A DNA stretch of 64,000 nucleotides from positions 22,231,374 to 22,295,373 of the forward strand of contig CM045762.1 of NCBI GenBank assembly GCA_025200525.1. The letters run 5' to 3'. This stretch comes from Camellia lanceoleosa. Lineage: Eukaryota; Streptophyta; Magnoliopsida; Ericales; Theaceae. Shown in pieces: positions 1 through 64,000 of this stretch. Within the stretch, counting starts at the first letter, position 1, and every line of letters begins with the position of its first letter. The notes beneath the pieces are model-generated. The model had not been told where the DNA came from, did no database searches, and saw only the letters and a program-made list of their open reading frames with translations. Made by a program: the position numbers and the translations under genes.

Positions 1-1199
1 CATTCTTCTCTATATGCATCACATCGAGGTTGTGTCTAATTAGATTGTGCTCCCAATATGGCAGTTCATAGAAGATACTCTTTTTCTTCCAGCTATGGGT
101 GCGATGTCCAGCTTTCTCCTTCTCTACTTGTCTCCTATGCCTCTCTTTAAGGTCATCCCTCTTGTATTGGGTTAAAATACCCTCAGATTCTAATTGTAGC
201 AGCATCTCAGTTCCAGACAACAATTTTGGCTTGAATCTGACTTCCCGACTACCATCAAATGATACTTTATCCTTTCGGAATTTATGGCCACTAGGTAAAA
301 ATCTGCGATGACCCAAGTATGATTGTTTCCTACTATGCTTCAACCAACACGATGTAGTTTCTCTATTGCAACAAGGACATGCATATTCGCCTTTAGTACT
401 CCATCCTGACAAGTTTGCATATGCAAGAAAATCACTAATTGTCCACAAGAAAGTCAGATGCATTTGAAACATTTGATTTGTTGATGCATCAAATGTGGAG
501 ACACCGTCATTCCATAGTTCTTTCAACTCCTCAATCAACGGTTGCATATACACATCAATCTTGTCACGGGTCCTTCGGTAGTCAATAAGCCTGAATAAAA
601 TTAGAAATGGTTGTTTCATGCACATCCATAGCGGCAAGTTGTATGGAATGAGTACAACAGCCAAGTGCTATGAACTATGTTCATCTGAATGGGTTAAAAC
701 CATCAGATGCTAAGCCAAGCCTTACACTTCGGCAATCATTACTAAAGTCAATATTCCGACGATCAAAATCTTTCCATGCAAGGGAGTCTGCAGGATGTCT
801 AAAGACACCGTCATTAGTTCGTTCCTCTGCATGCCATCTCATTAACTTAGCCATCTTGGATGACATAAATAGCCTCTGCAACCTTGGCTTGAAAGGAAAA
901 TACCTCATTTGTTTTGCAGCTATTTGTTTGCCACTGTTGTGAGGACCATTTGAACCACCATCACCATTTGATTTCCATCTTGAACTGTTGCATATGACAC
1001 ATTTATCAAGATTGGCGTCCTCGTTTCGAAACAACATGCAACTGTTGGGACATGCATCCCATGTCTCATATGTGAAGCCCAAATCTGTTGTGACCTTTTG
1101 AGCTTTATAATATGAGTCCGAAAGTTTCACACCCAACGGGAACGCCTCATTCAATAACTCAAGCAACATGTCAACAGACTTGTCTATCCATTGATTAAG
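1..1199 (-). pseudogene. TNP2-like CACTA transposase, central part
   Basis: Minus-strand frames encode the conserved core of plant TNP2 transposases, the enzyme that cuts and moves CACTA elements. Visible landmarks are TWDACPNSCMLFRNEDANLD (a Cys-containing motif), RYFPFKPRLQRL, VVLIPYNLPLWMCMKQ, GEYACPCCN, and NLDVMHIEKN at the window edge. The stretch 681-1199 is open and 1-657 is open in another frame. Between them (about 640-680) lie two stops (TGA, TAG) and two frame changes, so the copy is dead. The gene continues to the left outside the window. Its upstream exon sequence resumes at 5550 on the far side of the inserted LTR. The family call is strong; exon borders are not resolved. Confidence 0.9.
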
Positions 1200-1930
1200 T
1201 GTAGACACCCCATTTTTGATTGCCCTCAAGACTTGGGCACTACTGATGGTTTACTTGTTGGAGAAAGGTGTGCAGAACGCGAGTTCGATTTCTTCGGCAA
1301 GGAGAGAGGCGAATCTCAACTTCACACCCCATTTTGAATCAAATCTATTTTGGATGGTTTTTAGACCTTAAAACCCTCTCTTTCAAAACATTTTTGAAGT
1401 AAAATTCCCACGATGTTCCGACGCTCGCATTTCGGTAAATGATGCGCTTTTCGGTAAACCGAGCAAGGACAAAGTGGAAATGAATGAAAGAGAGATGAAA
1501 TATTTGAAAAATCTTTCAAAACACCTTATTTAGGGGTTTGAAGTTGAAGAGAAGAGGAGAAGAAGGGAGAAAACTAGTTTGGGAGAAGTTCAGGATAAAT
1601 CCGGATGGGAGAAAGACGAGCAGTCATCGCTAAATCAAGCTTATCTACCTATACACTTGGAGTTAAGCTATGAGGCCATAACCATTGGAAATAAGACTTC
1701 CGGGGCTTCATTTTGCACTCAAGAATCTCCCAAAGCCAAGTCCGGGTGGAGGAGATATGATTGGTTGAAGCTGGGCATCATCCCGTTTGGATTGAGTCTG
1801 CGCGGCTTCACCAAAAAGGGCATAACTTTCTGCACGGGAGGAATTTTGATGCAAGGTTTGTGCCATTGGAAAGCTAACCTCCGGGGCTTCAATTTGCATA
1901 CCCACTGGCCATTTTTTGACCTAGGAATCA

Positions 1931-2000
1931 CCTGTCGGCACTCTATTTAGCCGACCGGCACTTTATTTTGGCCGACGACCAATTTTTCTGGCCGGTTTGC
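1931..2000. repeat. 20-bp phased GC-rich near-palindrome array, LTR U3
   Basis: Four 10-bp GC-rich blocks start at 1931, 1951, 1971 and 1991 (CCTGTCGGCA, CCGACCGGCA, GCCGACGACC, GCCGGTTTGC). They are separated by 10-bp AT-rich spacers, giving an exact 20-bp period. The array ends about 260 bp upstream of the TATA box. The related LTR at 44193-48107 has a matching array at the same relative place. Confidence 0.8.
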
Positions 2001-2137
2001 ACCCTTTGCACCCTCCAAGCCTGGTGCATGCCAGCTGTGCCAGCTGGGATGCACAGAACCAGCTCCACGTGCATATATATTGTTATTTTGCACCCTTTGC
2101 ACCACTTTGACCCCTCTTTTGTGCACCCTTTGCTCAT

Positions 2138-2186
2138 GGCTTCTTGAGGAAGCCTTGACCCCTTGTCTTGGCTTCCTCAAGAAGCC
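2138..2186. repeat. 17-bp perfect inverted repeat in LTR U3
   Basis: GGCTTCTTGAGGAAGCC (2138-2154) is followed after a 15-nt loop by its exact reverse complement (2170-2186). It lies about 75 bp upstream of the TATA box. The sister LTR carries different palindromes of related sequence in its U3 (47597-47645). Confidence 0.85.
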
Positions 2187-2260
2187 TACCAGCTGTCTTG
2201 GCTTCTTTGATAAGCCCCTTGCTTTAGCTTCTCTTGTAAGCCTTAAGCCTTCCATTTGTC

Positions 2261-2267
2261 TATAAAA
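2261..2267 (+). promoter_or_regulatory. LTR TATA box
   Basis: TATAAAA in the context GTCTATAAAAGGAGCC is a canonical plant TATA box. It would start transcription around 2290, making 1200-2290 the U3 region. Function is inferred from sequence and position only. Confidence 0.6.
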
Positions 2268-2627
2268 GGAGCCATCCTCCTCCATTGTAAAGGGTTGGAG
2301 TTTTTGAGCAAAAACCAGAGAGTAGACATATATATCTAACATATATATCTACAACCCTCTATATCTATCCTATCCAAGCTTCCAAACACCTTGGTTCTTG
2401 CATCATTTGCTCTACAACACCTAGCACAACACCTCCATCTTCCATTATAGCATTTGGGAGGCCATTTACAGAGGTTAGGAGTTTAGAAACTTGGACCAAG
2501 GGGTGCTGGTTTGCTGCTCTTCAAGGGTAAGCATCCATTTCCCTTAAATTTGCATTTTTTAGTTTCATTGGTTAGCCTTATTTACAAGTATTTTTGGGCT
2601 TCGATGTAAACAGTAAAGAGGCTTGTT

Positions 2628-2661
2628 TTGAGCCCTTCTTCAACATTGAAGAAGGGCTCAA
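2628..2661. repeat. 34-bp near-perfect palindrome (RNA hairpin)
   Basis: The arm TTGAGCCCTTCTTCAA (2628-2643), the dinucleotide CA, then the exact reverse complement of the arm (2646-2661). As RNA it would form a 16-bp hairpin about 340 nt downstream of the predicted start site, within R/U5 of the LTR. I did not find the same hairpin in the LTR at 44193-48107. Confidence 0.85.
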
Positions 2662-4185
2662 CACTGTTGGGGACCTCCATGTATGACTTGCTTCATTACC
2701 CCTCTTTGGTCCCCATTTTTGCATGACTTGTTAGCACATTGAGCTTCTATTTTCCGACCCTGATCAGAACTGAAAAGGGTCTTATTTTGACCCCCTCTCC
2801 ATGTCCCATGAAGGGTCTTTTGCTATTTGATGCATGCTTTGTATACTTCATGTTGTAGCCCTCTTGTGGCCTTAATCTTGCATTGCATTTTAAGCATGTT
2901 TGTATATTGATTTGGGGGTTGTTATCTACTGTGAGTAGTCATATTTTTGGTCCCTCTTTAGTGTTTTCAAAGGGTCTTTTTCAGTTTGGGCTTTGCATCT
3001 TACACTTGCTTTGTAATCCTCCATTTTGCCTTAACATGTATCTAGCATTTAGACCACTATGCTTGCTTGTTTTGGCTTAGCTTTGTGAAGTTTTTATGCT
3101 TGTTTTGACATGATTAAGGACTTTTTTGGGTCATTTGAGTCATCCATGCTTTGCTTTGTATAGCTACCATGCAACCTCTCTTGTATACCTTATGAGCCTT
3201 GAGTGTTGACTCCTCTAGCATGCTTTACTTGCACTATTTCGGTGATTTGGAGTCACTTATAATGTCATTTCAGTCCTCATAGTATGCTTGAATGCTCATA
3301 TTTGATGCTCCTTTAATGCTTTATAAGGTTGTTGTCATATGCTCCATATTTGGCCCTTTGTGCATGCTTCCATGCTTAGACCTTTTAGATGCCATCTAAG
3401 TGGTTTTGGGGGTTTGTTTTAACATGCTTCAGGACTGATTTGGTTGTTCTTGGCCTGTTGAGGCTTAATTTGTATAGCCATGGTTTAAGCCCCTTGGCTT
3501 GCTTTGAGTTTTGGACATCGTCACATGCTTGGCTTGTCTTGTTTACTTGGTTTTGCACCTTCTATAACATGATTTCAGAGCTTTCTAAGCATGCCATGTA
3601 TCCATGATTATCCTCTTTTAAGTGTGCTTAAAAGTTGCTCTTTGGTGCCTAAGTGTTGGACCTTGTGTGCATGCATGTTTGTATGTGTTTTGGCCCTCAT
3701 TTCCATGACATTTGGCCACTGTTTTGGGCCTAGTATAGAGCTGCCCAAATTAGTTTGAATCCATGTTTAAAATGTTGCTCAAAGGTTGTTTCCTTATTCC
3801 ATGCCTTGCATGTTTGTTAGCTTAGGTTGTGTGCCTAGTACGTATTGCATGTTTGCATACTTGCCTCCATGCTCATGTTGCATGCTTAGCTTGCATGCTT
3901 AGGTTGCATGTGCATTGTTGTGCATTGCCTCACCTCTTGATCAACCATGATTGAGGTTGGGTCCCTTGTATGTTTTGTGTGCATTGCATTTGACATTGAA
4001 ATGCAAATTTGGCCTCTTAGGCCATCATGCGTCGAAATGCGCCATTGATGGCTTGGGGGTCAAGGGCCATGCTCCCTTGAGTCCATTGCATGATAGGGAG
4101 TGTGTCCATGCATACATTGCCTTGAAATTCCATGCCATACACTGTCTGTCCTTGTTGCTGTCAAAACTATCTTCTGAGGAGTTTT

Positions 4186-4291
4186 GCCGATCGGCGATAT
4201 AGAGTGCCGACGGTCATTGATGGACACCGATAGCTTTATCTCCAAACCGATGGACATTGTACACGGCGGTGGACATTCTATTCGGCCGATG
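4186..4291. repeat. 20-bp phased GCCGAT-type motif array, distal LTR
   Basis: GCCGATCGGC starts at 4186. Related motifs follow at 4206 (GCCGAC), 4226 (ACCGAT), 4246 (ACCGAT), about 4266 (GCGGTG) and 4285 (GCCGAT): six positions at 19-20 bp steps. The sister LTR has an equivalent array at 45505-45607. This array lies in the part of the LTR downstream of the TATA box. Confidence 0.75.
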
Positions 4292-5549
4292 ATGATCCTC
4301 GGTGTCAGGAGCATGTCCCGAGACTTTAGCAATTTTTGAAAGGGCAGATGAAAACAGGCGCAATGCTATGGCAACTAAGTTTCGGCAAGTCGGATTCGAG
4401 CATACATCATTCACAGATCCGTATTGCGAGGCGGCCTTTTCTATTTTGCATTTATTTGTTAAATAATTAGAAATTTTGTAATAATTAATTTATTTATTAT
4501 TCGGATTGTAATATTTATTCGGTTCCTCTGTGTGAGGGCATATTTGTAATAAGTGTGGGTGAGTGTGTGTATGTCTTCCAACCCCCATTTCTTTCTTCCC
4601 TTTTATTTACCTGCTTATGATGGTAGATTAGGGCATATTTAAAATTAGCATACCTTATGCAATGCATGCGTGCATCCATGCATTTGTTGACATGCATCGG
4701 GCTCGGTACATCATACAAACTGCATTGTATTTCAAATCTAACTTGAATACGTGTTACTCGTGCATTTCACATGCCATGTTTAGGATAGCCGAGCCTGTCT
4801 AATTGCACTCTGTATGCGTTGCATTAGTCATCTTAACATGAGCTAAGTCATGCATATTTTGCTAACTAGTTTATTGTTTTGGCACGGAGTACAATGTAAG
4901 TATTTATGCGTTACCATCTCGCATACGTGTGAATGTTAACATGACAATATGCTTGCCATGCGGCTAAGTGCTTATATGAAATAAACTGTTTGAATGCCTG
5001 TGGGTGGAGGTTGGATTGCTTGAGTTGGAATAACTCATTGAAATCCGTATTTTAGCCTACTTGCGAGTAGCAATTTCAAACTGTTTTCCAAACAAACGGA
5101 TATGCAATGCTTGATTCCAAATTAGGCAATCTAGTCTATACTTGTTTCTTTGTCTTTATAACATAGTAATTCTAGGCTAATAACCGGAATAAGAACATGT
5201 AAGGTTTTCAAGACAAGATATCACGGTTAGTAGAGGCCGGTCTTCGGACCGGGCGAGAGGGGGTGCTCATAGCTGACCTTCCCCAATCGTACCCAAGTTC
5301 CCGAGCCGAGGCAACTTTGGTGATGACGGACACGTGGCCTTTGGCACCGAGTCAGGGTTTCCTAAATTCCCCCAAAATAAAATATTTAGGTGGCGACTCT
5401 GTATCTGGCAAAGCAGTCCATGTTTGGCACTTCTTTTCAAAATCTGTTTTTCTCAAAACGATTTGCTAGAGTTGGACTCTTTGGTTCAGATTAAGAACCG
5501 TGACAAAGGGAGTCCGAACTGTAGCGAGGTCCCCCGCGGGCTTGTTACA

Positions 5550-6078
5550 TTAAGCACCTTCAAATGTAGAAGCCAAACAATGAATGACAAAGATGTGAAC
5601 TTCTGACAACCCGGATACAATTCACTTTGTGCATCTTGAAGAAGTTTGAAATAGTTTGCAGTCTCTGCATTTGGACCGAGCTGGGGTTCAGATGCACGGG
5701 ATCGATGCTCGTGCTTCATTACCGTCAACACTTGTACCGCATATGGATTTCCCACAGCCCTTGTATCATTCCAACCATATAAATGCGCCAATGTCTAAAT
5801 TAGCCAATGTTTCATTCCCTCGATTAGCATGCAGAGATACGTAAGATTCCCCATGATTAATCCAATGTTTGTACTTTTTAAAAAAAACCATTCAAAATCA
5901 GATGCTTCCGTACACCCTCTCGCACAAGATGGTATCGATTCTCACATTTTCTACACGAACAACTAATCATCGAACCTTCAACCCTATTGGTGTAGGCAAA
6001 CACAAGGAATTGATCAATCCCATTAATGTATTCCCTCGACATCCTATTTGGCAAATCAATCCAACTCTTATCCGTCAT
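5550..6078 (-). pseudogene. TNP2-like CACTA transposase, 5' part with transposase-associated domain
   Basis: The minus-strand ATG at 6078 opens a stretch starting MTDKSWIDLPNRMSREYING with a Cys motif (SCSCRKCENR) and HLILNGF. This is the pattern of the transposase-associated domain at the N-terminus of plant CACTA transposases. Further down, 5548-5635 encodes SELYPGCQKFTSLSF and LLHLKVLN, the known lead-in to the TNP2 core. Intervening frames shift, so the reading is broken. The reading frame stops at the LTR boundary at 5549 and its continuation lies at 1199 and below, so this and the fragment at 1-1199 are two halves of one gene. Confidence 0.85.
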
Positions 6079-7310
6079 CTGTACTTCCCTTATATGTGTT
6101 TCCCACTGTTAATTTGCTTCAGGCAAACTTACTGGGAGATATACATCTCACATACAAAACAAATATGCCCTAGAAAAAAATATAATTACAACAAATGTAA
6201 GAGTCATAATGAGATGTAAGGGTAAAAATATAATTACAAGACATAATATCACATATTAATTTATCACCGCATTATTGCAATAAGTTGATTGAGCTAAAAC
6301 TATATCCAGACTTTGATCTGGTCATGATAAGACAAGATGCAAACAGATAAAATACAAAACAATGCCCTTTGCTAAAATCATAACTTTTAGGCTTTACCCA
6401 CATTGTTCCTCTCACAGGTGGACCCCACATGAGAAAGGAGGTGGAATGGATGCACCATAACGGTTGTGGATTTAGCAATCTCCTAAACACTACTAAAGAA
6501 GTGCATCATTCTCATGGCACCTTCTTGGCCGCACAAAGATTAATATATAACAAATATGATGGAAACAAATATGACTGGCACTTCGTCTTTAGATATGTTT
6601 AGATCGCTCACTTCATTTTAATTTTCGTATCTTCTCCATGTTCTTTTTCTTTCCTTTTACAAATCCAAGAACCAAACAAAACACAAAATAAATATTTTAT
6701 GGGGAAATTACACAAATAACCCATGGTTTTGTCTAATCACAAATTAAACTTTTAATTTTTAATTTTTCTCAACTAAAACCCTGCACTTTATAAACTATAT
6801 CTATGTCGACACTCTGTCCATTTCTGTCTAGGTGTCTAATAGAGCAAAAAATGCATAGGACACATGGCACGCCTCCCCTATTCCCTGGCATAATTTTTAT
6901 TCAAATATATATATGATGTGATACCATTTACAACAGAGGAAGCAAACTAAAGGCCAAAAGTATACCACTTAATTAAAAATAAACTACTAGTTATTAATTC
7001 AATTTGGAAATATTAAAAAGAAGATATGGACCAATAATAATAATAAATTCACCAAACTAATTTTTATTATGAGAGTTTGGCACATCTTTTAGACATAATT
7101 GTGCTAAACTTTGACCTTTAAAATTATATATACATATATATATATATATATATAGGGACTTCAAAAAGAGGGATGTATAATAAATCTAACTAACCATGAT
7201 TGAAAAAAATTACAAAGATACCAGCCTGTGTCAATGTGTGTGGCCTTTCAATTTCACTTTCACTTTCATCATTTTTCCCATATGGTCTGTTCAATCAAAG
7301 GCATCCCCCT
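6079..7310. other. CACTA 5' non-coding region, AT-rich
   Basis: No coding sequence is recognised. It lies between the transposase start and the nested LTR at 7311, and is probably the promoter/5' region of the CACTA element. A TA-rich microsatellite (TATATATATA runs) lies at about 7128-7154. Confidence 0.5.
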
Positions 7311-7969
7311 TGTCACGCCCCAAACCTGCCCCTAAAAGTTTGGGCATGACCTTTTTAAAAACAGACAAGTAACCTAATATGCATAGCATTTGGGGCCTTG
7401 ACGGAAGCACCAAAATTTAAACATAAATTACAAACTCTATTGAGCTACCTCTAATATGCCAGGATCACATGCATCACATACATTATATCAACCAGTCACA
7501 AGCCAAAATTATATCTTGAGCATCAGTCATATATATATTTACATATACAGCCCTAGCCCTATGATCGGGCATAAACAAAAATCATGTACATACAACTCAC
7601 ATCAAATTACAAGACAACATTTTAACAAAGTTGCTCCAAATAGGTAATCTCGCCTAGTGCTTGAATTCATAATGGTTGACAAAAGGAAACAGACGTCCTA
7701 GGTTAGGACTGACCTCCTGGTTGGTTACCTACAGAAACAAACATACAGAGGGTGAGCCAAGCTCAGTGAATAGTAATACTTAAATGAAAGAATGCATAAC
7801 TTGTATCATAGTAAACGAAAACATATAGAGTCGTAGCTTGTTAACACTTATTGAACTTCAAAACATATACTTATCAAACTTTAAAACATATACATAAGCA
7901 TGCAATGCAAAGTCTACATAGTTAGTGTGAGTCTGTGTTACCTCGCAATGGACTTAGGCTCTATCTTGA

Positions 7970-8760
7970 AACATATTAGCTTGACCATCTTAAAACATAT
8001 AACTTGAACATCTTAAACATATCAACTTGAACATCTTGAACATATTAGCTTGAACATCTTGAAACATATCAACTTGAACCTCCCGAAACATATTAGCTTG
8101 AACATAACATTTTGGCTTAAAGCCCTTGAAAGTTGGCACAAAGCCCTTGAAAGTTGGCATAAAGCCCTTGCATACTTGAAGGTTGGCATCAAGCCCTTGA
8201 AAGTTGGCATAAAGCCATTGCATACTTGAAGGTTGGCATCAAGCCCTTGAAAGTTGGCATAAAGCCCTTGTAACTGGCACGAGGCCCTTGAAAATGGCAT
8301 AAAGCCCTTGTAAATGGCACGAGGCCCTTGAAAATGGCATAAAGCCCTTGTAAATGGCACGAGGCCCTTGAAAATGACATAAAGCCCTTGTAAATGTATT
8401 GGTATTATAGCATACTTAAACTTGTAACATATACTCGAAACATACCTGAAACATCCTTAAACTTGTAATATATTTGAAACCATACTTGAACTTGTAATTT
8501 ACCTGAAACCATACTTGAAATATACTTGAGACCATACTTAAACCATACTTGAAATATACTTGAATTTACCACATACGTGAACTTGTAACATGCGTATACT
8601 TGTAACATATTTGGACTTGTAACATACATAGACTTACAACATACATGGACTCGTAGCATACTTGAAGTTGTCACATATATAAACTTGTAACATTCTCGAC
8701 TTAACAGACTTGAACTTAGAACATACGTAAACTTGTAAACATTCATTAAATCATAACGTA
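7970..8760. repeat. Degenerate tandem repeats inside solo LTR
   Basis: From about 7970 come short units of the type ACTTGAACATCTTGAAACAT. From 8111 to 8400 there are AAAGCCCTTGAAAGTTGGCA-type units, which become a regular 40-bp repeat (GAGGCCCTTG at 8281, 8321 and 8361). From 8400 to 8760 ACTTGAACTTGTAAC-like units follow. The sister LTR has a shorter equivalent at 18404-18560. Open frames seen here on the minus strand are by-products of the repeats. Confidence 0.8.
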
Positions 8761-9383
8761 ACATATCAGAAAACAGAGCCTTTCTTGTCATATTATATCA
8801 TTATTGTAAAATAGAATAATTCATATTCTTATGTGGTTGCATTCATGTGTAACACAACAAAATAACTTCATATTCATATGAATTCACATAGTTTTCCAAT
8901 TATTCTGATTCTTCGAAGATGAACATCAGTTCCACTTATCCTTTAAGAAATCACATAATATGCTTATAAATAACAAAGGGTTAATATTTGTCATTAACAG
9001 AACAAAGGATTCCAAAATCATACCGACGTACGCGAATCTTTCAGCATTCATGTCAGTTCATATTGATTTCCCAATGTCATAAATGTGCGTAAAACACTTA
9101 CAGAGAATAGAGCATTAGTAACAATAATTCTCAACAATAGATAAAATATACATTTTTGTACTACTACTCACAGTGCTACAACGGCATGCTTGTCCCTCCT
9201 GGAGTGTACCCTGTACACAATCAATGCACATTAGTTCCTTTTTCTTCCTTAAATCATTTCTGGGTCTTTACCCTTTGCATGTATTTTGAACCACTTTAAA
9301 ATCATCAGAAAAATATTCTGAAAATACCAGAGAGACAAGCACGCAAAACTGAACAAACACATTTTTTCCTGAAAATGAGTCCC

Positions 9384-9514
9384 CCGCTCGAGCGCCACTT
9401 TGGCCTTCGGCCGAGCGGATCACAAAACTTCTTTGGGAGGTGGTTTTTCCGCTCGGCGAATGGCTTCTTGAGGTGGTTTTCCTCGCTCGAGCGGCCTTCC
9501 TGCCGCTCGAGCGG
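9384..9514. repeat. CCGCTCGAGCGG palindrome cluster
   Basis: Palindrome or near-palindrome copies are centred at about 9389, 9412, 9454, 9488 and 9508, the last being a perfect CCGCTCGAGCGG (9503-9514). The spacings are about 23, 42, 34 and 20 bp. The sister LTR has CCGCACGTGCGG in the corresponding cluster at 17732-17919. Confidence 0.8.
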
Positions 9515-10739
9515 ACCAAGCAAATTCTGTTTTGGGCCAGCTCAATTTCAACTCAAAATTAAGCATCATCACCTCATTTCTCATGCAATCCAAGATGAAC
9601 TTAAGGCGATATTTGAACCCAACTTCACTATAACATAATTTATCATTGGAATAACACAAGGTAACATGATTAAAAGCTTGGTCAAGTCACCATTCTTCCA
9701 CATTTCACCATAGTATGAACTAGAACTTGAGTATCATGAAATACACATGAGTAGAAGCTTATTCAAGCTACATACCTTCTAAATTCCATCTTTAATTCAA
9801 GTTCCTCATGTTTATTAAAACATTACACATTACTTAAATACATTTTCATGGGTTTAACATGAGAAACAAAGATTGAGGTATAAAGTTCATGCCAAAGCAA
9901 ATAATTGATGATGATCCCCTTTAATCAAACATAATTTATGAACAATTCTTCATTACAACCCTAAATCATCAAACATAAGTCATAACAAACCCTTCTCCCC
10001 AATTGAAAGGAGAATTCTCTTGTACAACCAATTAAACATACTTGACCTTTAAAAATTACAATATTTATAACATAGTTCATTCGCAAATTTTAAACATACT
10101 TTCCAGACATTTCCAAATTCCAATTAAACTTGTACATATACAATTCAATATCTCAATTTCATTAATCTACCTTCAATTTGGGCCAAAACATTGGTTATCA
10201 TCATTAATCAACTTAGGGTTTCTAAGAAATCTAGTAATTTCAAATAAAATTCAAACTTATTAATCCATCACTTTTCATTCCAATATTCCCATTGATTATA
10301 CACTTAGAATTCATAATCCATCATCTTAACTCATCAATTCAACTCTCAACATCCCATACCCTAAAACCCCCAATTCTCATACCATACTCTACATGCTCAC
10401 AAATGGAAATTTGTACATATATACAATGAAAATACCACAAATCTAGCTAGTGATGTAGGTATTGAAGACAATTAGAACCCCTACCTCAAGAATCAAGTAA
10501 AAGGGCGCAACTTTGGTGAGGATTCTTCACAAATCCAAGTTCCAATCGGTTGAAAATATTAATCTTCTCTTGTTCTCCATCCTTGATGCAAGAATCATGG
10601 TGGATTGTTAATAAAAGTAGAGGAAATCAAGGTTTTGGGGCTAGGGTTTCGGACCTAGGCAAGAGGAAAGAAGAGGGGAAAAAGAAAATGGAAGAAATGA
10701 ACTCAAAATCCCGTTTTTAAGCTGCTGTACCTGCTATTC

Positions 10740-10771
10740 CCGCTCGAGCGTCCCTATCCCCGCTCGAGCGG
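10740..10771. repeat. Second CCGCTCGAGCGG pair
   Basis: CCGCTCGAGCGT (10740-10751) and CCGCTCGAGCGG (10760-10771) lie exactly 20 bp apart near the 3' end of the same LTR. Confidence 0.85.
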
Positions 10772-11133
10772 ACCTGTTCCCAGTACAGACTTCAAAACTT
10801 CGAATAGGTATAACTCTCCCACCCGGACTCTGTTTTAGGTCGTTCTTGTGTCCAAATTGAAGCCCCGGAAATAATCTTTCCAATGGTTCTAACCTCACAT
10901 CCAAATTCAAAGTGTGGAAAAAGAAAAGGGCAAAAGAGTGGCGGCTGATCGTAAAATAACTATCCAAATTAAATTCTTTGGTCCAATCTTACATTACCAT
11001 CTTATTACCATCTCAACCAAAATCCCAAAATAAAATAAAAACATTCTCAATTCCAATAGATATAGGTGAATTAAACACATTAACCCTTAATTAAATGAGG
11101 ATGACTTTCTATACGCATTTTGGGGTCATTACA

Positions 11134-12246
11134 CCCCCCAACCCAATCAATGTCATTCTAAGCCTAACTCTCACAAGCAACTAATACCTTTTATTTATTT
11201 TTTTCTTTTTCTTTTTTCATGTGGGAAAAAGTCAGATTAAGATGAGAATCTCTTCAAGCAAAACCAAAATACTGTTCCACTCTCTCAACACAAATTTTGA
11301 TGAAATACCAAACTTTGGCAGACATTCCCCTCTATCAATTGATGATGAGGACTATTAATTAATATTAATATTTTATAGTACAAAAATGTTAAAAATTGAT
11401 AATTTTGCTCCAATATTTATATCATTTTTCCAGCACAACCATCACCTCATATTTGTAACCCCTCTTCAATTTTTATAAAATACATCTAACTGTTAATAGA
11501 AATGTCAAAATTTATACTAATTTGACACTAAAAATAATGATGCTAAAATTAGACAATTTGAATGACAACTCCATTAAAGCACAAAACTGTTATAATGCAA
11601 GTATGATAACCCAAACAGCAGCAACACAATAATATGAATTGCATCTACAGAGAAACTATTAGAAAGAGACCAACCTGATATGTTCGCAGCCAATTCTTCT
11701 TCTTTTTTTAAAATGGAGGACGGGTTTGACTATACAACCTGATATGTTCAGAAAGCATATTTTGAATTACAAGCATGAACATGTCAATCACAATTTAAGA
11801 ACAAAATTGTTCTTAAATCATACAATGATACCTACACTCTCTTTTTCATGTTTAAGAAATTCACAGGAGATGGAATGAGAAGGAATGCACTGACCTTTAT
11901 GAATGGTCGTTCACACGTCGCCACATCGCCGTCCCTCGCTGCTCACAAATGGCTGCCGTCATTACTCTCGAAGGTCACTGCTCACCCTCGTCGGTCACAG
12001 GAGATGGAACAAAATTGAGATTTTTGATTTTGAATGATTTTGATTTGAGGATTTCGGGGATTTTGGTTCTACTAACAGTTAGGGATTGGGATTTTGGAGA
12101 TTTTAGGGATTTCGATTTGAGCAATTTAGGAATGATTGAGGCGGAATGATTTTAGGGTCCTCGAATTCAAGTTTCGGTTTGAGCAATTTAGGATCCAATT
12201 TCGGTTTGTGGGATTTTGATTTTAGGGATTTTGGAGATTTGAGGAA
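11134..12246. other. CACTA-internal region with no recognised gene
   Basis: AT-rich to about 11880, then a stretch rich in GATTTTGGGATTT-like repeats (about 12010-12245). A 66-codon plus-strand frame from 11949 overlaps these repeats and resembles nothing I know; I do not call it a gene. Placement inside the CACTA element is by position. Confidence 0.4.
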
Positions 12247-12727
12247 TTTAGGACTTTGACCGCGAAATGGGATACAACAAGCGGGATGCCAAATTTTATT
12301 TATTTGCGACGGTATATTTTAACCGTCGCAAATGAGCGTAATTACCAAATGAAACGATGTCATTTTACCAGAGTTTTTTGCGATGGGCTTCTGCCGTCAC
12401 AGATGGTCCACCATTTGCGACAGTAACATATTACCGTCGCTAATAAGACATTTTTTGCGACGGTATATCGTGCGTCGCCAATGTTTCTGCAAATTTCTTT
12501 TTACAATCTTTAGCAACGGAATACGTCCCGTCGCAAAAGTCCATGTTTCTCGATGGTAGATACACGCCGTCGCAAAATCCTTTTTTGGCGACGGCAAATA
12601 TATACCGTTGCAAAAAATTATTTTTTTGGCGACGGCAACTATATCCCGTCGCAAAAAACCCCTTTTTGCGACGGTAGTCACCCCATCGCAAAAACCTCCG
12701 TGTTATTAGCCAGGTTTTCTTGTAGTG
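12247..12727 (-). repeat. CACTA subterminal repeats and terminal inverted repeat
   Basis: Many inverted copies of TTTTTGCGACGG / CCGTCGCAAAAA about every 30-60 bp, ending in the terminal TTTTCTTGTAGTG. In CACTA elements such motifs bind the element's own accessory DNA-binding protein. Three bases beyond the end (AGA, 12728-12730) would be one copy of the target duplication; the other copy lies outside the window. Confidence 0.8.
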
Positions 12728-12984
12728 AGAAGAAGAAGAATTAGAAAATTTAAATCTTGTCATAATCGACAAAAAATTTATTTATGGTGCAAAGAATGGG
12801 TAGTTTCAAAAACTAGTTTTTATTATTATTCTTGTCTATTGTTTGATTTTGTTCAAACTTTCTTTTATTCGCAAGAATAAGAAACAATGATGTTGATGAT
12901 AATGATGAGTTTTGGTGGGATGGTTTGGAATTTTGTAATGAGGAAGTAGAGTAATAGAAAACAATTAAAACTTGAAAAATAATG
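12728..12984. other. Spacer between two CACTA elements
   Basis: 257 bp of AT-rich DNA with no gene or repeat recognised. It is possibly ancestral sequence into which both CACTA elements inserted. Confidence 0.4.
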
Positions 12985-13469
12985 CACTACTAGAAAATTG
13001 ACTTTTTGCGTCTAATTTTTTGCGACGGACTATTTAACCGTCGCAAAAAAAAAAAAAAAAATCGCAACGGGGAAAAAAGCGGACGCAAAAAATAAATGAA
13101 TGGAAATAGTTTAAAACTACATCATTTTACTTTGCTCAATTTATTATTCCTATTTCGTTTATTTATTTTATATGCCAATGCCCTAGTCCCTTTTCCTCTC
13201 ACGACATTCACAAACTGTCTCTCTCGCTCTCTTGCTCGCCATTGTTGCAGCTCCAGTGGTATGAATCTGTCTCTCGGTCTTTCACTTTCTTCATCATCCT
13301 CTGTTTCTCTGATCTTCAATTTCATTTTTTGACTCAAAATTCAATTTTCTAAGTTGAATTTTCTTGAGAAAGATGCAGCCTCTACGAGATTTGATCGACG
13401 ATGAAACAAAAAATTGTTGAGTGAAATTAGGTTAATTGTTTGATCGAGCAAAGAGAAAAAAACAGAGAG

Positions 13470-13556
13470 ATGAGAAGCACAATCAACAACGCTCTAGATA
13501 CGATAAGCGCTGCTGCGACTGCGATCGCGTCAGCTGGGACTCAAGCTTCGGTTTAG
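13470..13556 (+). pseudogene. Captured first-exon-like fragment
   Basis: A 28-codon frame starting MRSTINNALDTISAAATAIA runs from the ATG at 13470 to a TAG at 13554, followed at once by a plausible 5' splice site (GTAAAC). About 280 bp upstream is a TC-rich, UTR-like stretch. The N-terminus recalls a plant hydroxyproline-rich-type protein family beginning MRS...ETVNAAATAI; this resemblance is from memory and weak. It may be the first exon of a captured gene. Confidence 0.3.
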
Positions 13557-14170
13557 GTAAACAATTTGATTCGAATTTTAACTATAATTTACGTTGCTTG
13601 TTGTGTTTGATGATTTGATTATCTCAATTAGATACATGAATCTCTCGAGTTTCGATTTCTAATTCTAACCTCTGTATAATCTGAACATTTAGGTTCAAGG
13701 TCTGCTGATTATATATATGTTACGTTGATCATTTCACTTTGTTTGATGTAGCTTTTGGAAATTATATTTGTTTAATGCTTTTTATTTTTATTTTTGTTGC
13801 AAGTCATCCTCATCATCTTGAAATTGAGAAGGCAAAGAAGATGCTGAAAGTAAGAACGGAGATGTATCCTACAATATATGTATATATATATCACTTTGTT
13901 AAGGTTATTGTTTGGCACTAAGTGTTTGAATGAACAAGCATTGATTAGCAATACAAATCGTAAATTATTATTTATGATAGCCTTTGAAAGATTTGGTTAT
14001 GATAAATTTTATTTTTTGTCTGTTTTGGAGGAAATAACCATTGACATTGACAACCTGAAGCTCATCTTGTCATAATAGCTTGTGGCTCTGCTTTGGAGGT
14101 AATTTATACTGTTGTTATCTCTTTTGATAATGTTAATGTTGGTCTAAATTAAAAGTTAATGTATTCTCTG

Positions 14171-15309
14171 AAGCTCCGTCATCGTTACTCCCAAAAAGAA
14201 GCACTCCTCGATTGCCAGAGTTTCAAGTGCGTGCTCAAACTAGCGTGCTGCTTGTGCATCTGTTCATGTACAAACATCATTGTTTTGAGTCTAAGTTTGG
14301 GCCATATCTTGTGCAAATAAAATCTCTTGCCCCTTTGTGTGGCTAAAATATTCCTTCATCATGTTCCTTCTCAAGAATTTCACCTGAAGATAGTGGAGAG
14401 GGCTATGCAACATACATCTGCAGTTTCATCATCCCCGGTTTCTTGCAGTGATACTGATAAGGTTTGTGAATGAATTTACCCACCAAAAAAAAAAAAATTG
14501 TTATTGAATTTAATGGTTACTTAAGTATACTCTGACACAATTAATAAATTGTGTCCTTGATTGTGACTCTTGTGCCTAAGAAGGATACAACACAGTTCCA
14601 ATTAATATATGTATGTTTATGTTTATTTTAAAATGTTGTTAAATAAAAAATTGAGTTAAAAATTGAAAACTAGATTAAAGTAGTTTGATGATTAATTTTT
14701 ATAATAATAAATTAAGGTAGTTAAATAAAAATTAATTTAAAGTGTTATTAAATAAGAAATTTAGATAAAAAGATAAAACAAGGTTCGTTTCTTCTTCTTA
14801 CATTGAAATTTAACTTTGACTAATTTTTTTTCCTTCTCCGCTCTCAAAATATGCATGTGAAACAAACTCTCTATTAGTTTGGATGGAATTTTTTTTTCCC
14901 TTCTTACAATGCTAAATATGTATTATTTGAATTGTTTAAATGGTTGAGCTTCTGTGCCTAGAAATTCTTTGCAGGAAGTTGCTGAACCAATGCACATGTA
15001 TAACATCTTCACATAATTTTGAAATATATACAGTACTTTTAAATTATTCTACATGCTTGGTTGTGGTCCCTTCACCTAAGAATGCTTGCTGACATGATCT
15101 TCTCCTTTATTGCTATTATTATATACTCGAAAATTAACAAATGAATAAAATTATGAAACAGAGGTGGAAAATGGAGTCCATTGAGAAACGTGATGTGATG
15201 GTGTACATGAAGATCTTCAAGTTTCCATATAAGTTCTGGCATTGTGGACCCGAAAAAGAGTTCTTTATATATGCCCATGAGTGGAGAGGTTACTACACGT
15301 TCTGGTAGG
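14171..15309 (+). other. Possible captured exon remnants
   Basis: Higher-GC islands within AT-rich, intron-like DNA. About 14171-14345 is open (APSSLLPKRSTPRLPEFQ), 14384-14462 is serine-rich, and 15165-15309 encodes [17 protein letters not shown]. None is recognised. They look like exons of the same captured locus, but I cannot order or frame them. Confidence 0.25.
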
Positions 15310-15603
15310 TTCGTATAATTTATTCAGAATTACTGTACTTGCATCCTAAAAGTCATCCTGTTTTTTAATTTTATTTTATTTTATTTTGTTTCGTACTGGG
15401 TGTGTTCTGTTATTTCATGGATCGTGAATCATTCTACTGAATTATGTGTGTGTGGACTGCATTTCCCTTCACCCATCTATCAATTTTATTATAAATGTTC
15501 TACCACTTGTTCCACATGACAAATAGCATTTTTAAGACTTATGGTCTTCTATTGCAGTTTATTTTGAGTATCTAATGACTTTTGCTTTGTTTATTTGGGT
15601 AAG

Positions 15604-16790
15604 CCTTCAGATTCACTCTTCAATGATCATAGGCAGCTGGTACCTCAGAGGCCACGACCACCTCCTTTTTTCCCAGAAAACCATCATTCTGTTGACAATT
15701 TTGGTCCTTTTGTTGAAACTCAGAGGTATTTGTAACATAAGCTGTGCCTTCTGTGTGTGTAGGCAAGTGCTCGTTACTGTGTATTTGTTAATGTTATGGA
15801 AAATTTAAGCATGTTGCTCGTACTCAAGCAATGCAAGTGGAAGGTTAGAATCTAGTAACAAGTTCCACTGCATCTGGAGGATAAAAACATTGAAAGTTTG
15901 TCTATTATGCACCATGTTCTATGACATTGCTATTGTAGATGTTGGTTGCTTTTGATGAAAATTTGGGATAAAATCATGAATAAATAGGTCCAAAATTATG
16001 ATCCGGTATAGTTGAAATCGCAGATCTCTTAATTATAACATGTCTTGTGTTGCACCAGACTCCCACGGGATATCGTGCATTAGGACCCATGGCTGGGGTT
16101 AAGGTTTGGGATGCAAGTACCTTGACAACGTCTGCCAGGATGGGCATATATCGGGACTATTAGGTAACCTGCTCTGAATATCCATACTGGATGGGGTTCG
16201 AAGCCCTTTTAACAGGTGTAGATGTGGGCTCATTTTGGGTTTAAGAGGCCTGCTTTGCCTCATCCCATGTCAATCATAAAGTATCTTACTAAATACCTGT
16301 CTAAAAAATTGTCAAAATTGCGGTTCGCAGAGCTCTTTTGGTATTTTTTTGGTTGCTCATTGCTGTAAAATGGTAGTAAAGAATATTACCGTTGTTGGTT
16401 AAATGGTTAAAGTCATGTGCTTTTTATTAAGAGAATTTTCTGTTCATTTCGGACATGCTCTAGTTAGTAGCACATAGTTTATCCTAAGATATGTGTAATT
16501 TTCCCTAAATTTATCTGATTATGCTGTTGATTTGTCTTACAGAACTACCGTATCTCCCCCTGTATGGGGTAACCAGGCAAAGTTGCCAGGCAATTTTAGC
16601 AACTCATGGACTCACCAAGAGCAACCTGTAGTCTTACCTTACGATTCTAGAAAAAAAATTTGCAACCAAGAATGTGGATGCTCAAGCTGCAAAAAGAACC
16701 AGGTCCCCACCTATACCATCTGCGTATGAAGTTTCTTAGGAAAATTCTCATCTTAGTCGAAATGACAAAATTCAAGCTGTGCTTGAGGCA
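15604..16790 (+). pseudogene. Captured two-exon gene fragment (possibly SAC3-like)
   Basis: Exon 15604-15725 encodes a proline-rich stretch (VPQRPRPPPFFPENHH...FGPFVETQ) ending at ag|GT. Exon 16543-16790 begins after TTACAG and continues in phase (TTVSPPVWGNQAKLPGNF...). The frame is kept across the 817-bp intron, which is good evidence of a real captured gene. Within the second exon a frameshift separates this from KRTRSPPIPSAYEVS in another frame, followed by a TAG. KRTRSPPIPS repeats recall the N-terminal part of plant SAC3/GANP-family mRNA-export proteins; this assignment is tentative. The solo LTR at 16791 interrupts the exon and reading resumes after 19211. Confidence 0.45.
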
Positions 16791-17731
16791 TGTAACAACC
16801 CGACCCTCATAAGTGCTTGTGATATAAGCTAGCCCTTTTATTTTGAGCTGTTACATGCCTAATGTGAAACTGCATAAGAAGTTAAGTTAAAATAACTAAG
16901 TTCTATGACTTAAAGCCTTGTGGAATGAATGTTATCTGTTAGGAAAGAAATGAACATGTTACTAATAGAACGATAAAGCAGAAATTGGGGGCCTTAGAGG
17001 TTTAAGAAGATGGAATTGATGATATATGTGGAATCAGTATAATTTTTATGTAATATTAAGCATGTTTGTGAAATTTCAATTTTCGGATGTTAAACGATTC
17101 ATTTTTGTCTTATTCTCTTTTATTGGATATAACTATAAGTGTTCATAGTTTATTGGTTAGAAACACAAGTTTAACTCAACTAGCTCTAAAAACAAAAGGG
17201 AAGAAGAGGAAGATTGAGGGGTAGAGAAAGGAGATCCTCAAGAAGGTTGGGATTTGGGCTTAAGGTATGTAATGTTTGTTTAAATTTCACCCACAACCCT
17301 TCTTGTCATAAGTTATGTGAGATATCTCTATGATCATGTATCTAAGTGTTGGAGTTGTGGTGTTGTGAATATGGGAAGTGATTTGGTAAGATGGCCTTAT
17401 TTTGCATGTGTAGACTCAAATTGAAGTACTGATGAGAAGCTCTACTCTATCTCTTTCATTGCTTTGTGTGAATTCAAGTATGTGGTATGATTTTGTGTCT
17501 ATGTGTGGAGGTGTGAGAGCAAGTAGAAATTTTAGGAATTGGAGTGAATTGTAAGTTGTAGATTCATGATTTGAATTATACTCAATGATATATGTAATTT
17601 GATCCTTGTTCACATATATTACATGCTTTGAGTCTATATATTGGTAATTTAAAGTTGAATTTTTGAGACCCTAAACATGTCCACAAGAGGGTGAAAATGT
17701 GCAGAAATTTCGGACATTTGGTGCAGAATCG

Positions 17732-17919
17732 CAGCACGTGCGGGGCCCAAGGCCGCACGTGCGGGAACCCCCAGCCGCACGTGCGGGAGTCATGGCCGCA
17801 CGTGCGGAGAAATGGCAAAATTGGGCGTTAGACACTGCAAAAAAAGCACGTGCGGGGCCTCAATGCCGCACGTGCGGGAGGTGTGCCGCACGTGCGGGAG
17901 ATCCTAGCCGCACGTGCGG
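17732..17919. repeat. Phased array of CCGCACGTGCGG palindromes (G-box cores)
   Basis: Eight copies: near-copies at about 17732 and 17844 and six perfect 12-bp palindromes starting at 17753, 17775, 17796, 17866, 17886 and 17908. Steps are 20-22 bp except for one gap of about 48 bp. Each contains CACGTG, the G-box hexamer bound by plant bZIP and bHLH factors. The array lies in the same part of the LTR as the CCGCTCGAGCGG cluster of the sister copy. Confidence 0.9.
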
Positions 17920-18403
17920 CCCAAGGCAGAAAAGCCGGGATGCTCCGTTTTGCGTGTAGGGTCCTCTAATGTTGTCAAAACCTGCAATTTATATTATTTG
18001 AATGTTCGTTAATTCAATCAAAATAAGTGAACCGAATGTTGATTTAACAAGGATAAAGGGGCTAATGTGGTTTTCATATATGTAGGAAACACCTCAGGAG
18101 GAAGTGCACCGACGCAATACAGTGAGTAATAGTACCTCGATGACTCTTTACTCAATTTATTATTATTCACAGTAAGGTTATGTGTTGACGTTGTGTTATG
18201 ATACTACAAACCTTGATGTCAACTTGGAATGGTACGAGATGTGATTACACTATGCATGAATGAATATGAACTTGGGAATGTGAATGATAAAAGTGTGGGT
18301 ACGTAAACCACTATGAAATTGTGGAAACATTAAAAAGGTTGTGAAGTCATGCACGTCATATGTGAACATTGGACTGTACCAAGGATATTATGAATGTACT
18401 AAT

Positions 18404-18560
18404 GTGGCCTAGAGCCATTTGTGAACCAACGTGGCTCAAAGCCATTTGTGAACCAATATGGCCTCGAGCCGTCTGTGAAGCGATGTAACTACGAGCCTTT
18501 TGTGAACTATGTGACCAAGGGTCACTTGTGAATTGTGAATCAATGTGGCCAAGGGCCGAT
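18404..18560. repeat. Degenerate 27-31 bp tandem repeat in solo LTR
   Basis: Units of the type GTGGCCTAGAGCCATTTGTG recur at about 18404, 18431 and 18458, with more decayed copies after. This is probably the equivalent of the AAGCCCTTG repeats of the sister LTR. Confidence 0.65.
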
Positions 18561-20829
18561 ATGTGAGATATGAAATTGTGCTATTGTGAACTTGTGAATC
18601 AAAAGAACCAAAAGTCTATGTGACTTCTTGAACATGTTATGGATATTATGAACCGATTATATTGTTCCAGCAAGCTATACAGAGACAGACCGATTACACA
18701 TTTTCAGCATTCATTATGTTTACATACACACTAGTACTATTATTCACCGAGCTTGGCTCACCCTGTGTTATGTCTATCTCTGTAGGTAACCCACCAGGAG
18801 GTCGACCATAACTCAGCGTCGTCATACTTTTGTCAACATAGGCACAGCCAAGCTTTGGGGTCGAAACCCTACTTTTGTGGAGATTGGTTGGGTGATGACT
18901 CACTCTTTTGTCATCGGCTAGGGTTGTTATGTACTTAATATTTTTGTTATATACCTCACCTCGGGGTTGGACTTGTATATGCATGTAACTAACGAACCCT
19001 CAAATATATTTTGGCTTTTGGTATATTTGTCCTGTAAGCTGTTTATGATCCTGGCATAACTTAGTAGCTCAATGGATGGCATATTTCCTGATTTTATAGC
19101 ACTTATTATGATTGCTTCCGGTCAGGCCCCTATGTGATAGTAGGTTTAGTGTCCTTTACTGCATAGGTCATGCCCAAACTTTTAGGGGCAAGTTCGGGGC
19201 GTGACAAGGCAGGTGTCTGTCCACGGCTTGTGGAGCTTCTGCTATATGTTCCTATTTGCTTCATACTTCTTCATTATGACATTGATTTTAAATTTGGTAT
19301 GTCTTTTAGTTTTCTAGAATTAGTTCTTCAAAAAAAATTCTCTTTTTTTGCAAATTAGTGGAATTTTTTTTTTTCTCTAGGCTAAATTTCATTATGTGTT
19401 ATTCTTTTTATAGTGGTCAGATTTGTAAAAGTAGTACTAACTAACTAACTAAATTTTGTTTTTCACAAATCATCCATCGCCTACAGTTCTTATACTCGCA
19501 CTTAGGACAATGGGAAACATTGTTAATGGTGATGATGCCCAAACTCAGGTATTAATGATTTCTACTTCTGTACTATTAGTTCTTACCATAATATTAGTTT
19601 GATGCAATATTTTCAATTCTTCATATTCATTCACTGCATTTCTGTACTAATACCAACATCGAAGATGATATTCTTGTAATCAATACAATTACCATATTTG
19701 TTAATATATTACAACTTATTGTAGTAGATTTGTTTTGGCATTCTGGTAGTGAAAAAAGATGGATGGAAAAGGACTTCCTAGAGAAGGCTTCTGATTCTTT
19801 TTTTTTTTTTTGATCAACAAAAAAAAAAAAAATTATTGATAAATAAAAAAAGGAACGAGGAGAAGGCTTCTGGCATGGATAAGAATAGAAAATTTGGTTT
19901 TACTATTTGGTTTTATACTTTACATGTACATGACCCAGCCCTGTTTTTTTTATTTGAACTTCTAGTTAATCATTCTTTATCAAAGTGAAATAATGTAAGA
20001 TTTTTACTTTGCTCCTTGTACTAGAAAAGCTGAATGCTGAGATCATTTAAAAAAAATAAATTTAGCACGTAAAACTGCATTTTATAGGAATGAGAGTGCT
20101 GAGAAAGATTGAAATTCACTATCTCTCTCTCTCATTTGTTTGACATTGACAAACTTTATATACTTCTCCCCCACATGAGAAATTAATTCTTTTAATTTGT
20201 TTCTGTCTGTGATTGACAACCATGTCCTCCCTTGTCTCTATCAACTTCTCACACAAAATCACAAGAAAAGCATCGAGAAATAAGCTTGCCGAACAATATC
20301 AAATATCACTGCTGGGAATAGAAATCAAATTCAGGTATATGGATTCTCTCGCATATCCTCAAAAGATTCTTATGTGTCATCAACTATGATTATGTGACAC
20401 AACGTGGCACAAATCTCTCTTTGCTTGCATGTATTGTGTTCGTCAACCATGACTGACTGGGTTCATTGGTGGAAATGAGGGCTTTTATCCTCATTTTATT
20501 CACGATTGATAGGACATTTTTTTTAATCTTTTCCAACTAACATCTATCTAATCTAAAATCATTTGTTACTGAAGGTATATATTTGAGTTAGAAATTTGGG
20601 CACAACTTGTTTATCATTAGAGGAGAGGCACATGCACTCATCATAACTGTTTTCATATCGAACCACTCTTGTTCTGTTTTGTAAATGGCATCTGGGTTGT
20701 GTTCTGACTGTCTATTTTGATTTCCATAATTTCTTTGCAATGTTTTCTTTGCTTGAGCCTTTATATCTAAAGAAAGATCTAGAAATTGGGTACTCTGTTG
20801 AAAATCCTAAAGAGAATGGTATTTAACAG

Positions 20830-20883
20830 GCGACTTCAATTGAGGGGCAAAAAAGAACTCTTCAGACAGATTATATTCTGAAG
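20830..20883 (+). pseudogene. Captured 54-bp exon-like segment
   Basis: Bounded by an acceptor (AACAG) and a donor (AAG|GTAAATT), with 18 codons reading ATSIEGQKRTLQTDYILK without a stop. It is exon-like in a non-coding context, between other exon-like pieces of the same CACTA element. Product unknown. Confidence 0.3.
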
Positions 20884-21248
20884 GTAAATTATTTTCAATC
20901 AGAGCAGGGTCAATGTCGGTTGTAAAGCAAATTATTTTTAATAATAATATTAATTTAGCAAATTTATTGAAGTACCGATTTATATTATTGTGCAGTTTCT
21001 GCTGAAAATGAGATTATGGATAGCTTCAAGATTTAAGATTGGCTTTGTTGCTAAAATCCGTCAAATGGATTTGTTAATTTGTTTGAAATTTGGTGATGTT
21101 ACTAAATTCACAATAATCTCCATGAATTTGAATTGTATTCTAACATCACAATAATCTCCATGAATTTAGAAATACATAATTGAAAAGTACTTTGTTGCTA
21201 AAATCCGTCAAATGGATTTGTTAATTTATTGCTTGGATGGCATTTCAG

Positions 21249-22103
21249 ATGAGTCTTGTGATTGATTCTCCAGTACACTCGTCAAGCAGCGACGACTTTG
21301 TTGCATTTCTTGATGCAGAGTTGAATTCTACTTTTGACATATCACCTGACCTAGATGGCGAGGACGAGGACGAGGACGAGGACAAAGACGATGATGAGGA
21401 TGATTCTAAGCCCAATATTGAGAGGTACCAGTTGTTTCTTACATTAGGTCTAAAGTTGTACCAGATAAAATTATTTTATTTTATTACTCTGTTGGGTCAA
21501 ATTTTATGTGGTTCTAGCCACGGCTTAGGGTCATGATCTTAGACACAAGTCTCAGTTGTCATCAGAAGATTGGTTTTCAGTATCTTGTTTGTGCTTGTTA
21601 AGACAAAATGTGCCACAAATAGGATTATACGAACAAAAGACAATAAAAAATCAAAAAGAAGAAGAATAGCATGGAGCAAAGAAATAGCAAAAACACAACA
21701 CTTCAAAGGTGCCACAAATAGGATTTTTTTTTTTTTTTTGTATATGAATTCAATGTTATCTATAAATTTGTATATATATATATATAGACCTTCATTTCTT
21801 CTTTAATTTAAAATTAGGTATGGGTTTTGATGAATGATGTACAAAGTACCTGAACTTTGTATATGATGTTTTTAGCTAGATCTGCAAATGTATACTTATG
21901 TGTTTTATGTATAAAAATAATTTGTATAATCATGGATAGATAAGCAAAAAATACAACTTCACCTATTAATCCTTTTTATTATTAATTATTGCAGATTGAG
22001 AAGTGGAATGAGCAGTGGGAGATGGGATTTTAACATGGCCTCTTTAGTTGAACATCTTCACTTGGCATGGAGTTTTTCAAATAGTATTTTGTGTTTTGTT
22101 TGA
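21249..22103 (+). pseudogene. Captured terminal exons encoding an acidic protein
   Basis: Exon 21249-21424 follows CATTTCAG and ends GAGAG|GTACC. It encodes MSLVIDSPVHSSSSDDFVAF and then an Asp/Glu-rich run around residues 37-58. A second exon starts after ATTGCAG at 21995, continues in phase (LRSGMSSGRWDFNMASLVEH) and stops at 22101. Phase conservation across the intron supports a genuine captured gene end. I do not recognise the family. A poly(T) stretch and an AT-rich microsatellite lie in the intron. Confidence 0.4.
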
Positions 22104-22289
22104 AACTAGTTATTTGGCTTTATTTGAAGCTTAATGGATTAATAAGGCTCCTAAGACTCCTCTTGAACAGGGACAATTGTTGTTTGTGAACGTTACATTG
22201 TTATGTTTCTTGTTGGTGCTTAATAGATTGTGTTTTGGCCATTACTATTGCTTAACGCCACATTTTTATGTTTTTTTTTTTTTTTTCAA

Positions 22290-22560
22290 TTTTTTTGCGA
22301 CAGTAACAAGATGGTCGCTAATACATTGTAGGCATTTTTAAAACTTTTTTGCGACTGCAAAATATCAGTCGCCATAAGTAAGTTAGGTGGTCGCAAATAG
22401 TTTTGCATTGTTATTTTCTTGATGCAAAAAGTATTTGCCACCCCCACATTCATGACCCCATTTGTCGTCAGATAAGCAAATGCAAAAAGTCTTTTGCGAC
22501 TGTATTTTTATTATTTGCGACGGTTTATAGCGGTCGCAAAAAGTACTTTTTTTAGTAGTG
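22290..22560 (+). repeat. Right subterminal region and terminus of the CACTA element
   Basis: Repeated TTTTTGCGAC / GGTCGCAAAAA motifs in both orientations, ending AGTACTTTTTTTAGTAGTG at 22560, next to the ATG duplication. Confidence 0.8.
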
Positions 22561-22563
22561 ATG

Positions 22564-23225
22564 TGAAGAATACATATATGTGATTAGGTTGTATCATGAA
22601 AAAAATAATATTTTATTTTAAGGTTTAATATGCATTGTCCTTATTAATAAATTTACATTAAAATATAATAAGAATTAAAATTTTAAGAATTTAATTTAAC
22701 GTACGTAATAATTGTTTTTGAGTATAGAATCTCCCAGCCTCTACTAATAAAAACAATTTTTGGGTTTGGTGTTGAGAGTTGGACTTAGGTTAGTTTTCGT
22801 GAGTGAAAATCATAATAATTTGGCCTCTCCATTTCATTGAAGTCTAACAAAAGGAATTATGTTCAGTCTAAGACATGACATCCCCCATTTTAGTATATAT
22901 ATATATATATATTTTTTTTTGAGTCATATTATCTTTTTATTTATTTTTATATTTTTTTATAAAAATTTTAAAAATATACTTATTTAAATCATTTCAAACA
23001 CCCTTTAAATATAATTGCTAAATTTGAATCCTACTGTTTTTGGTTCAAATCGTTGCTTTGTCGGTTGCCCAGTTCTACGAGTCAAGAATTTTGTTCTACC
23101 CACTACGAGCCCCGGTTATATATTGAGTTTTTTTTCATTAGGTTAAAAGTTTGTTTGGGAACACCTATTGTAGTATATATATATATTTTTTTATATTTTT
23201 ATTTTTTTTGGATCAAATTATTTCT
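22564..23225. other. AT-rich intergenic DNA
   Basis: No gene recognised. TA-rich microsatellites lie near 22896-22912 and 23175-23190. A short GC-richer patch at 23040-23120 is unassigned. Confidence 0.4.
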
Positions 23226-23339
23226 TTACTTTTTGGAAAAATTACTCATAAGTCCCATATTAGAAAATGTTACTACATCTAGTCCTGAGTGTTTTTTTAT
23301 AAACCATTTAGTCCTTTTTTTACATCACAACATCATCAA

Positions 23340-23680
23340 ATATTAGAATTATTCATCAAACATCAAACATCAAACATTAAACATCAAAACGTTTAATGTT
23401 TGATGAATAAATTAATGTTTGATGAATAATTCTGACGTCAGTATTATTCATCAAACATCAACCATTAAACATTATTCGTATAATGTCGGTGAAAATATTA
23501 GCAATGTTAGAATTATTCATCCAGCATCAAACATTAGCAACGTCAACCATTAAACATTAGGATTATTCATCAAACATTAAACATTATTCATCAAACATCA
23601 AACACAGATTCTCAACTATTAAACATTAGAATTATTCATCAAACATCAAACATTATTCATCAAACATCATCAGATTTATT
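23340..23680. repeat. Subterminal ATTCATCAAACAT repeats of the Pack-MULE
   Basis: About a dozen direct and inverted copies of ATTCATCAAACATCAAACAT with small changes. Inverted relatives (ATGTTTGATGAATAAT) lie on the other side of the captured exon, around 24240-24690. Confidence 0.8.
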
Positions 23681-23700
23681 TAAAAAAAAATTGAAACTAT

Positions 23701-23964
23701 TATGCTCCTCTCTTCACCTCCTGCGAGACGTTTGAAGACCTCAAAGAGACATTCGTCAGGAAGCACTTCAATGGAGACTGGCTGCTTCTCAAAAATTTCT
23801 TCACTGAATACAAAAGGGGCACTGATGCAAGACCTCTTGCAAACAGGAAAATAGACATCAACATGACGGCCAAGGGACAAAAAGAGATTCGATTCCTTGG
23901 GATTTGGGTATATTGATCCCCCAGGACAAAAATTACCATCACTGTAATCGAAGAGTTTCGACAT
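23701..23964 (-). pseudogene. Captured 5' fragment of an EIN3-binding F-box (EBF1/EBF2-like) gene
   Basis: The minus-strand ATG at 23964 opens a frame with FCPGGSIYPNPKESNLFLSL, then RHVDVYFP, KRS, VSIEVLPDECLFEVFKRL and GGEERS. This matches the N-terminus and the beginning of the F-box of plant EBF proteins, the SCF subunits that target EIN3/EIL ethylene transcription factors for degradation. Homology stops after about residue 84, where the frame runs into element sequence and ends; the leucine-rich repeats are absent. The 60 or so bases before the ATG also look like captured 5' leader. The fragment cannot make a working SCF subunit. It could yield an antisense or chimeric transcript, which is inference. 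Confidence 0.85.
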
Positions 23965-24814
23965 GCGAACAGTTGGAAAAACCTAGGGAGGTCGACATTG
24001 AAGCGATCAAGCCCCAACACTAAACATTAGGGTTAGTTGTTGCATCGATTTATCTGTATTTAGCCTCTGTTTCGATTCTAGGGTTTGTGATTTCGATTGT
24101 GGAAGACGGTTGTTTCGGATCAGAAGCGATTGGGAAAGCGAGAAGGATCATCCGAGGGAGGGATGAGAGCCGCCATTGTTGGTGATCACTGTGTTATACG
24201 ATTATAATGTTGGTGATCATTGTGAGAAGAATAATGTTTATATAATTTGATCTATTGTTTGATGTTGAATAGAATAATGTTTGGTGTTGGTGATGTGTTG
24301 TGGGTATTTCCGAATTTGAGTTTTGGGTATTTTGATGTTTGATGTTAGATGTTATTTTAATTATTATTTTGATATTTAATTATTATTTAAAAAATGTTAC
24401 GGAATGTTTTGATAAATCTGATGTTGGTGTTCATGATTTTAATTTTTGGTGTTCATGATTTTTTAATCAATATCAAAATAATGTTATTTTAATCAATGAT
24501 TTTGGGTGTTCATGATTTTTCACGATGTTTGTTCATATTCAATGTTACGGAATGTTCTTATGAATCTGATTTATTGGTGTTAATGATTTTGGTGTTAATG
24601 ATTTCTAGGTTTTTTGTTAGACTAATGTTGCTAATTTTTGATGTTTGATAAATAATTCTGACGTTGTTATGTTTGATGAATAATGTTTGACATAAAAATG
24701 CCTATAGTAAGCTTTTAGAGAAATAGGACTTATTAGTCTAGCAAAAAACATTCGGGACTAAATGGACTAACATTTCCAAATTTGGAATTTATTGGTGCTT
24801 TCCCCTTACTTTTT

Positions 24815-26936
24815 TACATATCTTTTTATAAAAGCAAAAAAATATGCTTATTTAATACTTCCCAAACAACCCTTAAATATTGAGTTACTCTCTATTTCAT
24901 AAATCAAACATTGTCATGTGGAAATTTTTTTTTTTCTTGACATAAACCTTTCAATGAAGTTCCGTAAAGTCAAAAACCCACTAATCACGCAAAAGGGGTT
25001 CACATTCCTACCGAAATTATTGCCATAGAAATTTTCTCAAGCACTTATTAATCTAAATCTCTATGTTCCTACTAACCACGTTATGCAAATATTCTGTCCT
25101 CTAAACCAACTAGGCCTAATCTATTTGGCTACCAGATCTTTCTTAGGGTTTAGTCCTAAGGAGGTCAGGAGTTCAATTCTCCTTAGGGTGTTGAATTAAG
25201 GGAGTGCAAATACTTAACTGTTTTGCTAAGGGTGAGGAGTTTTTCTCCCATAGATGCTAATCTAACAACTAATATTTGCCGATCAGAAAAAAAAAAATAT
25301 TATGTGCTCTATCAATGAGAAGATCAAGTAAATTTCAGGTAATTTTACGAGGCAGGTTTTCTACCCTCTATAATTCAAATTGGAAGGCAATGTTTGAATC
25401 TGTGTAGTTTATCACAGGTTTCATTTCGATAATTCAAATTTATTTTATTTGACACTTTGTGTATTTTATCTACACACATAGGAAAAAAAAGATCGATCTA
25501 ATCCAATACTGGTAATCTATTTAATTTATCGTGTTTGTCACAAAAAATAAAAATAAAAATAAAAATAGATGATTTATTTTTAAAAACACAATTGTTATCC
25601 ATTTTTTCAGTGACAAATACAATAAATTGAATAGATTATGATTATTAGATTGACTTAAATTTTTTTTGATGAAATACACAAAATATTCAAAAAATGAACG
25701 ATTCAAATAATTGAAACGGGACCCATGATAAGCTTCGCCACAAGAAAACCGCATCCTCCTCCTTGTTTTTAATTGAGTTACATTAAAATGTCTTTTTTTA
25801 TTATTTTTTTATTTTTAATGTTGCCATTAATGTTTTATTCTATGTATTATATAACAAAGACATGTTATAATTAAATATTTATTTCAGAATTTTGATTAAT
25901 ATTAATAAAAAATTTACTTGAAAATAGACATAATTTTAAAATATTTGCTTCAAATATTAATTAATTATTTATTTTTGGTACAACTATAAAAAAATACTCG
26001 TGTTTTAAAATTTTAAAATTTAACCATATATAATACATAGAATAAAACGTTAATCTAACTAGTTATATCTAATGTGTCTTCAAAATTAGTTATATCTAAT
26101 TTTAAAATTTAAAAATATATTAATAAAATGTGAAAAGGAAATGAATTTAACCTTATCTAAATTACATCTAATTTTACATTTAAAATGAAAATCTAAATGT
26201 AATCTTAATCATATGTAATTTGAAAATATTTAATGAAAAATCTAAATTAAACTTTTAGATATAAATCGTAATTGATCAAATGGTTGTAAATTCAAGTACA
26301 CTTGTCTTAATCCTATTGAAAAAAAAAAACATTTAAATTTTTTTTGTAAATTTTTAAATAAAAAATTTAAATTAATAATTAACAAATATTCCTATAAATT
26401 AATAGATCACTTCTCTAAACTAAGTTCTAAGCTGAAAACATAAATCATGGGTTAGCTCAATGTGATCGATCTTGAATAATTTTTTAGATGTAAAGATATT
26501 AGTCATATTTTAATAATAAATATATAAATTTCTTAACTAAAATTTTTAAATACCAATAAATAATATATATATATTAAAAAAATTAGAACTTTTATTTCTT
26601 TTATGTTTTGGCTGCATTGGCTTAACTCCCAAAACTCCAACTATCTTTCCAAGTCCACCACTATCACCGCCCTAAAATTCCTTCTGCAACTAAAATTTAT
26701 ACCATAACCAGATTTACATATAAAAAATTTAGAATAATTAACACTGATCTCTCCTAAAATTTTTAAAAAATATATAATAAGTTTTACAATTTTAATATAA
26801 TTATATTGATATCTTTTTTAGTATAGTTAAATAGACTGAACTAATACAGATGTTGTGAAAACACAAAAATAAACAACATAATATATATATATATATATAT
26901 ATTCATGTAAAAGAGATGACAATATTTTTTTTTTTT
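24815..26936. other. AT-rich DNA, no gene recognised
   Basis: Mostly AT-rich sequence with short open frames I cannot support. A GC-richer patch with a poly(A) end lies at about 25105-25300 (listed separately). Similar poly(A)-ended text around 26270-26330 may be another decayed insertion. Confidence 0.4.
25105..25300 (+). mobile_element. Candidate tRNA-derived SINE
   Basis: About 190 bp with GGAGTTCAATTCTCC, resembling a Pol III B box (GGTTCRANYCY), some 40 bp after TTGGCTACCAGATC, a poor A-box match. It ends in an A-run at about 25287. No clear target duplication was found. Plausible but weak. Confidence 0.3.
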
Positions 26937-27290
26937 TCATTTATTCACCTAACAAATTATTTATGAATATTGGGTTAAGTATTTTGTGAATTAAAATCTT
27001 AAGAGAATTTAATGTAATTATGTCAAAATTAAGAGGCTTATTGTATTTTTTTCAAACTTCAAAAAGATCAGTGTAATTTACCCAAAAATTTAAGTCTTTC
27101 CAAGAAAACCTTTTTAATGCTCAATTTTTTTTATTATTTATTTATTTATTTATTTATTTTTTATCATTGTTTAAAGGCTTAGTTACACTTTTCACTCAGT
27201 TTGACTCAAATTTGATCTTAATTCCTGTAGTTTTAATTTAAATAATTTGTTTCCTACACTTTTTAGTTTAAATCTTAGTTGTTTTGTTTA
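26937..27290. repeat. Long direct repeat, copy 1
   Basis: Matches 28380-28750 nearly base for base over stretches such as AAAATCTTAAGAGAATTTAA and TTACCCAAAAATTTAA, apart from an expanded A/T-rich run in the middle. The copies lie about 1.44 kb apart in the same orientation. Confidence 0.8.
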
Positions 27291-27296
27291 AAGTTT

Positions 27297-28112
27297 TGTT
27301 AGTAAAACTTATGCTAACTCCCAATCGACAAGAATTAAACAATAACTTTGACTAAACAATCAAACAAGAGCAATCAAACAACTGTGTTTTTTATTCAAAT
27401 GCCTTGAAAGTATAAGGACTTCTTTGGAACAAAAGTTACAATCAGTAAGATCAAACAAAGTAAACAAAGCAAACTAAAGATGATTTCAAGATGAAACCAC
27501 CAATGTTTACAAAGATTACAAATTACAGAGAGAAACTACTCCCAAATTTAGATAAAGTTACTCCTAAGATAGAACTAAGTTGTTATGTTGTTGTTGATGT
27601 CTTTTCTCTCTGCAAACTTCTGACCTTTATAGTTCTTCTTTCTCCTTTTTCCATGATCCATGATCCCATTTCCCTTGGAAAATGCAGGCCACTAACCTCC
27701 AACTATCACGAATCGCCCCATTTCCTTAGAAACTACAGCCACTAACCTTCAATTGTCACAGAATCGCTCCATCACTTCCATGCGTTCAAACTTTAACGAT
27801 TCTTCATATTTCCTGTCGAACCAACTTTGCTCCATACTGCCCATATGCTCCTCATTATTTTGAACACTAAATCCACAGAGAAAACTTTTCCTTCATAAAC
27901 CAATTTTTACACAAATCAGTCCACTAAGCCAACAATTATTTAATAATTGCTCCATGAATACTTTTAACAATTTATACATTTAAACAATTATTTCTTACCT
28001 TGTGTCTCTTTGATAAAACGAAAGACTTTTACTTTTGATTTTATTGTCATGTGTCATCATTCAATTGATCCAACTCTCGATAGAAAATTTACCAAAATGG
28101 GTGCGAACAAAT
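27297..28112 (-). mobile_element. Candidate solo LTR between direct repeats
   Basis: On the minus strand the segment reads TGTTCGCACCC ... TTTTACTAACA, i.e. TGTT...AACA with about 816 bp between, as in many plant LTRs. I could not find a matching target duplication and there is no coding sequence. It could instead be unique sequence between duplicated flanks. Confidence 0.3.
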
Positions 28113-28379
28113 TCCTATAGTTTTAATTTAAACAATCTGTTTCCTACACTTTAAGTCTAATTTTAATTTGGTTGTTTTGTTTAAATTTTTGTTAATTTTT
28201 GGGATAAATTATACCGGTAATCCCTACGTTTTATCCCTTATATCATTTTGGTTCCTATACTTTCAATTAACTTCAAAAGGATATTATTTTCATATGATAA
28301 TTTTTGGGATATTATTTTATCCCTTATAACAATTTGTTTTATATATTTTCATGTAAAAGATATGACAATATTATTTTTT

Positions 28380-28750
28380 TTTCAATTTATTCACCTAACA
28401 AATTATTGATGAATATTGGGTTAAGCATTATGTGAATTAAAATCTTAAGAGAATTTAATGTAATTATGTCAAAAAATTGAGAGACTTACTGTATTTTTTT
28501 CAAACTTCAAAAAGATCAATGTAATTTACCCAAAAATTTAATTCTTTCCAAGAAAATCTTTTTAACGCACAATTTTATTTTTTTATTTTTTTTTTTTTTA
28601 TTTTTTTTTTTTTTATCATTGTCTAAAGGCTTAGTTACACTTTTCACTTAGTTTGACTCAATTTGATTTTAATTCCTATAGTTTTAATTTAAATAATTTG
28701 TTTCCTACACTTTAAGTCTAGTTTTAATTTGGTTGCTTTGTTTAAATTTT
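28380..28750. repeat. Long direct repeat, copy 2
   Basis: Second copy of 26937-27290. A partial third copy of its last 60-70 bp (TTCCTATAGTTTTAATTTAA...) lies at about 28110-28200. Confidence 0.75.
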
Positions 28751-28759
28751 TGTTAATTT

Positions 28760-29810
28760 TTGGGATAAATTACACCACTTCCCAAAATTACACCAGACTG
28801 GGCTTTTATCATTGTCCAAAAATCTATGGTAATGAAGAAGGTGAGAGTGATAACAGACTGGGCTTTTATTTTCCTATATATAGTAGTATGCATGAAATGG
28901 GGTTGCTCAGTTGAGAAGCTAGACTATTCCGTTAAAAGAAAAGTAAAAGGATAAGAAACCACAGGATGAAAGAGTTGTTGGAATGATTCTCATTCTATTT
29001 ACTAGCTTACTTTTCCTGTCTTATGAAGTTTCAAATGCCTTACTTTTCTAAAATGTCCAGATAGACTGCTAATTTGATTGGTTGAATTTAGTGCCAAGTT
29101 GGTTTAGACTATTTTGATAAGCATGACTGATTGTTTATACTCAATGGGATTCCCTCAATGGTATTCCAACCCTTTGGACCAATAATTGAAAAGAATCTTT
29201 ACCTGCTCTACAATTTAGTGTCTAATAGAGAGAAAAGAAGGGCATGGTGTGCTGATTGTGGTATCGGTGTTTGTTATCTTTATGCTTATCCTATATATTA
29301 AATGAAAATAAATAAATAAAATGATCAGTAGAAAACAAGAATGACAATTTCCGAAGTTGACATTGCAGGGATGACTGAATATGTGTTTGAAATTTCTTCA
29401 GTTTCAGTGAGAACAGCTTCTTCGTGCTCCATCAGAAAAGATATCAAGCCATTTATGCAATCAACAACAGACAAGCAAACAAGGAGACACAAAATATTGT
29501 ATGGTCTATGAATTTTGTTATCCAAGATTCCCAATATCTGGCAGTTCCAATTGAAAGGTATGTTGGTATTTTTTTAGAAAAATATAAGAAAAATATATAA
29601 AATGAATTAAATATAAATGACAAAACAATTTTTTTATTAAAAAAAATAAATATAGAATAAACTACACAACTAAGAATATAGAAATGATTTATATTACATT
29701 TCTAATAAAACAAATTATTAACATGGATAACTAAATATTAGAACTTATCAATGTAAACTAAATTCTAAAAAATTTAAGAACAAATGATAAGAAAAGAAGT
29801 AAATCAAAGC
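28760..29810. other. AT-rich DNA, no gene recognised
   Basis: A 15-bp direct repeat (AGACTGGGCTTTTAT) occurs at about 28791 and 28855. A 69-codon minus-strand frame (29534-29325) has no resemblance I can name and no supporting context. Confidence 0.35.
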
Positions 29811-30774
29811 CTGTGTGATATCACAATTTTCTTAAAACAGATTCATTGCCTACCGATGGATGCTGGAGGTATACCGATGTTTGTCTCCTAGGATACGACA
29901 GTCGAAACCAGCTAAAGCAGAAGCACCTTCTGAATAGCTTCGGTGAACTTGACAATGGCTGCACTTTCTCTAACAAGAACCAAAGAAGGGACTAGCAAAA
30001 GAAGATAAGAAAAATTTTCTTTGGTATAAAAAAACATATCTCTAACTTTTTATCTCAAAACACCATTTCCATTTTCCATCAAAAATCTCTCCAAAATTAT
30101 CCTACCAAGTTGAAGGGGGAAAAACCTCCATTTATACAAGTAGGGAAATCCCTAGCCATGAAGGTATACATCAATAGGGCCATCAAATGCCATTAACCAA
30201 GGCCATCAACTCTAACCATTAGGGCTAAAATTACAAAAGTTGAAAACCTATGTCCACTAATATGATCATCAACTCTATCATCAAAAGATGAGAGTTACAA
30301 AAATTTACATTTCTTATGTGCTTAATATATACAAATAAATATGTATATAATAATGTTTGAATAAACCAACTAGATGAGTCACAAAATGGATACTAATGTT
30401 GGGTTATAACCCGATACAAGCCCAATTCTGAAACACATGTACAAGCTAAACCCAACACAACATAGCTTAGCCCTAACTCAAGATTAAGTCAAAGTCCAAG
30501 ACCAAACATAGCACATGCACAAGCACAAGCACAAGCACAAGCACAAGCTTAGGCCTAGTCCAAACCAAGATTAAGTCCAAATCTAAGCCTAACTTTATTG
30601 ATGCCCATTTTATGAGATAATTCTCATTCACAACTCAATAGTTTCGGGTCATTATTTTTGCATTGCTATCTTCTCACTTAAAAGAATACAAAGCCACTTA
30701 GACCCACATCAACCGGCGATTGGGTCCCACTTTAACTTCAAATTAAAGTTGCCGAAAAACTATTATCTCCAACA
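29811..30774 (-). mobile_element. Presumed copia 3' LTR
   Basis: On the minus strand it starts TGTTGGAGATAATAGTTTTT directly after a purine tract. The far end is placed near TGTGTGATATCACA (29811) by the need for a CA end; that border is uncertain. It contains a short (CACAAG)n run at about 30517-30545. Confidence 0.4.
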
Positions 30775-30786
30775 ATCCCCCACATG
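30775..30786 (-). promoter_or_regulatory. Copia polypurine tract
   Basis: Minus strand CATGTGGGGGAT immediately before TGTTGGAG. This purine-rich tract primes plus-strand DNA synthesis next to a 3' LTR. Confidence 0.55.
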
Positions 30787-31379
30787 AATAAAATTGGTCG
30801 AATAAAGAAAAACAGTCAACACTAAACAATAAAGACTCGGAGAGACAGTACATAGAATAACCCTGTATCAGAAAAGGTAGTTGTTGGCCTTGAACCTTTC
30901 GTAGTGAAAGCCTATCGGATTTACTGGCTGACTAATAAACGTGATGTCTTGAACTGTTTTATCATTTGTGTAAACTGAGACAATAGACCTCATATAGGAA
31001 TTACTCCAACCATTGTTCTGTTCTCACTGTTGTGTCCAGTTTGGCCCTAGAACACTAGCTTGGTTCAGTGAGTTTTTGTAAAGAATCTATCCTTGTCAAT
31101 TCTTAAAGAAGCGGTCCCACTTCGCACTCACATAGGTGACCTACATAAGGTATCTCATTGTACCACGGTTGACTATTCACAACACTTAGGTCATTAAAAG
31201 CATCAGCTTAATTTTCCACCCCATAGGGTATCACTGTATAAAGGAATGGGCAAGAGGATTTAACTCTTCAGTGACTCACCGGTTGCACACAATTAGGTTG
31301 TCCCTTTGAACCTAGATCTTGGGATCTCCAATCAACTAGGTTGGGTTTTCCGTTTCAATAACATTTGCTAAAGGCCTTA

Positions 31380-32640
31380 ACCTCATTCCTCATAACGACT
31401 TCTTACTAACTCTCAATTTTACCCTTAGGTTAATGGATCGATAATAATGTCATTAGACTGTATATAGTCTATAGTGACAACACACAAGAGTAGTCGTCAT
31501 ATTGAACCATGTCTTTGACGAAAAATGTCTAGACTTTCCATCGGTGCCCTACCAATACTTGATTGGTTATTGTAAAGTATAGAAAATTACTAGCACAAGA
31601 TTTGATCAACATGGAATATCCTCAAGAAAATGACAAAGCCATTCAACTACTTTAATACTAAATTCTGATTCCATCATTGATCTTGTGATACACATCTACT
31701 TGGAAGATTTCCAAGACACGGTTACAGCTCCAATTATAGAAAACATATCCATTAATGGAATTGCAGTTTTTATATCAAATATCCAATAGGCACCTTTGTA
31801 TCCTTCTAGTACAACTGGATATCAAGTGTTATGCAACCCATAATCCTGGATGTAGTGTAAATAATCCAACACCTATATAATGCCCTTCCAATGAGTAACA
31901 TTAGGATTACTTGTGTATCTACTAAGTTTGCTAACTGAGTAGGCTATACATGGCCATGTACAACTCATCAGATACTTTAAACTTCCAATGACCCAAGAAT
32001 ATTCTAGTTGAAATACACTTTCACCATTATTCTCGGCCAAATGTAGAATCAAGTCTACCAGTGTCCTCGACACACTTGTATTTGATTTATTAAATTTCTC
32101 AAGTATCTTATCAACATAATGAGACTAAGAAAGTACAATACTACTAGATGTTCTGGTAATCTTAATACCCAGAATCACATATGCACGGCCCATATCTTTC
32201 ATATCAAACTTAGAGTACAACATTCACTTGGTAATATTGAATATCCTCTCATAACTACCAACAATGAGCATGTCACATACACACAGACACAACACGACAC
32301 ATACTATTGTCAATAAAACATTTGTCAATACCCACTTGACAACATAGTGTAGTCAAATTTCTCATGCAATTGTTTCGGTACTTATTTCAAATCATAAAAT
32401 GATTCTCAAGCTTACAGTCTTTCCTCGTCCTGGAACCGACAAACCCTTCGAGTTGTTCCATAAAAAATTATTCAACTAAATCTTTATATAGGAAAGCTAT
32501 CTGAACATCCATCTTGATGTATCTCCGAACTTCATACAATTGCAATCACACTCACCATAACTGATGATCACGTATCAAAGTAATCCACGCTTTCTCTTCA
32601 TCGGTATTCTTTGATAACAACCCTGTCTCATTGGCTTTCA
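31380..32640 (-). pseudogene. Copia reverse transcriptase / RNase H remnant
   Basis: Reading leftwards from about 32640 there is a piece resembling the RT core (KMDVQIAFLY, then a MEQLEGFV-type segment). An open stretch at 32073-31873 ends the RT connection (SVIGSLKYLM-type text with IAYSVSKLSRYTSNPNVTHW). RNase H follows from about 31850 to 31380 (YPVVLEGYKGAYWIFD, AVTVSWKSS, CITRSMMESEF, NGKSRH-type motifs). These are standard copia signatures. At least ten stops and several frame changes make it non-functional. Confidence 0.8.
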
Positions 32641-33060
32641 TTCACTTACATCCCAAGAATTACTACCTCTGCAAGATCAAGTTAATTTAATAACTACTTT
32701 CTAGAGAAATCACAACTTCAAAGAAGCTTTTAGTCTCACTAGACACCATATAGGTTTAAGAAAATTGGACAAAAGAACTTTAAAGTCCTAGTCTGTCTAC
32801 ATCTTCTATGCTTATTTCTTTCCTCATGAAAATCGCTTCCTTAATTTCATGGTTGTATTCTTGTGTAAATCTGAATATCAGATTCATCCACAAGAAAACC
32901 GATAAGCATTATTATATTATGCATAACCGTTGAACACAAAGTCAACAGATTTTTAGGTCTATCCTACCTGCTTGGGTTTAGGTATTGCTACCTTCTGCAT
33001 GAAACCCCCACATTTGTAGAATTTATATGAAGGCTCCTAGCCTCTCCAAAAATTCATACA

Positions 33061-34723
33061 AGGGTTTTAAACAATTTCTTGTGTCACAATGATTATGAAA
33101 CTCTCAAAATCATATCACAGAAAACATATTCCCAAACCATTATTAACCAAATTAAGTCTTTTCTGAATTCAAGGCACCAAACAAGTTTGGTCCAACAAGT
33201 CACTTTGAAGTCAATAGCCTTACTATTAGGAAACACAGATCTAATGTTCAATAGTCTACTATTTGGAACTTCATAACATGGCCAGTAGTCTTATCAGTAG
33301 GAATCACTAATTTCTCAGCATGTGGTTAGTAGACTTTTCACTATGAGGAATCACAATATCTTGACATGTGATTAGTAGTCACACAACTACTAGGAATCAG
33401 TAGACTTTTTCATTACTAGGAATCATCATGTCTTAACATATGATCAGTAATCTGTTCATTACTAAGAACCACAATCTCATAACTACGTAGCCAGTGGTCT
33501 AACACCCCCTAAGAACCATCAGTTTTCTATCCCTATGATCAGTGATCTTGCACTTGCTAGGAGCCACCAATTCAAGAATATATTCAGAATTATAAAAATT
33601 TGAAAAATAAATTCACTCACTCTAATAAGTTGTCTCATTGTTGCTCTTAAGCAAAACCACATAGTAATCATATATACTATAATTGAAACAATGATAACAT
33701 ACTAATTGCCTCTGATTAATTCAGAGATATTATCATACAATCTTATGATTTCCTTTAATCACACTTAATCTCTTTAGATCGTCCTTTAAGAACCCCGCAA
33801 GGCTTAAGGTTGTTAGATGGAACAATATTTTCTGTTATCATCTTTTGAAGTCATTTCTAAAAAATCACAACATAATTTCACTATTCGATTTTTTCAAAAA
33901 CTAAACTTAACACGAGAAAATTCAAAGTCTGAAATTTAATTCAAAATTGATCTCACCACTTACTCTACAGTCGAACATGGTTAGGAAAGTTTTCAAGAAG
34001 ACTGGAGGGGTCACACCGGTCCCACTTAAGACCCAACTAACCTTCGATAAAACTTTCAAGATCATGTTAACTACTAATCCATGGAAAACAAATTTAGAAT
34101 TAAGTTTTTCAGGGGATAAATTTGGTTAAAACAAATTAAGTTTACAAAACTTACAAGTAATTAAAAATTGCTATCAGAATTATATCACTCATAAAAGTTA
34201 ACCAGTATTCCTGGAACCGAACCCATTATTTTTGAATAAAAATCAGAAATATTTTAGCTAATGCTAAAATTTGGTTTCTTTTCTCAAAACAAAACACTTT
34301 GGAAATAATCAGATTATAACCAAAGACTTTCTCAAAACTTGGTTCCCTACCACTTTGGGAATAAAAATATTAAACCCAAAGACTTTCTCTACCCACAAAA
34401 GTTTGAAACCAAATCCATCTTAGTTGTCATTTCTGAACATAACTCAAAAATACTCTTTAGCCAAGGCTAAACACTTTGGTTTCTATTACAGAAAACCAAA
34501 CCACTTTGGGAATAATAAAATTAATCCCAAAGATTTTCTCTAAACCTGAAAGTTTATAATTTCTTTATTTCCTCATTTCCTTTCACTATGGTGAAACTAT
34601 TACAAACTAGAAATTAAAACTGCTACAAATTGAAATGCAACTGTTACAATTAAAAATTATCCAAATCTGCAAAAATGGAATTCACGGTTGTATCCGTAAT
34701 AGTCTATTTAGCCAATAACACTT
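33061..34723. other. AT-rich DNA with degenerate short repeats
   Basis: About 33260-33560 has repeated AGTAGTCT / CACTAGGAATCA-type units. About 34250-34560 has repeated CCAAAGACTTTCTC and CACTTTGGGAATAA units. No gene recognised. It may be the decayed 5' part of the copia element or older DNA. Confidence 0.4.
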
Positions 34724-35270
34724 TGTGTGGGGACATATTTTGTGAATGACAACACGTGGCCAAGGTGGCATCGAAGTGTTAGCTGAGGTGCCACGTGTCC
34801 TGGTCATGGCGCCGAGGTAATCTTGTCTAGGCCGAGGTTATCTGCGGAGATACCGGAATCCGGGATGAGTGGATAAGGGACAGGAGTCCTAGAATGGGAA
34901 AGGATTTCAATCTAGGTAAAGATAAAGCCTTTAAGAATTAATCCTTATTTGGCTGAGGGTCCAGGATAGGCATTGAGCCTGAGTCCAAGTGAAGCTAGGC
35001 TTCTATAGGGATTAGGTTAGTACTGGTTATAAAAGTAAGGCACCCTCATGGGTCTATGATACGCTTTTTGTATTCTGGCTAGTGAGTTAAGCACTGTTTG
35101 TTATCTTTGAGAGATAATTGAGTACTGACTTGATCGTCGAAGTGCCCCTGGGTGGACGAACCACTGCTGGAGTCTTATCTTTCTATGACGGGTTGTTCGG
35201 GCGTAATTTATTCTGTTGGTGTTCTCCAACTGAGTACCTGTTTAGCAGTGTGGTCAGAAATCAGCACCCA
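34724..35270 (+). mobile_element. 5' LTR of the Tat-lineage element
   Basis: Starts TGTGTGGGGACATATTTT and ends about CAGCACCCA, just before the primer site. It contains a TATA box at 35028 and two GCCGAGGTWATC motifs 20 bp apart (34811, 34831). No second LTR is available for comparison, so borders are good to a few bases only. Confidence 0.7.
35028..35034 (+). promoter_or_regulatory. LTR TATA box
   Basis: TATAAAA in GGTTATAAAAGTAAGG, about 240 bp upstream of the LTR end. It would start the genomic RNA near 35060. Confidence 0.6.
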
Positions 35271-35275
35271 TAATT

Positions 35276-35293
35276 TGGCGCCGTCTGTGGGAA
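35276..35293 (+). promoter_or_regulatory. Primer binding site
   Basis: TGGCGCCGTCTGTGGGAA, six bases after the LTR end. It starts with TGG, complementary to a tRNA CCA end. This sequence type follows the LTR in many plant Tat elements. The exact tRNA is not certain from inspection. Confidence 0.75.
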
Positions 35294-35308
35294 TCGTAAG
35301 AAGAATAG

Positions 35309-37047
35309 ATGGCCAACGATGGGCAGAAAGAAAGAGTTGGGGGCGACATCCCTAGTGGGAGTGGCAAAAACGCTGATCCTAACGTAGAGGAAGACAACTG
35401 CAACGAAGAACCTCGGGATAAGAATCTCGGAGAAAAAAATACCGGCCAAGAGGGAGACATATCGAAGAAAGCATGTCAGGGTTGGTATTACAACGAAAGC
35501 GACCTCCAGGTATAGAAAGATAGATGCCTAAGGAGGGATGACGAGATGAAGGGGATGGCAAACAAATTGGCAGACCTGCAATCGGTTGTCAATTTCATGA
35601 TGCAGAACAATGTCATGTAACCACCATTCCCATTAGAGGACAAGCCGATTCCAGCGGCCAAGAATGATGCCCAGAATGGGGGGAAAAAAGCAATCCTGCA
35701 GTCCCCCAGCATAACAGAGCGATGGAGCATTCTCATCAGCCTTCACGGGAGGTCAGGCAAGGAGAATTGATGAGAGGAGAGTCTTAGAGGATACATCGTG
35801 CCAAAGAAACCTACACCAAAGAACATTGGCATGTTCAAGGGAAGGAGCTTTGCTTTGACACGACGAATGGAGGGAGGTCCAAGAGGACTCACAATGACAC
35901 CGGGAGCAGTGCACCAAAAAGGTTGAAATCTGTTGACAGCCAAGCTCCTGGACGGACTAAGGAGGATTTGAGGGATTACCTCTAGAGGAAGCGACAGGAT
36001 GCCGAGGTAACATCTCCTGTCAAGCCGAGAACACCGTTCTCGGTGGAATTGGACAAGTTTGAGGCCCCAAAAAGGTTCCACATGTCGAGATTCGAGATAT
36101 ACGACAGTAAGTCTGATCCTAATTTTCACGTCGGCTTGTATTTAAACTCAATGGCACTGTATACTGGGAATGAGTCGTTGCTCTGCAAGGTGTTCCCTTC
36201 ATCTTTTGGGAAAATTGCATCAGATTGGTTTCACAAGTTGTCGAAAGGAATAGTGAAAAGTTGGGAAGTCCTACCCGAGATTTTTGTGGCCAGGTTTGTT
36301 ACAAACAAACTACAGCCCTTGAGGGTAGACTCCCTGATGGCTTTGAGAATTGGCAAGGATGAAAGCCTCAAGGCTTATGCCAAGAGGTATTATGAGGTGT
36401 TTAACCGAATACCAGGGTGCAACCAAGAAGTGGCGGTCGTATCTTTTAACAACGGCCTGAATGATGACTATCTGCTTCGAAAGTCATTAGCAAAGGCATT
36501 GCCAAAAAGTATGGAGGAACTTATGGCCAAGATCAAGAAATATGCGAGAGTAGAGGAAGACACGCCAAGGACAAAGGCGTCAAAGCAAGAGAAGAGGAAC
36601 GGCTCACCGAAGCGAGGCCGAGGTAACACAAATTTTAATAGACAAGAAACAGGACTAAGGGCTACACAGGTAGTCACCACAGTGTTCCGGATCCTGATTT
36701 ACAAAGTCCTAGAGAGAATCAGAAACCAGCCTTACTATGGAGCACTAGAGATGATCCCTGGCGAATTTATGAGAAGAAGCCTGGGGAAGCATTGTGCCTA
36801 CCACAATGAGGATGGGCACCTGACACAGGGGTGCAGAGCCCTAAAGATACATTTGGAAGACCTTGTGAGACAAGGTCAAATAAGGAACCTGGTAGATGAG
36901 GCCAGAACAAGGGAAGAACAAGCAAGGTTGCCCCAGGCATCTGCAGCACCACCTCCACTAGCAGCACAACCGACTGCAGACAGACCTCGAGCGATCAATG
37001 TAATTCACTCAAAGGTCAATGAGAACGAGGTACATGGGGGAGACTGA
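35309..37047 (+). pseudogene. Gag polyprotein of the Tat-lineage element
   Basis: Gag forms the virus-like particle and binds the RNA. The first ATG (35309) opens 69 codons ending in a TAG. Frames are broken to about 36010, then a 334-codon stretch (36043-37047) carries the gag core (KIASDWFHKL, ARFVTNKLQPL, ESLKAYAKRYYEVF). Near its end is a zinc-knuckle-like motif (CAYHNEDGHLTQGC) followed by LEDLVRQGQI. The motif order is that of plant Tat gag. The N-terminal frame breaks prevent a full product. Confidence 0.85.
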
Positions 37048-37089
37048 AAGGGTAAGAGATTTACAACATGTGTATTAGGTCCAACAAAA

Positions 37090-37500
37090 AAAGGCCTAGG
37101 GTAGACGAGTGCCAAGGACCAATGTTGTCTTTTACTGAAGCCAACCTAGACATGGTGCAGCATCTACACAACGATGCTCTGGTGATATCCTTGAAGATTG
37201 GAGAATGCCAGGTAAGGCGCATTCTAATTGACTAAGATAGCTCTTGTGACATCATGTATGTTAGATGTTACAAGGAGCTCGACCTTCACCAAGATGATTT
37301 GGAACAGTCCAACAGCCCAATGGTTGGGTTCAATGGAACGCCGACATGGCCCTTGGGGGCAATAAATTTGGAGATACAGGCAGGCACCCGAAAAATGAGC
37401 ACAGAGTTTATGATCATTGACCCCCCCCACCTTACAACGTTATCTTGGAAAGGCCGTGGTTGCACACAATGAGAGATGTTCTCTCTACATTGCACCAACT
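37090..37500 (+). pseudogene. Aspartic protease domain, inactivated
   Basis: Frames read ALVISLKIGECQVRRILID, then a stop (TAA at 37234-37236), then DSSCDIMY. The active-site motif, normally D-x-G-S-S/T in this clade, is thus broken by a stop at the catalytic loop. A downstream NSPMVGFNG piece fits the protease body. It would have cut the Gag-Pol polyprotein. Confidence 0.7.
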
Positions 37501-37599
37501 ATTATGGATCCCAACAGAATAGGGAATTGAAGAGATCAGAGGAGATCAGGTGCAGGAGAAGAATTACTCCATGGTAGCAATGAAATCCACCTGCAACGC

Positions 37600-39280
37600 A
37601 TTTAGGAGCGCATATAGCCTAGATTGAGGATGAAGACATGGAGGTCCTGGATGACGTGGGCAAAGAACCAGGCGAGAAAAGTGAGGAAGCCTTGAAGAAG
37701 ATTCTAGTCCAACAAAGGGATGATGAGCGTTTCTTCATTCTCGGCTCAGGATTGGTCAAGTAGGAAGAAAGGGAGTTAGAAGCCTTCTTACGAGCAAACA
37801 TTGAGGTGTTTTCCTGGACGCCATACGAGATGCCTAGCATTGACCTCGAGGTCACTTGCCATAGACTGAATATGGACAGGTTGGCTAAACCTGTCATCCA
37901 ACGAGCAAGGAGACCAACGTTTATGCATGTTGAGGCAGTAGAAGAGGAGGTGGGAAAACTGCTAGAGGCCAAAGCCATTCGAGAGGTAAACTACCCAACT
38001 TGGTTGTCAAACACAATAGTTGTGAAGAAAAAGAATTGGAAGTGGAGGGTCTGTGTGGACTTCATTAGCCTAAACAAGGCTTATCCCAAGGATAGTTTCC
38101 CACTCCTCAAAATTGATCAATTGGTGGATGCCACTTCAGGGCATGGAAGGATGAGCTTCTTGGGCTCATACAAAGGGTACCATTAGATAGCAATGTACCT
38201 CCCGATGAGGAAAAGACTGCATTTATCACCTCAAAAGAGTTGTATTGCTACAAAGTGATGCCCTTCGGGTTGAAAAATGCAGGAGCAACCTACCAGAGGT
38301 TGGTGACCAAGATGTCTAGACATCTAATTGGCAAAACAGTAGAAGTATACATTGATGACATGGTCGTGAAGACCAAAGAACCTAAGGATCATTTGGCTTA
38401 CTAGAAGGCAATTTTCGACATCCTTAGAACATATCGGCTCCGACTCAATGCTTTAAAATGTGCATTTGTAGTTGGGTCTGGTAAGTTCTTAGGATACTTG
38501 GTTACCAGAAGGGACATTGAGGCAAGCCCAGATCAAATCAAGGTCATCCTAGACTTGAAGAGTCCAACATCGGCAAAACAAGTGCAGATGTTGACTGGAA
38601 GGGTTGCAACCCTGAATAGGTTCATAAGCAGAAGTTCTAACAAATGCAAACTATTTTTTAATTTAGTGAAAAAGGCCATAGATTTTTTATGGACAGAGGA
38701 GTGCAAAGTTGCCTTGCCCGACTTAAAAAAATACCTGACCACAGCTCTAGTTCTCTCAAATCTAGTACCTGGAGAGGAGCTGTTCGTATACTTGGCAGTT
38801 TCGGAGCATGTAGTAAGTGCAGTGGTAATCAGAGAAGAGAAGGGAGAACAGAGGGCAGTTTACTATGTGAGTAAAACCCTAGCAGGTGCAGAGACCAGGT
38901 ATTTACCCTTGGAGAAATTGACAATGGCGTCCAAGAAGTTGAACCACTATTTCCAAGCCCACAAGATTGTGGTATTGACTGAACACCCCTTGAAGTCCCT
39001 ACTACAGCAAGGAGATCTGACAGACAGGATGGCCAGATGGGCAGTGGTATTGGGCCAATACCATTTGGAGTTCAAACCTAGAATAGCAATCAAAGGCCAG
39101 GCTTTGGCTGACTTCATGGCCGAGTTCACACCTGGAGCCATCCCACCTCGGGCTCCGGTGAGCCGCGGCTTAGGATGTCTAGGCGAACAAGAAGAAACCC
39201 AGCTAGGAATGAAAAATCCCACATCAACAGAGCAGAAAAAAAAAAGAGAAACTCAAACCTTGCGACATTTACAGCGGTGA
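37600..39280 (+). pseudogene. Reverse transcriptase and first RNase H domain
   Basis: RT signatures: the connector to RT at about 37750-37990, YPTWLSNTIVVKKKNWKWRV at 37992, then CVDFISLNKAYPKDSFPL. The catalytic YIDD is at 38348-38359. RNase H follows (YYVSKTLAGAETRYLPLEKL at about 38860, and MARWAVVLGQYHLEFKPR with ADFMAEF near 39030-39125). Stops at 38185 and 38402 and a frame change near 39280 disable it. These domains copy the RNA into DNA and remove the RNA strand. Confidence 0.9.
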
Positions 39281-39289
39281 CTGCTTCTG

Positions 39290-40974
39290 CCTGTTCGTTA
39301 ATGGGAGTTCAAACGGTCAGGGAGGACAGCAAGAGTAGTGCTAGTGTCGCCAGATGGGCGAATGTTAGAACAATCTATTCGATTGGGGTTTAAGGCTTCA
39401 AACAATGAAGCAGAATATGAAGCACCAATCGCAGGACTAAAGTTGGCAGCAGCAATGGAAGCTGAGGAGGTGGTAGTCTTCTATGACTCCCAGCTTATTA
39501 TGAACCAGACAACAGGTAAATATGCAGCCCGAGATGAAAGAATGATAGCCTATGTCAAAGAGGTTGTTAGACTACTGACCTTATTTCAAGACAGTCAATT
39601 GCAGCAGGTTAGCCAAGATGACAACTGCCATGCCGATGCCTTGGCTAACCTGGCTAGTGCAATGAAGTCAGGAGAGGCAAGGACAACAATGGTTGATTAT
39701 TTGTTGGGCCCAAGTGTGGAACCACAGATTAGAGAGTATGAAGCAATGTGTCTGGTGATGGGCCCAAGTTGGATGGACACAATAGTAATGTTCCTTAGAG
39801 ATGGGAAGCTACCAGAGAATAGAAAAGAGGCACACAAGACCAGACTTAAGTCAACGAGGTTCAGTCTGACAACAGAAGGACATCTTTACAAAAGGTCTTT
39901 TACTGGTCCCCTTTTAAGATGTGTGCATCCCTCACAAGTTAAAGAGTTCTTGTATGAAATACATGAAGAAGTATGTGGAAGCCATGCTAGGGGCAGATCA
40001 CTCGCTCAGAGGGTCATTACTCAGGGGTACTGGTGGCCCTACATGCAGAAGGATGCTGAAGCCTATGTTAGAAAGTACGAGAAATGTCAAAGGTTTGCAC
40101 CTTTGATACATCAACCAACAGCAGATTTGAACTCAGTGTCCAGCCCTTGGCCATTTGCCAGTGGGGCATGGATCTAGTTGGGCAATTACCCTAAGCAACT
40201 GGGCAGAGAAAATTCTTGCTGGTAGCAACAGATTACTTCACCAAGTGGGTAGAAGTTGAACCCCTTGCAAAGATTTGAGATATTGACGTGAAGAACTTCA
40301 TATGGAAGAACATCATCAACAGGTTTGGGATCCCAAGGGCAATAATAGCAGACAATGGCACGCAGTTTGATAGCAAGCTAATCAAAACCTTCTGTGCAAA
40401 GTACAAAATCAAGAATTATTACTCTACTCCAAGCTTCCCTCAGAGTAATGGTCAAGCAGAAACATCCAATAAAACAATCCTGGATGGGATCAAGAAGAGG
40501 CTAGAAGCAGTAAAGGGAAACTGAGTGGATGAGTTGCCCAATGTACTCTGGGCATATCGGACTACGTCGAGAAGATCAACTGGGAAATCCCTATTTGCCA
40601 TGGCTTATGGCACCGAAGCAGTTATTCCACTAGAAGTCGGCATCCCAGGGATCAGAACCCAGGGAGTAGAGAATGGGACTAATGAGGCATTCCTGGCCCG
40701 AGATCTAGACCTATTGGAAGAAAAAAGGGAGAGAGCAGCAATTTGGCTAGTGGCATACCAGCAACAACTTGCTAGGGCTTACAACAAGAAGGTTAACTCA
40801 AGAGAATTCAAAGTTGGGGACCTTGTGCTGAGAAAAATGGTCAGCAACAAGAAGGATCCCAGAGAAGGCAAGCTTGGCCCGAATTGGGAGAGACCTTATA
40901 GAATTATCTCGGTTGCCGGTAATGGTGCATATCGGCTTGAGGACAATGATGGCAAAGAGTTTCCAAGACCCTAG
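39290..40974 (+). pseudogene. Second (host-like) RNase H and integrase
   Basis: The extra RNase H is shown by NNEAEYEAPIAGLKLAAAME (39399 onward) and VVVFYDSQLI; a duplicated RNase H is diagnostic for Tat elements. Integrase has an HHCC zinc part (HEEVCGSH ... KYEKCQRF), a core with ADNGTQFDSK and QAETSNKTIL giving the second Asp and the Glu, and a C-terminal domain ending at 40974. The first catalytic Asp region is frameshifted at about 40170. Stops at 40276 and 40522 break the core. Confidence 0.9.
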
Positions 40975-41105
40975 AACATTTGCAACTTGAAGTTTTTCTA
41001 TCATTAGATTTTTGTTTTTTAAAATTTACGTTATTAGCCGAAATAATAATAACATTTTAGCTTGATATTTTTTCAAACTTGTGTAATACCACTAACCAGT
41101 CCTTT

Positions 41106-41385
41106 GGCGATGTTTTTAAGTGAAACATGACCAATAACTTAGACTTATTATATGGCAGAGTTGAATTATACTTGCATATAATAGAGTTGAAGTAAGTTGG
41201 CGATGTTTCTAAGTGAAACATGATGAATAACTTAGACTTATTATATAGCAGAGTTGAATTATACTTGCATATAACATAGTTGAACTAAGTTGGTGATGTT
41301 TCTAAGTGAAATATGACGAATAACTTAAACTCATTATATGGCAGAGTTGAAATTATACCTGCATATAATGGAGTTGAACTAAGAT
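41106..41385 (+). repeat. 93-bp tandem repeat, three copies
   Basis: Units start at 41106, 41199 and 41292 with GGCGATGTTTTTAAGTGAAA-type text and differ by a few substitutions. It lies just after pol, a place where Tat elements often carry tandem repeats. Confidence 0.9.
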
Positions 41386-42166
41386 TGGATTAACCTAGAC
41401 TTGCCATGTCGGTAGAATCAAACTCAGATTGGAACTAAGTGCATTTCAGTAAGATTAACAGAGAAACCAAGGTTGAGAACCTCCACTAGTCTTTGTTTGA
41501 ATCTAACTTCGGCAACAAAATCATAAGCACATGCTTAATGTGAACATAAGTGAAACTTAAGTTCACATTAGGGGGCAGAGAGCTGGAGAATGATGAATAA
41601 AGTTTAAAGTGCTTAGGAGTTGGAATTTTATAGAAAAATTTACAAGATAGAGTTGGCTTAACACTTGTTGAAATTTTCAGAAAAATTTACAAGTTGAAAT
41701 TAAGCCGAGGTAATATTGCAAGAAGTACATACGTACTTGCCGAGATGACCAGGTTGCCAAACTTGGGGAGTATAGAAGACAGAAGTCTTGATAAACTGAG
41801 AGTAAAGTGGCAAGTTTAAAACAACACTTGTGAAAATATTTTTACAAATTTTCAAGTGATAAGCCAAGGTCGAGATAAACAATTACAAGTTATCTCCGAG
41901 ATATTTTACTCTGTGGAGATTATACGATTAAAGGTATAAATTGAAGACATGCCAAATTATTCTAAGTATGAAAGAGGTAGAACACACATAAGAGAAAAGA
42001 AGACATTCAAACACTTAGAAGAAAGAAGGAAACTTGCATTCACAAAAGATTACTTGTTTGGATTACAAAAGCGGCATGTCGGCCAAATGTGAAACGAAAA
42101 CATTGTTCAGGCAAAACAAAATACAAACAAAGGAAGAGAAAGAATACAAGGAAAAGAAGAAATATT
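41386..42166. other. Untranslated spacer between pol and antisense ORF
   Basis: No gene recognised. The GCCGAGGTAA motif of the LTR recurs at 41703. The region would hold the 3' untranslated part of the antisense transcript. Confidence 0.4.
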
Positions 42167-44192
42167 CTAAGTGCTAGGATTGGCTTGGTCGGTTGGTGAT
42201 GTTGCAATCTTGTCGGCCGCTATCTTGGCCTCAATCTCCAGCAGAGTCTGATCCAGACTTTTCTCGGTGCATTGGATCATGGCCTCAGAAGTAGTTGGAT
42301 TAGGAGAGACGCCCTTGGAAACCAAGTCATCCTCCTCATCTTGAGTTAAGTCTATTTGCTCATTGAGGGTAGGAGGCTTGGGATCAGTGGCAGCCTCCCC
42401 CTCCTCTTCGTTGGCCTCATTATCATCGGCATCATCTTCGGCTTTATCGCCGGAGTCCTTGGGCCCTGGTAGGAAAGGCACTTCAAGCTGACTAATATCC
42501 CGAAGATCAGAGTCCATGGGAATGGCCAACTTGTTGAGGGCCACCATCCAACTAAGGTAGTAACCTCAGTTATAAGCCAAGTTGATTTGCTGTTTGTATT
42601 GGTCACGGACGACGACCTGCCCCTCTTCAAAAGCTTTTTCGTCGGCCGCCTTTACCTCGACCTCTTTATTGGCAAGAGCCTCCTGAAGCTTGACCTCCAT
42701 GTCAGCTACTTTGGCATTGGCAGCTTCGAGGTCGGCTCTTGCTGCCTTGGCTTTGTCTTTTGCCATTTTGACCTTTTCCTTGGTTAGACTTTGAGTAGTT
42801 TTGGCGTCCTTGGCCTGGTCCATTAGAGCGTGGTTGCTGGCCTTGGCCTTGTTGAGTGAAGAAAGGAATTTGGCTGCTTCCTTGGTCTTTTTGGCCAACT
42901 CCTTCATCATCATCTCGGTTTTTACAGCATACATGCTGAATAGCCTGCAAGAAGCAAAACAAATTAGTGAGATTTTGTCTAAGTATTTAAAGAACTATGA
43001 AGAGCTGAGTAGTAAAGGATTACCAAAACTGAGTGTTACATCATAAGAGCAAAATTTTCATACTCATGGAACTCAGCCATGCAGTTCATGTCTTCGGGCA
43101 GTAGAACTGCCGTGCACAGGGCCGTACCGACCTCAAGGTTCACAGCACTGTCACCAGCGGTAAGAGGTCTGTTGTCGAGCGTGATCTCGGGCGCCCAGAC
43201 TGTGCTTCGGGAGTAGCTGCTGCCTTCTTGGTGGTCGGACCTTTGCTTTTTGACCGAAGGGGTCTTAGATGTTGGATCCTCGGTTGGACATTTTTCGGCA
43301 GAAGGAGCGCTCCTCTCGGCCTCAGCCAACTTCGAGATGGGCACAGTGTCTTCAGAATCGATCTGAGTCATTGTGGCCTTTGCCTTGGCCTTCTTCATCC
43401 GCTTTGGCTTTGGGGTTGGTTGGGAAGGAAAAGATGAGGATTGAATTGCCACCACCTCGGGGATGTTAGTGAGAAAATCTTCAACAACTGCTGGTTTGCG
43501 CCCCATCTCGTCGGCGGTGGCAGTGACAATGACTTTGGTGCCGAAGTGAATTGTTGGTAGTGTAGTGGGTGGGTTGGCTGGATCATAAGCTGATGCCTGA
43601 GCACTTTGGCATTTTTGGCTACGGGTTCTACCAGTAGGAGTGTTGGCAGGAACTCGGCTACGACATCAGTGATTATGTGGAGGAATTAATTACGGAGCAG
43701 AAATGGACGGTTGCTCTACAGGACCAGAGGTTGACCCCTGGTCTGGCCTTAATGATGATTCAGCTTGCGGAGTCGTAGCAGAAGGAGGGGACTTGCTCTT
43801 CTTAGGGATGTCGGGCAAGGTAGATTTGTAGGTTGGGATGTAGTTGAGCAATAGGGGGGCTTTGCGTTGGTTGACTGGCAAGTCCAGCAGCCTCTTAAAG
43901 TCTTTACTGGGGAAGAAAGTCTTGCGAAAGTCTTTTGGTGATTACAAAACACAGACATTAGTACATATAGAGGAATAAAGTAATAAAGACTTAAAGAACA
44001 TGTAAAGTGACACTTGGTTCTTACCATTTCCCTCTTTGAACATTGTTCAGCTCGAAGGATAGAGGTGGGGGTCGTCGTCAGGTGGGAACTCCCAATTGCC
44101 CGAGACGATGAAATAATCATCTCCAGCACCTTTGTTGGAGTCTGGGAGTTTGGCTATGAGTTTGTACTTAGTGGCTCTCGAGTTGAGGTAAT
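42167..44192 (-). pseudogene. Antisense ORF of the Tat-lineage element, coiled-coil protein
   Basis: Minus-strand coding pieces opposite to gag-pol. 44192-44051 contains YFIVSGNWEFPPDDDPHLYP and ends in a stop. 43900-43690 contains a KAPLLLNYIPTYK-type proline/serine-rich part. 43506-43036 is a basic, Ser/Pro-rich linker. 42934-42566 is a Lys/Ala/Glu-rich coiled coil (TKEAAKFLSSLNKAKAS ... LEAANAKVADMEVKLQEAL). 42547-42167 is an acidic tail ending DQANPST. A likely intron lies between 43040 and 42950, with acceptor TTGCTTCTTGCAG. A single stop separates the coiled coil and the tail. The 5' end is cut by the insertion at 44193. Antisense ORFs in this place are known from Tat elements such as Grande and Retand; their role is not settled. 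Confidence 0.7.
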
Positions 44193-45504
44193 TGTAGATG
44201 TCCCCGAACGCCCCGGGATGGTTAAGTCCCGTTCCGTTCATATTGGGGTCACTACAGTTCGGACTCGATTTGTCACGGTTCTAAATCTGAACCAAAGAGT
44301 CCAAATCCGGCAAATCGTTTTGAGAAACAAATTTTTGAAAAGAAGTGCCAAACATGGACTGCTTTGCCAGATACAGAGTCGCCACCTAAATATTTTTTTT
44401 TTTTTAAAATGGGAAATTTAGGAAACCCTGACTCGGTGCCGAAGGCCACGTGTCCGTCATCATCAAAGTTGCCTCGGCTCGGGAATTTGGGTACGATCGG
44501 GGAAGGTCAGCTATGAGCACCCCCTTTCGCCCGGTCCGAAGACCGGCCTCTACTAACCATGATATCCGATTTTGAAAGCGTTATGTGTTCTTATTCCAGT
44601 TATTAGCCTAGAATTACTATGTTATGCGCACAGCAAACAAGTATAGACTAGATTGCTTAATTTGGAAACAAGCATTGCATATCCGTTTGTTTTGAAAAAC
44701 GCTTCGGAATTTGCTACTCGCAAGTAGGCTAAAACACGGATTTCAACGAGTTTTTCCAACTCAAACAATCTAACCTTCACTCACAGGCATTCAAACAGTT
44801 TATCTCATATAAGCATTTAGCCTCATAGTAATCATGCTGTCCTGTTAACATTCACACGCATGCGAGATGCTAAAGCGTAAATACTTACATTGTACTCCGT
44901 GCCAAAACAATAAACTAGTTAGCAAACGTGCATGCCCTAGTTCATGTTAGAGTGACTAATGCATCGCATACAGAATGTGATTAGGATAGGCTCGACTAAC
45001 CCTAAAATGGCATGTGAAATGCAATCATTCGACGCACGTATTCAAGTTAGATTTGAAGATACAATGCGGTTTGTATGATGTACCGAGCCCGGTGCATGTA
45101 AGACAAATGTATGGATGCACGCATGCATTGCATAAGGTATGCTAAAATAAACGTGCCCTAATCTACCATCATAAGCAGGTAAATAAAAGGGAAGAAAGAA
45201 GTGGGGGTTGGAAGACATGCACACCACTCACACACGCTTATTACAGATATGCCCTCACTCGGAGAGACCAAAAGAATATACAGTCCAAATAATGAATAAA
45301 TAAATTATTACAAAATTTCTAATTTAATTAACAATTTAAATGCAGAATAGAAAAGGCCGCAGCCCCGCCTCGGGATGTGCGAATGATGCATGCTCGGATC
45401 CGACTCGCCCGGGAAACCCGTACCATACCATCAAGGCCTTTTTTTTATCGCCCCGCTTTTCAAATCGCCAAAGTCCTGAACACCTATGCATGCTGCTGCA
45501 CACC

Positions 45505-45607
45505 ATCGGCTGGGGGAAACGCCCACCGGTCATCTAAAATTTCCATCGGCTGCTTAGAAGGTTATCGGCCACCCACATAGTGCCGGTTAAGACTCTATAT
45601 TGCCGGC
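45505..45607. repeat. Phased CGGC-type motif array, distal LTR
   Basis: ATCGGC/ACCGGT-type motifs start at 45505, 45525, 45545, 45564, 45582 and 45602, steps of 18-20 bp. This is the counterpart of the array at 4186-4291 in the solo LTR. Confidence 0.7.
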
Positions 45608-47492
45608 GTAAAATTCTGCAGAAGACGCTTTGTGACAACAGAATAAGCGAAGGCTTGGTATGGGATTTTGAGCATATGTAAGCATGGCCAATGCTCCCTA
45701 TCATGTATGAGACTCAAGGAAGCATGCCCCTTGGTTCTTGGGCCATCAATTATGCATCTTGGTGCATGATAGCCTAAGGAACCAAGATTGCATTTCAATA
45801 TCAATATGCATGCAACACACAAATGAGAACTAAGTCCCTATCATGTCAAGATCAAGGGCCTTAGTGACCAAGAGTTGAGACAAGTTGCATCACTTGTGGT
45901 ATGAACTCCTCTCAACCCTTACACTTGGTTTGACACCCCAAACCAAGTAATGCAATGCATGTTATGCAAACATGGCTCAACAATGCAACATGATGCTAAA
46001 ATGCAAGGCATGCCAAATGTAATGCAACATGCAAGGTGCAAATGCAATGTAAACATGGACAATTTAGGCAATAGGGTTAACATGTAGCAAGACCATATTA
46101 ATCAAACACGCAACAAGCATTAGACAAATGTGCAATGATAAGCTTAAACCATGATGGGGCAGACCTTAATCCACCCCAAAACAGTGGCCAAAAGTGCCCC
46201 ACAAGATGGGCAAATGCCCAAGTCAACATGCAACCATAAAGGCTTAAAGCTAAGGCACAAAGTGGAGCATTCCACTACCTACTAAAATGACCACTCATGG
46301 CATATATTAGGCAAGCAAAAATAGAGCTCTATCATGCAAAATACACCCAAACCCTTTGACATGGTAGTCCCACAATACCTTAAACAAGCAAGCATGCATA
46401 AGGCCTATTCCTAGGCATAAAAGGACACATCCTCAAAGCATGAAATAGGTCACATATGCAAACATACAAACATGATTTATGGACTGAAATATGATCCTAA
46501 ATGATGCCAAATCATGAGGATGGACTAAGGTGAGCATACTAGAGGCCAAAATACTCAAGGCTTGCAAGCCCAAAATGCACAACAACCACATCAAGCATGC
46601 CAAACATGGAAAAATCAGTGGCTCACAGCCCTTAAACATGACAAAATGAGGCTAATATCTTCATGGAGTTAAGCTAATACATGCAAGAATCATGGCCTAA
46701 ACACAAGATGCATTTCCATGCCAAATAGAGGAATGCTAAGCAAGTATGTTAAGCATGCAGGAGGCCAACAAAACACCATTAGACAGAGATAAAATATGAT
46801 CTAAAACACCCAAAAAAGTTCTGAAATGGCGCCAAAGACAAGCAAGCATGCATGTTCCCTTTTAAGCCAAAGACAAAGGCAAAAGAGGGACAAAGGGGAG
46901 AGGGGTGTCCCTCCCCTATACAAGACTTCAAACCACCTTCCTTACCACTAAAAAAACCCACTGGTTTTCAGTGGTGAGAAGACCAAAATAACAAAGCAAA
47001 CAAAGCTCAAAAGTAAAGGCACCAAAGAGGCCAAAATAAGGACTAAGAGGGTGAGTTTGCACTCAAACCACAAAGTGACCTTAATGAAAGTTCAAAAGCA
47101 AGAAAATATAAGACTTTTTTCAGTTATACACAAAGCTCAAAACACAAAGCAAGATAGGTAAAAACTTGTTGTAAAAATGGGGAATCTAAAGTAAAGTGCT
47201 CACCTTTGAAGAACACTTGAAGAACAGGTGGCATAGCCCTCTTCTATTGATCAAAACTAGTCCAAAAACTCAACAAACAACCCTCCAAGCCTCCCAATCT
47301 CGAGCTAAGGTGTAATGGTGTGTGTATTGGTGCAAAAGTAAGGTAAAACCACACTTTTAGGCCCTAAAACACACACACAAGAGGAGAGAGAGGGAAAGTC
47401 TAGAGAGAGAAGATATATGGCAGCTATATAGATACACAAGCTCTGGTTTTTGATAAAAAATGGCTAACCCCTTTCAATGGGAGAGGAGGGGT

Positions 47493-47502
47493 GCTTATAT
47501 AG
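47493..47502 (-). promoter_or_regulatory. LTR TATA box, minus strand
   Basis: The minus strand reads CTATATAAGC. The position relative to the U3 array matches that of the solo LTR at 1200-5549. Confidence 0.5.
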
Positions 47503-47596
47503 GCCAAGACAAAGCCAAATAACTTAATGGCTAAGCAAAGAGAAAGGTTCAAGGGGGGCAAAAGAGTCTAGGCTTCTTGGAAAAGCTAAGATAATG

Positions 47597-47645
47597 CCAA
47601 GCTTCTCCAAGAAGCTTGGCCAAAGGTTCAAGCTTCTAGAAGCTT
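47597..47645. repeat. AAGCTTCT palindromes in LTR U3
   Basis: CCAAGCTTCT-CCA-AGAAGCTTGG (47597-47619, 10-bp arms) and AAGCTTCTAGAAGCTT (47630-47645, perfect 16-bp palindrome) lie upstream of the TATA box on the minus strand. They are similar in place to the 17-bp inverted repeat at 2138-2186. Confidence 0.8.
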
Positions 47646-47770
47646 AGAGGGTTCAAAGGTGCAAAGTGGTCACACTTATGCACGGGGGAATGTGATGGTG
47701 CATTCCAGCTGGCATAGCTGGCATGCACCAAAGCTAGGGTGAAAAGAGGTCCTGCTTGACAGGCCAAAAG

Positions 47771-47890
47771 GTCACCGGCACAATAAAGTGCCGGTCGGCT
47801 AAACATAGTGCCGGCCGGCCATTGTTTTTAAGAAAACATTGCCGGTGGTACCCATGTGCGGCCGGTGATGATAGGGGAGGGCCGGTGGTG
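47771..47890. repeat. 20-bp phased CCGGTCGG-type array, LTR U3
   Basis: GC-rich 10-bp blocks at 47771 (GTCACCGGCA), 47791 (CCGGTCGGCT), 47811 (CCGGCCGGCC), then 47841, 47861 and 47881 (GCCGGTGGTA, GCCGGTGATG, GCCGGTGGTG). The period is exactly 20 bp within each group of three, with a 30-bp step between groups. It is the counterpart of the array at 1931-2000. Confidence 0.85.
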
Positions 47891-48107
47891 TGTGGGGATG
47901 GCTAATAAGCCATCCCCTGCCCTTCCAAGGCAAAACACAAGTGTTTGGTGCAAAACCAGACACAAAACGGTCGAGTTCGGAGATCCTGAGATAGGGCGCG
48001 TAGCCGAGACCTCTGGGAACTCCAAACGAACACAAACATGGATAATCACCGAGTGTTCAAACGGCGACGTCCAAGTCTTGAGGATGGTCAAAAATGGGGT
48101 GTCTACA

Positions 48108-48124
48108 GTTGCCCCTCTTTGACC
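48108..48124 (-). promoter_or_regulatory. Polypurine tract
   Basis: The minus strand reads GGTCAAAGAGGGGCAAC immediately before the LTR start TGTAGACA. This is the plus-strand priming site and proves that 44193-48107 is a 3' LTR. Confidence 0.8.
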
Positions 48125-48591
48125 GAACTCGAAAGTCATAACAATGATGGGAGTGAATGTCAAAGCCCAGAGACGACCCATTTTTGACAAGGCCGAAGAC
48201 TTGGACAAACATGCAAGACAAACAAGGTATGCGCCCGAAGGCAGGGGCAAAATGCAATTGAAAATGCAAGAAGCCGAGCATAACTTATGATCATGCAAAG
48301 AAAGCTGTAATGAAGCATGCATGCGACAGTTTTAAGCTAGCGTACACCAATCTATATTACAATGCAGAAAGGATGTAAGAGAATTATGCAATTCTCGATA
48401 CGTCTCACTCGGAGGATACAATACCTGTGCGGCTCGTCGGGTTGCACCGGCCTCAAATGAATCGTACATACAATATCGTGCCTGAAAAGAAGACAGACTT
48501 AACAGGTACAATGTCATTAACAATATGCATGACAATGCAGTCAAAAGCGCGTGGCAACGTATGCAATGTGTATAGCAAGATAGTGGGATTG

Positions 48592-50127
48592 AACACATGT
48601 GAGTAAAGCAATGCACGCATGCAAGCAATGTATATATAAAGAAACCCGGAATTGAACATATGCAAGTAAAGCAATGCACGCATGCAAGCAATGTATATAT
48701 AAAGAAACCCAGAATTGAACATATGCAAGTAAAACAAGCGATCAATGCGAGCAATGTGTATGGAAAGAGAACTTGAACACATGTGAGTAAAGCAATGCAC
48801 ACATGCACGCAATGTGTATATAAAAGGAACTTGAACACATGCAAGTAAAGCAATGCACGCATGCACGCAATGTGTATATAAAAGGAACTTGAACACATGT
48901 AAGTAAAGCAATGCACGCATGCACGCAATGGGTATATAAAAGGAACTTGAACACATGTGAGTAAAGCAATGCACGCATGCACGCAATGTGTATATAAAAG
49001 GAACTTGAACACATGTGAGTAAAGCAATTCACGCATGCACGCAATCTGTATATAAAAGGAACTTGAACACATGTAAGTAAAGCAATGCACGCATGCACGC
49101 AATGTGTATATAAAAGGAACTTGAACACATGTGAGTAAAGCAATGCACGCATGCACGCAATGTGTATATAAAAGGAACTTGAACACATGTGAGTAAAGCA
49201 ATGCACGCATGCACGCAATGTGTATTATGAAAGGAACTTGAACACATGGAAGTAAAGCAATGAACACATGCACGCAATGTGTATATAAAAGGAACTTGAA
49301 CACATGTAAGTAAAGCAATGCACGCATGCACGCAATGTGTATATAAAAGGAACTTGAACACATGTGAGTAAAGCAATGCACGCATGCACGCAATGTGTAT
49401 ATAAAAGGAACTTGAACACATGTGAGTAAAGCAATGCACGCATGCATGCAATGTGTATATAAAAGGAACTTGAACACATGTAAGTAAAGCAATGCACGCA
49501 TGCACGCAATGTGTATATAAAAGGAACTTGAACACATGGAACACATGTAAGTAAAGCAATGCACGCATGCACGCAATGTGTATATAAAAGGAACTTGGAC
49601 ACATGTGAGTAAAGCAATGCACGCATGCACGCAATGTATATATAAAAGGAACTTGAACACATGTGAGTAAAGCAATGCACGCATGCACGCAATGTGTACA
49701 TAAAAGGAACTTGAACACATGTGAGTAAAGCAATGCACGCATGCACGCAATGTGTACATAAAAGGAACTTGAACACATGTAAGTAAAGCAATGCACGCAT
49801 GCACGCAATGTGTATATAAAAGGAACTTGAACACATGTGAGTAAAGCAATGCACGCATGCATGCAATGTGTATATAAAAGGAACTTGAACACATGTAAGT
49901 AAAGCAATGCACGCATGCACGCAATGTGTATATAAAAGGAACTTGAACACATGTGAGTAAAGCAATGCACGCATGCACGCAATGTGTATATAAAAGGAAC
50001 TTCAACACATGTGAGTAAAGTAATGCACGCATGCACGTAATTTGTATATAAAAGGAACTTGAACACATGTGAGTAAAGCAATGCACGCATGCACGCAATG
50101 TGTATTATGAAAGGAACTTGAAATTGA
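48592..50127. repeat. 58-bp minisatellite in the 3' untranslated region
   Basis: About 26 head-to-tail copies of a 58-bp unit (AAAGGAACTTGAACACATGT, GAGTAAAGCAATGC, ACGCATGCACGCAATG, TGTATATA). The left three units are diverged and slightly longer. Successive starts at 48781, 48839, 48897 and 48955 show the period. One unit near 49535 has a small internal duplication. Since 58 is not a multiple of 3 and the unit has no minus-strand stop, long overlapping minus-strand frames up to 588 codons appear; they are not genes. Variable tandem repeats between pol and the 3' LTR are known in Ogre-type elements. Confidence 0.95.
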
Positions 50128-50155
50128 ACATGGTAAAACATGATGCGGAAATACA

Positions 50156-50935
50156 ACGTACTGCAACACAGTATGATTGATATGATTTACAGAATTCACA
50201 AGATATAAAAGGATACGGGAAGGAGCGTCCTTCGCATGTGCCGAGCATCGCTCACAAAAGTCATGGCCTGAGGTCAACTCGAAAGTCCACTTGCATTCTG
50301 ACAGTGCATTTTCTTGTATTGCCTTGAATGATGAAGGTGCCAAACCACACAATTGACCCGAACAAGGGCGCGAAAGGTATAATGACCGCGAGGGGAGGTT
50401 ACTGGTATCCATTCGGGTACCCTGCTACCCTGTTATTTTCCTGCTTTACTTTCCTTTTTATTAGGAGTTTAAGCATATTGCATTGCCTCAGGCAGGTTCT
50501 ATTTTTTTTGAATTCGCATATTTTTCTTCTTCTCTTTTTTTAGAAATACATGACGGAAATGAAACAGCTATTTGTTCAAAAGGTGTTGCATTTGCACGTT
50601 CTATGCATCGCATCGTAAGGCATCACATAAAAATGTGAATCAAATTCACACTGTATTTTGAAAACGAAGCATCGCATCGTAATAATCAGGTAGTGAACCA
50701 ATTACAACTCGATAAGCAAAGCAAAGGATCTCGTTTCAGCTGGGTGCAAGTACAACTCGATAAACAGTACAAAGACTTAAAGAGAGAGTGAAATACAACT
50801 CGATAAGCAAATATACAACAACTCGATAAGCAAATGGGTGTGCCCTCGTGAGAATTGATCACTGGAGGGTATTGGAGGGTGGTGGGATTTTCCAATCCTT
50901 AGCATGGAAAGCTCAGGGGACAAGAGGGGGAACTA
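50156..50935. other. Spacer with short ACAACTCGATAAGCAA repeats
   Basis: No gene recognised. Copies of ACAACTCGATAAGCAA or close variants lie at about 50704, 50751, 50795 and 50818. The region lies upstream of the antisense ORF. Confidence 0.5.
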
Positions 50936-51062
50936 TCGGCCCAGCTAAAAGTCCACCGGCCGTGAGTAAAGGCCATCGGCCAAAAAAATGATCCATCGGC
51001 CAAAACAGATGGCCGGTCGACAATATATTTGGCCGGTCGGCAATCTATTCGGCCGATCAGCC
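50936..51062. repeat. 20-bp phased CGGCC-type array upstream of antisense ORF
   Basis: TCGGCC-type motifs with the TC step at 50936, 50956, 50976, 50996, 51017, 51037 and 51057: seven copies at 20-21 bp. The first four read ATCGGCC/ACCGGCC and the last three GGCCGGTCG/GGCCGATC. The array lies 40-165 bp upstream of a TATA-like CTATTTAACC (about 51101) and 110-240 bp upstream of the ORF start. The same motif family forms the arrays in the LTRs. Confidence 0.85.
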
Positions 51063-51173
51063 AAGAATGGGAGGAACCAGCAGAATGCTGACACCTATCC
51101 TCTATTTAACCTTATCTCCTACAAAAGACCCCAGCTTCGTAGTTTTCTTCATTTCCACTCTGATTTACTCCAA

Positions 51174-52458
51174 ATGGAAGAATTCCTTGCCCAAAATCTC
51201 GCAACTTGGATTAACAACTTGGATGGCTCTAAAAGTGAATTTCCTGCCTTCAAGATAAACGCACTATTCACTTTATGCCGCACCCAAGATTTTCCATTTT
51301 TTCATGCTGCGACAAGGTTTTGGAATCCGGTGACACACGTCTTCAGCTTTAGCGGGCAAGAGGTGTGTCCTACCTTCAAAGATTTCCAAGCTCTAATGGA
51401 AACTAAGCGTAATGAAGAAATTTTGCCCCAACTTCGTTTTGGCCATGCCCAAGTCTTAGGGCAAATGTGTGGGCTCTCAATACCCGATGCTCGTTCTCTG
51501 ATTCGTGATGGGATGTTGGACGTTCCAAGCTTGGTTTGCCGTTTTTCTGAGACTGGTGATTGTGGTGACCATCGCTGGCAAGGCTTCCAGCGACACACCC
51601 TCTGTTTGTGCATGCTGTCTCATTTTCTGTTTGTCTTAGGTTCCGGAGGGTCTAGTGTCCGGTTGATTGAGGTTGCCCAAGGCTTGAAGGAGGGCAAAAG
51701 CTGCATCGCCATGATTCTGGCTGAGACGTTGCTGGGCTTAGACGCCTTTTATCGTCGAGAGACGACCAGATTAGCAGGGAGTCCACTATTACTGCAGGTA
51801 ATGTTTCCCGCCCAATCTCACATATATGTTTGCTCACATCACTCGGCCCTCAGGCTCGGTTTTTCTCACAAAAACCCCTTTCTTACTTTTTCTCTCATCG
51901 TACATCTCTCTATTATTTATTCTCTCATTTTTCATCCCTCCCCAGGTATGGTTGATGGATAAACTGCAGGTTGTGGACTCTTGCCCAACTTATTCAGCTC
52001 GCGGTTACTTTTTTTAGCAACGCCTAGTTGACGCCCTCGACGAGGGTTGGTGGTTCGAATGGATGTGCAGTCTGTCCGCAGACCGTATTGCTTGGCGGTG
52101 CTCTTGGCTCAATTTCCCGGTAATGAGCTACAGCATGACCCGTCAACTCGGGATCCAATTGATTGGCTTGACTCATTGTGTCTTCTACTTTTCGTTTCGT
52201 ATCCTGCGCCAGTTCGGTCATGATCAGACTTGTCCGCCGGAAGGGATAGAGTACCCGGCTACATTCCCGATTCGAGGCGCACAGCTGGCCCGATATGCCA
52301 CAGCATGGAGGACGAGAGAACTCCTGGCCCCTGCTCCCACCTTCAGTTGCACTTTGTCTGAAGAGTGCTTGGATTGGCTTAATGAAGAGGCACAGGAAGG
52401 GCCCACTTTGTCATCAGAGGCTTCGACCAGCTCTGGGAGGGGGCGTAGGAGCACCTGA
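51174..52458 (+). pseudogene. Antisense ORF of the Ogre-like element, plant-mobile-domain-like protein
   Basis: On the plus strand, opposite to gag-pol. The start is placed at the ATG at 51174 (CAAATGG context), although the frame is open from 50988. Exon 1 (51174-51797) contains FPAFKINALFTLCRTQDFPF, VCPTFKDFQALM and HAQVLGQMCGL. An intron (51798-51945, 148 bp) has GT/AG ends and a pyrimidine-rich 3' end. Exon 2 (51946-52458) continues in frame with VWLMDKLQVVDSCPTYSARG, then a TAG at 52015, then DALDEGWWFEWM and IRGAQLARYATAW. It would be 378 codons but for this one stop. The pattern recalls plant mobile-domain proteins, found both in host genes and in retroelements; the exact family is uncertain. 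A nuclear or DNA-related role is only a guess. Confidence 0.65.
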
Positions 52459-53150
52459 CTTGACTATGCCCAGAATTTATTGCTTTATTAGTACTTTCAA
52501 GTTTTCTTTGTGAGTGTAATAAAAAGCAACTTCAATTGTATGCAAGAGCAAGAGAACTCTGTATTGAAATCAATGAAATTGAAGGTTGTGGTACTGAAAA
52601 TTTTCCGCTTTGGTCCAGAAATGGTATTAGTTGTAAAAAGATTGATTTGAACAGAGTCACCTTTATTAAAACTTTTCAAAATTATTTTCGATATGGATCA
52701 GAACTGGACATGCCTGAGATTTGTCACTGAGATGCACAACCCCGGATCCTAGCAACTGGAAAGTTGCCCCTTGTTTGAACGGTACCAGGGCACTGTACGG
52801 CAACGGAAAGTTGCCCCTAGTCTGAATGGCACTGTACTGGAGATTGCGATAGACGCTGATGGACAAAGATGACCGAGACGATCAGACGGACAAAGTTGAT
52901 CGGGGAAAAGTTTATGGCTGAACTTCAGGATGAAGCTGCCTACATATCCCAAAGATGGGAATCAAGCCTTACGTAGTTCAAGCTTGGGTTCACTCGAGTA
53001 TTTTCACTCTCCTTTTGTGCTCTAACTTTTGCCAAGGCCGCCCTTTGCGAGTTTTTAACCTTGCGAGCTCAGTTTTTATATTTTTCTAATTTTTGTGTGC
53101 TTTGAATTTTGCCTAGGTCGCCCTTTCGGGTTTTCGGCCTAGCGAGCCTC
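52459..53150. other. Intergenic part between antisense ORF and integrase end
   Basis: The 3' ends of the convergent ORFs meet here. Repeats are GGAAAGTTGCCCC (52758 and 52805) and two copies of a unit of about 90 bp with CCGCCCTTTGCGAG / TCGCCCTTTCGGG (from about 53035 and 53118). No gene recognised. Confidence 0.5.
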
Positions 53151-54361
53151 TCAGGGGTAATATTTCTTCAACTTGTCTATGTTGATCGGTTGGGAGAACT
53201 CTAGGCCATCTAGGTCCATCAGAACCACAGCTCCACCTGACCAGATAGACTTGATGATATAGGGACCAGTCCAATTGGTTCTGAACTTGCCCCTTGGGTC
53301 GTGGATAGGAGCTCGGTTGTCTTTGAGTACCAAATCTCCTTCCTTCAAATTCCTGGACTTAACCTTCTTGTTAAAAGCCCGGGCAATTCTGTGTTGATAT
53401 CCTTGGACATGGTATAGTGCTTTTAATCTCCTCTCATCGAAGAGCATGAGTTCCTCGAATGCTTCTCGCCAATGCCTCGGCTATTTGACACTCGGCCAAT
53501 ACTGTAAAGACGAACCTCAATCTCTATAGGTAGAACGGCCTCCATCCCATAAACCAAGGAATACGGGCGCCTCAGAGACGTTCTAATTGAAGTTCGGTAG
53601 ACCCACAGAGCAAACGGCAACTTATCTGGCCAATCCCGGTAGGTTTCCACCGTCTTCTGCAATATGTGTTTGATGTTCTTGTTGGCGGCCTCAACTGCTC
53701 CGTTGGTCTGCGGCCGATATATGGACGACTTATGAAAAGCCACATTGTATTTCTCCAACAAATCAATCACCTCTTTCTTGAAGTGGGAACCATTGTCTGA
53801 AATGATCTCGTTCGGGACTCCATAACGGTAGATAATGTTGTTTCTTATAAACTTTGCGACATGCGAAGCCTTCAGCACCGCATAAGATTGGGCCTCGACC
53901 CACTTCGTAAAGTAATCTATTGCTACCAAGATAAACTCATGCCCATTTGACCCCTTTGGGGTAACAGCCCCAATCACATCAATTCCCCAAACTGAAAATG
54001 GCCATGGCGACGTCATGTTGTACAGCTTTGATGGCAGGATGTTCATGCGGTTCGCATGGATCTGGCATTTGTGGCATCGCCGAACAAAGCCGATACAATC
54101 TTCCTCCATGGTAGACCAGTAGTAACCCTGTCTGAGGATTTTCTGTGCCAGCATTACCCTATTCATATGTACCCCACATTCTCCTCCATGGATGGCCTCC
54201 ATCAGGCGCTTCGACTCTTCAGCTTCTACACACAACTTGTGCATTCCCAGGTGACCTCTTTTGTACAATTTACCCCCGCAGATGATAAACTGAACAGCCA
54301 TTCTTCTGATTGCCCTTTTGTCCTTGGCATTTGCCCCTGGTGGGTACGCCTTCTTTTCCAA
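53151..54361 (-). pseudogene. Integrase of the Ogre-like element
   Basis: Minus-strand frame 54361-53423 has the HHCC zinc part (HGGECGVHMNR ... CHKCQIHAN), the three catalytic acidic residues in VWGIDVIGAV, IISDNGSHF and GAVEAANKNI, and the core end YGMEAVLPIEIE. A frame change at about 53440 leads into the C-terminal domain (53447-53151) with the GDLVL and NWTGPYIIKSI motifs. The DDE triad is intact. It would insert the element DNA into the genome. Broken by the frameshift and by the missing N-terminal part of the polyprotein. Confidence 0.9.
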
Positions 54362-54382
54362 GAAGTTCCATATGTCGTAATA

Positions 54383-55027
54383 CTAGGGGTTGTTGTCCTG
54401 CACTTCATCTATGGCAGAGATTGACTCGTAAGCAGGTGCAAATTTCTGGTCAATAATGACTGGACGCATCCAGACTCTAGATGGGATGTCTATCATAGAA
54501 GATAGAGTTGCTAACGAATCTGCGAACCTATTGTTCTCTCTTACTAGGTGGGTGAAATTTAACTTCTCAAACCAAGGAATTAATAAATCCAAGATCTGGT
54601 GGAAAATTATCATCCTTTCCTCCTTGACTTTCTAGTCTCCTTTCGCCTGAGACACAACAAGGTTCGAGTCCCCAACGACGTCTAACCGCCTTGCCCCTAG
54701 TTCTAGGGCCGCTTCTAGACCGGCAATACATGCCTCATACTCTGCCTCATTGTTCGAGACTTTGAACCGAAGCTTGAATGCTAAAGGGATACGGGAATCG
54801 TCAGGCGCTATCAGTAACACCCCTATCCCATACCCATACTGATTTGATGCTCCGTCAAAGTACATCGTCCAAGTTTCATCTTCGATGTGCAGAATAGCTT
54901 CATCTGGGAATAGGTACTCAACCGCTTCATCCCCTTCAACCGGGTGGTCGGCAAGGAACTCTGCTACCGCTCTCCCTTTTACGGACTTGCGCGTCACATA
55001 CTTGAGATCAAATTCGGAGAGCAACAA
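54383..55027 (-). pseudogene. Host-like second RNase H
   Basis: FDLKYVTRKSVKGRAVAEFL (end of the first RNase H), then WTMYFDGASNQYGYGIGVLL, VSNNEAEYEACIAGLEAALE and LDVVGDSNLVVSQAKGD. This is the duplicated RNase H of the Tat clade. A stop at about 54630 separates a short tail (54613-54383). Confidence 0.9.
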
Positions 55028-55031
55028 AGCA

Positions 55032-55795
55032 TTAACGAGCTAGCCTACCGTAAGTCTTGGTTTCTCGAAAAAGATATTTGATGGGATCGAGTCGTGAAAC
55101 CAACATTACAGAGTGAGCTAACAGTAGTGCCGCAGCTTCTGGTAGCCCATACCAAGGCCAAACAAGCCTTCTCCAAATGAGTGTAGCGGTCTCGTAATCC
55201 AAAGATCTTCTTGCTCGATAGTAGATGGCCCTTTCTACTTTATCTTCCGACTTGTGCGAGCATGCACCCATTGTAGTCTCTTCTTCGACAGTACAATATC
55301 AACGGTTTCCCGGCTTTGGTGGTGACAACACGGCGGATTCTGTAGATGCTCTTTAACTGCTCAAATGCTTGGCATCGGCCTTCCCATTGGAACTTCTTTC
55401 CTTTCTTCGAAGACCAAAAGTGGTTCACAAGTTAAGGTTAGTTTTGAGATAAACCGCCTTATGAATTGCACTTTACCCGAAGCCTCGCACCTCCTTTTCA
55501 CCATTGGTGGTGGCATTTCTAAGATGGCCTTGATTTTAGAAGGGTCGACTTGATGCCCCTTTGTGTAATCGAAATCCCAAAGATTTTTCCCAGTAACACC
55601 AAACGTACACTTCTGAGGATTCAGCCGCAGCTGAAATTCTCGGATCCTTTGGAAAATTTTTTGCAAGGCGGTGTAGTGGCCCTCTCTTTCTTTGGACTTG
55701 ACAATCATGTCGTCCACGTACACCTCGACCTCTTTATGGATCATGTCATGTAATATTATGGTCGCAGCCCGTTGATATGTAGCTCCAGCATATCG
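55032..55795 (-). pseudogene. Reverse transcriptase C-terminal half and first RNase H
   Basis: The minus strand begins AGATYQRAATIILHDMIHKE, then VYVDDMIVKSK, the intact catalytic YVDD. KCTFGVTGK and PPPMVKRRCEASGKVQFIRR follow, then RNase H pieces in two frames (55428-55032). Frame changes near 55400 and 55250. The N-terminal half of RT is absent; the sequence right of 55800 is LTR in the opposite orientation. Confidence 0.85.
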
Positions 55796-55806
55796 CATGC
55801 GTGTGA
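55796..55806. other. Head-to-head junction between two Ogre-like copies
   Basis: Left of here minus-strand RT codons; right of here plus-strand LTR text (CGCATGCGTGTGAATGTTAA) that also occurs in the other two LTRs. The GCATGCG at the border can be read in both and may be junction microhomology. Confidence 0.7.
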
Positions 55807-56457
55807 ATGTTAACATGACAGTATGATTACCATGTGGCTAAATGCTTATGTGAGATAAACTGTTTGAATGCCTATGGGTGGAGGTTGGGTTGCTTGAGTT
55901 GGAAAACTCATTGAAATCCGTGTTTTAGCCTACTTGCGAGTAGCAACTTCAAATTGTTTTCCAAACAAGCGGATATGCAATGTTTATTTCCAATTTAGGC
56001 AATCTGGTCTATACTTGTTTGCTGCACGCATAACACAGTAATTCTAGGCTAATAATTGGAATAAGAGCATGTAATGTTTTCAAAAACGGATATCACGGTT
56101 AGTAGAGGCCGGTCTTGAAATTTGGCGAAAGGGGGTGCTCATAGCTGACCTTCCCCGATTGTACCCAAGCTCCCGAGCCAAGACCACTTTGGTGATGACG
56201 GACACATGGCCTTCGGCACCGAGTCAGGGTTTCCTAAATTTCCCATTTTAAAATATTTAGGTGGCAACTCTGTAATCTGGCAAAGTAGTCCATGTTTGGC
56301 ACTACTTTTCAAAAAATCTGTTTTCTCAAACGATTTGCCGGATTTGGACTCTTTGGTTCAAGATTAAGAACCGTGACAATCGAGTCCGAACTGTAGTAAA
56401 CCCAATACGAACAGAACGGGACTTAACCCTCCCGGGATGTGTTCAGGGATGTCTACA
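55800..56457 (+). mobile_element. 5' LTR, 3'-terminal fragment
   Basis: Ends GGATGTCTACA at 56457, five bases before the primer site. It matches 4921-5549 and 44193-44890 (minus), with shared blocks such as GTTAGTAGAGGCCGGTCTT and CCTTCGGCACCGAGTCAGGG. The upstream 3 kb or more of the LTR is missing. Confidence 0.9.
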
Positions 56458-56462
56458 GTTTC

Positions 56463-56480
56463 TGGCGACTCTGCTGGGGA
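56463..56480 (+). promoter_or_regulatory. Primer binding site, tRNA-Arg type
   Basis: TGGCGACTCTGCTGGGGA is complementary, apart from a few bases, to the 3' end of a plant tRNA-Arg (CCA plus acceptor stem and T arm). tRNA-Arg priming is characteristic of Ogre elements. Confidence 0.8.
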
Positions 56481-57416
56481 TTTTAGAGAGCTTGACTCGA
56501 ACTCGTGGTATCCTGTTTTGACTACACATATGTGTTTCTTTGCATTTCATGTGCATTGGTGTGCCTAGGACACCGTGTTGGCCATCTGCTATTCTTGAGC
56601 GGTTTGCCAGAGGCTTGTCTTGTCAAGGCATGTCCATAAGGCTGACCGGTTGCGGGCTCTGCCGATGTAGAACACAAACCCGGTTTTCGGGGCACCCTTC
56701 GACCATTCGACCTAGTGCATATCGAAATCCGTAGTGACCATTCCAAACTAGGACGGGTTGCTCACCCGATATTAGGTTGTTTGAAACATTGCATGCATAG
56801 TGAAACCCTAGCTCTCGACAAAATAGGGCGAAACCCTACCCCAACATAGGGGTGTATTGGCTCTCATTTATCTGCTATGTGCTTTTAGAGTGTATCTCTA
56901 CAGGAACACACATGTCAGTTTGCAAGATTGGGTATCAGGTCTGAGGGCATCAGTAATAGTATTTTGGGGAATCAGTTATCTGTGGGTACAAGATTCAGAC
57001 ATTGGGGGCAATGATTGACGATGATCGATATTTGAGAGCGATGTATCGGGTTCAGCGTGTTATCCAAACCATGTGTTGTATGTTTATTTTATGCCGTTGT
57101 GCTGTCCAATTGTCTGTTTATTTATACGCTTTATTTATCTCTTTATTAGGTAGTTGAGCACGATTGCTACCGACCCGATAGATATTCCCCAAGCACCCTG
57201 GCTTAGAGGCCGTCGACTCCTTCGATCTGAGGATCTGATAGACGGACAACCAGTGTACTACTCACTACCCTCGGTTACTAAACGAGGTCAAGAAGCGTAA
57301 GACATCAAGTGATCGGTTCAAGGGCTTTATCTACCCCACGTGTTCGATAGGGATCGGGATTACGTGTCACCGACAGAGAGAGAATATATACCAAGAATCC
57401 AACGAGCGAGGATAGC
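56481..57416 (+). other. Untranslated leader
   Basis: 936 bp with no supported coding sequence. Ogre elements often have an extra ORF before gag; I do not see one here. Confidence 0.5.
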
Positions 57417-59277
57417 ATGGCTAGTTTGGAGGAGATGGTGCACCACCTTCAAGAGAGCATGAAAGCGTCTGGCAGGATGTCGTCCGTCAGGCAGATTTCG
57501 CCAGTAACAGTAACAGCCATTGTGAGGAACAATCGAGACAATTGCGAGCTAGAACAAGAACCGGACATCTGCCGCATCAAGCTCCTTCCCCCAGAGTTCC
57601 TAACGTCGGAGACAACCAATGTTGACGATCTGAGCGCCCAGGACCACCCCCACCTCCAACCCTACCTCAAATCCAACCTGAGCTATCAAAAACACCCACC
57701 AATCTACCGAACTCTCCCTTTGAGTTCGAGACTGATCCCACCGCACTCAAGTTGAGCAAGCTTGAAAAGTTGTTCAAGAGATCCCAAGGGGTCAAGACTA
57801 TCCCCGACATTGAAGATGGTTACACTGACGCAACTGTGACACTGCCTGACAGATTCAAAATGCCTCATATTGATCGATTTGATGGGTCCGGGGACCCCAT
57901 GGTACACTTAAGACTGTTTTCGGACGTTCTAAGGCCAATGGACCTCAGTAGGCTCCAGAAGTTGTCTTTATTTGGTCGGACCCTGTCAGGTGTGGCATCC
58001 GCATGGTATGCCAAGCTAGAAGATGACGTCAAGAGAAATTGGGACGAAATGGCTGAGGCCTTCATCGCGCAGTACTCATACAACACACAGATTGAGATTA
58101 CGACCCGTGATCTCGAGACAACTAGGCAAGAGCCTAAGGAGAGTTTTTCAGAATTTGTAACCAGATGGAGGGCCAAGGCTTCGATGATGACCTTGAGGCC
58201 CATGGACAAAGACCAGATTCGGATGATTGTGCGCAATCTACAGCCGAAGTTGATGCAAAAGATGATAGTAGTCCCATTTCCCACTTTTTCTGACCTACAT
58301 GAAATGGGGGTGCAGATTGAAGATGCCTTGAAGCAAGCCTGATTGATAATGATCGGGAGTAACCCCGAAGGACCTTCAACCGCAACACTAATGCAAGCCC
58401 GGGTGGCGCATCTTCTACGAGAGCCTCCGAAGTAGGCATGGTCACCACTACCCCCCCACAAAGAAATACGGCAGCTTCGCCATTCTCCGGTGCGTCCGGA
58501 AGCAACCCGCAAACAACCAAATACCCACCCAGAAACACCAGAACTTTCGCTCCACTCTACATGTCCCTATCCAAAGCTCTGGGGGTTTTGATCAAGAAAG
58601 GGCATCTGAAGCCCCTGGAGCTGCGGCCCCTACCAGAAAAACTCCCTCCTACCCATAACCTGGCCAAATATTGTGCATTTCACCAGCAGCACGGTCACGA
58701 CACCGACCAGTGCTATCGGTTACGCCATGAAATTCAAGACCTTATCGATAACGGGGTGATTTTGCCTCCTGAGAAGCCCAATGTTACTACAAATCCCCTC
58801 CCCGCACACAACCAAGCTCCACCACCCAAAAGACTTAATTTCATCCATACCGGGGCCGTGTCCTACGACCCTAGTATCTATATCACACCTGCCCACCTGC
58901 CTAAACCAGAGGTCCTTCTTCCCAATTGCACCGACTTGTGCATGATGGATATCTCCATGACCCAACCCAAGCCAGCGGCGGTGACCGCCAAGAACAGGGG
59001 GAGGAAGATTCCAAAGGAGAAACAGGTTGTGGAGTCAGAGTCTGCGGAATCTGGGAGTTACGTTGGGAAGACATATAGTTCGAGTGACTACATTTCATCA
59101 AAAAGCCAAGATAGGCCCGGAATAGAATTGCCAATAGGAGGAGAGTTGTGTATGATCCAAGGGGATAGTCTGGGACAGGGAACAGATGATGTAACAGCTG
59201 TGGAGGAGGACCTGGCCAATCTCAATTTCAAAGGACCAATACCCGTAAGACGCAGATGGTTACTGGTTCGATTATGA
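57417..59277 (+). pseudogene. Gag of the Ogre-like element
   Basis: Starts at ATG 57417 (MASLEEMVHHLQESMKASGR). A frame change at about 57700 leads to the gag core (57752-58342) with MPHIDRFDGSGDPMVHLRLF, GVASAWYAKLEDD and ESFSEFVTRWRAKA. A TGA at 58340 is followed by another open part (58438-59277) with a zinc-knuckle-like CAFHQQHGHDTDQC and a Pro-rich tail. This is the usual order for Tat gag: matrix-like part, capsid, zinc knuckle. Packages RNA in the particle. At least two frame breaks. Confidence 0.85.
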
Positions 59278-59359
59278 GGATTCAGTAGAAGCTACCGGGT
59301 GGTTGGACGATCAGCCCGATGTGGTAGAAGAATTTCAGGTAGAGTAGAGTTCAGCAGGA

Positions 59360-60506
59360 ATGAGAATATCAGCGATGGCCGGAAGGGTCGAAGAGCAGAA
59401 TACATCACCGGAGGGCGCCGGTGTCAAGAATTTTGCCCGAGATTGGAACATTTTGAATACAGAGATGATTGAACAGTCAGTCACATCAGAACTAGTAAGT
59501 TTTGAAGATTCCGAAAGAATCAGGAAAGCAAAGGCCCATGTGGGAGTTGAAATTGCTGTGTGCACAGGAAACGAGAATACTACAGGCGGATGGACGGAAG
59601 GTGCTGCGAGCGCAAGAACAGTCATACCAGAGCCGGACAGGTGTCTGTCGGCCGCTGATGGAATGTGGTGGGAAGATGAGGACCTATGTCTTGCCCACAC
59701 GGATGAAGATTGGGGGAATAACCAACCTGATAACACTTGGTACCTTGGAGAGGTCGACCACATGACGAGAAGTGGGCGGTATTTCAAACCCCCGCACTTC
59801 GATCAACCAGAGGCCTCCGGGAAGGATAGGGAAGCCGAGAAGCAAAAGGAGAAGCAACTTGAGGAAGAAGCTGTACTCAAACAGCTGAAAAGGATACAAG
59901 CAGACATCTCCATTTGGGGACTGCTCATGGCCTCGCGAGTACACAGGCAAGCTATTTTGACAGCCATGGATAAGGCTAAACTCTCCATAGAAACTACACC
60001 AGAGCAGCTGGTCGGACTGGTCTTCCCAGGAGGACGTTCCCCGACATTGACCTTTTCGGATAAAGAACTTCACCGAGGCGAAATCACAATAAACCCTCTA
60101 CATCTCGTGGAGTGTAGAGACAAGTGGATACGGTGGTACTTGTCGATATCTGGGTTACGCCATCAACGTCTGCCCTTGACAAGGGCGGCGTATGCAATTG
60201 GCTTGAAAAGCTGCAGATTTCATACCAACCCAGTCATCGGCGTCACGACAACACAAGTAGAAGTAATGGGAACAGTTAAAGTTCGGACAAAGGTTGGGCG
60301 GGACGACACGAGATAGATTTCCATGTCCTAGAAGTTCCATAACTTGTAATTTGCTTTTAGGCGTAGTGGCTGCATCAAGTGAAGGCAGTGTCATCTACTT
60401 TGCATCAAATGGTGAAATACCCTTACGGGAAGGGAGTAGCCATCGTCTTTGGGAATTCATCAATCCACCTACCACCGGAAGTATCCACGCCTGTTCTATA
60501 GATTGA
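59360..60506 (+). pseudogene. Gag-protease linker and aspartic protease, inactivated
   Basis: A 318-codon frame (59360-60316): acidic and Glu/Lys-rich first half, then ADISIWGLLMASRVHRQAIL and CRDKWI, the typical lead-in to the protease. Directly after, the reading shifts. In another frame the active-site loop appears as VLVDIW instead of D-T/S-G, then the first frame resumes at RAAYAIGLKS. So the catalytic site is lost by two close indels or substitutions. The tail (60294-60506) continues the protease body in a further frame. Confidence 0.7.
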
Positions 60507-60513
60507 GCACGAC

Positions 60514-60960
60514 ATGGAAGATGTGTTCATATCAGTTTTTACCCTGGCCGAGGCTCAGGTTGTACAGAATGTCATGGCCGCTAACGAAGGAATATATGTC
60601 AGTACTCAAGCAGTGTACCTTATGAACAAGCTCCAATATATCCCCGAGATGGGATTAGGGAAGAGTGGCCGTAAGGGCATTGCAGCGTTGGCCGAAGTGC
60701 CGCACAACCCTCATACCTTCGGCTTGGGTTATCTGCCCACCAAGGAAAATTGGGTAAGAAGAGGAAAAGAGATGGCAGGAAGAGCCAAAGCAAAACAGAT
60801 GGGAAAACCTTTTGAATTGATGCATCGGCCCATTCAGGGTACCTTAAACGGACGCTTCGTCCGGGAGGGGGAAGACTTTCCATTCTGTGGTTTTTCAGAG
60901 CCATGGTTGAATGCAGAGAGGAAACGTATGCCAGGAGTCGAAATTTTCTTTGACCTCTGA
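60514..60960 (+). pseudogene. G-patch-like domain downstream of protease
   Basis: 148 codons from ATG 60514: MEDVFISVFTLAEAQVVQNV, then YIPEMGLGKSGRKGIAALAE with the Gly-rich G-patch signature and GLGYLPTKENWVRRGKEM. G-patch is an RNA-binding or helicase-contact motif. A G-patch after the protease occurs in some retroviruses and in plant Tat/Ogre elements. The frame ends with a TGA at 60958. Confidence 0.7.
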
Positions 60961-61383
60961 TTCGGGGATGATGTTGTTGAAAGCGAGCAGACCTAACATT
61001 GAGGGAGCATAGCAAGGATGTGGAATCAGATGCGTCAGAGTTTGAAATGGGGTAGCGGCATGTCTACTTTCAGATCCTTTGATCGACCAGGTGTGCTGGG
61101 GGGATAACTCGTTGGTGCCCATGATCGGAGATGAAACGGCTGCGGGCCTACCATCAGCTATTTTGGATGCATCCATCGCACCCTCCCTCACCGGCGATCT
61201 GAGGAGGATTTTCGCCAGCGACCGGTCGTAGTGAGCTAATCTGATTCCACCGCGTCTTGTGAGTCGGAATCGGGTTCGGCTCGTCTGAGTCTGAGTCCAA
61301 GATTCTGAGGTGATAACCGGATGCCTGATCTGTCGGTCGTCTTTTCTTTCTCTTTTGAGTCTGTTGAATGTAAGAATTGACGT
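60961..61383 (+). other. Spacer between protease/G-patch and RT, possible intron
   Basis: About 420 bp with stops in all plus frames between the G-patch part and RT. Ogre elements have a spliced intron at this place. I do not assign exact splice sites. Confidence 0.45.
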
Positions 61384-61917
61384 TTGGAAGTACATAATGA
61401 GAATGAGGTAACTGTGGTTTCCGAGTACTTTTCTGTGCCTTTGGTTTATTGCTTAAATCAGGACTTTCAAAATTTTGATGAAAACGACGAGGACGAAATC
61501 CCTCCGGTTTTGCAACGACTAATTGAGCAAGAGCAAGAGCAAGAGAGGTTTGTTAAACCCTTAATGGATGAAATCACTACCGTGAACGTTGGTACTGAGA
61601 AGGACCCGCGGCTGGTCCAGATTGGGTCCACGTTGTCTTCGGAGGAACGCGAGCGCTTAGTCGCTTTATTAAAAAATTTCAAAGATGTTTTCGCGTGGTC
61701 CTACGAAGACATGCCTGGAATCGATCCTGAGATTGTACAGCACCGGATCCCTCTTGACCTTGAGGCCCGACCTGTCAAACAGAAACTCAGGAGGATCCGC
61801 CCTGATTGGGCCATTAAGATCAAGGAAGAGGTCACCAAGCAGATTGACGTAAGCTTCTTGCTGGTATCCGAATACCCGACTTGGTTGGCCAACATTGTTC
61901 CAGTACCGAAGAAGGAT
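61384..61917 (+). pseudogene. Reverse transcriptase, N-terminal part
   Basis: 178 codons: acidic stretch, EEREEL-like region (SSEERERLVALLKNF), KDVFAWSYEDMPGIDPEIVQ, PVKQKLRRIRPD, then YPTWLANIVPVPKKD, where the CACTA terminus cuts in. These are the standard motifs before the RT fingers and palm. The YVDD-containing rest presumably lies beyond the CACTA element, outside the window. Confidence 0.85.
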
Positions 61918-62720
61918 CACTACAACAAATTTGGGATTTAAAGACGAAACAAATTTGTCCCAAAATGTATATATTTCGTCACCCAAACTAATTATGACGA
62001 AAAATTTTTTCAATCACCGCTTTGTCGCCAAAGCCTGCCGCTAAAGGGTCTTAGAGACTAAAAACAATTTCGTCATTGAAAATGATAAATTTGTGACGAA
62101 TTTTTTTGTCTCCAATACACTATTGGGAGCATACTTGTAAGCAATTAGGGACAAAATATTTTGTCATTAAAGGAAGAAATTAGAGACAAAAGTATTTTGT
62201 CATAAATATAAAAAATAGAGATTTAAATAATTTTGTCACGTTTAATATAAACGAAGACAAAAAATTTTGTCAAAGAAGCTACCAATAGAGACAAAAACAA
62301 ATTCATCATTAAAATGATAAATTTGTGACTTAATTTTTGTCTCCAATACTCTTTTGGGAACATACTTATATAATCACGACAAAATATTTTGTCATTAAAG
62401 GAAGAAATTAGAGACAAGTATTTTGTCATAAATATAAGAAATAGAGACAAAATAATTTTATCACGTTTAATATAAACGAAGAAAAATTTTTGTCAAAGAA
62501 ACTACCAATAGAGACAAACAAATTCATCATTAAAAATGATGAAACAATGTCAAAAAAATTGTCACACATTGAGGGTAATAGTGACAAATGTGACAATATT
62601 TTTGTCATGACAAATTCATTTAACGATTTAAATAAAGAATTCATGACAAAATTAATCATCCACCTAAGCCAAATAAGAGACAAAAAAACCTTCTTTAGGG
62701 ATGGAAAATTTTGTCAATAA
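61918..62720. repeat. CACTA subterminal repeats with tandem duplication
   Basis: Many GACAAAA/TTTTGTC motifs, including the 16-bp perfect palindrome GACAAAATATTTTGTC (62150-62165). A block of about 232 bp starting near 62081 is repeated from about 62313, with small changes. Confidence 0.8.
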
Positions 62721-63665
62721 TTCCATAATATTTTTTTCTACATTATATACCTATTTTATCAAAATCTGAATTTTAATTCAACAAATATAACCCTGTTCAT
62801 GTTGAAACCTGTTGAATATGACAACTCCATTCACAACTTAACCTGTCATCAACACATTTACAAATTAACAAAATGAAAATATCCATTCATCATTACAAAT
62901 AATTTCATCCTAATACAATAAAATAGTGCAACATCCACAAAATATCCAAAAGTTATAACTTGTACAATTCCACCAAACATCTAACAATAACTAGTGCAAG
63001 TCCACAAAGTATGTGTATCCTTATCAAACAAAATGAACATTCAAGCAAATTACATCATTGTTGCACGTCAAAATGCCACCCCAATCCAATGCAAAAAAAT
63101 AAATTAAAAGCTTTAGTAATTAATTAATTATACAAAAATTAAAAACATTAGTAACTCATCAATTTACAATTAGATCAATTATATAATTTATCCCTCTAAT
63201 GACTTTTTTTTCGAGATTATGAGAACAAAAATTAATTTTAAGGCTAATTCACAAATGGTGCATCCCATTAATGTGCGTAAGTTCATACAACTTATATTGG
63301 TCCCTCCTAAGGTATTTCTGGTTCTGTACAAATATGTGGTTGTGTGATAATTTAGCCTTCGACGGCCTTTTTGAAGCTTTAAGTATAGAGAAAAGAAATA
63401 TTTTTAGACTAATTCACAATTTATACATCTCGTACAATTGCATAAATTGGATGTTCTATGCATGTTTCATTACTTTCTAATTCTTCAAACATATATTCTT
63501 TTATAAAATTTGTTATATTAAAGTTAATATACTTTACCAAGAAGTATGTCCACTTGTGGATGAGTCCCTCCACTTCCAAAGTGTCCAAAGGAATTCTTTG
63601 ATCCTCAAAAGTTGACAACATCGCCCATTATCTCCCCTTGCTTCTTCCTACTCTTTGGTCCTCAA
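62721..63665. other. AT-rich CACTA interior, no gene recognised
   Basis: Short open frames only (e.g. minus strand 63621-63421), without recognisable motifs. Confidence 0.4.
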
Positions 63666-64000
63666 AACTAATTTGTCTAGAATGAAATCCGACTCTAACT
63701 CCCAAACCGAGAACTCGATTCGAGTCCTGCCTTCTTCCACAAGTCTCTCGTGCCTAGGCGGTCGGTGTGCCAAGTTTCATGCTAATCCGACACCATTTAG
63801 TCATTTTGGAGTGTCAACACCTCAAATTCTAAGTTTCTAAAGAATTAATTTGCCTAGAGTGAAATATGGCTCTAACTCCCAAACCGAACCCGATTCGAGT
63901 CCCGTCTTCTCCCACAAGTCTCGTGCCTAGGCGGTCGTGTGTGCCAAGTTTCGTGCTAATCCGACACCATTTAGTCATTTTGGAGCGCCAACATCTCAAA
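63666..64000. repeat. 177-bp tandem repeat, cut by the window edge
   Basis: AACTAATTTGTCTAGAATG at 63666 and AATTAATTTGCCTAGAGTG at 63843 start two units. Both continue with CTCTAACTCCCAAACCGA, CGTGCCTAGGCGGTCG, CTAATCCGACACCATTTAGT and CATTTTGGAG. The second unit is about 158 bp before the edge, so more copies may follow. Confidence 0.85.

Follow-up and report, generated by a model that had tools for sequence, protein, structure and literature searches.

The window, the whole stretch of 64,000 nucleotides analyzed here, is plant DNA with several transposons. One of them, denoted as element A, is an LTR retrotransposon whose 5' end is missing, and between its pol and its 3' LTR, on the strand opposite to pol, lies an antisense ORF (51174-52458) preceded by a phased array of short motifs. 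The features of this region are as follows.

53151..55837, minus strand, pol of element A, broken into pieces
55361-55837, minus strand, reverse transcriptase (RT), a pol piece
55032-55298, minus strand, weak RNase H (RT_RNaseH 0.027, below the cut-off)
54383-55039, minus strand, additional RNase H, RVT_3 (matches 6e-10 and 5.9e-4)
53423-54382, minus strand, integrase, a pol piece
51174..51797, plus strand, antisense ORF exon 1, DUF7745/plant mobile domain (PMD)-type protein
51798..51945, plus strand, predicted GT-AG intron; joined homologs span both exons
51946..52458, plus strand, antisense ORF exon 2, one in-frame stop in the window copy
51103..51109, plus strand, TATA-like sequence TATTTAA, candidate core promoter of the antisense ORF
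50935..51061, plus strand, array of seven dyad or half-dyad sites of the type GCCGRYCGGC
48589..50122, no strand assigned, 58-bp tandem repeat, 26.1 copies, between the antisense ORF and the 3' LTR
44197..48108, minus strand, 3' LTR of element A (LTR A), 3.9 kb
47496..47501, minus strand, TATATA sequence of LTR A

In the Pfam scan, RVT_3 sits between the weak RT_RNaseH and the integrase of element A, and an additional RNase H between RNase H and integrase is described as a mark of Ogre and Retand elements in PMC6317226. A purine-rich tract lies between the 58-bp repeats and the 3' LTR. The ends of LTR A were read by eye from TGT...ACA together with similarity to two other LTR pieces: LTR B, which is of the same kind, begins at 1200 on the plus strand and shows 67% and 81% identity in aligned pieces, and LTR piece C, the third of the family, lies at about 55782-56450 on the plus strand. 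At 55782-55837, the minus-strand RT of element A abuts LTR piece C head to head in a rearranged junction. The LTR of copy C is followed by TGGCGACTCTGCTGGGGA. Ogre elements have a primer binding site for tRNA-Arg. LTR A seems to have been inserted at about 44197 into a second Gypsy-type element, which has gag and pol pieces on the plus strand (36043-44196) and open frames on the opposite strand (42167-43506), the scanned pieces of which gave no TRP28 match. The Pfam scan gave no TRP28 match in any scanned piece of the window or in 25 relatives of the antisense ORF. Within LTR A, ARAGORN called a tRNA-Trp at 47570-47646, probably an inverted-repeat false positive, and a 588-codon minus-strand open frame across the 58-bp repeats (48332-50098) is probably a by-product of the repeat.

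Based on the GT-AG borders and homologs, the antisense ORF is predicted to be spliced at 51797/51946, giving a reading frame of 378 codons that is interrupted once, by a stop in exon 2. Given this stop, only other family members could supply a working protein, and stop-free relatives of 330-400 residues, some of them gene predictions, are present in the database. With the single sequence as query, 37 relatives were retrieved at E <= 0.001, and all 28 of those carrying a source name were from Camellia, which makes this genus the likely source of the window. A profile search raised the number to 136, and the best 120 of these, which are the matches listed, include relatives from Rhododendron and Vaccinium at 26-36% identity. 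Among 25 aligned relatives, DUF7745 was found in 18 and the plant mobile domain in 7; the two exons of the window scanned alone had no Pfam match at 0.01. When the fold of a relative of the antisense ORF was modeled, its match to DNA-bound VANC21 far exceeded that to any other chain in the comparison. Sequence kinship with VANC21 was sought with two profiles and two single sequences, and no match appeared at E up to 10. The proposal in the preliminary description that the antisense-ORF product reads the arrays gains independent support from a predicted VANC21-like fold.

The seven motifs with 20-21 bp steps that had been reported upstream of the antisense ORF are present, and shuffled sequences fail to reproduce their spacing. 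The sites start at 50935, 50955, 50975, 50995, 51016, 51036 and 51056 (steps 20, 20, 20, 21, 20 and 20). Sites 1-4 are right half-sites AYCGGCC and sites 5-7 are whole or near-whole dyads (GCCGGTCGAC, GCCGGTCGGC and GCCGATCAGC), which explains why two motif forms had been noted. In 50881-51100, AYCGG occurs seven times, with five same-strand pairs at exactly 20 bp and one chain of four, and none of 5000 dinucleotide shuffles reached any of these three measures. Across the window, 10 such 20-bp pairs were counted, whereas shuffles averaged 0.05 and never exceeded 1, and the half-site model at spacing 20 gave 24 occurrences against a mean of 0.69 and a maximum of 5 (200 shuffles each). Of 30 half-site pairs at 19-22 bp, 26 fall within the five arrays described here and four elsewhere, in counts that are non-independent, as both halves of one dyad are counted separately, and that concern a motif picked after looking. 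The leader of copy C has two lone half-site pairs spaced by 20 bp (56645-56670 and 57353-57378), which may be due to chance. Tandem Repeats Finder reported only 2.3 copies at the array (51010-51055); the motif recurs and the spacers mostly do not.

Elsewhere in the window, 20-21-bp spacing is also seen in an array of the palindrome CCGCACGTGCGG at 17734-17919, in an unrelated repeat, which makes this a second kind of transposon in the window with phased dyads. Tandem units of 20-21 bp (TGGCATAAAGCCCTTGAAA) lie at 8112-8396 within a repeat whose end (7308-7780) matches 18733-19209 in inverted orientation at 67%.

The preliminary description had placed such motifs at the LTR as well as at the antisense ORF. 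The common motif is real, but each LTR carries two arrays rather than one, so that whole or half sites of the GCCGRYCGGC type form five phased arrays in this retrotransposon family. The four LTR arrays are listed below.

47774..47890, minus strand, LTR A upstream array, 6 sites (steps 20, 20, 31, 20, 20), upstream of the LTR TATA box
45505..45611, minus strand, LTR A downstream array, 6 sites (steps 20, 20, 19, 22, 20), about 1.9-2.0 kb downstream of the TATA box
1934..1996, plus strand, LTR B upstream array, 4 sites (steps 20, 21, 20), upstream of the LTR TATA box
4186..4290, plus strand, LTR B downstream array, 6 sites (steps 20, 19, 20, 20, 20), downstream of the TATA box

LTR A and LTR B have the same layout: the TATA box follows the upstream array by about 265-390 bp and precedes the downstream array by about 1.9-2.0 kb. 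As DNA, the array before the antisense ORF folds better than its shuffles (z -3.40, 2/200). A hairpin or cruciform function was dropped as a common cause of the arrays because the LTR A array, folded as RNA, is no better than shuffled sequences (z 0.35, 114/200). The observed/expected CpG ratio is 1.19 in the array before the antisense ORF and 0.24 in the next 111 bp; over the five arrays it is 0.94-1.44, compared with 0.52 and 0.48 for the whole LTRs and 0.60 for the window, and the high array values are partly built in, as the motif itself contains CpG.

Host factors with GC-rich sites exist, for example those for the DREB-type site RCCGAC. A serious rival reading, possible though on balance doubtful, is that the arrays are enhancers bound by a host transcription factor with GCCGRY-type sites, present at the LTR and at the antisense promoter alike since the two have to be active in the same cells, and that the antisense protein does something else. 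In each LTR, one array stands 265-390 bp before the TATA box, a position that suits an enhancer, and GTCGGC/GCCGAC occurs among the array sites. However, most sites read GCCGGT or GCCGAT rather than one host core, and host enhancers would leave unexplained both the downstream LTR arrays and the VANC21-like predicted fold of the encoded protein. A further reading gives the arrays only the task of setting the antisense level, with the antisense RNA pairing with sense RNA to yield small RNAs that tune the element. While 175 phased-siRNA loci have been located at PMD genes in tea (PMC10673657) and double-stranded RNA has been brought up in connection with antisense ORFs (PMC7264820), many of the Camellia proteins in the database show long spliced ORFs and the LTR arrays would be left without a role, and we consider this reading the least probable of those weighed here.

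To compare the arrays, we scored sites and spacers separately in ten array pairs; the permutation figures given here are uncorrected. In their first four sites, the array before the antisense ORF and both downstream LTR arrays all show T, C, T, T, in this order, at the pyrimidine position. Between the antisense-ORF array and the LTR A downstream array, 24/60 spacer bases (permutation 0.023) and 42/60 site bases (0.025) are alike; for the LTR B downstream array, the values are 19/60 in spacers (permutation mean 16.2; 0.26) and 47/60 in sites (0.0085). The two downstream arrays agree at 29/60 spacer (0.005) and 39/60 site positions (0.0085). In the same permutations, no likeness stood out between the antisense-ORF array and the upstream, promoter arrays of the LTRs. 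From the common site order, it is likely that the internal array was copied from the LTR or the LTR array from the internal one.

Such copying is what decayed 20-bp minisatellites, spread around the family and functionless, would also give. Tat elements are described as collecting tandem repeats between pol and LTR (PMC11963269), element A has its own 58-bp array, and the A-rich middle of the spacers is kept. Against this reading, the motif is kept and the spacers drift, as the antisense-ORF and LTR B downstream arrays show. In 29 units from the five arrays, information peaks at the site bases (columns -4 to +5), which reach 0.4-1.5 bits, against mostly less than 0.4 in spacer columns, where little besides the A-rich middle stands out. 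Considering also that the motif was retained independently at five places, we regard functionless minisatellites as improbable.

Retention in a second copy was followed through upstream extensions of related proteins. A pattern search of 123 retrieved proteins found eight that extend before the start, six ending short of the array and two reaching it. P0033, a database protein from Camellia sinensis whose translation runs across the array, matches residues 1-70 of the window ORF from 50988 at 63%, without gaps from the fourth site into the ORF. Assuming that the frame of the first three sites is unchanged, its codons allow 35 of 42 motif positions in the register of the window, the best of 21 registers (next 32), and this score was equalled by 3 of 5000 residue shuffles. 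Four of the seven sites are fully allowed and the other three at 5, 4 and 2 of 6 positions. Site bases agree with the window at 40/54 and spacer bases at 49/84. A looser pair count was weaker for P0033 than the register test (82/2000) and not significant for P0120 (294/2000). Judged from these codons, a second Camellia copy appears to keep the array register. Scans of viral contigs and genome contigs for relatives with their DNA found none.

A TATA-like box had also been proposed before the antisense ORF. TATTTAA does stand at 51103-51109, but it is poorly conserved: in seven upstream extensions lined up by eye on common residues (P0006, P0014, P0033, P0055, P0083, P0097 and P0112), none of the peptides can encode TATTTAA at the matching place, and the box is therefore weakly supported. 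P0033 and P0097 could encode TTAAA there. A promoter/terminator consensus scan of 50900-51300 gave nothing, as expected, since its consensus sequences are of bacterial types. A promoter directly before 51174 is putative.

The reading that we prefer, though tentatively, is that the array before the antisense ORF may be a binding array for the predicted VANC-like antisense-ORF protein, keeping the LTR and the region upstream of the ORF unsilenced. An antisense transcript would start from the internal promoter and be spliced, and the resulting DUF7745/PMD protein would enter the nucleus, bind the phased dyads of the LTR and those preceding its own gene, and open both regions. If the protein binds the arrays and silencing is lost as a result, the sense (LTR) and antisense transcripts would come under joint control. 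In this reading, the element would use its backward gene to stay switched on. The direction of the effect, opening and not repression, is inferred by analogy with VANC21, the binding of which leads to local and wider loss of methylation, with motif density being important (PMC5735166). The opposite direction, in which the protein, once on the arrays, would shut down both the LTR and the promoter of its own gene for autoregulation or copy-number control, would fit the array at its own promoter, which resembles negative autoregulation, and the plant mobile domain relatives MAIN and MAIL1, which act in silencing (PMC5418596, PMC7156037). However, VANC21, whose solved structure the model resembles, counteracts silencing, and one route of MAIN/MAIL1 is described as indirect, via MORC1 expression, with chromatin contact unknown (PMC9899485). 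Repression therefore seems quite unlikely to us.

Extending the anti-silencing reading, Ogre-type PMD genes in general could be VANC-type anti-silencing genes, in which a single reverse-encoded DNA-binding protein reopens both transcription units by reading phased dyad arrays, in the LTR as well as ahead of its own gene; we hold this wider claim somewhat more loosely, as a possibility. The function of antisense ORFs is called unknown in one review (PMC7264820), and PMD proteins are called enigmatic in another (PMC8616336). Counter-silencing by transposon PMD proteins has been suggested, in PMC5418596 for MULE-captured PMDs and in PMC8616336, and in the portions of this literature available to us we found neither target sites nor a fold link between PMD and VANC. 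The window offers a concrete, testable answer, in which candidate target sites stand in the same element as the gene of a protein with a fold predicted to be VANC-like. Should this answer be true, the sequence-specific anti-silencing described for Mutator-like DNA transposons would also be a property of some of the largest LTR retrotransposons of plants, and an origin of MAIN and MAIL1 would be suggested. VANC proteins, retrotransposon PMDs and MAIN/MAIL1 would then have one DNA-reading fold, in the transposons' attack and in the plant's defence.

Among known systems, VANC21 and VANC6 of Arabidopsis VANDAL elements likewise combine an element-encoded protein with arrays of a short motif in the element's own non-coding sequence. 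In VANDAL21, such sequence carries the YAGTATTAY arrays to which VANC21 binds, VANC6 uses other motifs, and VANC targets evolve as tandem repeats, according to PMC5735166. The fold predicted here resembles that of VANC21 bound to DNA. In contrast with VANC, the host is an LTR retrotransposon and not a VANDAL (Mutator-like) DNA transposon, the gene is antisense to gag-pol, and the motif is a GC-rich dyad in both orientations, whereas YAGTATTAY lies in one. Since the element has RT, RNase H, integrase and an LTR, we describe its protein as VANC-like and do not file it as VANC. A plant mobile domain/DUF7745 ORF in a Tat-type Gypsy element agrees with Ogre, where 57% of elements carry a PMD extra ORF (PMC6317226), and with the Gypsy-encoded PMD-A clades (PMC5418596), but phased target arrays and a VANC fold are not mentioned in the portions of these two accounts at hand. 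The antisense ORF between pol and 3' LTR is shared with maize Grande gene23, for which a promoter of its own is established (PMC7264820), and with Retand TRP28, for which DNA binding is predicted; tandem repeats lie nearby (PMC7264820, PMC11963269). Those proteins belong to other families, and the same sources, as far as they were available, describe no motif arrays common to LTR and interior for them. Lastly, the PMD proteins MAIN and MAIL1 of Arabidopsis are tied to a promoter motif, DOWN, CATGCAGTTT in MORC1 (PMC9899485); they differ in being host genes that act in silencing, and the DOWN motif is unlike the GCCGRYCGGC dyad.
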